A stretch of 64,000 nucleotides of DNA, from NCBI GenBank assembly GCA_030144725.1, contig JASKMD010000025.1, forward strand, positions 6,435,208 through 6,499,207, read 5' to 3'. This DNA is from Haematococcus lacustris (taxonomy: Eukaryota > Chlorophyta > Chlorophyceae > Chlamydomonadales > Haematococcaceae). Position 1 is the first letter of the stretch. Every line of letters starts with the position of its first letter. Position numbers and translations under genes: made by a program. The notes beneath the pieces are model-generated. The model had not been told where the DNA came from. It ran no database searches and worked only from the letters and a program-made list of their open reading frames with translations. Positions 1 through 64,000 of this stretch are shown here, piece after piece.

Positions 1-515
1 AGTACTGTAAATGGTCTCTCGAGGTACCTCGAGGTACCTACAGTACTGTAGATGTCTACAGTACTGTAGATGTCTACAGTACTGTAGATGTCTACAGTAC
101 TGTAGATGTCTACAATACTGTAGATGTCTACAGTACTGTAGACACCTACAGTACTGTAAGTGGTCTCTCGAGGTACCTCGAGGTACCTCGAGGTACTGTA
201 GATGTCTACAGTACTGTAGATGTCTACAGTACTGTAGATGTCAACAGTACTGTAGGGTACCTACAGTACTGTAAATGGTCTCTCGAGGTACCTCGAGGTA
301 CCTACAGTACTGTAGATGTCTACAGTACTGTAGATGTCTACAGTACTGTAGATGTCTACAGTACTGTTAGTGGTCTCTCGAGGTACCTCGACAGTACTGT
401 AGACACCTACAGTACTGTAGTGTACCTACAGTACTGTAGATGTCTACAGTACTGTTCGTGGTACTCGCGAGGTACCTCGGACAGTACTGTAGATACCTAC
501 AGTACTGTAGCATGG
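1..515. repeat. Satellite of two GTAC-centred palindromes
   Basis: Tandem array of about 18-bp units containing the perfect 14-bp palindrome CTACAGTACTGTAG, broken at intervals by blocks containing the perfect 12-bp palindrome CGAGGTACCTCG. Both palindromes have GTAC at the centre. A few units are degenerate (CAATACTG, CAACAGTACTG). The open frames across it are by-products of the repeat. The array runs off the left edge of the window, so its full length is unknown. Confidence 0.9.
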
Positions 516-643
516 CCGTATCTCACCAACCGCGCAAAATCACGAATTTTAGTTTCAACCCCCAATCTTACAATGCCTCCATTTGACTATGTACCAAGTC
601 CGAGGCTCCGAATCTCAAAAATGCTGTTACTAATTTGCCTGAG
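516..643. other. Unassigned spacer between satellite and gypsy A
   Basis: About 130 bp of unique, fairly AT-rich sequence between the satellite and the point where homology to gypsy pol stops. I see no gene or repeat in it. It may be the edge of another insertion that truncated gypsy copy A. Confidence 0.4.
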
Positions 644-2183
644 TGTTGTTACATAGTGACGCACATCAGTGCGTAAGTGTTTCCACCAGAACACACGCAT
701 GACACGTTCCAATGTCTTAGTGATCCCAACGTGGCCAGCATACTTAGCATCATGCATCTCATGCAGGATATGCTCTCGTAGCTGTTTGTCACGGGGCACA
801 ATGACTGTACGTCTCTTTTGATGTCTCCATAAGCCATGTTCATCCAGGTAAAAGTTCTTTGTCTTCCTACGCTTGGTGAAGTTGGAATCAGCAGCATAAG
901 CTCTGACCAACCACTCATGCAGGTTTGACAGAGGACCTGGTGGTTTGGGTGCACTGGGTTCTCCATCTGCTGGTATATCAGCAGCCCAAGTGACACGCTT
1001 AGTGGGTGGCCTGACGGCAGCACCAGCACCATGGCTTGGTGGTGGTTGTGTGGGTGGCGCAGCGGCAGCACCAGCACTGTTTTTCTGCGCCTCAGCACAA
1101 GTTTCCTCCCCCTCCTGAGAACGACGCTGGCTTCTAGTCGTCACTAGAATACTACGCACATTATCTGCACCAGAGCCCTTACACGTCTGCAATGGGGCTG
1201 CTGGAATGCGTGACAATGGGTCAGCAGGATTAGATATACCAGGTAGATATTCAATGGTATATGAGAAGCGGGCCAGGAATTCCATCCATCTAGTCTGCCT
1301 GCGTGAGAGTATAGTTTGAGTAGGCAGAGAGATGAGCGGCTTGTGATCTGTGTACAGTGTGAATGGTACCCCTTCCAGGTAGCATCGCCACTGTTGGCAA
1401 GCAGATACCAATGCCAGCAATTCCTGTTCGCCCGTGGTGTAATTAATCTCAGCAGGAATTAATTTCCTGGAGTAATACGCCAATGGGTAGCCATCCTGCA
1501 TCAGGACTGCACCGATGCCCTCAAGGGACGCATCGCAGTGCACCTGAAACGGCTTGCTGTGATCAGGAAGCTTGAGCATAGGCACATTAGAAATGGCCTG
1601 CTTCAGAGCATTGAACGCATCCAGCTCAGCCTGAGGCCATGCCTTCCAAGGGAAGGACTCCTTCTTGGGGCCAGTCAGGTTAGTGAGGGGTGCAGCAATG
1701 GTGCTAAAATTATGTACGAATTTACGGACATAATTAGCAGCGCCCAGGAAAGACTGCAGGGTTTTGAGGCTTGTAGGGACAGGCCAGTTAGAGATGGCAG
1801 TAACTTTACAAGGGTCGACAGATATACCCTGAGCACTTATGATATGGCCCAGGAACATCAGTGTGCGTTTCATAAACTCACATTTAGATAACTTAGCATA
1901 GAATTTATTCTTACGCAGTAAGTCAAATACACGTCTGAGGTGGACTAGGTGCTCCTCACTGTCCTTGGACATCACTAGGATGTCATCAAGGTACACGAGT
2001 GCACAGTCATTGATCACCTCAGCAAATGCTTCATTCATTACACGTTGAAACGTGGCAGGAGCATTTGTCAGGCCAAAACACAGTACCTTGAATTGGTAGT
2101 GTCCCATGGGAGTCCTGAACGCGGTCTTAGGGACATCCTCAGCCGGGATGCGGATCTGGTGGTAACCAGCCTGCAGATCAAGG
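644..2183 (-). pseudogene. Gypsy copy A pol, 3' part (RT, RNase H, start of integrase)
   Basis: Uninterrupted reading frame for the second half of a chromovirus Pol. It starts within the RT at LDLQAGYHQIRIP, includes the YLDD catalytic motif (VYLDDILVMS), then RNase H (HCDASLEGIGAVL, TDHKPLI) and the integrase zinc-binding HHCC region (H-x-GHVGITKTLE). Homology to the plus-strand copy at 35.7-37.2 kb stops at the codons for HYVTT (about 644), before the second Cys pair of the integrase finger, so the catalytic core of integrase is missing here. The 5' half of the same gene lies at 17500-18805; a LINE separates them. There are no internal stops, so the element was probably coding-competent up to this point when the LINE landed. 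Confidence 0.93.
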
Positions 2184-2196
2184 GAGGAGAACACAG
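2184..2196. repeat. Target-site duplication, left copy
   Basis: GAGGAGAACACAG, identical to 17487-17499. Gypsy sequence continues outwards from each copy, and the uninterrupted gypsy copy has this 13-mer once (35684-35696, opposite strand). Confidence 0.93.
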
Positions 2197-2290
2197 AAAG
2201 AAGAAGAAGAAGACTACTCCGGTATTCACCGGCGTGCATTAAGGGAGGAGCTACCGCCTGGGGCGCGGCCTGCTCCCACCAATCGAGCCA
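2197..2290 (-). other. LINE 3' terminal stem-loop and TTC tail
   Basis: Read on the minus strand, this end has a GC-rich block (CCGC...GCGG can pair), then a short hairpin CCGGT-GAAT-ACCGG (2219-2232), GAGTAG, and a (TTC)n tail. LINE copy 2 has CCGGC-TCC-GCCGG at 48021-48033 in the same context, so the closing pair has changed from T-A to C-G with pairing kept. Such 3' hairpins are what the reverse transcriptase of stringent LINEs recognises; that role here is inferred. Confidence 0.7.
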
Positions 2291-2604
2291 ACACTCCTGG
2301 CAAATAAGGGCTGGCTGGCTCGGCAAACTTGCGAGTTTAGGTCTGAGACTTGGTATGTAGGCTTTTGGGACCTAGTGGAGGTGAAGACTCCCTTGAGCCA
2401 AAGTCAAATTCGTGGTCATTGCGGAGCTGCTGGACCAGTGGCTGATCCCTCAGCCCGAATTTGGCTAAGGGAGATGGTGCTAACTGACTGAAGTGACTTT
2501 TAAATATTTCTGAGTATGAGGAGTTGTCAGTCATCAGAATAGAAGCACAACGTAGTAGGTAGCATGTGCAAAGTCAAAGCCAGTAAGGAATGGGGGCCGA
2601 AGTA

Positions 2605-3045
2605 CTGAAACCCTGCACACGGTTTATTCTCTCTTTTAGGCACAATTAGCCTTTGAAACCTAGTGCAGGGTTTCAGTTGACCTTGTGCAGGGTTTCGCAA
2701 ACCTTGTGCAGGGTTTTGAGACCTAGTGCAGGGTTCCACCGACCTTGTGCAGGGTTTCGATCCAAGCATCGATTTCACCTAAGTCAACACAGACCCAGCA
2801 CAGGGTTTCGTTAACCTTGTGCAGGGTTTTGCTGACCTTGTGCAGGGTTTCGCAAACCTAGTGCAGGGTTTCGCCGGCCTTGTGCAGGGTCTCGCTCAAA
2901 GCATCGATTTCACCTAAGTCAACTCTGACCTTGTGCAGGGTTTCGTTAACCTTGTGCAGGGTTTCGCTAACCTAGTGCAGGGTTTCGTTCCTTGTGTTGA
3001 TTTCTCCTAAGTCATTCAAAGACGCTGTGCAGGGTTTCGCCAACC
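2605..3045. repeat. GTGCAGGGTTTCG array (left arm)
   Basis: Degenerate tandem units of about 20-24 bp with the core TTGTGCAGGGTTTCG. They sit within a larger period of about 120-140 bp marked by a recurring CATCGATTTCACCTAAGTCAA segment. The core is the reverse complement of the core of the array at 6093-6500. Confidence 0.85.
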
Positions 3046-3891
3046 CCGCTTTGTGCATGTGACTTGCAGGGTGCATGTGACTTGCGCGAATTTGAAGAGC
3101 GCGAATTTGACGGGCTTGGTATTGGGATCTGCGCTAGCTGCCACCAAGCATGCCGTTGGTGTGCCATGAGGTCGCGAGGCGCCATGAGAGGAAACCATGT
3201 CGACCTCGCAAAGCCCGCAGCAACACGCAACACGCGACACGTCCATCCCAAACTCAGCAGCAGCGACAGCGACATCGACAGCGCCCAAATGCGCAGCCTC
3301 GCAGCCGGCCATGAAATGCGGTCCAGCTAGCCTTCGCAGCCTTCAGTCGTCAGCCAAGAGGCCAGCATGCAGCTCGGTTTCGCAGCCATTAGCGATCAGC
3401 GAAAGGAATAGGGTATTTGTGATCAAGCACAGAGTTGAGGGCGAACGGCACAAAGGTAGCTTGCAAAGGTGCGATGCATAGATTCGACTCTGAGGTGCGA
3501 CCGCGAGGTTGGAGCGTGGCATGTGTCATGTGCCATGTGTTGCTTGAGCAGCTTCGGTGCCAAGGCGCAGTGGCACCTTCCATCAGCCAGAAACAGCAAC
3601 CACAACGGCAACAAGTAGCGGCAGTAGGACAGTAGGACAGTAGGACAGTAGGACAGGACCCAGGACAGGACCCAGGACAGGAGTGCACACCCTCACCCTC
3701 ACCCTCACCATCCAGGGCGGCGGACAAGAGCAAAAGCGTACCCTCCTCCCTCCTCCCTCCTCCCTCTTCCCTCCTCCTCCCTCTTCCCTCCTCCCTCCTC
3801 CCTACCACACTGCCCACCACCACCTGCCAGACCCCCCACTCCCCCTCTCCCTCCCCATAAGGAATGATCAAGGGACCGCATGGAGCAAGCA

Positions 3892-3968
3892 GTGAGTGGC
3901 TAGCCCCATGCACATAAGTGACCCCTTGTACCCAGCCTAACCGCTAGCACGCCCCTTGTTTGCTGCAG
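3892..3968 (+). other. Intron-like repeat 1 of 3 (77 nt)
   Basis: Begins GTGAGTGGC and ends TTTGCTGCAG, a good green-algal donor/acceptor pair. It has the same length (77 nt) and is clearly similar to 4396-4472 and 4837-4913, with a shared GCCCCTTGTT segment near the 3' end. The sequence just after each copy is also related (GTGTGATGGTCA). Confidence 0.6.
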
Positions 3969-4395
3969 GTGTGATGGTCAGCTCAGCAGCCAGAGCGGCA
4001 GCAAGGAGCAACATGCCTCTTCTCCCTCCTCCCCCTCACCTCCTCCCCCTCACCTCCTTCCCTCACACCCCCCTCCTCCTCCTCTCCCTCACCCTTACCC
4101 AGGCCAGGAGTGCACACCTCCACCCTCACCCTTGGTGGCACCACCTGCCAGACCCACCACTCCCCAGGAGGCGCAACCAAGAGGAGCAGCCAAGAAAAAG
4201 CGGCCAAGAGCGGCAGCGAGGAGCAGCTGCTAGGAGCGGCAGCCAGGAGTGGCAGCCAGGAGGCATGGGCAATACAAGTGGTTGGCCAAGGCCAAGAGGC
4301 CCATGCCCCCCACAGCCAGGAGGCACAGCAAGGAGGGAGGAGCAGCAGCCAACAAGGAGGCAGCAAGGAGTCAGCAATGGCACATGGAGATAACA

Positions 4396-4472
4396 GTGAG
4401 TGGCCAGCCCCTTGCACATCAGTGGCCCCCATTGCCCAGCCTTACCGTGAGCACGCCCCTTGTTGCTTGCAG
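4396..4472 (+). other. Intron-like repeat 2 of 3 (77 nt)
   Basis: Starts GTGAGTGGCC and ends GTTGCTTGCAG. It matches the other two copies over most of its length, including CAGCC near the start and GCACGCCCCTTG near the end. The sequence upstream differs from that of the other copies. Confidence 0.6.
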
Positions 4473-4520
4473 GTGTGACGGTCACACGCCCACCCCTTGC
4501 CCACCCCACCCCTCCCCTAT

Positions 4521-4828
4521 CCCACCCCACCCCACCCCACCCCACCCCACCCCACCCCACCCCACCCCACCCCACCCCACCCCACCCCACCCCACCCCAC
4601 CCCACCCCACCCCACCCCACCCCACCCCACCCCACCCCACCCCACCCCACCCCACCCCACCCCACCCCACCCCACCCCACCCCACCCCACCCCACCCCAC
4701 CCCACCCCACCCCACCCCACCCCACCCCACCCCACCCCACCCCACCCCACCCCACCCCACCCCACCCCACCCCACCCCACCCCACCCCACCCCACCCCAC
4801 CCCACCCCACCCCACCCCACCCCACCCC
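4521..4828. repeat. (CCCCA)n array
   Basis: About 61 near-perfect CCCCA pentamers. All six frames stay open through it, which produces long but meaningless Pro/His/Thr or Gly/Val/Trp ORFs. Confidence 0.97.
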
Positions 4829-4836
4829 AGCAAACG

Positions 4837-4913
4837 GTGAGTGGCCAGCATGAAGCAGATTTGTGGCTCTTGGTACCAAGCCTGATGGCTAGCATGCCCC
4901 TTGTTTGCTGCAG
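4837..4913 (+). other. Intron-like repeat 3 of 3 (77 nt)
   Basis: Starts GTGAGTGGCC and ends TTTGCTGCAG, again exactly 77 nt. It lies directly after the CCCCA array. The middle has diverged more than in the other two copies. Confidence 0.6.
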
Positions 4914-6092
4914 GTCTAATGGTCACACCGTTCCCTTGTCCTTCCCCTTACCCACAAACTCACCCATGTCGCTCCGCTTCCCCCCTCCTGCGCTACACTC
5001 CAGCCCCTCCCCTACCTTACCCTCACCTTACCCCACTTCCACCACCACCTCCCAGGCCATCAATAGCAGCCCAGGGCAGCAGCCCGGAGCAGCAGCCTGG
5101 AGCGGCAGCTAGGAGTGGCAGCCATGAGGTGGTACATGACGTGTGTAGCCATGAGCCAGCTGCCATGTGGCAGGTGTGGCAAGGCATGAGCAACAAGGAG
5201 CCTTAAGAGAGCAACAAGGAGCCAGCTGCTATGGGGCAGGTGGTGCAAGGCATGATCAGCCAAGAGGCAGCTGCAGCGCGGCTGGTGCACCCTTCCCCCC
5301 ATCACCACCACCACCTAGCTGTCAACAGCAGCCAAGTGCAATGGCCAGGACCGGCAGCCAGAACTGGCAGCCAGGGGTGCGCATGCCATGAGTGGCAGCC
5401 AGGAATGCGAATGCCATGAGTGGTGTCTTGTACACGTCTTTGCTGTATGATGCCAGCAGGATACACAATGTGTTCGTCAGCAGCTTCCCAGATGGTGAGG
5501 AGCATGGTCGTATGCTGTTTGTGGCAGCACACAGCCTCAGCCGGAGCTAGCCCTCCATCACACCCTCCCATCTCCCACAACCACCACCTCCCAGGCCATC
5601 ACTACAAGGCAGCAGCCGGGCAACAACCCTTCCCTTATCCCAAGCAATGAGACAGCTGCCATGTGGCAGGTGTGGCAAGGCATGTGTAGCCCTGAGTCAG
5701 CTGCCATGTGTCATGAGGTGCATGGCTTCGTTAGCCATGTGTTTGCTGTTGTTCGTCGTAAGTATATAGTTTGAATAGCCATTAGTCAACTGGTATGAGA
5801 TGAGCCATGCATGGCGTGTGTAGCAGTGTGTCAGTTGCATGGCATGTGATGAGAGGTGCATGGCGTGTGCAGCTCTGAGTCTAGTGGCTTGTGTCATGTG
5901 GTGCATGCCTGGCAGCACCAGTTTCAGAGTGCAAACAGCAGTTGTTAGCCATGAGTCAGTTTGTGTGCTAGGCATGACTCTAATGGTGATGCCGTGTGAT
6001 GTTACATTGATGTAGGAGGCCACATGAGGCAGCAGATGTCAGCAGGCATGTAGGTTGTAAGCCAATGCTGACTATACACTCATGCTTTGATA

Positions 6093-6500
6093 CCCTGTGC
6101 ACGGTCTATGAAACCCTGCACTAGGTCTTTGAAACCTTGTGCAAGGTCAGCGAAACCCTGCACACGGTCAGAAACGCCTAGGGACTGAGCCACACCAAAC
6201 CCTGTGCACGGTCTATGAAACCCTGCACTAGGTCAATGAAACCCTGCACACGGTCAATGAAACCCTGCACACGGTCAGCGAAACCCTGCACACGGTCAGA
6301 AACGCCTAGGAACTGAGCCACACCAAACCCTGTGCACGGTCAATGAAACCCTGTGCAAGGTCTTTGAAACCCTGTGCACGGTCAGCGAAACCCTGCACAC
6401 GGTCTATGAAACCCTGCACACGGTCAGGAACTGGCTTGACGGCCACCTAGGGGCTGAGCCAGTTGAAACCCTGTGCACGGTTTGGCGAAACCCTGCACAG
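6093..6500. repeat. GAAACCCTGCACACGGTC array (right arm)
   Basis: Tandem 20-21-bp units with the core GAAACCCTGCACACGGTCA, in longer periods separated by AACGCCTAGG-ACTGAGCCACACC. In the plus direction it is the reverse complement of the array at 2605-3045, so the two arrays face each other across about 3 kb. Confidence 0.85.
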
Positions 6501-6666
6501 AGTTACGAACCTTCAGCTCAGGGCCGATTACAGCCCAACCACGTCGATTAAAATCATGAAACATATGGCGATGGGACGGCCTTTGAAAGGGCTATCTGCA
6601 GTACCCCTTAACTAAAATCGCCGACTCGGCCTTATTCTCCACGAGTGAAAAGAAGAGGCGACCCCC

Positions 6667-9600
6667 CTACCCTCCCTCCCTCTTAGCAGCCCTGAGTCTG
6701 TAGCTTGTCTTTGCAATGGAGTGGGCTGTCTCCACCGCGTGTCTTGTTAACTTGTGTAATAGTTTAGTGGTGTTATCTTGTGAGACCCCCAAGGCCAGGA
6801 GGTGTTGCCGTGTGTGTGCTTCGTACGTTATGCCACCGATGCCAAGGAGGATAGGTCTAATCTCCACCATGTGGCCTTCCTTGCGTATGGTTTGAGCTAG
6901 ATTGGTGTGTTGGTTGAGTGCCTTGTCTAATTGATCCGTCCACCTTGAGTCCGAGCAGTATTTGATTTCTATGATGGTGACCCGTTTGATGGCTTTGCCA
7001 CGTTTGCCCGTCTTCGTTGGTGGCATTACCATGAGAATGTCTGGTCTGGTGGTGTTTTTGGTTGCTGTTGTCTTCAGTCCGAGTGCTCGTAGTGTTGTGT
7101 GTAGTGTGTCGTTAGGGAGGTCGAGGTCTTCTTTTGCGCCCTTCTCCCAGCTGCCGGTGTCCGCGAAGCTGATGTACCCGCCTAGGGTACCCTTGCTTAT
7201 GGCTTTAGCAATGAGGCGGCCGGCCCCGTTATGCCTTTCTTGCACCATCGGTAGTGTCTCGCTGCAGCCCGAGAGGAGGTGTGTGGCACTGTCGGCTTCC
7301 CCGCAGAGTGGGCACCGGTCGTCGGTCGCCCGTTTCCAACGCATGGCCAGCTTTTGGTTATAGAGCCCGCCGGTACGGTAGAGTAGGGCAGTGCGTTGCG
7401 CGGGTGTGGAGATGTTCGTGTCGGCCATCACCCTTTCACCAGCTCCTTTCGCCGCGGCTTTGGTGATCTCCTGGGACATCTGGTAGTAGATACTGTCCTG
7501 ATTGGCGAGACCGAGGCCGTGTTTGCGGTGCATGTGTGCTCGCACGCTTTGGCGGCAATCCGGCAGTGGGGCGGGGGTTTCGCCGTCGGCTTCGTTGTTG
7601 AGCCAGGTGTTGGTCTCTTTCCGTGTGGTAGGGCGGTAGGCCGGGGTGTTGGCAAGCTCTGGGTGTAACGCCGCGTGCTTGGCGAGGGCATCGGCGCCTT
7701 CGTTGCCGATAATTCCCGAGTGGGCCCGTACTTTGTAGAAGTGGATCGTGGCGGGGCTATCGATGATGAGGGTGGCGATAGCGGTCAGGATGTCATTGTG
7801 CCTGTGTGTGATGAGCGACATCGGGTTAGCGAGGGCTCGGCGTATCTGGTAGATAGAGCAGAGGCTGTCGGTGGCGATGCGTGTGGCCCCTGCTTTAAGT
7901 GCCGCGTGTATCGCCGTGAGTTCCGCCTTGTTGATGGTGTTGCTTTCCGGGTCGTCCAGGGCGACGGTGATGAGGACGTTGGTCTCCGGGATATAGACCC
8001 CCGCCCCGACGCTCGCTGGGGCTGCCTCCGAGGTCTTAATGCAGCTGCCGTCCGAGTACGCGAGCGTGGCCCATTCGGTGATGGCCATCCGTGGTTGCGT
8101 CGTGGAGTGTTGCGTGAGCTGTTGGTGGCTGCGTTGGTGCCCCGAGGTGGGGAGGTCCCTGTCCAACGGCAGGCGCATATGTTGTTTGTGACCGCTAGGG
8201 GGTGTGGCTGGCTGGCTTTGATTCGTTGGTTTGTTGCGGATTGGGTGTGTGTCTCGTTGGGGGTGGAGGGCAGTGGCGGTGCTGGCCAGCCATCCTTGGG
8301 GGTTGCCTTTGGTGACGAGTTGTTGTCCTGCTTCATTCCAGATGATGTAGATGTGGAGGTTGGCGTGCTTGCCTGGCTTGGGGCAGGTGGTCTTGGTGGG
8401 GGGTATGCTGGCCAGGTGCTGGCAGTATTCTGGGTAGCGTCTTAGGGTGTCCATGTGTTTGGGGTAGGAGATGCCCTTTTTCCCAGGTATCAGCATGATG
8501 GTGGCCATAGCCTCCTCCTGGGTAGCTGAGTGTATAGCATGGTTGACGCATTTGAGTGCCACCGCATCGTCTGCCGGTACGTTCCATGTGGATAGCCCAG
8601 TGTGGCGTACCAGTAGGCAATTGTGGTGTGCACCGAAGGCCGTGTCATTGGTGTCAGGGCTCCAGTAGGTAGTGGTTTCCGGTCTAACTGTGAGTGGATC
8701 AGCCCACCTTTGGACGGTACTTGGAAAGCTGCGTGTGGTGTGTAGAGTGGCTAGGGCTTTGTCTTGTGCCGCTCTCATGGGGTGGTGGTTGCTCTGTGTG
8801 TCATGTCTCCTTAGGAGGGCCACCAACTCTGTGGCTAGGTTGCGTGTGTGTTGTGGTGTGTGTTGTAACCACGCGTGTAGGTGTTGGTGTTGATGTTTAG
8901 TCAGAAGACCTACTGTGCGACCCGACTCGTCGTGAGCCGTTACATGTTGCACTAGGTCGTGCTTGGGCATGTTGGGCTCCCCCGTGTTGAAGCTCATCGC
9001 GGGAGTGGTCATGTGGGGGTGTAGTTGCAGAAAGGTTTCGCATTTGCCCGTTCCAACGATGTCCGTCTGCGGGTTGATGGGGTACGTGTGGAAGGTGGCC
9101 TTCGAGTGCAGGTTGGTGCACCGGGGTAGCCAGGTGTGCGGGTCCGGTAATCCTTGCCGGGTGTGGTCCGGCAGGTTCGCGTCAGGCCTCGCATGTCTTT
9201 CCTCTTGTATCGTCCTGTTTTCCTCGTCGTAGATGTTGCGCTTTGCCATGTAGTCCAGGTGTGCCGTGATGAGCGGCGCCGGTTCGAGAGTGGGGTGCCA
9301 GTGTACTCGTATGAGGTCCGAGTGCGCTGACTGACGCATGGTCGTCTTGAAGTCATTGCTGCCAAACTTGCATATGGGGCACAACCAGTAGCCTGGTTCC
9401 TTGTGTCCTGACAGGAGGGTTTGCTCGAGGCAGGCTGGGTGGTAGGCCCTCTTGCAGTTGTGGCACGTGGGGCAGTCGCCTCTTGGTAGCCAGCACAGCT
9501 CACAAGTGCATACATCTTTAGCCTCATCCCTACTGATGGTCTCTATGTGTGTGGGTGTGTAGCCTTCTTTTGCACATAGGTGTAGTGCCCACCGTTCTAT

Positions 9601-12600
9601 GACTGTAGGTTTCCAGTGCACCTTGTAGTAGCTTTCCTTATTGATGCCGTCCCATTGCCAACCGTCTATGTTTGTGATGACCTCCTGGTGGTCGTACATG
9701 GCCCCTAGTATGTGTCCTAGGTCCGTGAGCTTGCACCGGCAGGCTTTGTCCACCTTCCAGCTTGAGAGCCCCGGGAGGTCAAGGCCTGGTATGCGCACGA
9801 TGTCAGCCGGGATTGTGTGGACATGTCTGCCATCCTTAGTCCGTTTTGTACCCGCCTTAAGCCGGGTGGGCTGCGTTGGGTTCGAGGGTGCTGCTCGTTG
9901 CTCACGTTGTAGCAGCCGTGAGCTCGACTTAATGGCCGCTTGGGCTGCGGGTGCCGTTGCTGCCCGCTCCGTCGTGTCTGGTTGCGTTGCGCGCATGACC
10001 GCATACGCTTTCATATCCATATAGCGGGTTCTGGTGTCTGGCACGGCGGGTGTGGGCGCAAGTTCCGTGAGGCCCGCGGCCCAGGGTGTGATTTTGCGTT
10101 GGTCGGGCGGTAGGGTGAGTGTTGTGTTGCGGCTGTCCCGGATGGTGCGCGTTGCGGTCGCGTCCGGGCATGAGGGCTGGGCCGCCATGGCCGCAAGTTT
10201 GTTGAGGGCGATAATGTGTTTCTGCTTGACCTTTTTCCCGTATTTCGATGTGAGCATGCTACCCGTGATGATGTGTGTGTTGCCCTCGCAGCTGAGCTCA
10301 CATGCGTGGGTAATGCCTAGGCTTTTGAGGCAGGTGATGCTGGCGCTGACGACGTCGTGTGCATGAGAACTGTTGGCTTGCGTGATGAGGCGGCCGAGTG
10401 TGTGGCATTCCTCGGGGTAGAGGGGTAGTCCCCCTTCCGTGGCTGATAGCCCGGCTAGTGAGGTATAGACTAGTTGCCGTGCCCTGAGGGTATGTTGGAG
10501 GAGGGTGAGCATGCGGTGTCCTTGAGTGTTGGCCTGGGTATTGAGCCACGTGATTTGTTTGTGTAACATGCTCCTTGAGATGTGAGCGTGCGTCACATCT
10601 GTGGACTGGAGGCTTTGTGTGAGGGCTGTTGTGTTGCGAGCGTGGTATTCCTGAGCTGTGGAGCTGATGCCCATGCCTAGTTTCCCGGCGTCTTCTCTGA
10701 CGATGGCGTTGGGCGTTCCCAGGGGGAGTCTGAGTTTAAGCTTAACGCATTGATTAATGGACCTGTCGTATAGCTCAAGGTCCCCTGGGGTGCAGGGCAC
10801 GGCGCAGAAGCTGTAGGCTAGGCTGGGTATGATGGCCGTGCGAATGATGTGTATGGCCTGTCTAGCACTAGCGAAAGAACGTCTGAGTCTCTCTAGTTTT
10901 TGGCGTAGCTGGGTAATCATAGCAGTGTGTTGTGGTTTCCAGTCCAGCGTCATGGTGATGAGCACTCCCAGGTAGGTGAAGGGTGAGGTCGGCCGGTGGT
11001 ATGTGACGGGTTTCCCTTGTAGGCTGACGGTTTGGAGTTGTTGGCGGGCCCGCTTGTCCGCTTCGGCCGCGTTGCTGCACATGCCTGTTTCGACCGAGTG
11101 ATGGAGCGCTGCTGTAGCGAGGGTTTTACTGTGTGAGATGATGAGGTGACCCCAGTCCGAGAAGGCTGAGAGTTTGTCCGCTTGGCAGCGGAGGTTGCGG
11201 AGTGTGTTGCAGAGGATTGCTATGTCGTCGGCATAGTCAATGCTGCTGACGATGGCACGCTCTCCGCTGTCAGCCGTCGCGGATTTGAATTTATAGCCCC
11301 TCGCGCCCACCTGCAGCCAGCGCAGTAGGGGTTCGATATAGATGAGGAACAGGAAGGGTGAGAGCGAGTCTCCCTGGATGGTGCCCCGGTCTACGGGTAC
11401 CGGGTCGGTGGGGCCGTAGGGAGTTCTGAAGCGCGTTGTAGCGCCCGTGTATAGGTCCTTCACTGCGTCCGTCGCGTCCGTGGGGAAGCCTAGGTCGTGC
11501 ATGATCCATAGTAGTTTGTCCTGGCAGGTGGTGTTGAACGCACTAGTGAAGTCGACCAGGAGCGCGTAGATATCTGCCTTAGCCAGCTTAGCATCTTCAA
11601 GGGCCATGACAAGCATCTGTAGCTGTTGTGTAGTGTTCCTATGGGAGCGGAACCCTGCTTGGTTCTTGCTGAGCATCCCATTGGCTTCAGCATACTCAGA
11701 AAGTATCTTAGTTATGAGGCTGGTCCACAGCTTGTAGACGGTGTTGGCTAGGCCCACTGGCCTGTAGGAGTTAAGGTCCGTTTCTTGCCCTTTGTCTTTG
11801 TAGAGCAGGCATGTGTCACTGGTCTTCCACGTGGTTGGTGTGCAGCCTGTAGCCCACATGATGATGAACAGCTGGTGTATGGTGTCCCTCATCTCCCACG
11901 GCAGCATCTTGATGATCTCGTTCTCAATGCCGTCTGGTCCTGGGGCTTTGCCCCCTGACAGCCTACTGACACATTCCTGGAAGCCTGCCTTGTCCATGAT
12001 GGCTGTGTGTAGCCAATGTACGTTTTGGCAGGTGTGCATCGTGAAAGGGTCGTCCGCTTTGGCGCGGGCCCACGGGTAGTTTCGAGTCTGCGTGTTTGTG
12101 TAGTTGCCAGTTTTGGGGGTCGGCGGCGCCAGCTTCGTTCCATAGGCCTCGGTAATTATCCGGTTCAGGTCGGCCGGGGCCGTGTGTATCTTGTTGGTGA
12201 TGGGGTCGGCTAGCGCCTGCAGGCCTTTGTGATCGGTGCGGGACGGGCGTAGGATGTATTTGTTCGCTTTCTTAGGCTGGGTGCTTATTAGTTGTTGCAT
12301 TCTGACCAGGGCTTGGGCGATGGCGAGTGCGGAGTCGTCGTCGTCTAGCTTGTGAATTTGGTCGCGGTACGAGTTGGTCAGCTGGGCGAGCGCGGCCTGC
12401 ACGTGATTTTCGGTTGTATCATCGCCCTGACGCGCTTGCACCGCCTCCCTTGTTTCCGCGTTTGTAGTATCTGTCTCTGGGATGAGTTCATCGATTGTCG
12501 GGTGCACGTTGTTTTGCTTGAAAAACACTCTAGCCTTCCGGTTAAGTTCTCTGGTGGTTTTGAGTTTTTTGCCTAGTGCCTGTCTAATCCTACACATGGT

Positions 12601-15600
12601 CATGCGTTGGTAGTGTTGGCCTCCCCTTGTTAGGGTCTTAGTATTGCAGGTCTTAATAGCTGTCGTCCTGCAGGTTTGCAGTAGGGTTGTGAGCATGGTA
12701 GCTGCGGTGTCTACAACTTCCCTGGCTGGGAGGCCTGCTACCAGCGTTAGGCGCTGTGGTTGTTGGGGGTTGGCCTTGTCGATTGTGGTCAGGAAGTGGA
12801 TAGCATCGGTGTACATGGGAGCGAGGTATGCTGTCAGGTGTGCATGCAGTTGTGGGGCACCTGAGCTGGGTTGTTGCACTGCCAGGCGGTAGGCTTCTCT
12901 GTCCCTATTGGTAATGGGGGTGGTAAGGATGGTGTGGCTGTGCTTCTGAGGCTTTTGTGGGGCTGCCAGGTCTATGCCCAGTCGGGCTGTACTCAGTGTG
13001 GCGGTGAGTGGTCTGTGGTCACTAAGATATGCGCTTGTGTCGACGTGCGTGCGGTGCTCAGGGCCGTGTCTTGCGTCGCGCGTCAGTATGGCGTCGATGC
13101 GGCTGTTGCAGTGCGGTTGTTGGTAGGTCCAGGCCCGGTCGCCGGAGTCAGCTTCGGACAGGCGCATCTCTGTGGCGAACTCCCTCATCATGGTGTCTTG
13201 TGTGTATTCGGTGTGTTCGGAGCGATCCTCTGTTTTCATCGTGGCGTTGACATCTCCCGCCAGGATGAGTGAGCCGGGCAGGTGCCCAGTGGTTGTTCGT
13301 ATATACTCTTGCATCTTCTTCCGTAGTGGGAGCGCGTCGTCGTTGTTCCCGGAGGGCCAGTACGTGGCGACGAGTGTGAGCTCTTCGCTTTGTCGTTGGC
13401 GGAGGCTCAGGATGACGCAGCGGGTGTTTACATCCGCGTCTGTGCACGGCGGCAGCATGGTGGTTTGCATCTGGATAGCTAGGTCGTGTCTGATACCAAT
13501 GAGAACTTCGCTGTGGCCTTGGTGGCGGTGGACAGTGTAGTTGGGCATAACCCTCTTCAGCCAGCCAGAGCTAGGGTTGTTGCTCCTGGGTTGGGTCATG
13601 GTTTCAGTCAGGATCAGGATGTCCGGGCTTTGGCTGTGCACAAGGTTCAGAACTTCGTTTCTAGATCTGTGTAGGCCTCTGACGTTGAAGGTTGTGAGGG
13701 TGATGTGTTGCCGGTTGGGGGTGGGTGGCGGTGGGGGGCTGTGATGTTGGTTCGTACCAAGGTCGATGTCGGGCGTGGATTTAGGTGCCTCGTCTATGGT
13801 GGAGACTGGCCCAGTGTTGTGGGTATTAGCGGTGGGTTTGCAGAGATATTTGAACATGAGGGTTTGAGTGTGTGTGTCGTTACCGTGTCTCTTGGTGACT
13901 CGAACGCGCTTTTTGGAAGCGTCGGTGGCGTTGTCGAGGGGCGTAGTAGGTCGATGAGTACGTGTCGTTGTTTGCGGACGGAGAGTGACCGTGGGTGTGT
14001 CCCGGCGCTGTCGCAGCCGGGTAGGCTCGTCGTGTGGGGGGATGCCCTCTGCTGTCGCCCTGCGCGTGCTATCGGTTGTGCAGCTGGTCTCGGCGGTAGT
14101 GGTGGTCACGTGCAAGGGGCCAGGGGTCTCTCTTGCCTCTGTGTGGTCTGTGGTAAGATCTATCGGGTCCAGGTGATCTCGGAAGTGTGCTGCAAGCGCT
14201 GAAGGGGTGGTGGCCTCCAGTGGGTCCGCTATCCAGATCTCCCTCCTAATGAATCGTGTGTGCCTCACGTCGCCTGTGCAGATAGTGAGGATGTTCCCTT
14301 GAAGGCTGCTCCAGTCGTTAGGTGTAGAGAGTGGTTTAGGCACCCGGTTGAATGAGTCCAGTTGGTGCCAACCATGTGGTGTGTGCTTGATGGCAGTAGC
14401 GTGTTGGTGTGATAGTAGGATGACAGCCTCAGTGTGTGTTGCGCCGGTGCTTGTTATAGCGTTAGTGATCGTCTCAGGGGTGATACTCTGGGTGGGTAGG
14501 TAGGTTGAGGCTGGATGCAGGTACATGTGCATCTCATGGTGTTTGCGGTGAAGATAGTGATTCAGTGTGTCCGATGAGAACTTGCCTCTCGCATGGTAGA
14601 TATGGTCGGTTTTGAGGGTTTGGATTGTGTGCCCTGCGGCTCGTGCTTCTTGTGCTAAGTGTTGTAGGTGCTCGGCTAGCTGCTTGCAGTGGCTGATGAC
14701 TGCGTGGTAGTCAATACATTTTTTTCCCATGGCCATGTTGAAAGCATGTACTAGGCAACATTCGTCGTATTGCCTTTCCATGTAGCTGGGGTCTAGGTTA
14801 CGGGCCGTTACTGTGGAGTGAGCGGGGTCGACTGCTGTGGCGTTGTGACCGTGTCCTGTTTGTTCTACATGGCTGATGATGTGATGGATGTCCTTTTCAG
14901 CGCACATGCGCATCTGTTCCCGTGAGCGGGTGTTGGGCGTGATGACAAAGAGTTGATGCATAGTTTGCATAGTCGCAATAGGGATGTGAGAGAGGGGCGT
15001 CGGTGTTGTTTCCATGGAGTCCAGTAGGTTCCATGCGCCGTCGATGCACTTCATGGCCATGCTATGGCCTGGCTTTTTGCACAAAAATGTGTGTGTACCG
15101 TATTGGCCGGCGAGGTTTCCCAGGTTGTCAGCAGACCAGTCACTGGGTTGGTTGAGTTGGGCAATGCTCTGAACTGCTAGGCCGTAGTGGATACGTAAGT
15201 ACATCTCAATGACTTCGTCGGAATAGCCGTCAACACCTCTTGCCATTAACCATGCGCCGCGCTCAAACTGATCAGTAAACTGAAGGAGCCTGTTCTCGTG
15301 AAATATGTCTATGTCTTGCATGGTGACCCATTCATGTCCCGCTGCATTATTCAAGGAATAAACCTGGCACGCGGAGCTATGTCTGGCCTGCATGTAGTGC
15401 TCGTTGGTTGGGCCGGGGTTCGCTTCGACATCCCCAGCGGCTAGCAGTAGCCAGGCCATGTAAACGAGGGCAATAGTGGAGTAAACTGTGGTGATGTCGA
15501 TTAGCCATTGTGTAGCCGTAGCCAGCAAGCAAGAGGGTAGCATGGTATTGTGCACACCCTGCTTGCTAGTGATGCCTATCCTATAAATAGTGTAGCGATG

Positions 15601-17379
15601 CAACGTTGTGTTGTAGTGGTGGACGATAAGGGAGGCCCTTGGCCCACTATGGGTAAAGTGTCCATGTGTAGTCCAATTGTCCATGCACACAGAGAGACAA
15701 AGTAGAGCGTTGTGCCGTGGGGCGCTGCCATCCAGGTATGGGCAGAGGGGGAGGGCTGTTACAACAATGACACCCTTCCACCTACGCACTCTCTTGATAT
15801 GTTTGAGCAAGCACGCCTTGGACTGGGAGGGGGTGGTAACCTGGGTGCGTTGGGGAGGGGTACAAAGATGGAGCCCGAGCATGCTAAAGAGAGCTATGGT
15901 AATGTGAATGAGATATGCCTTGCCCCCCACCACTTTGTTTATATCTAGAGGCAACACGTCAACATATAGATCATGTATGGGTGGTCCATGGGGTATCAGT
16001 CTGCCATGTAGCTGCTCACATGGCTGCTCATCCTTCACTCCATTGGTGTGGGCATGGGGGTACTTGGAGCGGGGCGGCATGCCAGCGTGTGGTGCATACA
16101 CAGCTGGTCCTGGCAGCATGCTGGGCTGTGCACACAGCTGCTCATCCTCCGACTCTTTGGTGTTGGCATGGGGGTACCTGGTGCATGGCAGCGGGTCAGC
16201 ATGTGGTGTACACTTGGCTGGTCCTGGCAGCGTGCTGAGCTGATCACAAGGCTGCTCATCCTCTGGGTTGTTGGTGTGGGCATAGGGGTACCTGGTGCAG
16301 GGCAGCAGGCCAGCATGTGGTGCAAGCGTGGCTGGTCCTGGCCGCTTGCTGGGCTGTTCACCCGGCTGCGCATCCTCCGGCTCACTGTTGTGGGCGTGTG
16401 GGTACCTGGTGTGGGGCAGCAGGCCAGCATGTGGTGCATACATGTCTGGTCCTGGAAACGTGCTGGGCTGTTCGCACGGCTGCATATCCTCAAGCTCGTT
16501 GGTGTGGGCGTGTGGGTACCTGGTGCGGGGCAGCAGGCCAGCATGTGCAGGTCTGTGCTGCATTTCAGGTGCGTTGAGATGTACCTCTGGAGTGTGTTCT
16601 GAGTGTGGAGGTAGGGGCCTGCATGGTGTAAGGACCAGGGGCAGTGAGGTGTTGCATGCCCAGCCGGTGTTGGCCCGGACCATGCGTCTCCAAATGGTGA
16701 TGACTTTCGTTTGTCTCAGCTGGGACCTCCAAGGTTGGCAAGCCCCTAGCTGTCTCTGGATAGTTTGTGATGATTTCCATCCTTCACCAAGTTGTTTATT
16801 CTCCGAGTTGTCTCCGAGTTGTGTCTCCGAGTTGTGTCTCCGAGTTATGGTCTCCGAGTTGTGGTCTCCGAGTTGTGTCTCCGAGTTGTGTCTCCGAGTT
16901 GTGGTCTCCGAGTTGTGGTCTCCGAGTTGTGGTCTCCGAATTGTGGTCTCCGAGTTGTGTCTCCGAGTTGTGGTCTCCGAGTTCTCTTCAAGTAATGACT
17001 CCGAATGTTTCTCCGAGTTATCTCCAAAGGGTGTCTCCGATTGTTTCTCCGAGTGCACACCCTTGCTGAGGCTCATTGTGCCCTTCAGCTTACAACAGTC
17101 AGGCATGCAAGTCCTGGCAGGCTGACATGTAGAGAGGCAGTGTCGAACATGAAACCTCTCGTATTCAACGCGATAGGTTGGGCTGGAGCTGCTCATTAGC
17201 GATGAGTGTGCCTGCGTCCTTCGTGACCCCAGGCCAAGGCAGCGATAGTTCAGCTGCAGGGCGATCAGGACCAACGCTATGCACAGGCACATGTATGTTT
17301 TACGAGGCTTACTCGGCACTGCGGGTTTGCAGTGGCTGGCCGCGGCGAGCGTCCAGGGTGTCCAAGTGGCGGTCCACAT
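6667..17379 (-). CDS. Giant LINE polyprotein: 2A, Josephin-like x2, APE, RT, PHD, RNase H, RLE
   Basis: 3,570 codons, intact from ATG at 17379. Order by residue: hydrophobic N-terminal segment ([11 protein letters not shown], near 35); Thr/Arg/Glu-rich minisatellite-coded tract (about 110-195); five 38-residue repeats with the core [11 protein letters not shown] (about 270-450); two hydrophobic segments; 2A motif GDVEANPGP (D650-P657); Josephin-like module 1 (C671, H772, D787) and module 2 (C875, H993, D1008); Thr-rich linker with QTLMFKYL (Q1172); APE endonuclease (FNVRGL at 1231, LTET, GDVNA, SRIDAIL, SDHRPL); RT with GKAPGPDG and YADD (2049); PHD finger C4HC3 (about 2618-2670); RNase H (SDGS D3110, then E, D and the GNEGADALA block); CCHC finger from C3356; RLE with RPD (3447) and EIK (3471). 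It should copy and integrate the element's RNA. 2A would release the N-terminal repeat protein. The protease assignment rests on motif spacing, not on a search. Confidence 0.93.
15409..15432 (-). other. 2A ribosome-skipping motif, LINE copy 1
   Basis: Codes for DVEANPGP within [14 protein letters not shown]. This fits the 2A/CHYSEL consensus D-(V/I)-E-x-N-P-G-P, in which the Gly-Pro bond is not formed. It follows a hydrophobic, probably membrane-spanning stretch, and the first Josephin-like Cys is only 14 residues after the Pro. LINE copy 2 keeps the motif as DIEENPGP. Confidence 0.88.
16045..16575 (-). repeat. 38-residue coding repeat, LINE copy 1
   Basis: About five in-frame units of 114 bp. 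Each codes for a variant of [16 protein letters not shown] followed by an acidic/Gln/Pro part (EDEQPCEQPS) and a Pro-Gly part. The same unit is expanded to about twenty copies in LINE copy 2. Confidence 0.85.
16796..17060 (-). repeat. Coding minisatellite TCTCCGAGTTGTG
   Basis: About 20 units of 12-15 bp with the core TCTCCGAGTTGTG (plus strand) near the 5' end of the LINE ORF. Read on the minus strand they give Asn-Ser-Glu-Thr-Thr-Arg-Arg-type repeats. Units vary by 1-2 bases, but the frame stays open. Confidence 0.85.
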
Positions 17380-17486
17380 ATCTCACGGCGTCAAATAACG
17401 AGCTGGTTTCAATGCTGTTCACTGTTCTCGCGATGGATGCGTGCGTGTTCCAGAAAACTTCGTCGGTTTTCGCAAACCGAAAAAGT

Positions 17487-17499
17487 GAGGAGAACACAG
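17487..17499. repeat. Target-site duplication, right copy
   Basis: GAGGAGAACACAG, identical to 2184-2196. It marks the 5' boundary of LINE copy 1 in gypsy pol. Confidence 0.93.
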
Positions 17500-18805
17500 T
17501 TTTTCCTGCTAGCTGATCAAACAGATCATCAATGCGTGGCAAAGGATACCGGTCCCTAATGGTAATTTTATTTAGCTGGCGGTAGTCAATGCACATGCGC
17601 AGCTCACCTGATTTCTTCTGGACAAACAGCACAGGTGCAGCATAGGGTGATGAGCTAGGCTCTATCAGGCCCTTAGCTAGCAGGTCAGTGATCTGTTTAC
17701 GCAGTTCATCTTGCTCAGGTTTGGACATCCTATAGCTGGGCCTAGCTGGAGGCTTGCCATCAGGCTGCAAGGGGATGGAGTGCCCAACTGCACGCTCTGG
17801 CGGGAGTCCTGTGATAGGTTGGAATACATCAGAGTATTCATCAAGCAATTGCTGCAGGTGCTGCCTCTGTGCATGGGACACAGCATCTATTGGTAAGGCA
17901 AGGTCTTCTAGAGACACCATAGCTACCATAGCTGAGCCACCTTTACGCAGCCATCTGGCTGCTTGCTTTGCTGTCACAAGAGCCTTTGGATTGGCTTTGG
18001 ACACAGCAGCAAGAACAGCAGCAGGTGGGCGGGGCAGGGAGTGGGTGGATCCAGGTGGCCTTGTGGCAGCACACTGGCCAGCAGCACTTTGGTCACCTGT
18101 GTGTGGGTGCAAGGTTTTATTACCTTGGGGAGTGCGCAGGGTAAGAGTCTTGTCGACGTAGTCGACCAAGGCTCCCTGCACAGTCAACCAGTCAGCACCC
18201 AGGAGCACGTCATAAGCATGAACCATGTCAGGCATGACAGTCAACAGGCACATGCAGCAGAAACTGTTGATGCGCAGCTGGACTTTGACATAATGCTCAC
18301 ATATCACAGGCTGGTTGTTGGCAACATCAAACCTGAGTGACATGGGGTAAGTAAACATTGGAATGTTATGCAGCTGAACAAAGCTAGCACTGATGAGTGA
18401 TGCATCAGCACCACTATCAGCTAACATATGACAGGCATGAGTATCAAGGGTGCCAGCAAACTGGAACCTCACCTTGTCGTCTTGACCAGAGACCCCCAAG
18501 ATGACTTGAGACGGTGCACGGGGACAACACAGGGCAGTCTTACACGAGAGAGTATGACCCACACAGGGGTCAGCAGCACTGAAACAGGAAGCACAGTCCT
18601 GAGCTGCTGTCAAAGCAGTCTGCTCAGGTAACGCATGGCCATGAACAGTTGGCTCAGGATTCAGCTGGCTATCATGCACAGCAACACCAGGAACAGCAGT
18701 CTGTTGGGGCTCAATCCCACTCATATCAGTGGCACAGGTGCATAAGACAGGTTCATCAGCATGTACCACAGCACAGGCATGACACTGTCCTGGCTGGGCA
18801 ACACC
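17500..18805 (-). pseudogene. Gypsy copy A pol, 5' part (protease and start of RT)
   Basis: In frame with gag across the TGA at 18806-18808 and open from GVAQPGQC onward. It has a retroviral-type aspartic protease ([12 protein letters not shown], with the later LLGADWL motif) and the first RT blocks ([46 protein letters not shown]). Homology ends at the codons for KTV/FSSL, where LINE copy 1 begins. The remaining Pol is at 644-2183. The protease keeps the usual D-S-G triad, unlike copy C, which has D-G-G. There is no ATG at the expected Pol start, which fits expression as a Gag-Pol fusion. Confidence 0.92.
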
Positions 18806-18808
18806 TCA
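18806..18808 (-). promoter_or_regulatory. gag/pol in-frame stop (TGA), candidate readthrough site
   Basis: TGA ends gag, and pol continues in the same frame with GGTGTTGCCCAGCCAGG. In copy C the stop at the same place is TAG (34325-34327) and the 17 bases after it are identical. Same-frame gag-stop-pol with a conserved 3' context is how gammaretroviruses arrange readthrough; here it is inferred. Confidence 0.6.
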
Positions 18809-20374
18809 CTTCCCATTGGCAGATGCAATCCTGCCCTTCTTTGGCTCAGAGTCATTGTGCTCAGAAGGACGCTTCCCTGCAGCCTTAGCATCAGCAGGAG
18901 GACGAGGGTAGCCGGACAGCTTCCTGGCCTCTAGAGCTGGCATGTCCTTATAGGGACACAGAGGCTTGAGATGCCTGGGATCATAGCAGTGATGGCAGTA
19001 CTGGCCAGGCTTCATGTTGGACTGCTCAGCAGCCTTCTCAGCCTTCTGCTTCAGAATGACACGGTAGCCAGCAGCAGGACCAGCAGCCATGCCAGCCCTG
19101 AAGCCCCTGGAACGGGCTGGGACTTTGGCAGGTGGGTCGCTCTGGGTGCTCTTAGGAGGACGAGGGTTGTTTGCACGCTCCAGACCCTCAGTCAGCTGCT
19201 TAGCCTGCACAGCAGCAACATGCCGCTTTGTGCCGACTGCCTCAGCAAGGATCTCAGCAGCACGCTGAGCCTGCCTGGCAGAGTCGATGGCCTGAGCCAG
19301 AGTGAAGGCAGGAAAAGGAGCAGAATCCCTTAGGACTGCCTTTTTCAGCTCAGATGTCAGTCCCTTGATAAACAGGGAGACAAGCAAACTCTCATCCATG
19401 CACTGGACACCAGCAGTCAGCAGATTGTTCCTGAAAGCAGTGACATATTCATTCAGAGGGAGCTGGGACGACATGCGAATGCTGCCTTCAAGTAGCTGCT
19501 TTTGGGCATCAGTCTGATCGTCACGCAAGTCGTCTCCTGTATACTCAAGAAAGGACATTCGCAGGTAAGGCCAGGTAGGTGCAGTGCGGGTTTGTGCGAA
19601 GTGAGCAGCACGGATGGATGGCAACCAAGCATCACGCGCAGCCCCGGACAGGAATGCAGGGAAAACAGAGGCAATGTCCAGGTTGAAGCGCAGGCAATGT
19701 GCTTCTAAGTCGTCACAGAAGGCAGAGGCCCTGCGGCGAGACTTGGTGCAATTGTCTGTCCACTTATCAGGGCCAGGCACAGACTTAGCAGCTGGCGCCT
19801 GACTATTAACCTGAGGAAAGAGGTGATGCAGAGCGCCGCCTCTCCCACCGATTGAGTTGAAGGTACCAGGAATACACGCAGGGCGTGTACCTGACCGACT
19901 TGGGGACGGAGTGCGCATACTAAACAGCCTGTCCTGAATGGAGGGAGGGGACCCTGGGAATAGACCCACCTTTTCAGCCAGCGCAGCCAGTGTGCGATCT
20001 GTCAGCTTTTGGCGAGATTTCATCTTGGCCAGCTCGGTTTTAGCCTCCTTCAGCTGGTCCTGCGTGTCCAGCAGCGACTGGGCCAGCTGGTCTGCGGAAG
20101 ACAGGTCAATTTCGCCCTCAGAGACGTCGTCAGCCTCTTCGTCCTCATCCTGCTCCTCCTCTTCGTCTTCTTCATCGCCTGGAGGGACTGGGCCATCGCC
20201 CTGCCCATTCCGCGGCGGAGTTGCAGCAGGAAAACCGTCGGGGAACAAAGCCGCCCTCAGGGACCTGGCAAACTCGCGATCAGATAGGGCCTGGGCCAAT
20301 ATGGCCTGGGAACCCGCAGGACCGCCGGCTGAGCCAGCGCCTGGTGTTTCGCCATTAGGCGTAGTGTCAGTCAT
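18806..20374 (-). CDS. gag: Gypsy copy A Gag
   Basis: About 522 residues from the ATG at 20374 (MTDTTPNGETPGAG), the same start as in copy C; the frame is open slightly further upstream only through non-ATG codons. Order: Gly/Pro-rich N terminus; strongly acidic segment (DEEDEEEEQDEDEE); coiled-coil stretch (LLDTQDQLKEAKTELAKMK); capsid-type region with FLSGAARDAWLPS and FLEYTGDDLRDD; basic tail; one CCHC zinc knuckle CHHCYDPRHLKPLC. It would form the virus-like particle and bind element RNA. It is intact, ends at TGA, and pol follows in the same frame. Confidence 0.9.
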   Translation of the reverse strand: MTDTTPNGETPGAGSAGGPAGSQAILAQALSDREFARSLRAALFPDGFPAATPPRNGQGDGPVPPGDEEDEEEEQDEDEEADDVSEGEIDLSSADQLAQSLLDTQDQLKEAKTELAKMKSRQKLTDRTLAALAEKVGLFPGSPPSIQDRLFSMRTPSPSRSGTRPACIPGTFNSIGGRGGALHHLFPQVNSQAPAAKSVPGPDKWTDNCTKSRRRASAFCDDLEAHCLRFNLDIASVFPAFLSGAARDAWLPSIRAAHFAQTRTAPTWPYLRMSFLEYTGDDLRDDQTDAQKQLLEGSIRMSSQLPLNEYVTAFRNNLLTAGVQCMDESLLVSLFIKGLTSELKKAVLRDSAPFPAFTLAQAIDSARQAQRAAEILAEAVGTKRHVAAVQAKQLTEGLERANNPRPPKSTQSDPPAKVPARSRGFRAGMAAGPAAGYRVILKQKAEKAAEQSNMKPGQYCHHCYDPRHLKPLCPYKDMPALEARKLSGYPRPPADAKAAGKRPSEHNDSEPKKGRIASANGK

Positions 20375-20414
20375 GGTGCGGCCAGTCACTGAGGTATCGG
20401 AATACGGAAACCAA

Positions 20415-20650
20415 TGTAACGTTCAGAAAGAACGCGCCTTAAATCTTTTCAGTGTGTGAACGCCATGCAACGCTAACCGCAGTTACAGGTGTCAGACTGC
20501 TGCAGCGCAACCAGGCTAAGACATAGAACGGCCTCCGGGGATCGAACCCGAATGGTGGGCAGCAGTACAGCCCACCACTTAACCTGCCTGTATCACACTT
20601 CAGCAGTGACACTAGCGCCGATCCGCTTAGTGCAGAATCGGAACGCTACA
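20415..20650 (-). repeat. Gypsy copy A 5' LTR (236 bp)
   Basis: Read on the minus strand it starts TGTAGCGTTCCG and ends GAACGTTACA (TG...CA with inverted ends TGTAGCG/CGTTACA). It is homologous to the copy C LTR at 32519-32755. It contains a strong hairpin (TGGTGGGC...GCCCACCA) followed by a tRNA T-arm-like stem-loop CGGGTTCGATCCCCG (20535-20550). The conserved TTGGTTTCCG just inside the LTR is where a primer-binding site would be. Confidence 0.9.
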
Positions 20651-21024
20651 ATGCCGGTGTGGTGGAGCTATGGGGCTACAGCTCACTTCAAGGGCAGGCA
20701 TGATTCAGAGGGAGGGGTGGTGAAGCAGTGGCTGAGGGGTGAGATCCTGGCTGATCGTGTTGGGAAGTGCAATGCATTGGGGTTTGTGCAACATTGCAAT
20801 GCATATCACAAGCCAGCTGCTGTTGCTGACCCCAGCAAGGCTCACCGTGCACGAGCAAGTGTGGGTCATCGGTGGTGCTTGGAGCTGAGCACACGGGAGG
20901 TAGAGCTTTGCAGTGCTCCACAGCGGGATGCACATGCCTTTGCATCATCCATCCCCGGCTCCATGAGCATGCATAGCTGCTTCTTCCCTGCTGCAGGGAT
21001 CCACGTTGAGTGGTCAGAGACTGC
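20651..21024. other. Unassigned flank of gypsy A
   Basis: Unique sequence with a plus-strand open frame that reads on towards the Cys-rich ORF in another phase. I cannot tell whether it is a decayed upstream exon. Confidence 0.3.
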
Positions 21025-21288
21025 ATGTGCATGTGCCCAATGCATGACCCCCGCACCAAGGGGTGTGTGCATGAGGACAAGCACTGGGACGACGAGTGCC
21101 TCACCCTTCTGTGCTCATTTGCACCAGACAGCGTGAAGAAGCTGTGCACCTTGGGCAAGAAGCTGAGCGTGAAAATGTTAAATGAGTATTGCAAGGAAGT
21201 GGGGTTGTACGTGCCAGCCAACACCTTGCGTGCTGACGTACGGTACATGGTACTGGAGCATCTCAATGGGCAGGCAGAGTGGGATTGA
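21025..21288 (+). CDS. Small Cys-rich protein with SAP-like C terminus (fragment?)
   Basis: 87 codons from ATG at 21025 to TGA. The N-terminal half is Cys/His-rich (CMCPMHDPRTKGC, then HEDKHWDDEC) and could bind zinc. The C-terminal half (LSVKMLNEYCKEVGL followed by RADVRYMVLEHL) has the helix-extended loop-helix look of a SAP-type DNA-binding motif. The codon pattern and amino-acid composition look real, but the start is uncertain and upstream exons may exist. It could be a remnant of a DNA transposon or a host gene. I do not recognise a family. Confidence 0.35.
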   Translation: MCMCPMHDPRTKGCVHEDKHWDDECLTLLCSFAPDSVKKLCTLGKKLSVKMLNEYCKEVGLYVPANTLRADVRYMVLEHLNGQAEWD

Positions 21289-21570
21289 GCTGGCTGTGCG
21301 AAAACTGGGCTCCATGCGTAAAGTGTACCGCAGTGTACCGCAGCGGAGAACTCTGCATCCCGCGTTGTGGGTGTTGTTAGGCAGCACTTGAAAGGCCCAT
21401 CGCGCACAGCGGAACCGTTCGCGTGCCAGGCAGACTGCCGGTCACCGTGGGTGCCAGCAGCTCGGGCGCGCAGGCGCAAGCGCGGCGCAGAGATAAGGCA
21501 TTTCGCGTTAAAATGACAACTCAACTCTCACCAGGCATGCCGCAAAGTCAAATGTCCCTTACGTGGTGGT

Positions 21571-21885
21571 TCAATGGGAGGGGTGACCAGCTGCTGTTCT
21601 GGATGCCACCTGCTGCAAAGCCGTATGCTCATCTTGCAGGCGTTGGTGTGCTGCCTGCAGGTCGTCTAGGTCGCCCTGCAACCCATCCACGGTGCCCATG
21701 AGGGACTGCTCCACATCCCGCAGCCGCTGCACCTCAGCCTGCAGATCACGGTTTGTCGCTTGTGCCGTACAAGCTGCAGCCTTGATGTTGTTAGGGCAAT
21801 GCAGATAGCCAGCCCTTGGCGACTTGTTGAGTGCATAGAGCTGAGCACTCTTGGCCTTGCTTAATCTCTTCTTGGTTCTCTTCAT
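21571..21885 (-). CDS. Basic/coiled-coil small protein
   Basis: 104 codons from an ATG at 21885 that follows a long pyrimidine-rich leader (21890-22090), as many algal 5' ends show. The first 25 residues are very basic (MKRTKKRLSKAKSAQ). Residues from about 45 form heptads of Leu/Val (LQAEVQRLRDVEQSL, LQGDLDDLQAAHQRL), predicting a coiled coil. A basic region followed by a coiled coil would suit a nucleic-acid-binding dimer, but the spacing is not a clear bZIP. Function unknown; it may be the first exon of a longer gene. Confidence 0.4.
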   Translation of the reverse strand: MKRTKKRLSKAKSAQLYALNKSPRAGYLHCPNNIKAAACTAQATNRDLQAEVQRLRDVEQSLMGTVDGLQGDLDDLQAAHQRLQDEHTALQQVASRTAAGHPSH

Positions 21886-24007
21886 GGTTAGGGATTGAGA
21901 GGTGGGTGGGTGAGATGCTGAGCGGGGCTACGGGCTTGGCTCGGTGGTCAGGGTGATGGGGGGTGATGGATACGGAGATGGGTGAAGGAGAGGTTGGGGA
22001 GAGGTAGGAGGCGAGGAGAAGGAGGGTTAGGGGGGAGGAGGCTGATGGCAGGCTGGGATGAGGGGCTACTGGGAGCTGGGCGGGGTAGACGAGGTTGGGA
22101 GATGGTGGGTTAAGGTGTGTTGGTGGTGGCCATGTGGCGGAGTGGTCAGCCAAGCTCAGTCGGCTCCTCATGCACCTGTAGCCATCAGCATGTGTTCCTT
22201 GTAAGCGGTCCATCTTGTCACATACAAACCCAATGATTGAGTTGCATGGCGCCATGGACGCGTTGATGAGTATGCTACAAAAGATTCGTGTGAGGCCAGG
22301 CTGTTGTTCAATGGTTGAAAACATATAGCGGGTCATAGCTGGAGGGGGTGTCTAGTCCCTACTGTGCCGCCCACCATTACAGCGATACAGCGATGTCGCA
22401 CACGAATTCGAGTTTCTTCACATCCTCGCCAAGCGGCCTGCACCATCAAGAAGCTCGCGCAGCCATGTTTACCGGACTTCGGTGGTGTGCGCCACCAACA
22501 TGTCGTGCATCGCTAACGGATAGCCAAGGACGTAGCTAACCAGTGTAGCTAACCACGGTCTGCGATTGGGACACATCCGGGGTCACATGTGGCTGCCCGC
22601 ATCGAAAGACTCCGATGGCAATTCCAGTCGAACATTAAACGCGCAATATCGCATTGCAGCAGACGCAGTAAACGTTACATCAAATGATGGAGTAGATGGG
22701 CTGCAGTTGCATGAAGATTACTAACCCCATGTTGGGAACGCCTGACTCTTTGCCTTGGCCAAAGCTGCGGCATGGGTGACTGCAAGGGCACGCAAGTTTG
22801 AGTGAAGAGGAAGATGCTGAGATATGCCGGCACTGCAAGCAGCCACAGGATCACCATGACTTCATAAGGGAGGTTCAGTGCCCTATCTAGTGCAAAGTCA
22901 AGCCTTGGTGACTTGGCGCACGGAGACACTACCCTTGCTGACCTGTGCAAGAAGTGTTTAAACCATGGCGGATTGACATGTTATGCAAGGGATGGCTGTC
23001 TAGGATATTTATAAGCACATCCACATCCTCAAAAATGTGTTTTGTTGCAAACTTTGCATCGGGAAAAAGTAAACAATGTTTTTCGGGGCCTCGCGAATCG
23101 AAATAGATAGTACGGTAATCAGCAAACTATTTGCCGCAGTGTGCAGAGTTACAGGCGGCATACTACAAGAGCCCGGCTCCCTGTCACTGACAGGCTGGGA
23201 ATGCGTTACTGCAGTGCTGCTCAACGCTGTGTTTAGGACTTGTTTGCAGAAACGACGGGATTATGTACTTGTGAAGCATGCTTGTACAAGTATAGACGCA
23301 GGCCACATTGCAGTGTGTAGCTACAGCCCGGTATACAGGTTAGCCATGGCCATGTTGTTGGGTATGCTGCAGTAGGCAACATGGCGACGTCACCATGGGT
23401 ACGAACGTGGACCCGAGCTCACGTGCACTGACTTTGAAGTACACCAGGTGTCCTTGTACACCACTCGCACTCAGCTGAGGCAACGACACTTGAGGGTTGC
23501 CCGTGAAGGCCTCTCGTTTCGTGCCATGTGCAGCAGAGAGCGCGATGGCGGCTCCGGTGGGATGCACTAGGTGGCCGCGGTCGATGGCGGGTGGCGTGGA
23601 GACAGATGCTGATGATGCTTTTGCGATGCGAATTGTGCAGGCTCGGCCTAGCAACCAAAGCTGCCTTGCGTACAACCTGCTGCGATGTCGAGCGACCAAT
23701 TGGTTTTATTTTGTTTTATTTTGTGCTTGTTTTGTAATTGTTTTGGGCAGGCTCAACGCAATGGGCTGGGTCAGCTTCACCCTTGGTCAAGTCGCCTTGA
23801 CATCTACAGCCCTTGGAGCATTATATATAGTTGTAAGCATTATGGCTGACGAAGGCCAGGTTGGAAACACAAACAGCAAGAGGTCACAAACAGCAAGAGG
23901 CCAAACAGCAAGAGGTCAAACAGCAACAACAAGAGTACACAACAACAGCAACAACAACAGCAACAACAAGAGTCCGTCGTATTCAAGAGTCCGTCGTCTT
24001 CATTTAA
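21886..24007. other. Gene-poor region
   Basis: No gene I can support. It holds a pyrimidine/purine-biased stretch (21890-22120), a possible decayed zinc-finger remnant on the plus strand near 22825-22960 (CRHCKQPQDHHDF interrupted by stops), and a small tandem array of about 15-bp units at 23868-23975 (ACAGCAAGAGGTCA then AACAGC repeats). Confidence 0.4.
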
Positions 24008-25264
24008 TTATGCTTGTGAGCGCAATGCTAAGATGGCCTGGCGTGCGACCTCTCGCACCACCCGCTGCTCTCTGTAAGCTCGGAAGGGCGCCTTGACCGC
24101 TTTCGCGGCCTTCCGTGTCTTCCCTGTGATTGTGCGTAATGCATTTGCACTGGGGAAGATCAGCGACTGCCCGCCGACTGTCACCCGCACCGGCACCCGC
24201 ACCCCAGCTACGCTAGTCGTCGGCAGGTCTTTGTCGTCGAGCAGCAGCCAATGCTGCGTGTGCGCCTGGACGAACTGGATGTGGTCCAGGAACTCGGGAA
24301 GGGTCCAGCGGCACTTCATCAGGTTGCAGGTGGTGCAGCACGACCTGGTGTTCTCCGGCGTGTAGGGTGAGCTCGGATCAACCCGGTCGATGCCGAACGC
24401 GGGCGATTGGCCGCACAGGTAGCAGTTGGACGCCCACAGGTCCACCTTGCAAGCAAACACGGGCACAAGCTGGAGCTCAAGTTGCTGCATAGGTCACGCA
24501 CCGTCATTCGCACCTACACCTTCTGCGGCACCCTATGTGACCCAAGGTGTGTGACCCACCTTCTGGGCGGCCGTCAGGAAGTCATCCAACCTGTCTTCGG
24601 AGGCTGCCTGCCATGCTGTCGCGCTCGGGAGGCTGCTCCGAGGACCGGCCATTGGCACGCCAAGCGCGCGGAACATCGCTATTCCGCGCACTTTCTGCAG
24701 GAACTCCACCGCCGGCCTGGGGCCCTTCATCATGTTGCACGTAGGGCAGCACGCGACGGTGTTAGCGTCACTGTACCCCAGCTTTGAGTCGAAGCGGTCC
24801 AGCCCGTTAATCGTGCCCCCGTCGGGAGGGACGAAGTTGCAGTAGTTGCAAGGCTCCAGCAGCTTCTGCTTCATCGCTGCTGTCTCGTCCGGCCCCTCCG
24901 CGACTGAGAGACCCCGCCGCCCCGCGTTGCACTTAATCCCCGCGAACCTCTGTGCCGGGACAGTTGCCACCTGGACCCTCGGCGTTTTCTGCTTGACGGG
25001 GTTGGCTGCGCGGTTGGCTGCGCGGTTGGCCGCCTGGGCAGCCGCTCTGCGAGCTCTGTACCCCTCGTCGTTTGCGCATTTGGCCGCATGGCGGGCTCGG
25101 CTATGCTTGTTGTGACAATCGACGCATTGGGTAGTGTAGTACCCGCAATCGGGTCGGAAATAGAACCTGGCGCCTTCGGCAGGAGTCTTGGCACACTGGG
25201 TGCACGCTGAAGGCAGCGGCGCCTCTGTCTGTGAGGCGTAAGATGCGCGCTTAACTGCGGGCAT
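24008..25264 (-). CDS. Two-exon protein with zinc ribbon and two HNH-type modules
   Basis: Exon 1 is 25264-24560 and exon 2 is 24484-24008; together they give about 393 residues. The two open frames are in the same phase, separated only by a 75-nt segment that starts GTGGGT, ends ATGCAG and contains the stop, so it is read here as an intron. The N terminus has paired CxxC motifs (CTQC, CVDCHNKHSRAR), followed by an Ala/Arg/Asn repeat. Module 1 is CNYCN...NGLDRFDSKLGY...NTVACCPTCNMMKG. Module 2 is CYLCG...GIDRVDPSSPY...NTRSCCTTCNLMKC. Each has the CxxC, DR(F/V)D, N and CxxCNxMK layout of HNH endonucleases. Tandem HNH modules suggest a nuclease of a selfish or viral type, or a host gene derived from one. 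The usual second catalytic His is not obvious, so activity is open. Confidence 0.65.
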
Positions 25265-25562
25265 CGCAATCCGACTTTGCGTACGACTACGTAGCTTGCT
25301 CAGGAAATATTACATGCGGACAATATTACTGGGCGACGTGCATGGCAGTGGGTGAGGCTGAGGACACTGCGGCAGTGAATCTTCCAAAGCAGGCACAGCT
25401 GCAGGGTATGGCTTGCCTGCCTCATCACTGCCGCTCCTCCTGCAGCTGTCGTGATGGAGCTGCCACTGCTTACTTGCTGCCCCTAGCAAGGATGATGTTC
25501 GCTTCCAGCATGTGTCCTTTGGAGCTGTTGCGGTGTAGTGGTGCGCTGGCTGCTACCTCGGA
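25265..25562. other. Intergenic, nothing assigned
   Basis: Divergent spacer between the HNH gene (minus) and the next plus-strand ORF; probably contains one or both promoters. I see no clear TATA box. Confidence 0.3.
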
Positions 25563-26738
25563 GTGAGCTTGGATACACCTTGGAGCGGAGAAGTTGCATC
25601 GTCGCTGCCTCCGTTGGTGCTTCGGCCTCACAGTCCAGCTGCTCCCAGGCGTCACACCGCCAGTGGCAGTGGGCTGGACCCTGCAGCCCAGCTCAGCCCT
25701 TGCCACCAGGGAATGACAACAGACTCACCTCAACATCCACGTTCCCAGCTGCAGCTCACCAGCCTGCAGCAGCTGCATGTCCCCGGTACGACATCAACTG
25801 CCACCAGCCTGCCCATCGTCAGCACCAGGTCGCAGCCCAACTCTCCTGGTGGCTTGCCCCAGGTGGCATGTAGCCGCAGGCCTGCCACTCATTCACTAGA
25901 TGGCATGCCGTCCACGGATGTGTTACATCATACTCAGCCCATCTCCCGCTTTGGCCGCCCTGCGTTACAGCGCACAGAGGCGGCATCACGACCTTGGTCA
26001 CAGGACCTGGCAATGCGTCAACAGGTGGCCACAGGGGCTAGAGGGACGTCAGGCCCATGGCAAAGCATGTCAGCTCAGCCCTCGTCACAGACCAACTGCT
26101 CCCCCTCAAACAACATGGAGGCTAGCAAAGAGCGGCGATTGCTGCGTGCAGAGTTCCTGCAGCAGCTGGGGCGTGGCCAGGGTGCCGACTCTGACACCTG
26201 GGACGAAGATGATAGCCTGTCATCTGGCAGCCGCAACAGCTGCGGCAGTGCGCTGCATGTCCACAAATCGGGGGGCCAGGCCTATGACCTGGCAGCCCTG
26301 GTGCAGCCCTTGGGCCATTTGACCGTAGAGCAGCCAGCGCCGCCGCGCCATGTGCGCAGTGCTAGCCAGGTGCACCTCCTGCTGAAGCCAGACCCCGCTG
26401 ATGCAGTGCACACTTCAGTCCTGGCCACCCCGTTCCGCACGTCTCTGTCAAGCAAGGTGAACAGCTCTTACGCAGCCCTGCCTGCTGCACACAGCCACCA
26501 GCGCTTTGGTATGATGGCGGCTGGCATGGCTCGACGTGGCCCTGCGGGCTCCTTCCAGCTGACAGCCTCGCCACAGCGGCTGCGGCGCTTGGTGCGCACG
26601 GGGGCCTTGCTGCCCTCAGGGGCCGCTGCCCTGGTGCAGCAGGACACCCTGAACATTGGGTTGTGGGGCCGTGACTCACGCCAGTCTGCCAGCCAGCTGG
26701 TCAACCCTGGACAGAGCCAACGCAGCGCTTGCTTGTGA
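25563..26738 (+). CDS. Disordered Ser/Gln/Ala-rich protein, probable 3' exon of a host gene
   Basis: About 390 codons open from the TAG at 25536, ending TGA. No ATG opens the frame and GGAGTGAGC near the start could be a splice site, so upstream exons are likely. The composition is typical of long disordered algal regulatory proteins (Ser, Pro, Gln, Ala, His). One ordered-looking patch is MEASKERRLLRAEFLQQLGRG followed by the acidic DTWDEDDSLSSGS. The C-terminal third is basic (QRLRRLVRTGALLPSG). No domain recognised. Codon bias is strongly G/C-ending, unlike the transposon ORFs nearby, which supports a host origin. Confidence 0.5.
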   Translation: MSLDTPWSGEVASSLPPLVLRPHSPAAPRRHTASGSGLDPAAQLSPCHQGMTTDSPQHPRSQLQLTSLQQLHVPGTTSTATSLPIVSTRSQPNSPGGLPQVACSRRPATHSLDGMPSTDVLHHTQPISRFGRPALQRTEAASRPWSQDLAMRQQVATGARGTSGPWQSMSAQPSSQTNCSPSNNMEASKERRLLRAEFLQQLGRGQGADSDTWDEDDSLSSGSRNSCGSALHVHKSGGQAYDLAALVQPLGHLTVEQPAPPRHVRSASQVHLLLKPDPADAVHTSVLATPFRTSLSSKVNSSYAALPAAHSHQRFGMMAAGMARRGPAGSFQLTASPQRLRRLVRTGALLPSGAAALVQQDTLNIGLWGRDSRQSASQLVNPGQSQRSACL

Positions 26739-26791
26739 CCCAGTAGCAGCAACGCACCGCTTGCTTGTGACCCAGTAGCAACAACGCACCA

Positions 26792-27052
26792 CTGCACCAA
26801 GCAAGTGCTTATCATTGTTATTACCAGCTGGGGAGCAGTGCAGCAGTGCATGTGCTCAGACCCTGAACTCATGTGCCCTCACATGCTCCGGCCGGCCGCC
26901 CTCTCCCACCCCCTCCCAGCTCCTTAGTAGCAGGTTTAGCCCACGCTGCAAAGGAACATGTTGTGACCTTGCTGCATGCTAGTGCACAGTAGCAATAAAA
27001 AGCATCGGAGTCGGAGATAAGGAATAGGAACCCACATCTCAGTGGGGGTTTG
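26792..27052. repeat. Local duplication, copy 1 (empty site)
   Basis: About 260 bp that recur at 27307-27742 with about 93% identity. The shared sequence includes GCTCCGGCCGGCCGCCCTC and CATCTCAG. This copy has GTTGTGAC once, uninterrupted, at 26960-26967, which is the pre-insertion state of the MITE in copy 2. Just before it, a 30-bp segment (CGCTTGCTTGTGACCCAGTA) is itself repeated twice. Confidence 0.85.
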
Positions 27053-27306
27053 CATTATGCATTGATTGAACGAACCCTGCTGACATTTTTGCATTCCTAC
27101 ACATGGCAGACACACGGTGGTGGCTTTGAGAGTGGTGTGTGAGTAGCAAAGCCAATCTTGTTGTTCGATGATTACGATTAGATAGGCATTTCTGATACAA
27201 CACAAGCATGCGGTAAGTACATGGCCCTGGGCACGCCGTCGTTAAAGGCACATGCCATACACAGGTGGGCTAGATGGGTCCTGTCTTGCCAAAAGGGAAG
27301 GAGAAA

Positions 27307-27742
27307 CGCACCAAGCGAATGCTCATCACAATTACCACTAGATGGGGAGCAATGCAGCAGTGCATGTGCTCAGACCCTGAACTCCTGTGCCCTCACATGC
27401 TCCGGCCGGCCGCCCTCTCCCACCCCCTCCCAGCTCCTTAGTAGCAGGTTTAGCCCACGCTGCAAAGAAACATGTTGTGACTAGGGTACGCCCATAGAAT
27501 TCTAGGTGGCTCGGAAACCTAGAAATTTTTCCTGAGCCTAGAAACCTAGAAATAGAATTCTAGGTTGGCCGGCTGGAAACCTAGAAATTTTTCCTGAGCC
27601 TAGAAACCTAGAAATAGAATTCTAGGTTGGCCGGTCGCTCCTTAGTTGTGACCTTGCTGCATGCTAGTGCACTGAAGCAATGAAAAGCATTGGAGTCGGA
27701 GATAAGGAACAGGGATCCACATCTCAGCATATTGGGGGTTGC
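27307..27742. repeat. Local duplication, copy 2 (occupied by MITE)
   Basis: Second copy of the 26792-27052 segment, split by the 163-bp MITE at 27482-27644. Confidence 0.85.
27482..27644. mobile_element. hAT-type MITE with 8-bp target duplication
   Basis: A 163-bp insertion flanked by GTTGTGAC (27474-27481 and 27645-27652). The ends are TAGGG and, inverted, TAAGG, which fit the hAT terminal pattern YARNG. The interior has two copies of a ~63-bp segment rich in CCTAGAAAT and TAGAATTCTAGG. There is no coding capacity, so it must have been moved by a transposase made elsewhere. The duplicated neighbour at 26.96 kb shows the empty site. Confidence 0.88.
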
Positions 27743-28314
27743 AGGTCACCCCCGCCAATGGCCCCGCAATTCACTTTTTGGCACCGTTATTTTTCTTCCA
27801 CCATTGGGCTCTACATCTCACAACGGTGTCGCTAGCAGCTTAGGCCCTCTTTTGTCGATTGTACTGCATTGTCTCGACGACTTGATTTGCTTCGCAATGT
27901 CATCCTCCATCTTATATGCGTGTCGCAACAGGAGAGGTGGATTGGTGGCCGGAGGCATTTCCGTGCCGAGCAGCCTTTGCTGCCGTTGGACTGGGCAACT
28001 CGCGAATACATCTCAGGTAAGCACGGGGTGCTGTTTCTTAGTGCGTTTTGCATACAATGTCAACACATGCAACCAAATCTGCTGACCTCCACAGGTGCTT
28101 GGCTGTTGTGAGGATCAGCATCAAACCCACAGCAGCCCAAGGCTCTTCCAAGCAAGTGCAGTAAGAGTGCAGCAAGGAAATCAGCTCTTGAAAACAGAGA
28201 GCAAGAGGTGAGTAAGGTTGTAATTTACCTCAACTTGTCTAGGTCAATTTGATGTTCACGCGCACACTTGCGCAACGCATGACAGGCATGAACAGTTGAG
28301 GGTAGCACACAACA
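27743..28314. other. Unassigned region with a possible small exon
   Basis: Mostly featureless. On the plus strand a frame ending LDWATREYISG runs into CAG|GTAAGC at 28016/28017, and an acceptor-like CTCCACAG follows near 28095. This could be part of a decayed or small gene. No product recognised. Confidence 0.25.
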
Positions 28315-28551
28315 GTCACCTGCCCGACTTTCATCTCTTATTATTTATTATAAACGACGCTACGCTGACAACCGTTAACTACCTTCGTTCCCACAGCGTG
28401 ACACGGCCAGGGTTTAGAACGTTTCCCCCGAGGAGTCGAACCTCTGAAGCAGGTGTGCGCGAAGGCCCACCTGCCCCTTTCGCCCACCATGTCACACTGC
28501 AGTACAGAAGTACTCGGAGGCGAGCTAGGCTTCGAGGAGCCGTTCGCTACA
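28315..28551 (-). repeat. Gypsy copy D 3' LTR (inner end exact, outer end approximate)
   Basis: Begins TGTAGCGAACGG at 28551 on the minus strand, directly after a polypurine tract (GGAGGGGGAGGAA). It is related to the copy A and C LTRs by its start and by a T-arm-like hairpin GAGGTTCGACTCCTC (28430-28444) preceded by a second hairpin (GCAGGTG...CACCTGC). The outer end is set only by comparison with the ~237-bp LTR of copy C. Confidence 0.6.
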
Positions 28552-28623
28552 TTCCTCCCCCTCCAAAGAGGAAACGTTCCGCCCTCGTGAGAACACGAGG
28601 ACTCGCAACACTAATTAGTGATG

Positions 28624-28964
28624 CTAGGACAAACCATGCACTGCATTATATGCAGTCAACACTTTCAGGCAGTTCGCAAGGTTATTCCTTGGCTCCCATG
28701 TGTTGTAAGAGTCATCATAACCCTGCCACTTAACTAAGTAGCCTCGTGCTTTACCAGCACGTACGCCACGATGGGCAAGCAACTTCTCCACTTCATACAG
28801 AGGCGCCTCATCCAACCACTCCACAGGAGGAGGCAAGTGAGGATGCTCACTGGTGTAGGGTCTCAGAAGAGACACATGGAACACCGGGTGCATGCGCGCC
28901 ATGGCTTGTGGCAGGTCTAGGCGAACAGCAACAGGACCTACATGCTCTAGCACCTTGAAAGGTC
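28624..28964 (-). pseudogene. Gypsy copy D pol, C-terminal chromodomain
   Basis: Codes for the end of integrase ([29 protein letters not shown]) and a chromodomain ([29 protein letters not shown]), ending at a stop before the polypurine tract. It is separated from the integrase core (31370-32518) by the insertions at 28971-31369. A chromodomain marks the chromovirus branch of gypsy elements and is thought to steer integration to chromatin marks. Confidence 0.9.
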
Positions 28965-28970
28965 GTATAG

Positions 28971-29129
28971 TATAATGTCGGAGGCCGAGCTGTTACGGGA
29001 AAATAACGGTCGAGGCTGGGTCGAAAGTTGCAGTAAACGTCGAGGCGTAGCCGAGACGTTTACGCAGCTTGAGACCTGGCCGAGACTGTTATTTGGACGT
29101 GAACAGCGCTGGCCGAGACATTATGCGAT
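28971..29129. mobile_element. Foldback (hairpin) MITE in gypsy D
   Basis: Almost the whole segment folds on itself around 29047-29049. The outer ends are ATAATGTC and GACATTAT. The stem is interrupted at regular points where GA faces GA: 29042-43 with 29053-54, 29023-24 with 29071-72, and 29012-13 with 29082-83. It lies inside the integrase/chromodomain coding region of gypsy D, and TAT occurs on both sides of the joint insertion. It has no coding capacity. Confidence 0.6.
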
Positions 29130-29239
29130 ATCCCTATACATTACGGGCACACGATTTGGAGCCTCGCTGCTATTGCGGCTGTGCTCCACGCGTCGGAGAC
29201 GACATCAGAACCAGTGCGCAAACCACGCTCTTTCCTGGT

Positions 29240-29375
29240 GGTTGTGCACTTTTGCTGTAAATGTCTGCGCTTTCCCCGTAAATGTGTGCAAGTCGTGCAC
29301 TTTTTCAGTAAATGTCTGCACTTTTCCCGTAAATGTGTGCAAGTCGTGCACTTTTCCTGTAATTGTTTGCAAGTC
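29240..29375. repeat. GTGCACTTTTCC-GTAAATGT tandem array
   Basis: Alternating units of about 24-28 bp with the cores CCCGTAAATGTGTGCAAGTC and GTGCACTTTTCAGTAAATGT; about five units upstream of the predicted gene in the TIR element. It could be a promoter-proximal repeat of the element. Confidence 0.7.
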
Positions 29376-29451
29376 ACCCCCTCTTCACTCTTTACTCTAG
29401 GACAAACTTCCAGCCGCAGCCTCACCCATACCAGCCTGCCCAACAGCTAAA

Positions 29452-30075
29452 ATGCCCGACAGCACCTACACCGTCAGCAGGGGCAGCATTGGCGACGACG
29501 ACGACCAGTGCGGCAGTGATAACGACTTCAAGATACCAACATATAACCTTCTTCCGCCTCCGCTAGAGGTCGCAACAGCACGTTTGGCAGCTACGGGGCT
29601 TGACGGTGAGACGCGTTGACGGACCTTAGCGTTGACCCCTTTTGACTTGCATCTTTTGACTAATAACACCACGTCTGTTGCGCAACAGGGTCCCCGTAGA
29701 ACAAAGTGGCTGGGCAGCCCAACACCGCAGCTGTCGCAGCTGTTGCAGCTGTCGCAGGAGCTCGCTTGGCTGATGCAGATCGCGTGGCTGCGTCGCCAAA
29801 ACCGGCCATTGCAGATGCTGGCAAAGAAGGTGAGTCCAAGGTTGCCTTGCAACTATCTTATCGTCGTCGCAACTGTCATATCGTGGACCGTAACCATTGT
29901 GTTGCACCGCCCCGCAGCGACTGCCGAGCAGCAAACGGAGCATGTTGCAAACGAGGACACTGAGCAGGTCCTTATGAGGTTCCTAAAAGACCCGGACATT
30001 GTGGACATGGCAATCCGCAGCAAGGCAGCACCGGCAACCATGGTCAAGAATGAGTCTCAGCTGAACACCAGCTAG
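29452..30075 (+). CDS. Predicted three-exon gene inside the TIR element
   Basis: Exon 1 is 29452-29605 (ATG; ends G|GTGAGA). Exon 2 is 29731-29829 (acceptor ACCGCAG; an earlier AAG acceptor at 29707 keeps the same frame; donor GTGAGT). Exon 3 is 29918-30075 (acceptor CCCGCAG; ends TAG). All junctions agree in phase, giving about 136-144 residues. The product starts with MPDSTYTVSRGS, has an acidic patch (GDDDDQ), an Ala/Val-rich middle, and a helical C-terminal part (ANEDTEQVLMRFLKDPDIVDMAIRS without a break). No known domain is recognised. It is either an element-encoded accessory protein or a captured host gene; the three phase-compatible introns argue that it is a real gene. Confidence 0.5.
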
Positions 30076-30146
30076 AACATGGAGTCTGTTCTGGACCTCA
30101 TGTTATGTTCTGGTCCTCATTGGCATGCCTTGTCATGTCATTGCCA

Positions 30147-30825
30147 CCCTCATACAAGCCCTGCTGCTGCTGCTGATGATGCCTTGTTGATGCTGCTGTT
30201 GCCCTCCTGCTGCTGCCCTGCAGCTGCTGCTGCCCTGCAGCTGCTGCTGCCCTGCTGCTGCTGCTAATGTTGCTGCTGCCCTGCTGCTACTGCAGCTGCC
30301 TTGCTGCAACTGTTGTTGCCCTCCTGCGGCTGCCCTGCTGCTGTTGCTGCTGTTGCTGCTGCTGTTGCTGCTGCCGCCTGGCTGCTGCTACTACCCGGCT
30401 GCTGCTGCTGCCCGGCTGCTGTTGCTGCTGCCGCCCTGCTGCTGTCTGCTGCCCGGCTGCTGCTGCTGTCTGCTGCCCGGCTGCTGCTGCTGCTGCTGCC
30501 CGGCTGCTGTCTGTTGCTGCCCGGCTGCTGTCTGTTGCTGCCCGGCTGCTGTCTGTTGCTGCCCTGCTGTTGCTGCTGCCGCCCTGCTGCTGCTGCTGCC
30601 CGGCTGCTGCTGCTGCCCTGCCACTGCTGCTGTCGCCCTGCTGCTGCTGCCTGGCTGCTGCTGCTGCTGCTGTTGCCCTGCTGTTGCTGCTGCCGCCCTG
30701 CTGTTGCTGCTGCCCGGCTGCGGCTGCTGCCCGGCCGCGGCTGCTGCCCGGCCGCTGCTGCTGCCGCCCTGCTGCTGCTGCTGCTGGCCGGCTGCTGCTG
30801 CTACCGCTGTTGCTGGCCTGGCAGC
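30147..30825. repeat. CTG-rich trinucleotide tract
   Basis: Imperfect CTG/GCC/CGG repeats over nearly 700 bp. All frames stay open: Leu/Ala/Cys-rich on plus, Gln/Ala/Ser-rich on minus. I do not call a gene from this alone. Confidence 0.9.
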
Positions 30826-30990
30826 GGTGCCCCTGGCAGTTGGCCCGGCGGCGGTGCCCCTGGCAGGTGGCCCGGCGGCGGTGCCCCTGACATTTGGCCC
30901 GGCGGCGGTGCCCCTGACAGTTGGCCCGGCGGCGGTGCCCCTGACAGTTGGCCCGGCGGCGGTGCCCCTGGCAGCTGGCCCGGCTCCCCC
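30826..30990. repeat. 30-bp tandem repeat TGGCCCGGCGGCGGTGCCCC
   Basis: About five to six units of 30 bp, giving GPAAVPLTV-type ten-residue repeats in one plus frame. The frame runs on into PPGYGYWQPLNPNATPS, so part of it may be translated. Confidence 0.85.
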
Positions 30991-31351
30991 TGGCTACGGG
31001 TACTGGCAGCCTTTGAACCCTAATGCGACACCCAGCATCATGCCGGCTCATACCCTTGCCGCTCCCTGGATACCCCAATGCACCATGGATTGATCCACAA
31101 GCAGCGCAACGCCTAGATGATTTCCAAGCCCACCAAGCAGCTGGCAATCCTCTGAAGATGAAGCTTTTGGCAGCTGCTGCCGCTATTTAGGGTTACTATA
31201 ATTACATGGTTCGCGGGCTGTAGAGCGCCGGCAAGTTAAAGTTTTACCGGCCGACATTGCTTGTAATTGCTGTGCTTGCTGTAATTGCCCGATTCTGTTC
31301 AACATTAACGTATAAATCACCAATTACGACAATATAACAATAAATTATTCT
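30991..31351. other. 3' part of the TIR element
   Basis: Short plus-strand coding-like stretches in two frames (GYGYWQPLNPNATPS; NAPWIDPQAAQRLDDFQAHQ), suggesting a frameshift or a missed splice. After them comes an AT-rich, TGTAATT-containing segment up to the right terminal repeat. Confidence 0.4.
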
Positions 31352-31369
31352 CCCGTAATGTATAGGGAT

Positions 31370-32518
31370 CTATGAATCTAGGCAGCAACTTCTTAGCCTT
31401 ACCTGGCTTCATCCTGAGGTTCCTAGTGCTAAGAAGCACCAACTGACCAGTGTGGTACTCCACTTCCTTGCGTCCCTTGTTGGCCATATAGGCCTGCCGC
31501 CGCTGAGCCAGTTCCATAAAGTGGCGAGCCTGCTTGACATTGCTCTGCCACCACTCAGACAGTCTCCTGGCAGTGGGACAGTACACCTCGCCCGGCAGCT
31601 CCAGCAGGGCAGGTGTCAGAGGTGACTGGCCAGTATTGACCAAAAAGGGCGTGGACTGTATGGACTCCTGCCAACTATTGTTGACAGCAAACTCAGCCAG
31701 AGATAGGAAGAAAGGCCAGTCAGACTGAGCAGGTGAGATATAATGGCGAAGCATTTCCTCTAGGGTGCGATTGTACCTCTCAGTCTGGCCATCGGACTGT
31801 GGATGATAGGCACTAGACTTACATTCCTTTACACCAAGAATGGTCATAATTGACGCCCAGAAATGATTAGTAAAATGGGAGCCCCTATCAGAGATGATTT
31901 CTCTGGGTACTCCATGGTGTTTAAACACATTGTCAATGAAGAGACGGGCGAAGCTCTCAGCATTCATAGACTCACGGCAAGGCACAAAGTGCACCATTTT
32001 AGATAGCCTGTCTACAAACACGGCAATGGCATCAAAGCCATGCTCACCAGGAGGTAGCTTAGTAATTAGGTCCATTGAAATAGACTCCCATCTATCATAG
32101 GGTATGGCCAGAGGCGTGAGCAATCCTCCAGGTTTGGTATTAACAGATTTGTTACGCTGGCAAGCATCACAGTTGGCCACATAATGGCGTACCTCAGACC
32201 TCATGCGGGGCCACCAGAACATCCTGGAGATACGCTCCAGCGTCTTGGTAATACCCACATGACCTGCAAACTGCGCATCATGCATCTCCACCAATATCCT
32301 GGCTTTGAGCTCTGGGCAGTTAGGGACCACTATCTGGTTCCTTTCTCTGGTGCGATACAGCCCATGCTGATCCTGATCATACTGATCCACCATGCTGGCA
32401 AAAGCCTCATCTGCTGCATACGCTGCCAGCAGCTGCTCTGCCATATTGACAGCATGCAGAGGGTGCAAAGGCACAGGGGGTGGGGGCAAAGGCTGCTCCA
32501 GCACCAGCTGTGGCTGCG
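31370..32518 (-). pseudogene. Gypsy copy D pol, integrase part
   Basis: Open frame with the integrase zinc finger (HDAQFAGHVGITKTLER, CDACQRNKS) and the DDE core (SMDLITKLP, ISDRGSHFTNHFW, AYHPQSDGQTERYNRTLEEML), ending at KKLLPRF. Beyond that, the hairpin MITE and TIR element cut it from its chromodomain (28624-28964). On the other side it stops at 32518, where the LTR of gypsy copy C begins; its RT is not seen and would lie beyond the 38.7-kb gap if it survives. Protein identity to copy C is moderate, so it is a related but separate family. Confidence 0.92.
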
Positions 32519-32755
32519 TGTAGCGTTCCGATTCTGCACTAAGCAGTCGGCCGCTAGTGTCACTGACGAAGTGTGATACAGGCAGGTTAAATGGTGGGCT
32601 GTATTGCCTGCCCACCATTCGGGTTCGATCCCCGGGGGCCGTTCTATGTCCTGGCCTGGTTACGCTGAGACAGTCTGACACCTGTAACGGCTATTAGCGT
32701 TGCATGGCGCTCACACGTTGAAAAGATTTAAGGCGCGCTCTTCCTGAACGCTACA
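32519..32755 (+). repeat. Gypsy copy C 5' LTR (237 bp)
   Basis: TGTAGCGTTCCG ... GAACGCTACA with inverted 7-bp ends TGTAGCG/CGCTACA. The 3' partner starts at 38671 with the same first 67 bp. It contains the hairpin TGGTGGGC...GCCCACCA and the T-arm-like CGGGTTCGATCCCCG (32620-32634). It was inserted into gypsy D. Confidence 0.93.
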
Positions 32756-32791
32756 TTGGTTTCCGCATCGATAACTCTCAACGCCGCTATC

Positions 32792-34327
32792 ATGACTGAC
32801 GGTACTCCCGCTGGGGAGACTCCTGGCGCCGGCACATCCACCGACCCAGAAAACTTCAGAGGTCTGCTTGCTCTAGCTCGCACTGACGCCGATTTCCGCA
32901 GAGACCTTATGGCAGCTCTCAACCCTGCGGGTACTTCTGCTAACCCTTCCCGTCCTGGCACTGGCCCACTGGACGATGAGCTTCTCAATGACGAGGAGGA
33001 GGCTGAGGACGAAGACGCCCAGCAAGACGAAGATGAGGAAGAAGAGGACGAGGCTGAGCAGCTTCGCGAGGAACTGGCGGCTACCAGAATGGAGCTGAAC
33101 TCGCTGCGCATACGCCAGAGGAACTTGGACCGCGCCATGTCTTCCTTGGCTGCTCAGGTGAGCCTAGTTCCTGGTAGATCGTCTTCCTATCAGGACAGGC
33201 TGTTTGGAATGCGCACGCCCTCCCCAAGCAGGTCTGGTACACGTCCAGCGTGTATTCCTGGCACTTATCTGTCTGCTGGTGGACGAGGTGGCGCTTTGCA
33301 CCACCTCCTGTCCCCTGCTCCTACTTCTGTTCCGGCTGCCAAGGCTGTGCCTGGCCCAGACAAGTGGACAGATGCCTGCATCAAATCAGTCCGCAGGGCT
33401 TCGGCCTTCTGCGATGACTTGGAGGCCCACTGTGCTCGCTATTCTTTGGACATTGTCTCTGTCTTCCCTGCTTTCCTATCTGGTGCAGCACGCAATGCTT
33501 GGTACCCTTCGGTCCAGCAAGCTCATTTTGCGCAGACAGGTGTTGCCCCTCCCTGGCAGTTCTTGCGTGCGTCTTTCCTTGAGTATACAGGGGATGATTT
33601 GCGGGATGACATGCTTGAGGCTCGCGACAGACTGCTCGACAGGTCGATCCGTATGGGTCCCAGTTATCCTGAACTCACTGACTATCTCATTGCGTTTAGG
33701 AACAACCTGTTAACTGTTGGTGCGCAGTGCATGGACGAGTCCCTCCTGGTCAATCTGTTTGTTACTGGGTTGTCTCCCAGTCTGCGTGAGACTGTCCTGA
33801 AGGACATTGTCCCCTTGCAGAACCCGACATTGACCCAGGCAATTGATTCTGCCAGGCAGGCACAGCGTAATGCTGTGTTCCTGGCCGGTGCAGTCAATCC
33901 CAAGCGCCATGTGGCTGCTGTGCAGGGCCGTGCCATCACTGAGCGCGCAGAGCATGAGATACACGAGACAAAGATGACGGTGCCTGCTCCTGCTCGCCAA
34001 GCATCTGCCCCCCGCTCTGTTGGCCGTCAAGTGCCCAGGATGGGAGGCATGCGGCCAGGGCCTCCCCCTGCTGCTACTGGCAAGAGAGCTGGTGCTGCTG
34101 CTGCTGCCACGGCTGTAAAGCCTGGCCAGTATTGCCACCACTGCTACTCCCCTGATCATTTGAAGCCCCAGTGTCCCTGGAAGCACCTCCCTGCCAAGCA
34201 GGCCCGTGAACAGTCAGGCTACTCTAGGCCACCTGCTGGGGCCAATGTGCCTCAGAAGCGCAGCCGCCCAGATGATGATGATAAGGGGCAGGGCAAGGGC
34301 AAGCTGGCCACTGCTAATGCCAAATAG
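32792..34327 (+). CDS. gag: Gypsy copy C Gag
   Basis: 511 residues from the ATG at 32792, 37 bp after the LTR, starting MTDGTPAGETPGAG as in copy A. Layout as in copy A: acidic stretch (EEEAEDEDAQQDEDEEEE), coiled coil (LREELAATRMELNSLRIRQ), capsid-type region (FLSGAARNAWYPSV, FLEYTGDDLRDDM), Ala/Pro-rich linker, one CCHC knuckle CHHCYSPDHLKPQC, basic tail. Ends at TAG with pol following in the same frame. Intact. Confidence 0.92.
   Translation: MTDGTPAGETPGAGTSTDPENFRGLLALARTDADFRRDLMAALNPAGTSANPSRPGTGPLDDELLNDEEEAEDEDAQQDEDEEEEDEAEQLREELAATRMELNSLRIRQRNLDRAMSSLAAQVSLVPGRSSSYQDRLFGMRTPSPSRSGTRPACIPGTYLSAGGRGGALHHLLSPAPTSVPAAKAVPGPDKWTDACIKSVRRASAFCDDLEAHCARYSLDIVSVFPAFLSGAARNAWYPSVQQAHFAQTGVAPPWQFLRASFLEYTGDDLRDDMLEARDRLLDRSIRMGPSYPELTDYLIAFRNNLLTVGAQCMDESLLVNLFVTGLSPSLRETVLKDIVPLQNPTLTQAIDSARQAQRNAVFLAGAVNPKRHVAAVQGRAITERAEHEIHETKMTVPAPARQASAPRSVGRQVPRMGGMRPGPPPAATGKRAGAAAAATAVKPGQYCHHCYSPDHLKPQCPWKHLPAKQAREQSGYSRPPAGANVPQKRSRPDDDDKGQGKGKLATANAK
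34325..34327 (+). promoter_or_regulatory. gag/pol in-frame stop (TAG), candidate readthrough site
   Basis: TAG followed by GGTGTTGCCCAGCCAGG. Copy A has TGA with the same 17 downstream bases. Pol is open in the same frame for about 290 codons after this stop. Confidence 0.6.
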
Positions 34328-37300
34328 GGTGTTGCCCAGCCAGGCAGGTGCTGTTCCTGTGCTGCGGTAGCAACAACTGCTGAGCCTGATCAACTGTCTG
34401 CTGCATGCAACTGTGCTAATGTTGCCTGCACAAAGCCTGAGACGCAGACTGATGCACTCTGTGTTTCATTGCCTGCCAACAACAAACCAAGGCCACAGGG
34501 TCCTGCCATGAGTGCTGTGGACAACTGCAAGTGTGCTGTGCCTGTGTCTGAGTCAAAGCCTGAGAAGACTGCCGTGCTGGCAGCTAGCTTTGCTGGTTTC
34601 TGTTGTGAGGCTGCTGACCCATGCCTGAGTCATGTGGTATCATGTAAGACAGCCCTTTGTTGCCCCATGCTGCCGTCCCAAGTCATCCTGGGGGTTGCTG
34701 GACAAGACAACAAGGTAAGGTTCCAGTTTACTGGCACCATCGATAGCCATGTCTGCCATATGTTAGCTGATGGTGGTGCTGACGCGTCATTCATTAGTGC
34801 TAGCTATGTTCAGCTGCATGGTATTCCTCTCTATACCTATCCTGTGTCACTTAGGTTTGATGTTGCTAACAATCAACCTGTGATCTGTGAGCACTATGTC
34901 AAGGTACAGTTGCACATTGCCAGCTTTAGCTGCATGTGCCTGCTGACTGTCATGCCTGACCTTGTTCATGCTTATGACGTGCTCCTGGGTGCTGACTGGC
35001 TGTCTGTGCAGGGGGCCTTGATCGACTACGTCGACCAGACCCTGACCCTGCGCACTGCCCAAGGTAACACAACCTTGCATCCACACACAGGTGACATGAG
35101 TGCTGCTGGCCAGTGTGTTGCCAACAGGCCACCTGGGTCCACCCACTCACTGCCCCGCCCACCTGCTGCTGTACTTGCTGCTGTGTCCAAAGCCAACCCA
35201 AAGGCCTTGTGACAGCTAAGCAAGCAGCCAGATGGTTGCGTAAAGGGGGCTCTGCTATGGTTGCTATGGTGTCTTTGGAAGACCTTACCTTGCCAGCAGA
35301 TGTTTCACCTGTCCATAGACAGCACCTCCAAGCTCTGCTTGATGAATACTCTGATGTATTCGAACCCATCACTGGACTCCCACCAGAGCGTGCAGTAGGG
35401 CACTCCATCCCCTTGCAGCCTGATGCTAAGCCTCCAGCTAGGCCCAGCTATAGGATGTCCAAACCTGAGCATGATGAACTGCGTAGACAGATCACTGATC
35501 TCCTTGCCAAAGGCATGATAGAGCCCAGCTCCTCTCCCTTTGCTGCACCAGTGCTGTTTGTCCAGAAGAAATCAGGTGAGCTGCGCATGTGCATTGATTA
35601 CCGCCAGCTCAATAAAATTACAATCAGGGACCAGTATCCTTTGCCACGCATTGATGATCTGTTTGATCAGCTCGCAGGAAAAACTGTGTTCTCCTCCCTT
35701 GACTTGCAGGCTGGTTACCACCAGATCCGCATCCCGGCTGAGGATGTCCCTAAAACTGCGTTCAGGACACCTGAAGGACACTACCAATTCAAGGTACTGT
35801 GTTTTGGCCTGACAAATGCTCCTGCCACGTTCCAGCGTGTAATGAATGAAGCATTTGCTGAGGTGATAAATGACTGTGCCCTCGTGTATCTCGATGATAT
35901 CCTGGTGATGTCCGAGAACACTGAGCAGCACCTAGTCCACCTCAGACGTGTATTTGACTTACTGCGTAAGAATAAATTCTATGCTAAGTTATCTAAATGT
36001 GAGTTTATGAAACGCACACTGATGTTCCTGGGCCATATCATAAGTGCTCAGGGTATATCTGTCGACCCTTGTAAAGTTACTGCCATCTCTAACTGGCCTG
36101 TCCCTACAAGCCTCAAAACCCTGCAGTCTTTCCTGGGCGCTGCTAATTATGTCCGTAAATTCGTACATAATTTTAGCACCATTGCTGCACCCCTCACTAA
36201 CCTGACTGGCCCCAAGAAGGACTCGTTCCCTTGGAAAGCATGGCCTCAGGCTGAGTTGGATGCATTCAATGCCTTGAAGCAGGCCATTTCTAATGTGCCT
36301 ATGCTCAAGCTTCCTGATCACAGCAAACCCTTCCAGGTGCACTGCGATGCGTCCCTTGAGGGCATCGGTGCAGTCCTGATGCAGGATGGCTACCCGTTGG
36401 CGTATTACTCCAGGAAATTAATCCCTGCTGAGGTTAATTACACCACGGGCGAACAGGAACTGCTGGCATTGGTATCTGCGTGTCAACAGTGGAGGTGTTA
36501 CCTGGAAGGGGTACCATTCACTCTGTACACAGATCACCGGCCACTCATCTCTCTGCCCACTCAAAACATACTCTCACGCAGGCAGACTAGATGGATGGAA
36601 TTCCTGGCCCGCTTCTCATATACCATTGAGTATTTACCTGGTATATCTAATCCCGCTGATCCGTTGTCACGCATTCCAGCTGCCACAGTACAGACGTGTA
36701 AAGGCCCTGGTGCTGATAATGTGAAGAGTATCCTTGTCATGACTAGGAGTAAGCGGCGTTCTCAGGAGGGGGAGGAAACTGGTGCTGAGGCACGTAAAAC
36801 GAGTGCTGGTGATGCCGCTGCGCCACCCACACAACCACCACCAGGCCAAGGTGATGGTGCTGCTGTAAAGCCACCCACCAAACGTGTCACTTGGGCTGCT
36901 GATGTACCAGCAGATGGAGAACCCAGTGCACCCAAACCACCAGGTCCCTTGTCAAACCTGCATGAGTGGTTGGTCAGAGCCTATGCTGCTGATTCCAACT
37001 TCACCAAGCGTAGGAAGACTAAGAACTACTACCTGGATGATAATGGCCTATGGAGACATAACAAACGACGCACCGTCATTGTGCCCCGTGACAAACAGCT
37101 ACGAGAGCATATCCTGCATGAGATGCACGATGCTAAGTATGCTGGCCACGTTGGGATCACTAAGACGTTGGAGCATGTCATGCGTGTGTTCTGGTGGAAA
37201 CACTTACGCACTGATGTGCGTCACTATGTAACAACATGTGATGCATGCCAGAGAAACAAGTCGGTTACAGCTAAGCCATGGGGGTTCCTTCACCCTCTGT

Positions 37301-38385
37301 CTATACCTGGATACCGCTGGGAAGTCATGCACATGGACTTCATAACCAAACTACCGTCCGGATCACATGGATATGATTCCATTTGTGTATTCGTTGACAG
37401 GCTCTCTAAGATGGTACATCTGGTGCCCTGCAAAGAGAGCATGGACGCTCCTGAGTTTGCACAACTCTTCATTGATAAGGTATTTGTCCACCATGGGCTA
37501 CCCTCTGAAGTTGTGAGTGATCGGGGTTCCCTTTTCGTGAGTAAGTTCTGGCAAGCTGTATGCAAGCTAATGGGCATGAAGCACTCACTCACCTCCAGCT
37601 ATCACCCCCAGTCAAACGGGCAGGTTGAGCGTTACAACAAAGTGTTGGAGGAGATGCTTAGGCATTATATCTCTCCCACTCAACGAGACTGGCCTAAACA
37701 CCTCTCGTTTGCCGAGTTTGCAATTAATAACTCATGGCAAGAAAGCATTAAGTCTACACCTTTCCTGGTTAACTATGGACAGTCCCCAGTGACACCGGTG
37801 ACTGCTGAGTTACCTCGGTTGCCACCTCCTATGGCCCAGTTCTTCTCTGAAGGCTGGGAAAAGGGTGTCCAAGAAGCCAGACGTTGCATGAAACTGGCAC
37901 AGAGCCGCCAGGCTAATGGTGCTAATCCACACAGGAAATCCTCGGACAGTGTGTTCCAAGTGGGTGACCGTGTGCTGCTTAGTACCATGAACCTGCGTAA
38001 CATGGTGGGCAAAGCCAGGAAGCTGCTGCCACGGTATGTGGGGCCTTTCAGGATCGAAGCTCATGTGGGTGAGGACGCTGTAAAGCTGACATTGCCACCT
38101 GCCATGTCCAGGATTCATCCTGTGTTCCATGTGTCATTGCTAAGACCCTATGAGGGCAACTTTGGTCGTCTACCCCCCACTGAGTTGGGCTGGCTAGATG
38201 ATTCCCCACAGTATGAAGTAGAACGCATTGTGAACCACCGGCATGTGCGTGCAGGTAAAGCAAAGGAGTACCTTGTCAAGTGGAAGGGCTATGAAGACTC
38301 TGACAACACTTGGGAGCCTGCCAGCAATCTAGCAAATGCCCCTGACTGCGTGAACTTGTATAAGGCTCAGCATGGCTTGCTGTGA
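34328..38385 (+). pseudogene. Gypsy copy C pol (protease, RT, RNase H, integrase, chromodomain), one frameshift
   Basis: Frame 1 (34328-35212) holds the protease (LADGGADASFIS; LLGADWL). A one-base deletion near 35205, where copy A has GGCTCTTG and this copy GGCCTTG, shifts the frame, and the rest runs to 38385 without a stop. Domains: RT ([19 protein letters not shown]), RNase H (HCDASLEGIG, TDHRPLI), integrase HHCC (GHVGITKTLE...CDACQRNK), DDE core (HMDFITKLP, VSDRGSLFVSKFW, SYHPQSNGQVERYN), and chromodomain (YEVERIVNHRH, YLVKWKGYEDSDNTWEP). The protease triad is D-G-G rather than D-S-G. The frameshift should make this copy unable to produce a full Pol, although Gag is intact. Confidence 0.93.
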
Positions 38386-38656
38386 TTTAAATGTGGGACA
38401 TGGGCTCCATGTAGTCTTGCTGGTTGCTTTGCTGCATGCTATGTGCCTTGGTGTACTATGGTTCCAGTTGCTCATGTGAGCCTGACTAGTCTGGTTCCCA
38501 GCGTCCATTAGCTCCCTGAGCTTGGGCTGGAATGGTCCATGGTGACCCTGATCTCCTTAGAGCGACCTGCATCCGGATGGGCAAGAGTTCTCAAATAGTG
38601 GTCATAGTACTGCGAGTCCATGCCATGATGGCGTATGGGCGGAACGGCCATCCCTT
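38386..38656 (+). other. Gypsy copy C 3' untranslated region
   Basis: Non-coding sequence between the pol stop and the polypurine tract; no feature seen in it. Confidence 0.6.
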
Positions 38657-38670
38657 AGGAGAGGGAGGAA
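38657..38670 (+). promoter_or_regulatory. Polypurine tract of gypsy copy C
   Basis: AGGAGAGGGAGGAA directly before the TGTAGCG of the 3' LTR. This is the expected primer for plus-strand DNA synthesis. Confidence 0.9.
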
Positions 38671-38737
38671 TGTAGCGTTCCGATTCTGCACTAAGCAGTC
38701 GGCCGCTAGTGTCACTGACGAAGTGTGATACAGGCAG
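38671..38737 (+). repeat. Gypsy copy C 3' LTR (cut by gap)
   Basis: The first 67 bp match the 5' LTR at 32519; the rest is in the assembly gap. Confidence 0.93.
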
Positions 38738-39237
38738 NNNNNNNNNNNNNNNNNNNNNNNNNNNNNNNNNNNNNNNNNNNNNNNNNNNNNNNNNNNNNNN
38801 NNNNNNNNNNNNNNNNNNNNNNNNNNNNNNNNNNNNNNNNNNNNNNNNNNNNNNNNNNNNNNNNNNNNNNNNNNNNNNNNNNNNNNNNNNNNNNNNNNNN
38901 NNNNNNNNNNNNNNNNNNNNNNNNNNNNNNNNNNNNNNNNNNNNNNNNNNNNNNNNNNNNNNNNNNNNNNNNNNNNNNNNNNNNNNNNNNNNNNNNNNNN
39001 NNNNNNNNNNNNNNNNNNNNNNNNNNNNNNNNNNNNNNNNNNNNNNNNNNNNNNNNNNNNNNNNNNNNNNNNNNNNNNNNNNNNNNNNNNNNNNNNNNNN
39101 NNNNNNNNNNNNNNNNNNNNNNNNNNNNNNNNNNNNNNNNNNNNNNNNNNNNNNNNNNNNNNNNNNNNNNNNNNNNNNNNNNNNNNNNNNNNNNNNNNNN
39201 NNNNNNNNNNNNNNNNNNNNNNNNNNNNNNNNNNNNN
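38738..39237. other. Assembly gap (500 N)
   Basis: Exactly 500 N, so the true size is unknown. It hides the end of gypsy C, its target duplication and most of element E copy 1. Confidence 0.99.
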
Positions 39238-39978
39238 GCTGCGGGTTGGGGCTGGGGCTGGTTCCTGGGGCGGTGCTGCTGCGTCGAAGACTGGGTTGTC
39301 CGTGGAGCTGTACGGTCCGTTAAGCTCCAACGGTGTGCCCAGTACAGGCGGCTGAGTTATGGCAGCCACCTCGCGCAAGCACGAATGCGGATGTAAGCGC
39401 TAGTGCACTGGGCGAACGTGTTAAAGAAACACGCACCGCGGAGCTACGGCTGGCTGCAGCCTGAACACCCCGGAGTGCCCAGGACTGCAGCCGAAGTGAA
39501 GATGCTGACGCCCAGACGTCCGTCTGTCGACAGCTGAAGGCAATTGATAACCTTCCTCCGGGGAAAAGAGCTTAGAAGAAATGTAAGATAGCAAACGGAA
39601 TGAGTAAGGACGCCTCGACTAGCAGCAAGCAAGGCAAAGCTGATACCCGTCACCAGGATGGTGCCGGCCTTCAGATGCCGATGGCAGTGAGCTGAGAATA
39701 CCTCCAGACTTGGGTGCCCGTGATTACATCGGACAGCTGGTAAGGTCTTCTAAGCTGCCGCCGCAGCATCCCAATCCACTACAAATACCCAAACCCCCAT
39801 GCAACCATGTCAGAACTGTTATGCAAGTCGCAGGATACACACACAAACCCACCCACAGTAGCCAGGTCACATCAACCATCATACACCAATCACCATCTAC
39901 CGTGATACCACCAACTGTCATGCTTGCATGGCTAGCCCATGTCACGCATTCCGTACAGTCACGCTCATGGATGTGACA
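39238..39978 (-). mobile_element. Element E copy 1, 5' end only
   Basis: About 740 bp that match 44738-45472 with only about seven differences. It starts TGTCACATCC at 39978 on the minus strand and reaches the first ~45 codons of the Gag-like ORF (ITQPPVLGTPLELNGPYSS) before the gap. It lies head-to-tail behind copy 2, with 5,494 bp between equivalent points. Confidence 0.85.
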
Positions 39979-40795
39979 GCTGTCACGTGATAAGATGTTC
40001 CTAAACATGATAGTGCGCTGCAGAGGATAAGGAATCCCCCCCCCAGCTGCAAGCATGTGTGAAGATGACTCAGAAGACATGTGGCAGATGGAAGAGAGCA
40101 GACGAAGCAGCGCATAAGTAAATGCATATCTTGTGATCACCTAACTAATGCACCTATCTACCACACCAACCCCCTTGACATCCTTGGCGGCGGCCAAGTG
40201 CTAAAACCTGTGGCATGCAAGCCTCCAGGCCGGACCCATGCGGTAAAACCGCGAAAACCCTACATGGATCCTATGGCTCATTCTACTTAAGCCACTGGCC
40301 ATCACCATGACATGGTGCTCACCCGCCAGCGTCGTGCCTGATGCATCCTACGCGCGGCAGCGGGTCGGCCGTAATGTAGTATTCCTACCCTGAATGTCCA
40401 TAACCTCCTGACAAGATGACATGTGCAAACATGCTGGGATGATTGTGGTGAATGTGATAGTTGTGTAGCATGATCCATTAAACGAGTGATGTTAGAGACA
40501 ATCAAGGCATGCACTCAAGATGTATGCAAGTAGAACAGTGAGAGCAAGAAGCGTCATGCGATGAGAGCGTGTAAAACGTGATGCATGATGTGCAAGGACG
40601 TAAAACGTGATGTGTGAAAGCAGTATGACATGGACGATGAGGTGAATAGCAATAGTGCGACACGTGTGGAATGTGATGAGCTATGTGAGACACATGGTGA
40701 GTTCAATAGCAACAGTGTGACAAGTGTGACATGCATGCGAACTTAACACCACCTTCCCCCCCCCACTCCTAGCCCACGCCCGACCCTAAGTGCCT
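39979..40795 (-). other. 3' non-coding part of element E copy 2
   Basis: No ORF. It holds short degenerate repeats (GTGATG, GTGTGACA and CAATAGCAA type, 40540-40740), and C-runs at about 40038 and 40754 that are polypurine on the element's strand. Confidence 0.5.
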
Positions 40796-43700
40796 CTACA
40801 GCTTCAGATAGGCCCCCATCACTGGCAGCTTCAACAGGTGACGCTTCTGGCCTTTTGATGAGAACACCATGATCCATCCCATCCCAGACCCCAGGCTTGG
40901 ACAGGTGACGTGAAGTAGACGCTCAGCTTGCTTGAGCTGCTGGATCCAGCGGAAACGAGCAGGTGGTGCATCTGAGAGGTAGGCATGGGGCACCAACATG
41001 CACACCAGGGAATGAGCATAGATTACCGCCAGCGGCAGCAGCAGATCCAGGACAGTAGGGTCAGGGCTGCTGATGATGGCGTCGATGGGCTGCTGCTGCA
41101 ACTGCGCACGGTAGGCAGCAGGGGAAAGAGATAGATGCGGTTGTGATGACAATGGCTGCAATACAAGCCCCGATATGATGATGGGTGTGGTGGTGCATGG
41201 ATCCAGCAGGCTGTGCATGAGGTCTAGGTTGATCACTGTGCTTGCCACACGCAGCTCTTGAGGTGTGATGCGGAAGCCGCTGCATTGTGGATGTGTTATC
41301 GTGTATGTCACGTTCGGTGTCGCAACATCAGCAAGGTGAGCAAGAGTAACTGCTGGCTGCGCAGCTGTGGCCGTGGGCAAAGCTGGATCAGGTGCTGTAG
41401 ATGGTGAGCAGTGCTGGGTGGTGCTGGTGTGAGAGCTGGGCAACAGCTGTGCACCCCCCCCAGCAGCAACAACCAGCGCATGCGACAGGGATGAGGAGGA
41501 TAGGCAGCTGTGAGCATGGGCGTGCAGCAAGCTGGCATGGTGCAGGGCAGCCGCCACCGCATACAAACTCTCTGCAGCCGTGGCGTCCATGCAGTGCCCA
41601 GTGATCTGGTGGCGGTCAGCTGTAGTAAGCCCCGGTGCGGCAGTGGTGCCAACAACATAACCCAGCGCCAGCTCCCTCTCTTGGATGTTGGGTTCGTGAG
41701 TAGTGCCTTTCTTGGATGTCACACCGTTGGGCACACCATTGGGCAATTGGGTGTACTGCTCTGGCGAGTGTGCAGCAGCAGGTCCATCTGGCAACACCAT
41801 GCTGATGACTGAGCATGCGATGGCAGAGGTGGGCAGATCAGGGATGGGAGGTGGCAGGCTAGTAACGATGGCCGGCAGCCAGAGCAAGAAGAGGAAAGAA
41901 AGGAACAGCCGTAAGGGAGTGAGAGTGTGCCACACCACTTCCCTGGACGAGCGTCGAGGCAACAGCGGTGACGGCGGGGGCAAGGTCGGTGCACTTGAGC
42001 GCTGCTGCTTGGCCACATGCTGGGCTGCGGCGGTGCCCACAGCCAGGTGTTTGGCTGATCGCTGCGATGCGCTGGATGTCTGAGACGTGCGCCGAGCTGC
42101 AGGGTCTCGTGCTGAGGAGAGCACAGATTGACTGGCTGTACCTCCCCCCCTGCGGGTGGCTGGCTGAGCTGAGCTGCGCACCGACTTCACCCCTGATCCT
42201 GCTGGTATGGGTGCGTCATCGGTGGCCACCCCGCTTCTGGCACCCTCTGTGGTTGCAAGGTCACCCCCACGGCTGACTGCGCTGGGTGTGGTGGTGCCCG
42301 CTGCCACTGGAGGTGTCCCCACATGCAAGTGCACCCCAGGGGTGTGGATCATGGCAGAAGCGGTGCCGCTGGTTGCACAGGGCTGAACCTGGCTGTGGGA
42401 CACGGCAGTGCAAGCCACAAGCAGCTGGCTGCTGCCCATGGGCGCTGAGTATAGGAGGGGAAGGCAGCCTTTGGGCCCAGTGACTGGCAGTGAGTGAGAG
42501 GTGCGGATGTCTCCATGGCTGTGCAGCCGGGGGCAATAAGAGAACTGCCGGTCGTACACATCGCACACGCCCTTGGTCTGCGAGAGGAAGTTGGCTCCAA
42601 GCAGCAGGTCATAAGCAAGGGGGCTACCAGGCGGCATGACAATGGCCTCTAGGTCGTGCACCATGGCCTGGGGAGTACCGTAGCTGAGACTCACGCGCAG
42701 GGTGGCAACCTGGGTGGCTAAGGCCTCTGCACCACTGGCAGTGGACAGGCGGCGGCTGCAAGGGGTGAGGGGCAGGTTCAGCGCGGTTGCGCACTCATGT
42801 GAGATCAGGCAGCTGTCACTGCCCCCGTCTAGCATGACACCCCGGAGCAGGTGCAGCTGGCCCTCACTGTCAGCCACTGCACACCCTGACTGCACCGTGA
42901 CGTTGGAGAAGTAGGTCAGGTGCTGGTTGGGCACGGCGGTGTGGCAGGCAGCACGCACAGCGGTTGCTCGTGGCGGTTCAACAGCGATGTGAGCAGCAGT
43001 GTCAACAACAGGTGTGACATTGGGCGAAAGGTGCTGCTCAATACGCGTCACGCGCTGAGCGAGGAGCTGCAGCTGCATAGCCAGCTCCTGCAGGCCGGGC
43101 TGGGTGGCAAGAGGGGGAAACACAGAGCCCATGGTGGGGGTGGTGGCTGGGGCAGCAGGAGGAGCAGGGGCTGCAGCCTTAGGCAGGGTGTGGGTGGCAG
43201 CAGCAGGTGGGGCGGCAGACATAGGCGTGAATGGCACTGCCCTGGCTGCATTAGCTGTGATGATGCAGAAGCTGCCATGCTCAGGGTAGGAGAGGGGCTG
43301 CACCCGCGCATCCTGCGACACCCAATGCCCTGACATGTCCCATGCACCCAGCCCGGGCCCCTCTGCTGACACGGTGTGGGCGCGAGCAGGACCTGACAGG
43401 CTGGGTGGAGGAGCTGCTTGCAGGTGTGGGTACAGCTTGAAGCAGCGCTCAGGGGGATGGTAGCGCTTGTGACAGTAGCTGCAGGTGTGCTGCGCATGGG
43501 CTGGAGCAGCAGGTACATACCCCCTGTCCAGCAGAGGCGTGCGTTGCCTGGGGTCAGTGATGGCGCGCGATACCTCACTGCCAACCGGGTGTGTAGCCAC
43601 GGCATGCGCTGCGCGCGGAGCACTTCCACCGATGACTCTCTGCTGCTCATGAGGCGGCATTGCCTGAAACTGCCTGCACTCAGCCAAATCATGGCCAGCA

Positions 43701-44713
43701 TAGGGGTGAAGAGGGCAGGTCTTGGCAGGCCGCGAGCGCTGGGTCTGCATGGGCGCATGCTGCATGGGTGCACTACGCAAGGCAGGCTGAGGCATGGCTG
43801 CATAATCCAGCTGCATTGGTGGCGCAGCATAAGCTTGGGACATGGGCAGGACAGATGGCAGCGGCTGTTGCATGGCAGGGTGCGACATTGGGTAACCCAT
43901 TTGCATGGGCTGCTGCAGGTGATGTGGCATGGGCTGCAACAAGGGCTGTGGCATGGGCTGCCGAGCACGCTGGCGTTGCGGGGGCTGCGGCAGCGCCCGA
44001 GTCTGGAGCTCAGCCAACTGTTGCCGCAGCAGGAGCACCTCCTCTGACACTGGGTCCTGCTCTGCGCGTAGCGGTGGGCGATCAGCAGTGGCAGGCACGT
44101 AACGCATGTTGTCAAGCAGGTTCTCATGCGCTGCACTGACTGCATGCAAGGCAGCTCTGAAGGCGCGCTGATCCTGCCGGTCCTCTGCATCCGGCACAGC
44201 CTGGTGGAATAGGCGCACAGCCTCGTCCCTGAGCTTGGTGCGCTGCTCCTGGCGCATGGTGGGCACTTGTAGGCAATGGGAGAAGAGGTGGTTGATGGCG
44301 GTGAAGTGGGTTAGTGTGCCACGCCTGATGGCCTCATTCACAGCGCTCTCAAAGGCTGTGGCGAAAGCCTTAGCGCTGCTGCACCCTTTGCCCCCTAGCA
44401 CGAGAGCTGGGTCTAGGCCTGCCTGGTGGCTGGGTGGGTCTATCAGCTGCTCCTCCACCAGGTCTAGCAAGGCCTCTAATGCTTCTGCCCTGTCAGCCTC
44501 GTCGCCCCAGCCATCTACCAGCTGCTCATAAGCATCTGTAATGGACTGAAAGAACACGCCATCCATGGCAGAGCTGGCCAGCAGGTGATGGAACGCATTC
44601 ACCGGTATGTGGAGGTTGAGGCCTAGGTACGCCCGCAGCTTGAGGCTGAAGGCTCTGAAGGCCAGCCGGGAAGTGCCTATAAGCTCTGGCACCGCCATGG
44701 TGACGAGCGCCAT
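40796..44713 (-). CDS. Element E Gag-protease-TM-methyltransferase-like polyprotein
   Basis: About 1,305 residues from the first ATG at 44713. The frame is open 53 codons further upstream to 44872, is conserved in copy 1 and may start at a non-ATG codon or an upstream exon. Order: capsid-like helical region (VPELIGTSRLAFRAF, SLKLRAYLGLNLHIP); Gln/Met/Pro-rich linker; zinc knuckle CSYCHKRYHPPERC; Ala/Pro linker; aspartic protease (VMLDGGSDSCLIS, then LLLGANFLSQT); Ser/Ala-rich linker; one membrane-type helix (RLFLSFLFLLWLPAIVTSL); and a C-terminal domain with AIISSPDPTVLDLLLPLA, LVPHAYLSDAPPARFRW and GWIMVFSS. The last part resembles the adenine-methyltransferase-like domain of DIRS-type elements, SSPDP standing where (D/N/S)PP(Y/F) is expected; this is tentative. 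No RT. Confidence 0.75.
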   Translation of the reverse strand: MALVTMAVPELIGTSRLAFRAFSLKLRAYLGLNLHIPVNAFHHLLASSAMDGVFFQSITDAYEQLVDGWGDEADRAEALEALLDLVEEQLIDPPSHQAGLDPALVLGGKGCSSAKAFATAFESAVNEAIRRGTLTHFTAINHLFSHCLQVPTMRQEQRTKLRDEAVRLFHQAVPDAEDRQDQRAFRAALHAVSAAHENLLDNMRYVPATADRPPLRAEQDPVSEEVLLLRQQLAELQTRALPQPPQRQRARQPMPQPLLQPMPHHLQQPMQMGYPMSHPAMQQPLPSVLPMSQAYAAPPMQLDYAAMPQPALRSAPMQHAPMQTQRSRPAKTCPLHPYAGHDLAECRQFQAMPPHEQQRVIGGSAPRAAHAVATHPVGSEVSRAITDPRQRTPLLDRGYVPAAPAHAQHTCSYCHKRYHPPERCFKLYPHLQAAPPPSLSGPARAHTVSAEGPGLGAWDMSGHWVSQDARVQPLSYPEHGSFCIITANAARAVPFTPMSAAPPAAATHTLPKAAAPAPPAAPATTPTMGSVFPPLATQPGLQELAMQLQLLAQRVTRIEQHLSPNVTPVVDTAAHIAVEPPRATAVRAACHTAVPNQHLTYFSNVTVQSGCAVADSEGQLHLLRGVMLDGGSDSCLISHECATALNLPLTPCSRRLSTASGAEALATQVATLRVSLSYGTPQAMVHDLEAIVMPPGSPLAYDLLLGANFLSQTKGVCDVYDRQFSYCPRLHSHGDIRTSHSLPVTGPKGCLPLLYSAPMGSSQLLVACTAVSHSQVQPCATSGTASAMIHTPGVHLHVGTPPVAAGTTTPSAVSRGGDLATTEGARSGVATDDAPIPAGSGVKSVRSSAQPATRRGGGTASQSVLSSARDPAARRTSQTSSASQRSAKHLAVGTAAAQHVAKQQRSSAPTLPPPSPLLPRRSSREVVWHTLTPLRLFLSFLFLLWLPAIVTSLPPPIPDLPTSAIACSVISMVLPDGPAAAHSPEQYTQLPNGVPNGVTSKKGTTHEPNIQERELALGYVVGTTAAPGLTTADRHQITGHCMDATAAESLYAVAAALHHASLLHAHAHSCLSSSSLSHALVVAAGGGAQLLPSSHTSTTQHCSPSTAPDPALPTATAAQPAVTLAHLADVATPNVTYTITHPQCSGFRITPQELRVASTVINLDLMHSLLDPCTTTPIIISGLVLQPLSSQPHLSLSPAAYRAQLQQQPIDAIISSPDPTVLDLLLPLAVIYAHSLVCMLVPHAYLSDAPPARFRWIQQLKQAERLLHVTCPSLGSGMGWIMVFSSKGQKRHLLKLPVMGAYLKL

Positions 44714-45472
44714 GGGCTGTACTGCTCGGCTGCTGCGGGCTGGGGCTGGGGCTGGAACCTGGGGCGGTGCTGCTGCGTCGAAGACTGGGTTGTCCGTGGA
44801 GCTGTACGGTCCGTTAAGCTCCAACGGTGTGCCCAGTACAGGCGGCTGAGTAATGGCAGCCACCTCGCGCAAGCACGAATGCGGATGTAAGCGCTAATGC
44901 ACTGGGCGAACGTGTTGAAGAAACACGCACCGCAGAGCTACGGTTGGCTGCAGCCTGAACACCCCGGAGTGCCCAGGACTGCAGCCGAAGTGAAGATGCT
45001 GACGCCCAGACGTCCGTCTGTCGACAGCTGAAGGCAATTGATAACCTTCCTCCGGGGAAAAGAGCTTAGAAGAAATGTAAGATAGCAAACGGAATGAGTA
45101 AGGACGCCTCGACTAGCAGCAAGCAAGGCAAAGCTGATACCCGTCACCAGGATGGTGCCGGCCTTCAGATGCCGATGGCAGTGAGCTGAGAATACCTCCA
45201 GACTTGGGTGCCCGTGATTACATCGGACAGCTGGTAAGGTCTTCTAAGCTGCCGCCGCAGCATCCCAATCCACTACAAATACCCAAACCCCCATGCAACC
45301 ATGTCAGAACTGTTATGCAAGTCGCAGGATACACACACAAACCCACCCACAGTAGCCAGGTCACATCAACCATCATACACCAATCACCATCTACCGTGAT
45401 ACCACCAACTGTCATGCTTGCATGGCTAGCCCATGTCACGCATTCCGTACAGTCACGCTCATGGATGTGACA

Positions 45473-46970
45473 CGCTCCTCCTTCTACTTCTACCATCGCG
45501 ACCAGCCCGCGCACACCCCCACCCTCATCTCCTCTGGGAGGGCAGGCTGCCGACCCAGCTAACGAGGGGCCTGGCACCTGGCCTAAGGAGGAGTGGCTCT
45601 TAGGCCCCTGGGCTCACCTGCAGCTGGACCCTCAGGTGTGGGGCATGGGCACCACTACCCTGCTGGACTTCTCGGTCAAGCTTGCCAGGGTGCGCCTCCA
45701 CCAGCTCCAGCGCGTCAGTGCCGACCCCCTCTACCGACCCAGTGGGGGCCTGTGGCCTGCGCTGTGGGGCGTGCGCCCCCCCCGGGCAGCGGGCGAACCG
45801 GAGGTGGCAGCGGTGGCTGATGGGGCCCTGAGGGAGCTGGAGCTCAAGTGGGAGGCCAGCGCGCAGCAGGTGGCAGGCCAGGGGGCAGCGGGGGAGCGGG
45901 AACAGCAGGGCAGGGATTGGAGGAGCGGCTCCCCGAGGAGGTGCAGGGCAGCCAACCGCCTCGATGGCTTGACACCTCCGCCAGGGCGCACCCGCATCCC
46001 TCGCCGCAGGACAGGGCGGTTTAGCAGGCTGGGCGGCAGCTGGAGGTCCTGCAGGGGCGTGGGGGCTGGGCAGCCAGTTGCTCAGCCCGCCCCCCGGGCC
46101 GACACCGTGGACCAGCTGGCTGTGGGTCTTCAGGCGGGCCAGCCGTGTGCGAAGGTGTGGAAGGAGCTGCTAGACCCCACCCTCCGTCGGGAGCACGTCA
46201 TCGTGGCCTGGCGGGTGCTTCAAGCCAGCCTCATGGTCGGGGCCTTGTAGGGTCACATCCTCAAGGGGGCGGCTGCCCCGGGCTCGTCCGCCTGCCGCTA
46301 TTGCCAGCCGGGGCACCTGGAGACTCTCACCCACGCCTTCCTGACCTGCCCCGCCGTGGTCCCAACCTGGGAGTGGGTGCTGGACGTGAACGGCCGCCTC
46401 ACAGGCACCCGCCCCCCCTCAGGCGACGCCATGCTGCTCCTCAGTGGGCGCCCCACCCGCGGCTAGGGCCCCCCCTTCCAGCCCCCTGACAGCCTGCTGT
46501 GGCTGCGGCTGCGCGTTGCCTACCTGGGCGCAGTGTGGCGCCTCCGCAGCTCAGGTGCCGCTACAACCCTGCAGCCACAGCAGGTGGCGAGGCGGGTAGT
46601 GGAGGAGGTCATCTCCACCCTCACCACGGCCGTCAAGCGGGACTGGCATCGGGTGGGGAGGGACATCCGCGTGGGCCTCTGCGGCGCTGTGCCCTCCACC
46701 TGGTTCAAGGGAAAGGACCCGGAGCTGGACGCTGCCCACTTCGACCAGCTGTGGCCCGAGGCGTTGGGGGGCTGGTTTGCCAAGCAGCCCAGGAGGGAGC
46801 GGAGGGGAGGGCAGGAGGGGGCAGAGGGGAGGGTTGGGGCAGGAGGAGTGGAGGAGGAGAGGGCAGCAGGGAGGCCTAGGCATGGGGAGGGCAGGTCGCA
46901 GGGGGGGGGAGAGCTAGTGGTTCGCCTCTCCTTGCAGTGGCCCGTCCCCTTCCCCGTCGAGCCAGCCTGA
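45473..46970 (+). pseudogene. Decayed LINE 3' part (RT C terminus with zinc finger)
   Basis: A G/C-rich plus-strand stretch in which at least two frames must be joined. EHVIVAWRVLQASLMVG, then CRYCQPGHLETLTHAFLTCP, a C-x2-C-x7-H-x4-C finger as found after LINE reverse transcriptases. After this come LRVAYLGAVWRLRSS and a helical tail (VVEEVISTLTTAVKRDWHRV). It is interrupted by stops (for example near 46248 and 46465). It is of a different type from the Dualen-like copies. Left boundary: element E. Confidence 0.55.
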
Positions 46971-47135
46971 GCGGCAGGGTTGCTGCTGGGGCGTAGTGCG
47001 CTCAGTGGGTGGGGTAGGATGGGTCCCGCGGGTTTACCTGGGTGTCAGGGTACCGGGGGCTTAGGTGGTCTTGGTTTGAGCGTTGGGGGTAGGGTTCTAG
47101 GTTTAAGATCGAGGGGCGGGGCTTAGGCTCGTGTG
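46971..47135. other. G-rich spacer before the hexamer array
   Basis: G-rich non-coding tail, with no feature beyond base bias. Confidence 0.3.
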
Positions 47136-47954
47136 GGGGCTGGGGCTGGGGCTGGGGCTGGGGCTGGGGCTGGGGCTGGGGCTGGGGCTGGGGCTGGGGC
47201 TGGGGCTGGGGCTGGGGCTGGGGCTGGGGCTGGGGCTGGGGCTGGGGCTGGGGCTGGGGCTGGGGCTGGGGCTGGGGCTGGGGCTGGGGCTGGGGCTGGG
47301 GCTGGGGCTGGGGCTGGGGCTGGGGCTGGGGCTGGGGCTGGGGCTGGGGCTGGGGCTGGGGCTGGGGCTGGGGCTGGGGCTGGGGCTGGGGCTGGGGCTG
47401 GGGCTGGGGCTGGGGCTGGGGCTGGGGCTGGGGCTGGGGCTGGGGCTGGGGCTGGGGCTGGGGCTGGGGCTGGGGCTGGGGCTGGGGCTGGGGCTGGGGC
47501 TGGGGCTGGGGCTGGGGCTGGGGCTGGGGCTGGGGCTGGGGCTGGGGCTGGGGCTGGGGCTGGGGCTGGGGCTGGGGCTGGGGCTGGGGCTGGGGCTGGG
47601 GCTGGGGCTGGGGCTGGGGCTGGGGCTGGGGCTGGGGCTGGGGCTGGGGCTGGGGCTGGGGCTGGGGCTGGGGCTGGGGCTGGGGCTGGGGCTGGGGCTG
47701 GGGCTGGGGCTGGGGCTGGGGCTGGGGCTGGGGCTGGGGCTGGGGCTGGGGCTGGGGCTGGGGCTGGGGCTGGGGCTGGGGCTGGGGCTGGGGCTGGGGC
47801 TGGGGCTGGGGCTGGGGCTGGGGCTGGGGCTGGGGCTGGGGCTGGGGCTGGGGCTGGGGCTGGGGCTGGGGCTGGGGCTGGGGCTGGGGCTGGGGCTGGG
47901 GCTGGGGCTGGGGCTGGGGCTGGGGCTGGGGCTGGGGCTGGGGCTGGGGCTGGG
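47136..47954. repeat. (GGGGCT)n hexamer array
   Basis: About 136 essentially perfect GGGGCT units. The G-tracts could form quadruplexes on the plus strand. Long Gly-Leu, Gly-Ala, Ala-Pro or Ser-Pro frames across it are repeat artefacts. Confidence 0.98.
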
Positions 47955-48107
47955 CCGTGCCTTCTCCGATGGTTTTGGATCGCCCACGAAGAAGAAGAAG
48001 AAGAAAAGAAGAAGACTACTCCGGCGGAGCCGGCGTGTATTAAGGGAGGAGCTTCCGCCTGGGGCGCGGCTTGCTCCCACCATTTAACCTGGATGTGAAG
48101 AACCCCT

Positions 48108-51100
48108 TTAACCCCCATCCTTGACACCTGCCCTGAGTCTGTAGCTGGTTCTGGCTATGCTATGTGAGCTTATGACCGAATGTCTAGTCAGCTTATTTAG
48201 CAGTTTAGTGGTGTTGGTTTGCGTGATGCCTATGGCTTCCATATGCAGCTTGGTATGTGTGTTGTAAGTGATGCCGCCTATTCCCAGCAGGATGGGTCTA
48301 ACTGAGACCGTGTGTCCTGCTGCGATGATGGCTTCTGCCATGGCAGCGTGTTGTGTGGTAGCGTTGTCTAGCTGTTCGGCCCATCTCGAGTCAGCGCAGT
48401 ACTTGATTTCCAGCAGGGTGACGTGTTTGGTTGACTCGTTCGATCCCTGCTTCCTTTTCTTCGTGTTGTTGATCATGATGATGTCCGGGCGGGTGGTCGT
48501 GTTGGTGTCCCTGGCTGAGAGGCTCAGGACTTCTAGAGCCTTGCGTAGCGTGGCGCTGGGTAGGTCGATGCCTTCCGTCTCGCCTCGTTCGTGGCTGCCG
48601 ATGTCCGCGAACCTGATGCACCCTCCTTGGGCTCCCTTGCTGATGGCTTTCGTGATCAGGCGCCCCGCCCCGTTATGTCGTTCCTGTACTAGAGCTGAGG
48701 TGCGGCTGCAGCCCGAGAGTAGGTGTGTCGCGCTGTCGGCCTCCCCGCATAGGGGGCACCGGTCATCCGCCGCCTTTCCCCAGCGCATTGCCAGTTTCTG
48801 GTTGTAGAGCCCGCCCGTCCGATAGAGTAGGGCGGTCCTCTGCGCCTCTGTTGGAATGCCCGCGTCGGTCATCACTCTTTCGCAGGAGCCTTTCGCCGCT
48901 GCCTTGGTGATTTCCCGTGACATCTGGTAGTAGATGCTCTCTTGGTTGGCGAGGCCGAGTTTATGTTTGTTGCTCATGTGCGCGCGTACACTGTGGCGGC
49001 AGTCCGGCAACGGGGTGGTGACGTTAAGTTCACTTGTTGTGCTCAGCCACGCGTGTTGCTCGGTGTGCCTGGGCGGGCAGGGGCCCGGCGTTGTGGCTTG
49101 CTCTGGGTGCCTCGCTGCGTGTTTGGCCAGTGCATCCGCTCCCTCATTCCCGATGATGCCGGAGTGGGCGCGGACTTTGAAGAAGTGTACCGTGTCCTGG
49201 CTGTTAGTCAACATAGTTGCTATCTTTGCCAGTATGTCTTTGTGGCGGTGCGTTCGGAGCGACATCGGGTTGGCGAGCGCCCTGCGTATCTGGTAGAGTG
49301 AGCAGAGGCTGTCGGTGGCGATGCGTTTGGCTCCTGCCTGCAGCGCTGAGAGAATAGCTATGAGCTCTGCTCTATTGATGGTGGTGTCGCCGGCTAGGGC
49401 AATGGTGATCCGAGCGTCGCTGGCCGGCGTGTACACGCCTGCTCCCACTGATGCTCCCTCGGTGCCTTTGATGCAGCTTCCATCCGTGTATGTCACCTTC
49501 TTCCACTCTGGTATGGCTCTGTGTGTGTGGGTGGTGGGCTGGAAGGCAGGCTGGTTAGTTTGGCGTGTATGCCCCGTGGAGGGGAGCTCATGGTCTGCTG
49601 GTAGGCCTCGGTGTTTGTGGTTGCCGCTTGGCAGCGGGCTGGGCTGGTTGTGTTGTGAGGGCTTTGCCAGAGCCGGATGTGTCCTTAGTCGTGGGTGGAG
49701 TGCAGTGGCTGTGTTGGCCAGCCAGCCCTGTGGGTTCCCATGGGTGACGAGCTGTTGCCCAGCCTGGTTCCAAACGATGTAGGTGATGAGCTTGGCATGC
49801 TTGTCTGACTTGGCGGCTGCGTTGGGTTTGTTGAGAGGAATGGTGGCTATGTGTTGGCAGTACTCTGGGTAGCTTCTCAACATGTCTATGTGTTTGGGGT
49901 ACGAGATGCCTTTCTTGCCAGGTATGAGCAGGATGGTGGCCATAGCCTCCTCTTGTGTGGCAGAGTGTATGGCATGTCTGATGCATTTCAGGGCTATGGC
50001 ATCCTCTGCTGGCACGTTCCATGTGGAGAGCCCTGTGTGTCTGACAAGGAGACAGTTGTGGTGTGCCCCATAGGCTGTGTCATTGATGTCTGGGCTCCAG
50101 TATGTTGTGGTTTCAGCCCTGACTGTGAGTGGGTTAGCCCATCTCTGGACCGTGCTAGGGAAGTGGTGAGTGTTGTAGAGGGTAGAGATGGCTTGGTCTT
50201 GTGCTGCTTGAATGGGTTGGGGGGTGTTTTGTGTGTCGTGCCTACGGAGGAGGGCTACCATCTCGGTGGCATGATCCCTTGGGTGTGGGGTGTGTTGCAG
50301 CCACGTGGCGAGGTCTTGCTGTTTGCTTTTGGTAATCAGGCCCACTGTGCGTCCTGCCTCGTCGTGGGCTATCACATGTGTGGGGAGGCTGTATTGGGGC
50401 AGGGTGGGTCCCTGGCTCCCTTCACTCGTGGCTGGTGTGGTGATGTGGGCGTGTTGCTGGATGGTGGTTTCGCATCTCCCCGTTCCTACGATGTCAGTCT
50501 GCGGGTTGACGGGCGAGACTTGGAAGGTGGCCTTTGAGTGCAGGTCGATACAGCGGGGCATCCATGTGTGGGGGTCGGGTAGGCCCTGCCGGGTGTGACC
50601 TGGGAGGCCCGCGTCGGGTGGTGGGCGTCCCGTCCCTTGCCTCCTATTGTTCTCCGCGTCGTACTCCTTTTGCTTGGCGGTGTAGTCTATGTGCGCTTGG
50701 ATGAGCGCCTTGGGTTCGGTTGTGGGGTGCCAGTGGACCTGCAGCAGGTCGGTTGCCGCTGATTGTTTCATGTCGCCTTTGAGGTCGTCCGAGCCGTGTG
50801 CGCAGACGGGGCAAAGCCAATGGTTATTGGCAGTCTTCCCAGCAAGGCCTGTCTGAGCTAGGCAGGCTGGGTGGTAAGCTCTCATGCAGCTGTTGCACAT
50901 TGGGCTGTCCCCTATAGGTTCCCAACATAGTTCGCATGTGCAGGCGTGTTTGGCGTCTGCTCTGCTGATGTCTTCTGTGCGCATGGGCGTATAGCCTTCT
51001 TCCTTGCACATCGGAAGTGCCCATTTCTCTATAATGGTGGGTCTCCAGTGCACGTTGTAATAGCTTTCTTTGTTTATGCCATTCCAGTGCCATCCATCAA

Positions 51101-54100
51101 TCTTAGTAATGGACTCCTGGTGGTCATACATGGCCCCTAACGTGATCCCTAGTTCCTTGGCGTTGCGTCCGCACGCCGCGTTAACTTTCCAGCTAGAGAG
51201 GCTTTCTAGGGTCATGATGGGTATGTGTACCACTGTTTCTGGTATGGTCTGGGTGTGTCTATCATCTGCTTGTCTCTTGTTGCCGACCTTGGGCGGTGGC
51301 TTAGGTTGTGGGGTCGTGGGTGGTGGGTTGAGGGCTTTGTTCCTAAGCCTAGAGCTGCGCCGTCGGGTGTCGTCGGGTTGATGGGCACATTCCGCAGTGG
51401 GTTCCTGTGCGGGTGGCTGTGTGGGTGGCTGCTTGGCTACCGCGTAGGACCTGATGTCAGCGTAGCGGTGTTTACTGTCCTCCTCGGCTACGATGGGTGC
51501 GAGTTCTGTCAGGCCCGCGGCCCAATGCTTGATCTTTCTTTGTGCAGCGGGCAGGTTTAAGGTAGTGTCGCGTTTGTCTGCAATGGCTTTCGCTTCTATC
51601 GCGGTCGGGCACTTATCCCGGGACGCCATGGCCGCCAGCTTGTTGAGGGCGATGTAGTGTTTCTGCTTGACCTTGTTGCCGAAGCGATCCTTCAGCATCT
51701 TTCCCGATATGATGTATGTGTCGTCGGCAATGGCTTGTTGGAGCTCAGACGCATGCTTGATACCGAGGCTCTTGAGGCATGTGATGCTTGCGTTGACTAT
51801 GTCATGTGGAAGGGGGCTGTTGTCCTGTGTGATGAGCTGCCCAAGTAGTTTGGTTTCCTTAGGGTACAGTTCTTCTCCTTGGTGTGTGGCCTTGAGCTGG
51901 GCTGTGGTCGCATGGAGGAGTTGCCTGGCACGAAGGGTGTGTTGCAGCATACTGAGCATGCGGTGTCCGTGCTTGGCAGCTTGAGCGTAGAGCCAAGTGA
52001 TCTGTTTGTGGAGCATGTTTCTGGTTATGTGGGCATGTGTGTCGTCCGCAGATTGGAGGCTATGTATGAGGGCTGTGGTGTTCCTTGCATGATACTCCTG
52101 GGCTGTGGAGCTGATGCCTAGACCGAGCTTGTCTATGTCCTCCCTGATGACGGCATTGGTTGTGCCTAACGGTAGCCTCAGCTTTTTCTTGACGCATTGG
52201 TTGACTGCTCTGTCGTATAGGTCTAGGTCTCCTGGTGTGCACGGGACTACGCAGAAGCTGTAGGCCAGGCTGGGAATGATGGCTGTCTTGATGATGTGGA
52301 TGGCTTGTCTGGCGCTGGCAAAGGAGCGCCGTAGTCTCTCCAGCTTTTGTTTGAGTTGTGTCGCCATGGCCATGTGTTGTGGTTTCCAATTGAGTGTCAT
52401 GGTGAGCAGGACTCCTAGGTAGGCGAAGGGTGCGGTTGGGGGGAGGTAGGTGACCGGCTTTCCTTGCAGCCGCACGTGTTGCAATTCTCTGCGGGCTTGC
52501 TTCTCCGCGTCCGCTAGTGTGCTGCACCTGCCGGACTGGTGTGCCTTGTGGAGTGCGGCTGTGGCGAGGGTTTTGCTGTGTGATATGATGAGGTGGCCCC
52601 AATCCGAGTAGGCGGAGAGCTTGTCTGCCTGACAGCGTAGGTTGCTGATCGAGTTGCATAGGATAGCGATGTCATCTGCGTAGTCGATGCTGCCGATTGT
52701 AAATCGCCCGGCGCTGTCGGTTGTGTCGGATGTAAATTTGTACCCCCTCGCTCCTACTTGGAGCCAGCGCAGGAGGGGTTCGATATAGATGAGGAACAGG
52801 AAGGGTGAGAGCGAGTCTCCCTGGATGGTGCCCCGGTCTACAGGTACCGGGTCGGTGGGGCCGTAGGGAGTTCTGAAGCGCGTTGTAGCGCCCGTGTATA
52901 GGTCCTTCACCGCGTCTGTGGCGTCGGTGGGAAAGCCAAGGTCGTGCATGATCCATAGCAGTTTGTCCTGGCAGGTGGTGTTGAAGGCGCTAGTGAAGTC
53001 GACCAGTAGCGCATAGATATCTACTTTGGCTAGCTTGGCGTCTTCGAGGGCCATGACCAGCATTTGGAGCTGTTGTGTGGTGTCCCTATGGGAGCGGAAG
53101 CCTGCTTGGTTCTTGCTGAGCATTCCATTGGCTTCAGCATACTCAAAGAGCGTCTTGGTAATGAGGCTGGTCCACAGCTTGTAAACGGTGTTGGCTAGGC
53201 CCACTGGCCTGTAGGAGTTAAGGTCCGTTTCTTGCCCCTTGTCCTTGTAGAGCAGGCATGTGTCGTTGGTTTTCCATGTGGTGGGTGTGCAGCCTGTAGC
53301 CCACATGATGATGAACAGCTGGTGTATGGTGTCCCTCATCTCCCATGGCAACATCTTGATGATCTCGTTCTCAATGCCGTCTGGTCCTGGGGCTTTGCCC
53401 CCCGACAGCCTACTGAGGCATTCCTGGAAGCCTGCCTTGTCCATGATGGCTGTGTGTAGCCAATGTACGTTTTGGCAGGTGTGCATCGTGAAAGGGTCGT
53501 CCGCTTTGGCGCGGGCCCACGGGTAGTTTCTTGTCTGCGTGTTTGTGTAGTGGCCAGTTTTGGGGGTCGGCGGCGCCAGCTTCGTTCCGTAGGCATCGGT
53601 AATTATCCGGTTCAAGTCGGCCGGGGCGGTGCAAATGTTCTTGATATCGGGGTCGGCTAGTGCCTGCAGTCCTTTGTGATCGGTGCGGGACGGGCGTAGT
53701 ATGTATTTGTTGGCTTTCTTAGGCTGGGTGCTTATAAGTTGCTGCATCCTGACCCGTGCTTGTGCGATGGCGAGTGCGGAGTCGTCGTCGTCCAGCTGGT
53801 GGATTTGGTCGCGGTAGGAATTGGTCAGCTTGGCTAGTGCGGCTTGCACGTGATTTTCGGTTGGGTCGTCATCATGGCGTGCTAGCACCGCTTCCCTGAC
53901 CGCTGTGTTGGTCGTGTCTGTTTCTGGGATGAGATCTTCGATCGTTGGGTGGGCGCCATTCTGTTTGAAAAGTAGCCTAGCCTGCCGGCTGAGGTTTCTG
54001 GTCGTCTTGAGCTTTTTCCCTAGTGCCAGTCTGATCCTGCACATGGTTCTGCGTTGGTAGTGTTGGCCTCCTCTGGTTAAGATCTTAGTGTTGCATGTCT

Positions 54101-56693
54101 GGATGGCAGTGGCCCTGCAGGTTTCCAGGAGTGTTGTGAGCATGGTAGCTGCGGTGTCGACAACTTCCCTGGCTGGGTGGCCTGTAACTTTTGATAGGCG
54201 TTGTGGCTGATGTGGGTTGGTCTTGTCTAGTGTGGTCAGGAAGCGGGTGGCTTCTGTGTACATTGGTGCCAGGTAAGCTGTTAGTTGAGCATGGAGCTGT
54301 GGGGCACCTGAACTGGGTTGTTGCACGGCAAGGCGGTAGGCTTCCCTGTCCTTGTTGGTGATGGGGGTGGTGAGGATAGTGTGGTTGTGCTTGTGAGGTT
54401 TTTGTGGGTCTGCCAGGACTATGCCCAATCGGGCTGTACTCAGTGTGGCTGTGACTGGCCTGTGGTCACTGAGATACGCGTGTGTCTTGACGTGCGTGCG
54501 GTGCTCGGGGCCGTGTCTTGCATCACGCGTCAGGATGGCATCGATGCGGCTGTTACAGTGCGGCTGTTGGTAGGTCCAGGCCCGGTCATCGGGATCGGCT
54601 TCAAGCAGGCGCATTTCTGTGGCGAAGTCCCTCATCATGAGGTCCTGGGTGTAGTCTGTGTGTTCGGAGCGGTCAGCTGTTCTCAGCGTGGCGTTGATGT
54701 CTCCCGCTAAGATGAGTGATCCGGGTAGGTGACTCGTGGCTGTTCGTATGTGCTGTTGCATTTTCTCTCGTAGTGAGAGCGCGTCGCCGTTATTCCCCGA
54801 TGGCCAGTACGTGGCGATGATCGTGAGTTGTTCGCACTGGTGTTGGTTGAGGGTCAGGATGACGCATCGTGCGTTTACCTCTGCATCCGTGCACGGCGGG
54901 AGCATCTTGGTTTGCATTTGGATGGCTAGGTTGTGTTTGATGCCTATCAGCACTTCACTGTGGCCGCTGTGTCGGTGTGTCATGTAGTCTGGCATGACTC
55001 TCTTCAGCCATCCAGAGTCTGGATTGTTGCTCCTAGGCTGGGTCATGGTTTCGGTGAGGATCAGGATGTCCGGGCTGTGCTTGTGCACGAGGTTGAGGAC
55101 GTCGTTCCTGGACCTGTGGAGGCTTCTGACGTTCAGGGTAGTAAGGGTGATGTGTTGACGGTTGTGTGTTGGGTGTGGCTGCCTTCTTGGCAGGGTTCTG
55201 TGTTGTGGTTGTGCTCCTAGGTTCTCAGATGGGGTATCTGTGGGTATGGCGTCGGGGGGTGGGGTGGAGTCTGTCTTTAGGTAACGGTACATCAGGGTCT
55301 GCGTGTGCGAGTCCTTAGGTTGTGCCCTTGATTTGTTCCGTCGTTGAGTTGTGCTACTGGTGTGGCCTGTTGATGTGGGCCGTTTGTACTTGCGTGTCTT
55401 AGCTTGAAGTGTGACTGTGGGGGCGGCTTGTCGCAGCTGCGGCCGGACGTGCTGGTCCGGCGGGTGGGTGTCACCATTAGTTGTGGCGGTGCGCGTGTTA
55501 CTTGTTGGTTGTTGTGCAGTGTCTGCCGTATTTGTCGGCCGGTCTCTTCCGGGGCTATGCGCGGGTTGGGTGTCCCAGTCGTGACTGGTGAGGTCTATGT
55601 GGGCCGCTCGTAGATGGTGTTCCAGCTGCTCCGTTGTGGCGTGCCTTGTGGGGTCTGCTAACCAGCATAGTGGTTGGATGAGGTTTGTATTGGCTGCGTC
55701 GCCCTTTTTGATTTGAACGAGTGTGCCCTGCAGCTGGAGCCAGTCTTCCGGGGTGTCCAGTCGATATGGGTGGCCGCGTTCAGAGTCCAGCCATTGCCAG
55801 GCGCGGTCTGTGCGGCGGATGGTGGTAGCATGGTTGTTGGTGATGAGAATGGCAGCTGTGCTGGTGTAGCTGTCTATATTGCCAGTGAGCGTGGTGAGAA
55901 GCTCAGGTGTGATGTTGCCGAGTGTAAGCTCGGTGGCGATAGGGCATAGGTGGAGGTCTTTGTGGTAGTGGTACAAGTAGTGGTTCATGGTGGAGACTGT
56001 AAAGTTGCCGGATTCTTCGTATATGTGTGGGAGGCTGCTACGCAGTGGTATCGGCCTGCCCTCTTGCCTTGCTTGGTTGGCTAGGTTTTGGATGTGTGTA
56101 CCTAGCGTTTTACAGTGGGTGATCACATCATCGGGCCTAATCATAGGTTTCCCCATGGCCATGTTGATGGCGTGTGCAAGGCAGCACTTCTTGTACTGCT
56201 TTTCCCAGTAGGGCCTATGTGCTTCTTGTGGGTTGCCTATGATGGGCCCAAGCCTTGCCCTCTGCCTTGCCTCCTCCATCTCCGCCGTGTAGTCTGAGGC
56301 GCTAATGATTGCTTGTATCTCACAGGTGACGGGGTACGCGTAGTGTCTCGTGTTCCGTAGCCGGATAGGGGCGTCCGCTTGGGAGTCGAGGAGGTACCAG
56401 GCGCCGTTGTGCTTCCTTACCGCCATACTGTGAGCCGGGGCCTTGCATAAAAAGGCATTCGTGCCATGTGTAACGGACAGCGCGTCGAGGTTGCAGATGG
56501 ACCAGTCCCTCCGTGTGCGCAGGTGCGCCACCGTGTGTGTGCTGAGGCCGTAGTGTGACATTAGGTAGAGGTTAATGACCGTGTCATTGCATGCGCCTTG
56601 CTCGTCTCTGGCTAAGGCCCACATAGTGCGTTGGTCCCCGCGTCGCGCGTGTAGTTCGGACGTGTGGAAGTTGGCCAGTTCCTGGTTAGTGAG
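48108..56693 (-). pseudogene. LINE copy 2 polyprotein, downstream part (Josephin-like 2 to RLE)
   Basis: In frame with the upstream part; the first ATG after the TGA is at 56624 (2,838 codons). Contents: remainder of Josephin-like module 1 (PAHSMAVRKHNGAWYLLDS), module 2 (CCLAHAINMAMGK, NHATTIRRTDRAWQWLDS), linker with QTLMYRYL (55278-55301), APE (LNVRSLHRSRND, GDINAT, SRIDAIL, SDHRPV), RT with YADD, PHD finger (CELCWEPIGDSPMCNSC), RNase H ([23 protein letters not shown]), CCHC ([17 protein letters not shown]) and RLE (RPDIIMI, LEIKYCADSRW). The RT and flanks (about 52.74-53.70 kb) are almost identical to copy 1, while the ends are much more divergent. It could still make APE-RT-RLE from the internal ATG, but not the whole polyprotein. 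Confidence 0.9.
55278..55301 (-). other. PCNA-box-like motif, LINE copy 2
   Basis: Codes for QTLMYRYL, matching copy 1 QTLMFKYL (13843-13866). The surrounding linker is otherwise poorly conserved. The layout Q-x-x-M-x-x-Y-L resembles a PIP box. Confidence 0.45.
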
Positions 56694-56696
56694 TCA
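56694..56696 (-). other. Nonsense codon in LINE copy 2
   Basis: TGA where copy 1 has TGG (Trp, in AAGHEW). A single G-to-A change separates the 2A/Cys region from the rest of Josephin-like module 1. Confidence 0.85.
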
Positions 56697-56771
56697 CGAG
56701 TGTCCTGCCGCCATGTTCAGGGCATGTATTTGGCAGTGTGAGGCTACCTGTTGCTCGAAGTGTAAGCCATC

Positions 56772-56795
56772 AGGGCCTGGGTTCTCCTCAATGTC
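56772..56795 (-). other. 2A ribosome-skipping motif, LINE copy 2
   Basis: DIEENPGP within LLLAAGDIEENPGP, conserved with copy 1 although the flanking residues have changed. Confidence 0.88.
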
Positions 56796-57444
56796 TCCCG
56801 CTGCCAGCAGGAGCCAGCTAATGTATATGCATCTTGCCATGTATTTACTTATAGCCATGTTCCATGTGGGGTTGCTAATGATGTTAGGGTTGAGGTAGTA
56901 CGTCATGTATGCTTGGAGTGTAGTGTTGTACTGTATGGCCCTGATAGTCCTTCCACTATTGTGACCCTTGAGGTAGGTGCAGGTAGTGTGTGTCAAGCGG
57001 GTGATGGTTGTCGCACTTTGTAAAGACCCGTCTATGCCAAGTAACCAGTTGTAGGTGGTGGTGTGTAGGGAGGCGTTGAGCTTGGCTATGGTCTTACGTT
57101 GTTTCTTGAGACATTGTTTAGATTTGGCGTGTGTGTATGTGGGTTCGTTTCGTTTCCTGCTTATCATTATCCAAGTAAGAAAGCACACCAGGTAGGCTAT
57201 GGTTTGCCGGTCCATGTCATTTTGCTGGGTGGGTTTCCAGTGGGGGTGTCCAAATGGGGGGTTTGGCATGGGGGTAATGATGGTGTACTGTGGGTCCATG
57301 TTGTCACTGTAGGTGAACAGGCATGGCACTTCTGTAATGTTCGTCTCAGGTACCATGCACTGGCCAATGGTGTGAGCCCCAGGCATGTACCCATCATGTT
57401 GGGGTTGTTGGTTGGCTTTGGGCATAGCAGTCAGGACTGGCAGG

Positions 57445-59700
57445 TGGTGGTACAGCAGGTCAGCATGAACAGCATGCAAGGTTGTCCCTTGCATCGGCCT
57501 GGGCTGTCCATTGGGCTGTTCATCCTCTGATTGGTTGCTGTGGGTGTGTGGGTACTTGGTGCGGGGCAGCAGGTCAGCATGGGCAGCATGCATGGCTGCT
57601 CCTGGCAGCGTGGCGGGCTGAGCACACCGCTGCACACTCTCTGACTTGTTGTTGTAGGCATGAGTCAGTGGACTCTGACTTGTTGTTGTATGGGCATGAG
57701 TCAGGCATGAGTCAGTGGACTCTGACTTGTTGTTGTAGGCATGAGAGTACCTGGTGCGGGGCAGCAGGTCAGCATGGACAGCATGCAAGGTTGTCCCTTG
57801 CATCGGTCTGGGCTGACCATTGGGCTGTTCATCTTCTGGTTGGTTGCTGTGGGTGTGTGGGTACCTGGTGCGGGGCAGCAGGTCAGCATGGGCAGCATGC
57901 ATGGCTGCTCCTGGCAGCGTGGTGGGCTGAGCACCCCGCTGCACACTCTCTGACTTGTTGTTGTAGGCATGGGAGAACCTGATGCGGGGCAGCGCACCAG
58001 CATGGGCAGCATGCGTGGCTGCTCCTGGCAGCGTGGTGGGCTGAGCACACCGCTGCACACTCTCTGGCTTGTTGTTGTAGGCATGAGGGTACCTGGTGCG
58101 GGGCAGCAGGTCAGCATGGACAGCATGCAAGGTTGTCCCTTGCATCGGTCTGGGCTGACCATTGGGCTGTTCATCTTCTGATTGGTTGCTGTGGGTGTGT
58201 GGGTACCTGGTGCGGGGCAGCAGGTCAGCATGGGCAGCATGCATGGCTGCTCCAGGCAGCGTGGTGGGCTGAGCACCCCGCTGCACACTCTCTGACTTGT
58301 TGTTGTAGGCATGAGAGTACCTGGTGCGGGGCAGCAGGTCAGCATGGACAGCATGCAAGGTTGTCCCTTGCATCGGTCTGGGCTGACCATTGGGCTGTTC
58401 ATCTTCTGATTGGTTGCTGTGGGTGTGTGGGTACCTGGTGCGGGGCAGCAGGTCAGCATGGGCAGCATGCATGGCTGCTCCTGGCAGCGTGGTGGGCTGA
58501 GCACCCCGCTGCACACTCTCTGACTTGTTGTTGTAGGCATGGGAGAACCTGATGCGGGGCAGCGCACCAGCATGGGCAGCATGCGTGGCTGCTCCTGGCA
58601 GCGTGGTGGGCTGAACACACCGTCGCACACTCTCTGAATTGTTGTTGTAGGCATGAGGGTACCTGGTGCGGGGCAGCAGGTCAGCATGGACAGCATGCGT
58701 GGCTGCTCCTGGCAGCGTGGTGGGCTGAGCACACCGCTGCACACTCTCTGGCTTGTTGTTGTAGGCATGAGGGTACCTGGTGCGGGGCAGCAGGACAGCA
58801 TGGACAGCATGCAAGGTTGTCCCTTGCATCGGTCTGGGCTGACCATTGGGCTGTTCATCTTCTGATTGGTTGCTGTGGGTGTGTGGGTACCTGGTGCGGG
58901 GCAGCAGGTCAGCATGGGCAGCATGCATGGCTGCTCCTGGCAGCGTGGTGGGCTGAGCACCCCGCTGCACACTCTCTGACTTGTTGTTGTAGGCATGGGA
59001 GAACCTGATGCGGGGCAGCGCACCATCATGGGCAGCATGCGTGGCTGCTCCTGGCAGCGTGGTGGGCTGAACACACCGTCGCACACTCTCTGAATTGTTG
59101 TTGTAGGCATGAGGGTACCTGGTGCGGGGCAGCAGGTCAGCATGGACAGCATGCAAGGTTGTCCCTTGCATCGGTCTGGGCTGACCATTGGGCTGTTCAT
59201 CCTCTGATTGGTTGCTGTGGATGTGTGGGTACCTGGTGCGGGGCAGCAGGTCAGCATGGGCAGCATGCATGGCTGCTCCTGGCAGCGTGGTGGGCTGAGC
59301 ACCCCGCTGCACACTCTCTGACTTGTTGTTGTAGGCATGGGAGAACCTGATGCGGGGCAGCGCACCAGCATGGGCAGCATGCGTGGCTGCTCCTGGCGGC
59401 GTGGTGGGCTGAACACACCGCTGCACCCTCTCTGACCAGTTGTAGGCATGAGGGTACCTGGTGCGGGGCAGCAGGACAGCATGGACAGCATGCAAGGTTG
59501 TCCCTTGCATCGGTCTGAGCTGGTCATTGGGCTGTTCATCCTCTGGTTGGTTGCCGTGGGTGTGTGGGTACCTGGTGCGGGGCAGCAGGCCAGCATGTAA
59601 AGCATGCACGGTAGGCTCCCGCAGCGGCCTGGGCTGGTCATAGGGCTGTTCGACCTCTGGTTGGTTGCTGTGGGTGTGTGGGTGCTTGGTGCTGGTAGCT
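57445..59700 (-). repeat. 114-bp coding repeat array, LINE copy 2
   Basis: About twenty units of 114 bp, alternating two unit types with high identity between equivalent units, plus a short disturbed stretch at 57640-57740 containing repeats of TGAGTCAGTGGACTCTGACT. The array stays open in a second minus frame for about 646 codons, and in shorter plus frames, because the units lack stops. Confidence 0.92.
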
Positions 59701-59787
59701 AGCCAGTTGCTGCTCCTTGTGGTGTAGCACTGGGCACAGGTGTGGTCGTTAGGCACAGTCTCCCTCAGGCTAGTGCACGGACCTCTG

Positions 59788-60287
59788 NNNNNNNNNNNNN
59801 NNNNNNNNNNNNNNNNNNNNNNNNNNNNNNNNNNNNNNNNNNNNNNNNNNNNNNNNNNNNNNNNNNNNNNNNNNNNNNNNNNNNNNNNNNNNNNNNNNNN
59901 NNNNNNNNNNNNNNNNNNNNNNNNNNNNNNNNNNNNNNNNNNNNNNNNNNNNNNNNNNNNNNNNNNNNNNNNNNNNNNNNNNNNNNNNNNNNNNNNNNNN
60001 NNNNNNNNNNNNNNNNNNNNNNNNNNNNNNNNNNNNNNNNNNNNNNNNNNNNNNNNNNNNNNNNNNNNNNNNNNNNNNNNNNNNNNNNNNNNNNNNNNNN
60101 NNNNNNNNNNNNNNNNNNNNNNNNNNNNNNNNNNNNNNNNNNNNNNNNNNNNNNNNNNNNNNNNNNNNNNNNNNNNNNNNNNNNNNNNNNNNNNNNNNNN
60201 NNNNNNNNNNNNNNNNNNNNNNNNNNNNNNNNNNNNNNNNNNNNNNNNNNNNNNNNNNNNNNNNNNNNNNNNNNNNNNNNNNNNNNN
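59788..60287. other. Assembly gap (500 N)
   Basis: Exactly 500 N, true length unknown. It hides the 5' end of LINE copy 2 and its flank. It sits at the edge of the 114-bp array, a likely cause of the break. Confidence 0.99.
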
Positions 60288-60344
60288 CGGGGTAAGGGGA
60301 ATGACAAGGGTGGGGGCGGCGGCAGTGGCAGTGACGAGGACTAG
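60288..60344 (+). CDS. C-terminal end of a Gly/Lys/Asp-rich protein (partial)
   Basis: A frame emerging from the gap reads GKGNDKGGGGGSGSDED and ends at TAG. The composition looks like the tail of a disordered host protein. Too short to name. Confidence 0.25.
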   Translation, partial: RGKGNDKGGGGGSGSDED

Positions 60345-60451
60345 GCAGGGGCAAGGGCAGCGGCAAGGGCGGCGGCATGGGCAGGGCATGGGCAGGGGCA
60401 AGATCAAGAGCACCGGCAAAGGCAGCGACAGCAGCCCTGACGAGCTGTGGC

Positions 60452-62465
60452 CTACTGACCTTGCTCTTGTGGCGGCGGGTAGCGTTGACTGCCATCTGGC
60501 CCCAGGCTGAATGACATGGGCCCAGCGCCCCCGTCACCCACGACATAACTCAGGGCATGACCTTGCCTGCTACGGTCTTTGCCCTTGCTTGGTGGTGGTG
60601 GTGGTGGTTCTGCTGCTGCTGCTGCTGCTGCTGCCCCTGATCCCTCCCTGCCAGCATCCTGTGTCTCCCATAAGCCAGCTGCATCACCTTTAATGTCAGC
60701 AGCTGCTCCACACCCCTCCCCGCTGCCTGCCCTCGCCACCGCCTTCCTCCCCACCTGGCCCACACCGCCTCCCAACACCCTTCTGCCTTCACCCCGTCCA
60801 GCCCAACCACCAGCCTGTCGGCCTTGGCCACCCTCTTGGTCACCCTGGGATAGGCGGTGAACCCCGCTACCCACCCCTCCGGCGCCAGGATTTGAACCCA
60901 GGCTCATCAGCTGCCCCCCTTCCACCCCTCCTGGCCCACAATCGACTCCTTCATCACGCTCCCAGCTGCCTGGCTGGCCTGGTTGTGCCCAGCCCCTCAC
61001 CCCAATGGTTCCCAGCTCTCCCTGGGCCCCATCAGCTTCACCTAACCAGCCTGGGCAGTGTGCTGACTGCTCCTCTGAGGGTTTGGGAAGGTGGGTGGAC
61101 AGCAGGGCAGAAGCCTGGGCTGCTGCTCTTCCAGCAGCCACTCCAGCTAGTGCCGCCCACAGGAGGTGCGTCAGGGCAGGAGGAGGGGAGGGAGGGAGGA
61201 GGGGTGCAACATGCTGCCCCAGGGGCATGGCCAAGGGCAAGCCTAGGGATGCTGCTGGTGCAGGTGGGGGGTGGGGCGGGTTCCCACCGGCATTTGAGTA
61301 GTGGGTGGGTGATGGTGCCGGCTGGCTGCCTGCTGAAGAGGTCAGTGGAGGGACTGGGAGAGAAGGGAGGTGAGGGGCCAGGGGCACGTGGCCTGACATG
61401 GGGCTCGGAGGGAAGGCAGCGGGCAGCATGGGGTAGGGCCATGGTGCATGAGGAGCTGGGGCGCAGCTGGCCAGCAGGTGGGCTGCCAGGTCCGCCGTGT
61501 GAAAGGGAGTAGGGCCATGTCCGAGCGGGTGCAGTGGGTGGGATGAGAACCAAGGGGAGGGTGGAAGGGGCGGGAGTGTGGGAGCAGTGGGGTGGGATGG
61601 GGTGGCGTGGAGGCTGGGTGGGAGGAGGGACTTCATCATTGCTTCCAGGTGGGGTGGCAGCTGGGCGTCTCCCCACGCCTTGGCCAGCATCAGGGCAGTC
61701 ATCAGGGCTGGCACCGAGCTGGGCGCAGGGGCTGCCCCACAGCCCAGCTGGCCAGCTTCCCCGAGCGCATGCATGACAGGGCCAGGGGCAGCCACTCCGC
61801 CCACCTGCTGCTCAGTGGGCATCAGGAGAGGCTGGAGAGGGGGCAGGCAGGCTGTCAGGTGGGGTGCAAGGGGGTGGTAGCTGCCGAGCAGGTGTGATGG
61901 GGGAGGGCATTCAGGGGTCCAGCTACGGGTCAGCTGGTCAGGCCAGTAGAGTACAGGGCTGTCAGTGCTGGCTGGCTGGCGGGCTGGTCCAGGGCCAGGT
62001 TGTCCGGCTAGTGCTGCTGCTGCTGGGGAACAGGGCGCCGAGTGAACACCCGCCAGCAGTGAGCAGGCAGGGGGCAGGGAGGGAGGCCCTGCAGCTGGGC
62101 TTGCCCCTCCCCTGCCGCCACCACTTTGTGGCCGCTCCCACCCCAACGCCTGGCCCTCCTTGTCACCTGCTCCCTCTACCCACTCCTCCACTGGCCTCTC
62201 AGCATGATGCTGACGCCCAACACCTGGCCGACCCCCCTGTGCGTCACACCCACCCTTGTACATCACACCCTCACCAGCTTCATCACAGCTTCCACCTCTC
62301 GCGCTGAGGCAACTAGGCATGGCTGACTGCCCAGTATCACCCCAGTTGCTTGCAGCAAGGGAGGATGGTGTGACTGAGGCAAGGGTGGGCTGCACAGGAC
62401 CTGAGCTGTTGCAGAGGAAGTTGTCAGCCAGCTCACAGGCAACGACCAGCAGCTCAAGGCTGCAA

Positions 62466-62526
<61 letters not shown>

Positions 62527-62611
62527 ACAGCAGCAGCGTAATGCCGGCTGTGGACACCCATGAGCCCCGCACCCCATGAGGCCCAATGTGCCATGAGGGC
62601 CAGGGCCACAT
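60452..62611 (-). CDS. Pro/Ala/Gly-rich disordered protein, probable host gene part
   Basis: Open for about 720 codons. The first ~50 codons (antisense of the CAG repeat, giving poly-Leu) are probably not coding; the convincing part is roughly 60452-62200. It contains one ordered-looking helix (VPALMTALMLAKAW, then LPPHLEAMMKSLLPPSL), long Pro/His/Leu-rich and Ala-rich stretches, and a Pro-Ser-Lys-rich end (EPPPPPPSKGKDRSRQG) before the stop. G/C-ending codons and composition fit a green-algal regulatory or scaffold protein. The plus strand is also open in places, so the call is moderate. Function unknown. Confidence 0.4.
62415..62577 (+). CDS. Candidate exon with poly-Gln (CAG)n
   Basis: After an acceptor-like GCTGTTGCAG a plus frame reads EVVSQLTGNDQQLKAAR and then a run of Gln, ending RNAGCGHP-stop. 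The helical lead-in followed by CAG-coded Gln is typical of real chlorophyte proteins. It overlaps the poorly supported start of the minus-strand ORF, so at least one of the two is wrong at this spot. Confidence 0.35.
62468..62540. repeat. (CAG)n / (CAA)n microsatellite
   Basis: About 24 CAG/CAA triplets with few interruptions. Confidence 0.97.
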
Positions 62612-64000
62612 GGGGACTTATCGCATGCATCAGCTCGGCCGCACTTTTTGTTTCATTGTGAGACATACGGCAGCAGGACAGGCGTATCTCACATCATTAG
62701 GGTTTGCATGTCTCGTTGCACATTTTCATGTCCTAGGAATTTTACTTTCATGGGAACACAGAGGTGACCCAGGAGCAGCAGCAGCTTTGGCACTGACTCA
62801 GGATCACTCTGTCCCTGCATCCTGCCACTGGTGCATTGATGCAGCATGGTGGCAGTGGTTGTGTCCATGCTGCAGTGTTGCGCTGGGCAACAGTCGGAAG
62901 TTATGGGATATTAGCTTCAGTGGGTGCGTGGGCTGTGCAACTGGAGTAAACCCATGCACGCATGCACACCATAAGGCAGGGTGAGACAGTGTGGAAAGAC
63001 ACGAGTTACATTTAGGTACACTATGGGGTTTTGTGACCCTATGCAGGCACTGACAGGGCAACTCACCTGGATGCTGCTCCATGCCGATCAGTGAACGGCG
63101 GTGTGCCTCCTTTTGTAGAGGCGGCTGGCCAGTGGTCACTGTGCCTTGGCATAGGTGTGGAGGGCGGGTCCTCCTGAACACATGCAAGCAACATCGGGGT
63201 CAGCATATCAGGTGCAGGTTTTCATGACAAACCATGATAACGGGACCAAGTCCATCGCAGAGTCGCGCTGCTTGTAATAGGAGGAGGGCACCTGCTTCGG
63301 ATCGGGCGACGGGCTACTCGCCCAGATGCGCGATGCAGCTCTCCAGTGTGGATTATCAATCCTGAGCACGACGACAGCAATTGGAGCGGCTGTGTGAGCA
63401 GCCCAGCACGTCGAGCGATCCTGTGAGTAGCACGGGTTTCCATCCCTCTGCACTTTTTCTGTGCGCTTTTTCAGCCCGATCTTTTTCGCCAATACTAATA
63501 GCGGAATGCCCCCCTGAGCTGATGGTGATGCAATGCTACCCCAATCCTACCTCTCAGAGAACGCCCGCACCAAATTGCGTTGGTCGAGGCGCTTGAGTTA
63601 CGAGAGCATCGTTTGCTGTGTGGCCCGGATGGGCGAACGGGCATATGGAATCGCCGTTCAGCTTCCCGGGCATGCGTGCGGCCGGTAGACGTGTTTACTG
63701 AACCCCAGCTAACTTCTGCCTTACACTTCTAGCTTGCATTCATGCCCTCAACTCATCGCAACCGCATATAAGCTCAGGAGGCCACCATCTCTCAACTCCG
63801 TACTCACCTAGCAGGACCCAGGCTAAATAAATGAGCAGGGGGCAGAACCACTATCACGGTCTACAAACTCCTGGATAGGGCAACCCCCCACTTCAACCCA
63901 CACCTTCTGACAAACCGCTGGATGCTGTCCCATCATGACCAGTAAACCAGCAAAACCCCTGGATGCTGTCCCAACCACTTGCAGCCCCAGCTCGCCCTAC
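62612..64000. other. Unassigned right end
   Basis: No gene supported. Minor signs are a TATA-like CATATAAG at about 63764 followed by pyrimidine-rich sequence (possible plus-strand promoter for something beyond the window), and CTGGATGCTGTCCCA repeated twice at about 63918 and 63960. Confidence 0.35.

Follow-up and report, generated by a model that had tools for sequence, protein, structure and literature searches.

Predicted tandem Josephin-type peptidase modules behind a 2A site in LINEs of Dualen-type layout from Haematococcus lacustris

Results

Two LINE copies in the window

The window, the whole stretch of 64,000 nucleotides of Haematococcus lacustris DNA that was analyzed, contains two copies of a LINE, both on the minus strand. 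The closest protein matches of the window come from this species. The open reading frame of copy 1 encodes, in order, a repeat protein, a 2A site, two Josephin modules, an APE-type endonuclease, a reverse transcriptase (RT), a PHD-like zinc finger, a PCIF1-like region, an RNase H, and a CCHC zinc knuckle with a restriction-like endonuclease (RLE). The features are as follows.

6667-17382, minus: LINE polyprotein open reading frame of copy 1 (P0001), spanning 3571 codons between stop codons
16011-16547, minus: 38-residue tandem repeats (period 114 bp) in the protein upstream of the 2A site, copy 1
15409-15450, minus: predicted 2A ribosome-skipping site of copy 1, residues 645-658
14929-15408, minus: Josephin module 1 of copy 1, residues 659-818 (predicted fold)
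C672 at 15367-15369, H773 at 15064-15066, D788 at 15019-15021, minus: catalytic codons of module 1, copy 1
14269-14793, minus: Josephin module 2 of copy 1, residues 864-1038 (Pfam PF02099 and predicted fold)
Q871 at 14770-14772, C876 at 14755-14757, H994 at 14401-14403, D1009 at 14356-14358, minus: catalytic codons of module 2, copy 1
12997-13707, minus: APE-type endonuclease of copy 1, residues 1226-1462 (Pfam PF03372)
10963-11775, minus: reverse transcriptase of copy 1, residues 1870-2140 (Pfam PF00078)
9370-9504, minus: PHD-like zinc finger of copy 1, residues 2627-2671 (Pfam, below the cut-off)
8437-8901, minus: PCIF1-like region of copy 1, residues 2828-2982 (own profile from five relatives)
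7669-8067, minus: RNase H of copy 1, residues 3106-3238 (Pfam PF00075)
6697-7512, minus: C-terminal CCHC zinc knuckle and RPD..E.K restriction-like endonuclease motif of copy 1, residues 3291-3562 (own profile and motif)
48108-60533, minus: LINE copy 2, laid out as copy 1 and partly masked close to the 5' end
56772-56813, minus: predicted 2A site of copy 2, LLLAAGDIEENPGP
56295-56771, minus: Josephin module 1 of copy 2, with a stop codon inside at 56694-56696
55698-56219, minus: Josephin module 2 of copy 2, open, with the four residues Q/C/H/D intact

By its domain layout the element is assigned to the Dualen-type LINEs. The APE, RT, and RNase H domains (Pfam) and the RLE (own profile and motif) co-occur in one polyprotein, as in the Dualen/RandI LINEs of green algae, and APE, RLE, and RNase H in one element form the Dualen layout. 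Our RLE profile matched 47 of 52 proteins, and the loose PD..E.K pattern was found in 32 of 48 aligned rows. A pattern search located the CCHC and PD..E.K motifs in both window copies, and no curated RLE model matched the C-terminal region of the window LINE. A layout with APE plus RLE is also described in PMC4640811.

The PCIF1-like region is common to Dualen-type elements (Pfam PF12237 in relatives, e.g., P0105, E 3e-13), and in most relatives it sits between the PHD finger and RNase H. The window copies gave no Pfam match in this region, and they matched the profile built from five relatives with E values of 2.6e-18 and 3e-17. An NPPF-type motif was absent from P0105 and from the expected position in the window, which makes a methyltransferase role of this region doubtful.

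Several repeats and other open frames were also observed. The 114-bp tandem repeats upstream of the 2A site comprise 15.6 units in copy 2 (57720-59608) versus 4.7 in copy 1 (16011-16547), and copy 1 contains a further 14-bp repeat (16800-17054). The perfect (GGGGCT)136 array at 47136-47954 directly follows the copy 2 open reading frame on its 3' side, and a (CCCAC)66 array with 98% matches lies at 4500-4829. Other long open frames of 457, 531, 294, 1096, and 1365 codons are located at 31317-38385 and 40796-44893.

Sequence and predicted fold of the modules

The first-pass annotation had proposed two sets of Cys/His/Asp catalytic motifs after the 2A site, and all of them were located in the minus-strand open reading frame 6667-17382 (our residue numbers are higher by one, e.g., C672 for C671). 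The proposed spacings also hold, with 101 residues from Cys to His and 15 from His to Asp in module 1, and 118 and 15 in module 2, as does the Gln five residues before the Cys in module 2 (Q871 and C876). Copy 2 had been said to retain both sets; its catalytic letters are indeed all kept, but module 1 is interrupted by a stop codon that separates its Cys from its His. Module 2 carries the motif Q-x4-C-x2-HA-x-N, and its third catalytic residue is an Asp that aligns with the Asp of JOSD2.

Searched as whole proteins, both copies exceeded the 26-bit cut-off of the Pfam Josephin family PF02099 (copy 1, E 5.9e-11, 42.9 bits; copy 2, E 5.8e-13, 49.4 bits). This family corresponds to MEROPS family C86. 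Module 2 alone scored 38.8-40.1 bits. Module 1 of copy 1 alone gave 14.6 bits (E 0.031), which is under the cut-off, and it has a Gln at -7 and none at -5. Its membership in the Josephins is therefore based on the predicted fold, the family tree, and the relatives described below. NCBIfam gave no match above its cut-off. In single-sequence searches of the PDB, module 1 matched the SRP receptor only (E 0.034) and the best match of module 2 was JOSD2 (E 0.12). These searches were weak and a profile was needed; the profile of the LINE modules matched JOSD2 and ataxin-3. A search for small cellular Josephins returned none at E<=0.001 among 467 candidates.

The papain-like core implied by the first-pass annotation was borne out by structure prediction, in which the folds of both modules are those of a Josephin. 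The AlphaFold models had pLDDT values of 91 (module 1) and 88 (module 2), and all Foldseek matches of both models at E<=0.001 were Josephins. A chance match of motifs was thus ruled out by Pfam, the PDB profile search, and the predicted fold. The LINE modules resemble ataxin-3 and JOSD1/JOSD2 in the module 2 motif, the 15-residue spacing between His and Asn or Asp, and the predicted fold. However, they are 12-22% identical to solved Josephins, stand in tandem inside a retrotransposon polyprotein, and are predicted to be released by a 2A site. The fold matches included the bacterial Josephins PaJOS, BpJOS, and PcJOS (PDB 9g7g, 9f5t, and 9fn4, respectively). These are alike in fold, but they are single bacterial proteins outside retroelements. 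PaJOS and BpJOS also gave a weak sequence match to the LINE modules. The PDB entries of these two call them clippases, so classical deubiquitination does not necessarily follow from a Josephin fold.

Conservation among genomic copies

A search of the 308-Mb assembly returned 799 candidates, of which 150 were scored. All 150 exceeded the Josephin cut-off, placing element modules at no fewer than 150 sites in one genome. For alignment, 40 loci were hand-picked from the Pfam matches listed, mostly with long open frames, a choice that selected for module 2 and not for module 1, and the two window copies were added (42 copies). Both modules were present in 35 of these 42 copies, window included, and these were retained. 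All 35 share the C/H/D of module 1 and the Q/C/H/D of module 2 without exception, compared with 77 invariant columns among 353 well-filled ones (22%) overall. The distance from His to Asp is 15 residues for each module in every copy, and that from Cys to His is 101-102 in module 1 and 115-118 in module 2. The oxyanion Gln of module 2 is present in 35 of 35 copies. In module 1, where the pattern caught 34 rows, it occupies position -7 in 25 rows and position -5 in nine. Window copy 2 is the only one of the 35 with a stop inside the two-module stretch.

The median dN/dS was 0.12 for module 1 (189 pairs), 0.17 for module 2 (188 pairs), and 0.21 for the short linker (178 pairs), calculated from mutually non-independent pairs with dS between 0.1 and 0.8, and the linker and module 2 do not differ much in this value. 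Purifying selection acts on both modules. An estimate from the two window copies, in which module 1 was saturated and module 2 gave 0.25, was superseded by that from the genomic copies.

Link to the 2A site

Copies 1 and 2 carry the predicted 2A sequences DVEANPGP and DIEENPGP in frame. A genome-wide search for the DVEANPGP spelling found it encoded at 354 places, versus none for the reversed pattern. A sample of 28 sites, chosen blind to their flanks (eight from contig C1, the other 20 picked by hand at spaced positions in the list), showed 2A followed by module 1 in every case, 27 by profile and one remnant (L055) by eye. Module 2 was also present at 23 of the 28 sites, with frame changes on the way in five of them (L051, L059, L061, L062, and L076). 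Counted from the 2A proline, the Cys of module 1 follows after 13 or 14 residues in 26 of the 33 copies measured and after 25 or 36 in the remaining seven, so that skipping would place the nucleophile close to the new N-terminus.

Outside Haematococcus, P0127 has GIEPNPGP with a Josephin immediately after it. However, NPGP is absent from most outside proteins with a Josephin, so that the link to 2A is confined to some lineages. P0093 has two 2A sites within residues 632-890; a Josephin stub comes after the first and a full Josephin after the second, which would fit duplication of a 2A-Josephin unit as a block.

Josephin modules in related elements

Related elements were collected with the RT part alone as query, so the presence of a Josephin was not selected for. 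The best 120 of 173 matches were listed; 50 of them are from outside Haematococcus, with 43-55% RT identity. Among these 50, 28 have at least 150 residues before the APE and could be tested; 14 without an APE match and eight with fewer than 150 residues before it were not counted. A Josephin precedes the APE in 23 of the 28 testable outside relatives among the matches listed, and five carry two. Three of the 23 (P0100, P0110, and P0126) have a partial Josephin only. The profile that detected the outside Josephins was trained on those proteins in rounds, and independent support comes from precomputed Pfam PF02099 matches in seven of the 50 outside rows.

Six proteins first scored without a Josephin (P0084, P0090, P0099, P0105, P0110, and P0131) were scanned with Pfam and re-scored unfiltered, which revealed the truncated Josephin of P0110. 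P0099 encodes a Ulp1-type peptidase (E 1.3e-22) before the APE, some 400-490 residues past two NPGP sites. P0131 has a DGNCNF motif and a weak match to OTU (E 0.0038, below the cut-off) roughly 120 residues past a 2A site and also before the APE. In P0084, P0090, and P0105 (three of 28), neither a Josephin nor another recognizable protease was found by Pfam and the unfiltered profile.

Conservation of Cys, His, and Asp across related elements, on which the first-pass annotation had staked its reading, was observed. P0037 was left out of the first alignment. The three partial modules of 42 were dropped before counting and tree building, and in the remaining 39 full modules Cys and His are kept in all and Asp in 36. 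In the 25 full modules from outside Haematococcus, Q/C/H/D are kept in 24, 25, 25, and 22, respectively, and Asp is replaced by Glu or Gln in three. In the tree of the 39 modules, the first modules of Haematococcus join the first modules of P0091, P0107, and P0125 (99/95). This shared group suggests an old tandem, probably one that arose before these elements diverged. In P0127 both modules pair with each other (99/93), consistent with a separate duplication. The tree is arbitrarily rooted, ten of its 36 inner branches are open, and no single supported group unites the second modules; the long branches include the first module of P0107 and the second modules of P0091 and P0125.

Mosaic 5' ends

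Identity to copy 1 was compared in 150-residue blocks for nine pairs. P0002, P0030, P0035, P0024, and P0059 are 30-53% identical to copy 1 in the Josephin part and 72-98% identical from APE to RT. The contrast is slight for P0013 and P0010 (64-94% versus 77-99%), and the outside proteins P0107 and P0091 show low identity throughout. In some pairs the identity drops again in the 3' half. Between copies 1 and 2, dS was 2.2 in module 2, 0.48-0.68 from APE to RT, and 1.6 in RNase H. As synonymous sites have diverged too, the pattern looks like a trading of segments among LINE families and not like fast protein evolution alone. The signs of exchange concern the Josephin-bearing 5' part within 6697-15408 of copy 1 and within 48108-56771 of copy 2.

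Discussion

The active-site residues are kept in the copies compared, suggesting that the element probably uses both modules to protect or process its own proteins. We think it rather probable that the pair are isopeptidases of ubiquitin or a ubiquitin-like protein (Ubl) that protect the element's own proteins, mainly in cis. Removal of ubiquitin or Ubl is favored by the Josephin family itself, the JOSD2-like Asp, and the Ulp1- and OTU-type peptidases found before the APE in two other elements. In such a mechanism, 2A skipping would release the upstream protein, and the remaining polyprotein would start with two tandem cysteine peptidases. The first enzyme would begin with the Pro left by skipping and have its nucleophile at about residue 15; in ataxin-3, Cys14 likewise lies near the N-terminus. 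The modules might then strip host ubiquitin from the element's own translation product or RNP and let the large polyprotein escape proteasomal degradation. Two divergent modules might permit a division of labor, e.g., chain trimming versus base removal. These enzymes might also cleave the polyprotein, although the mechanism does not require it.

The main rival, which we consider unlikely, is self-processing, in which the Josephins would cleave the 2900-residue product and so separate APE, RT, RNase H, and RLE, like the papain-like proteases of viruses. The very long polyprotein with its many enzymes and the N-terminal position of the cysteine peptidases adjoining the 2A site would suit such a role, and a Ulp1-type protease is also N-terminal in NeSL and a Utopia LINE (PMC4640811). 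However, no LxGG-like self-cleavage site was found at the module borders of copy 1, where [LIV]xGG matches only at 484 and 1808. A TRGG lies between APE and RT in P0001, P0002, P0024, and P0083, but the pattern misses there in the outside relatives, whose sole match (P0113) falls inside the Josephin module. Moreover, the known Josephins are established as ubiquitin enzymes.

Action in trans appears more doubtful still. The modules would then target host ubiquitin, such as that on H2A/H2B at the insertion site or in ubiquitin-dependent silencing, with the PHD finger as a chromatin recruiter. A PHD-like finger is present in the same polyprotein and in most of seven relatives scanned, and in several families the Josephin region is far more diverged than the APE-RT body, as expected of a host-facing part. 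However, its synonymous sites are diverged as well, which points to part exchange, and no host target is known. It is very improbable that the modules are dead scaffolds, i.e., catalytically inactive Josephin folds binding ubiquitin or RNA-protein, as the displaced Gln in most module 1 copies and the Glu or Gln for Asp in three outside modules might suggest, because the triads are kept in nearly all full modules and in every two-module genomic copy.

Returning to protection in cis, we tentatively propose that Dualen elements have a deubiquitinase slot, a proposal that is perhaps somewhat more likely to fail than to hold in full. This slot would be filled by an old, specialized Josephin pair that is freed by 2A, exchanged between families, and replaceable by Ulp1 or OTU, and it would counter ubiquitin-dependent host control of the RT polyprotein. 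Dualen elements would then be, to our knowledge, the first LINEs with a demonstrated dependence on deubiquitination. Should more elements prove to fill one slot with unrelated ubiquitin-family peptidases, the purpose of the slot would become apparent. Ubiquitin control of retrotransposons has been studied mostly from the side of the host, and peptidases borne by the element allow tests from the side of the element. With modules at so many genome places and in several element lineages, the question is testable. Structure-function studies would also gain distant relatives from these Josephins, which lie outside ataxin-3 and JOSD.

Dualen is said to have been defined in 2005 by Kojima and Fujiwara with a domain list that includes a cysteine protease. 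The first-pass annotation had held such proteases to be undescribed for Dualen-type LINEs. As far as the literature searched goes, this stands for the Josephin assignment but not for a cysteine protease as such, so that the Josephin pair refines a kind of protease reportedly already named for Dualen. The tandem pair, the preceding 2A site, and the Ulp1/OTU swap were likewise not found in the literature searched. Dualen elements have been reported for relatives of Chlamydomonas (PMC8226300). In NeSL and Utopia LINEs the polyprotein likewise has an N-terminal ubiquitin-family cysteine peptidase, a Ulp1-like protease (PMC4640811); however, theirs is a single domain of another protease fold family in RLE-only LINEs. 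Helentrons carry an OTU-like cysteine protease (PMC6431247), and are thus also mobile elements with a deubiquitinase-type peptidase, but they are DNA transposons and have OTU instead of Josephin.

In a partial literature search, no publication was found that gives a LINE or retrotransposon a Josephin domain. A word beginning "josephin" is absent from the main text of PMC5718144, PMC6431247, PMC5408684, and PMC7643828. The accessible text of a 2023 survey of papain-like peptidases (PMC10318531) has five Josephin mentions and no word beginning "transpos". In PMC2861651 and PMC12632851, the apparent "Josephin" beside retrotransposons is the name Josephine (a place or an author), and the wheat "Josephin family protein" gene into which a SINE is inserted (PMC5787218) is a host gene. 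The Haematococcus copies among the matches listed are named only "hypothetical protein" in the database, and the modules described here have a bearing on their annotation.
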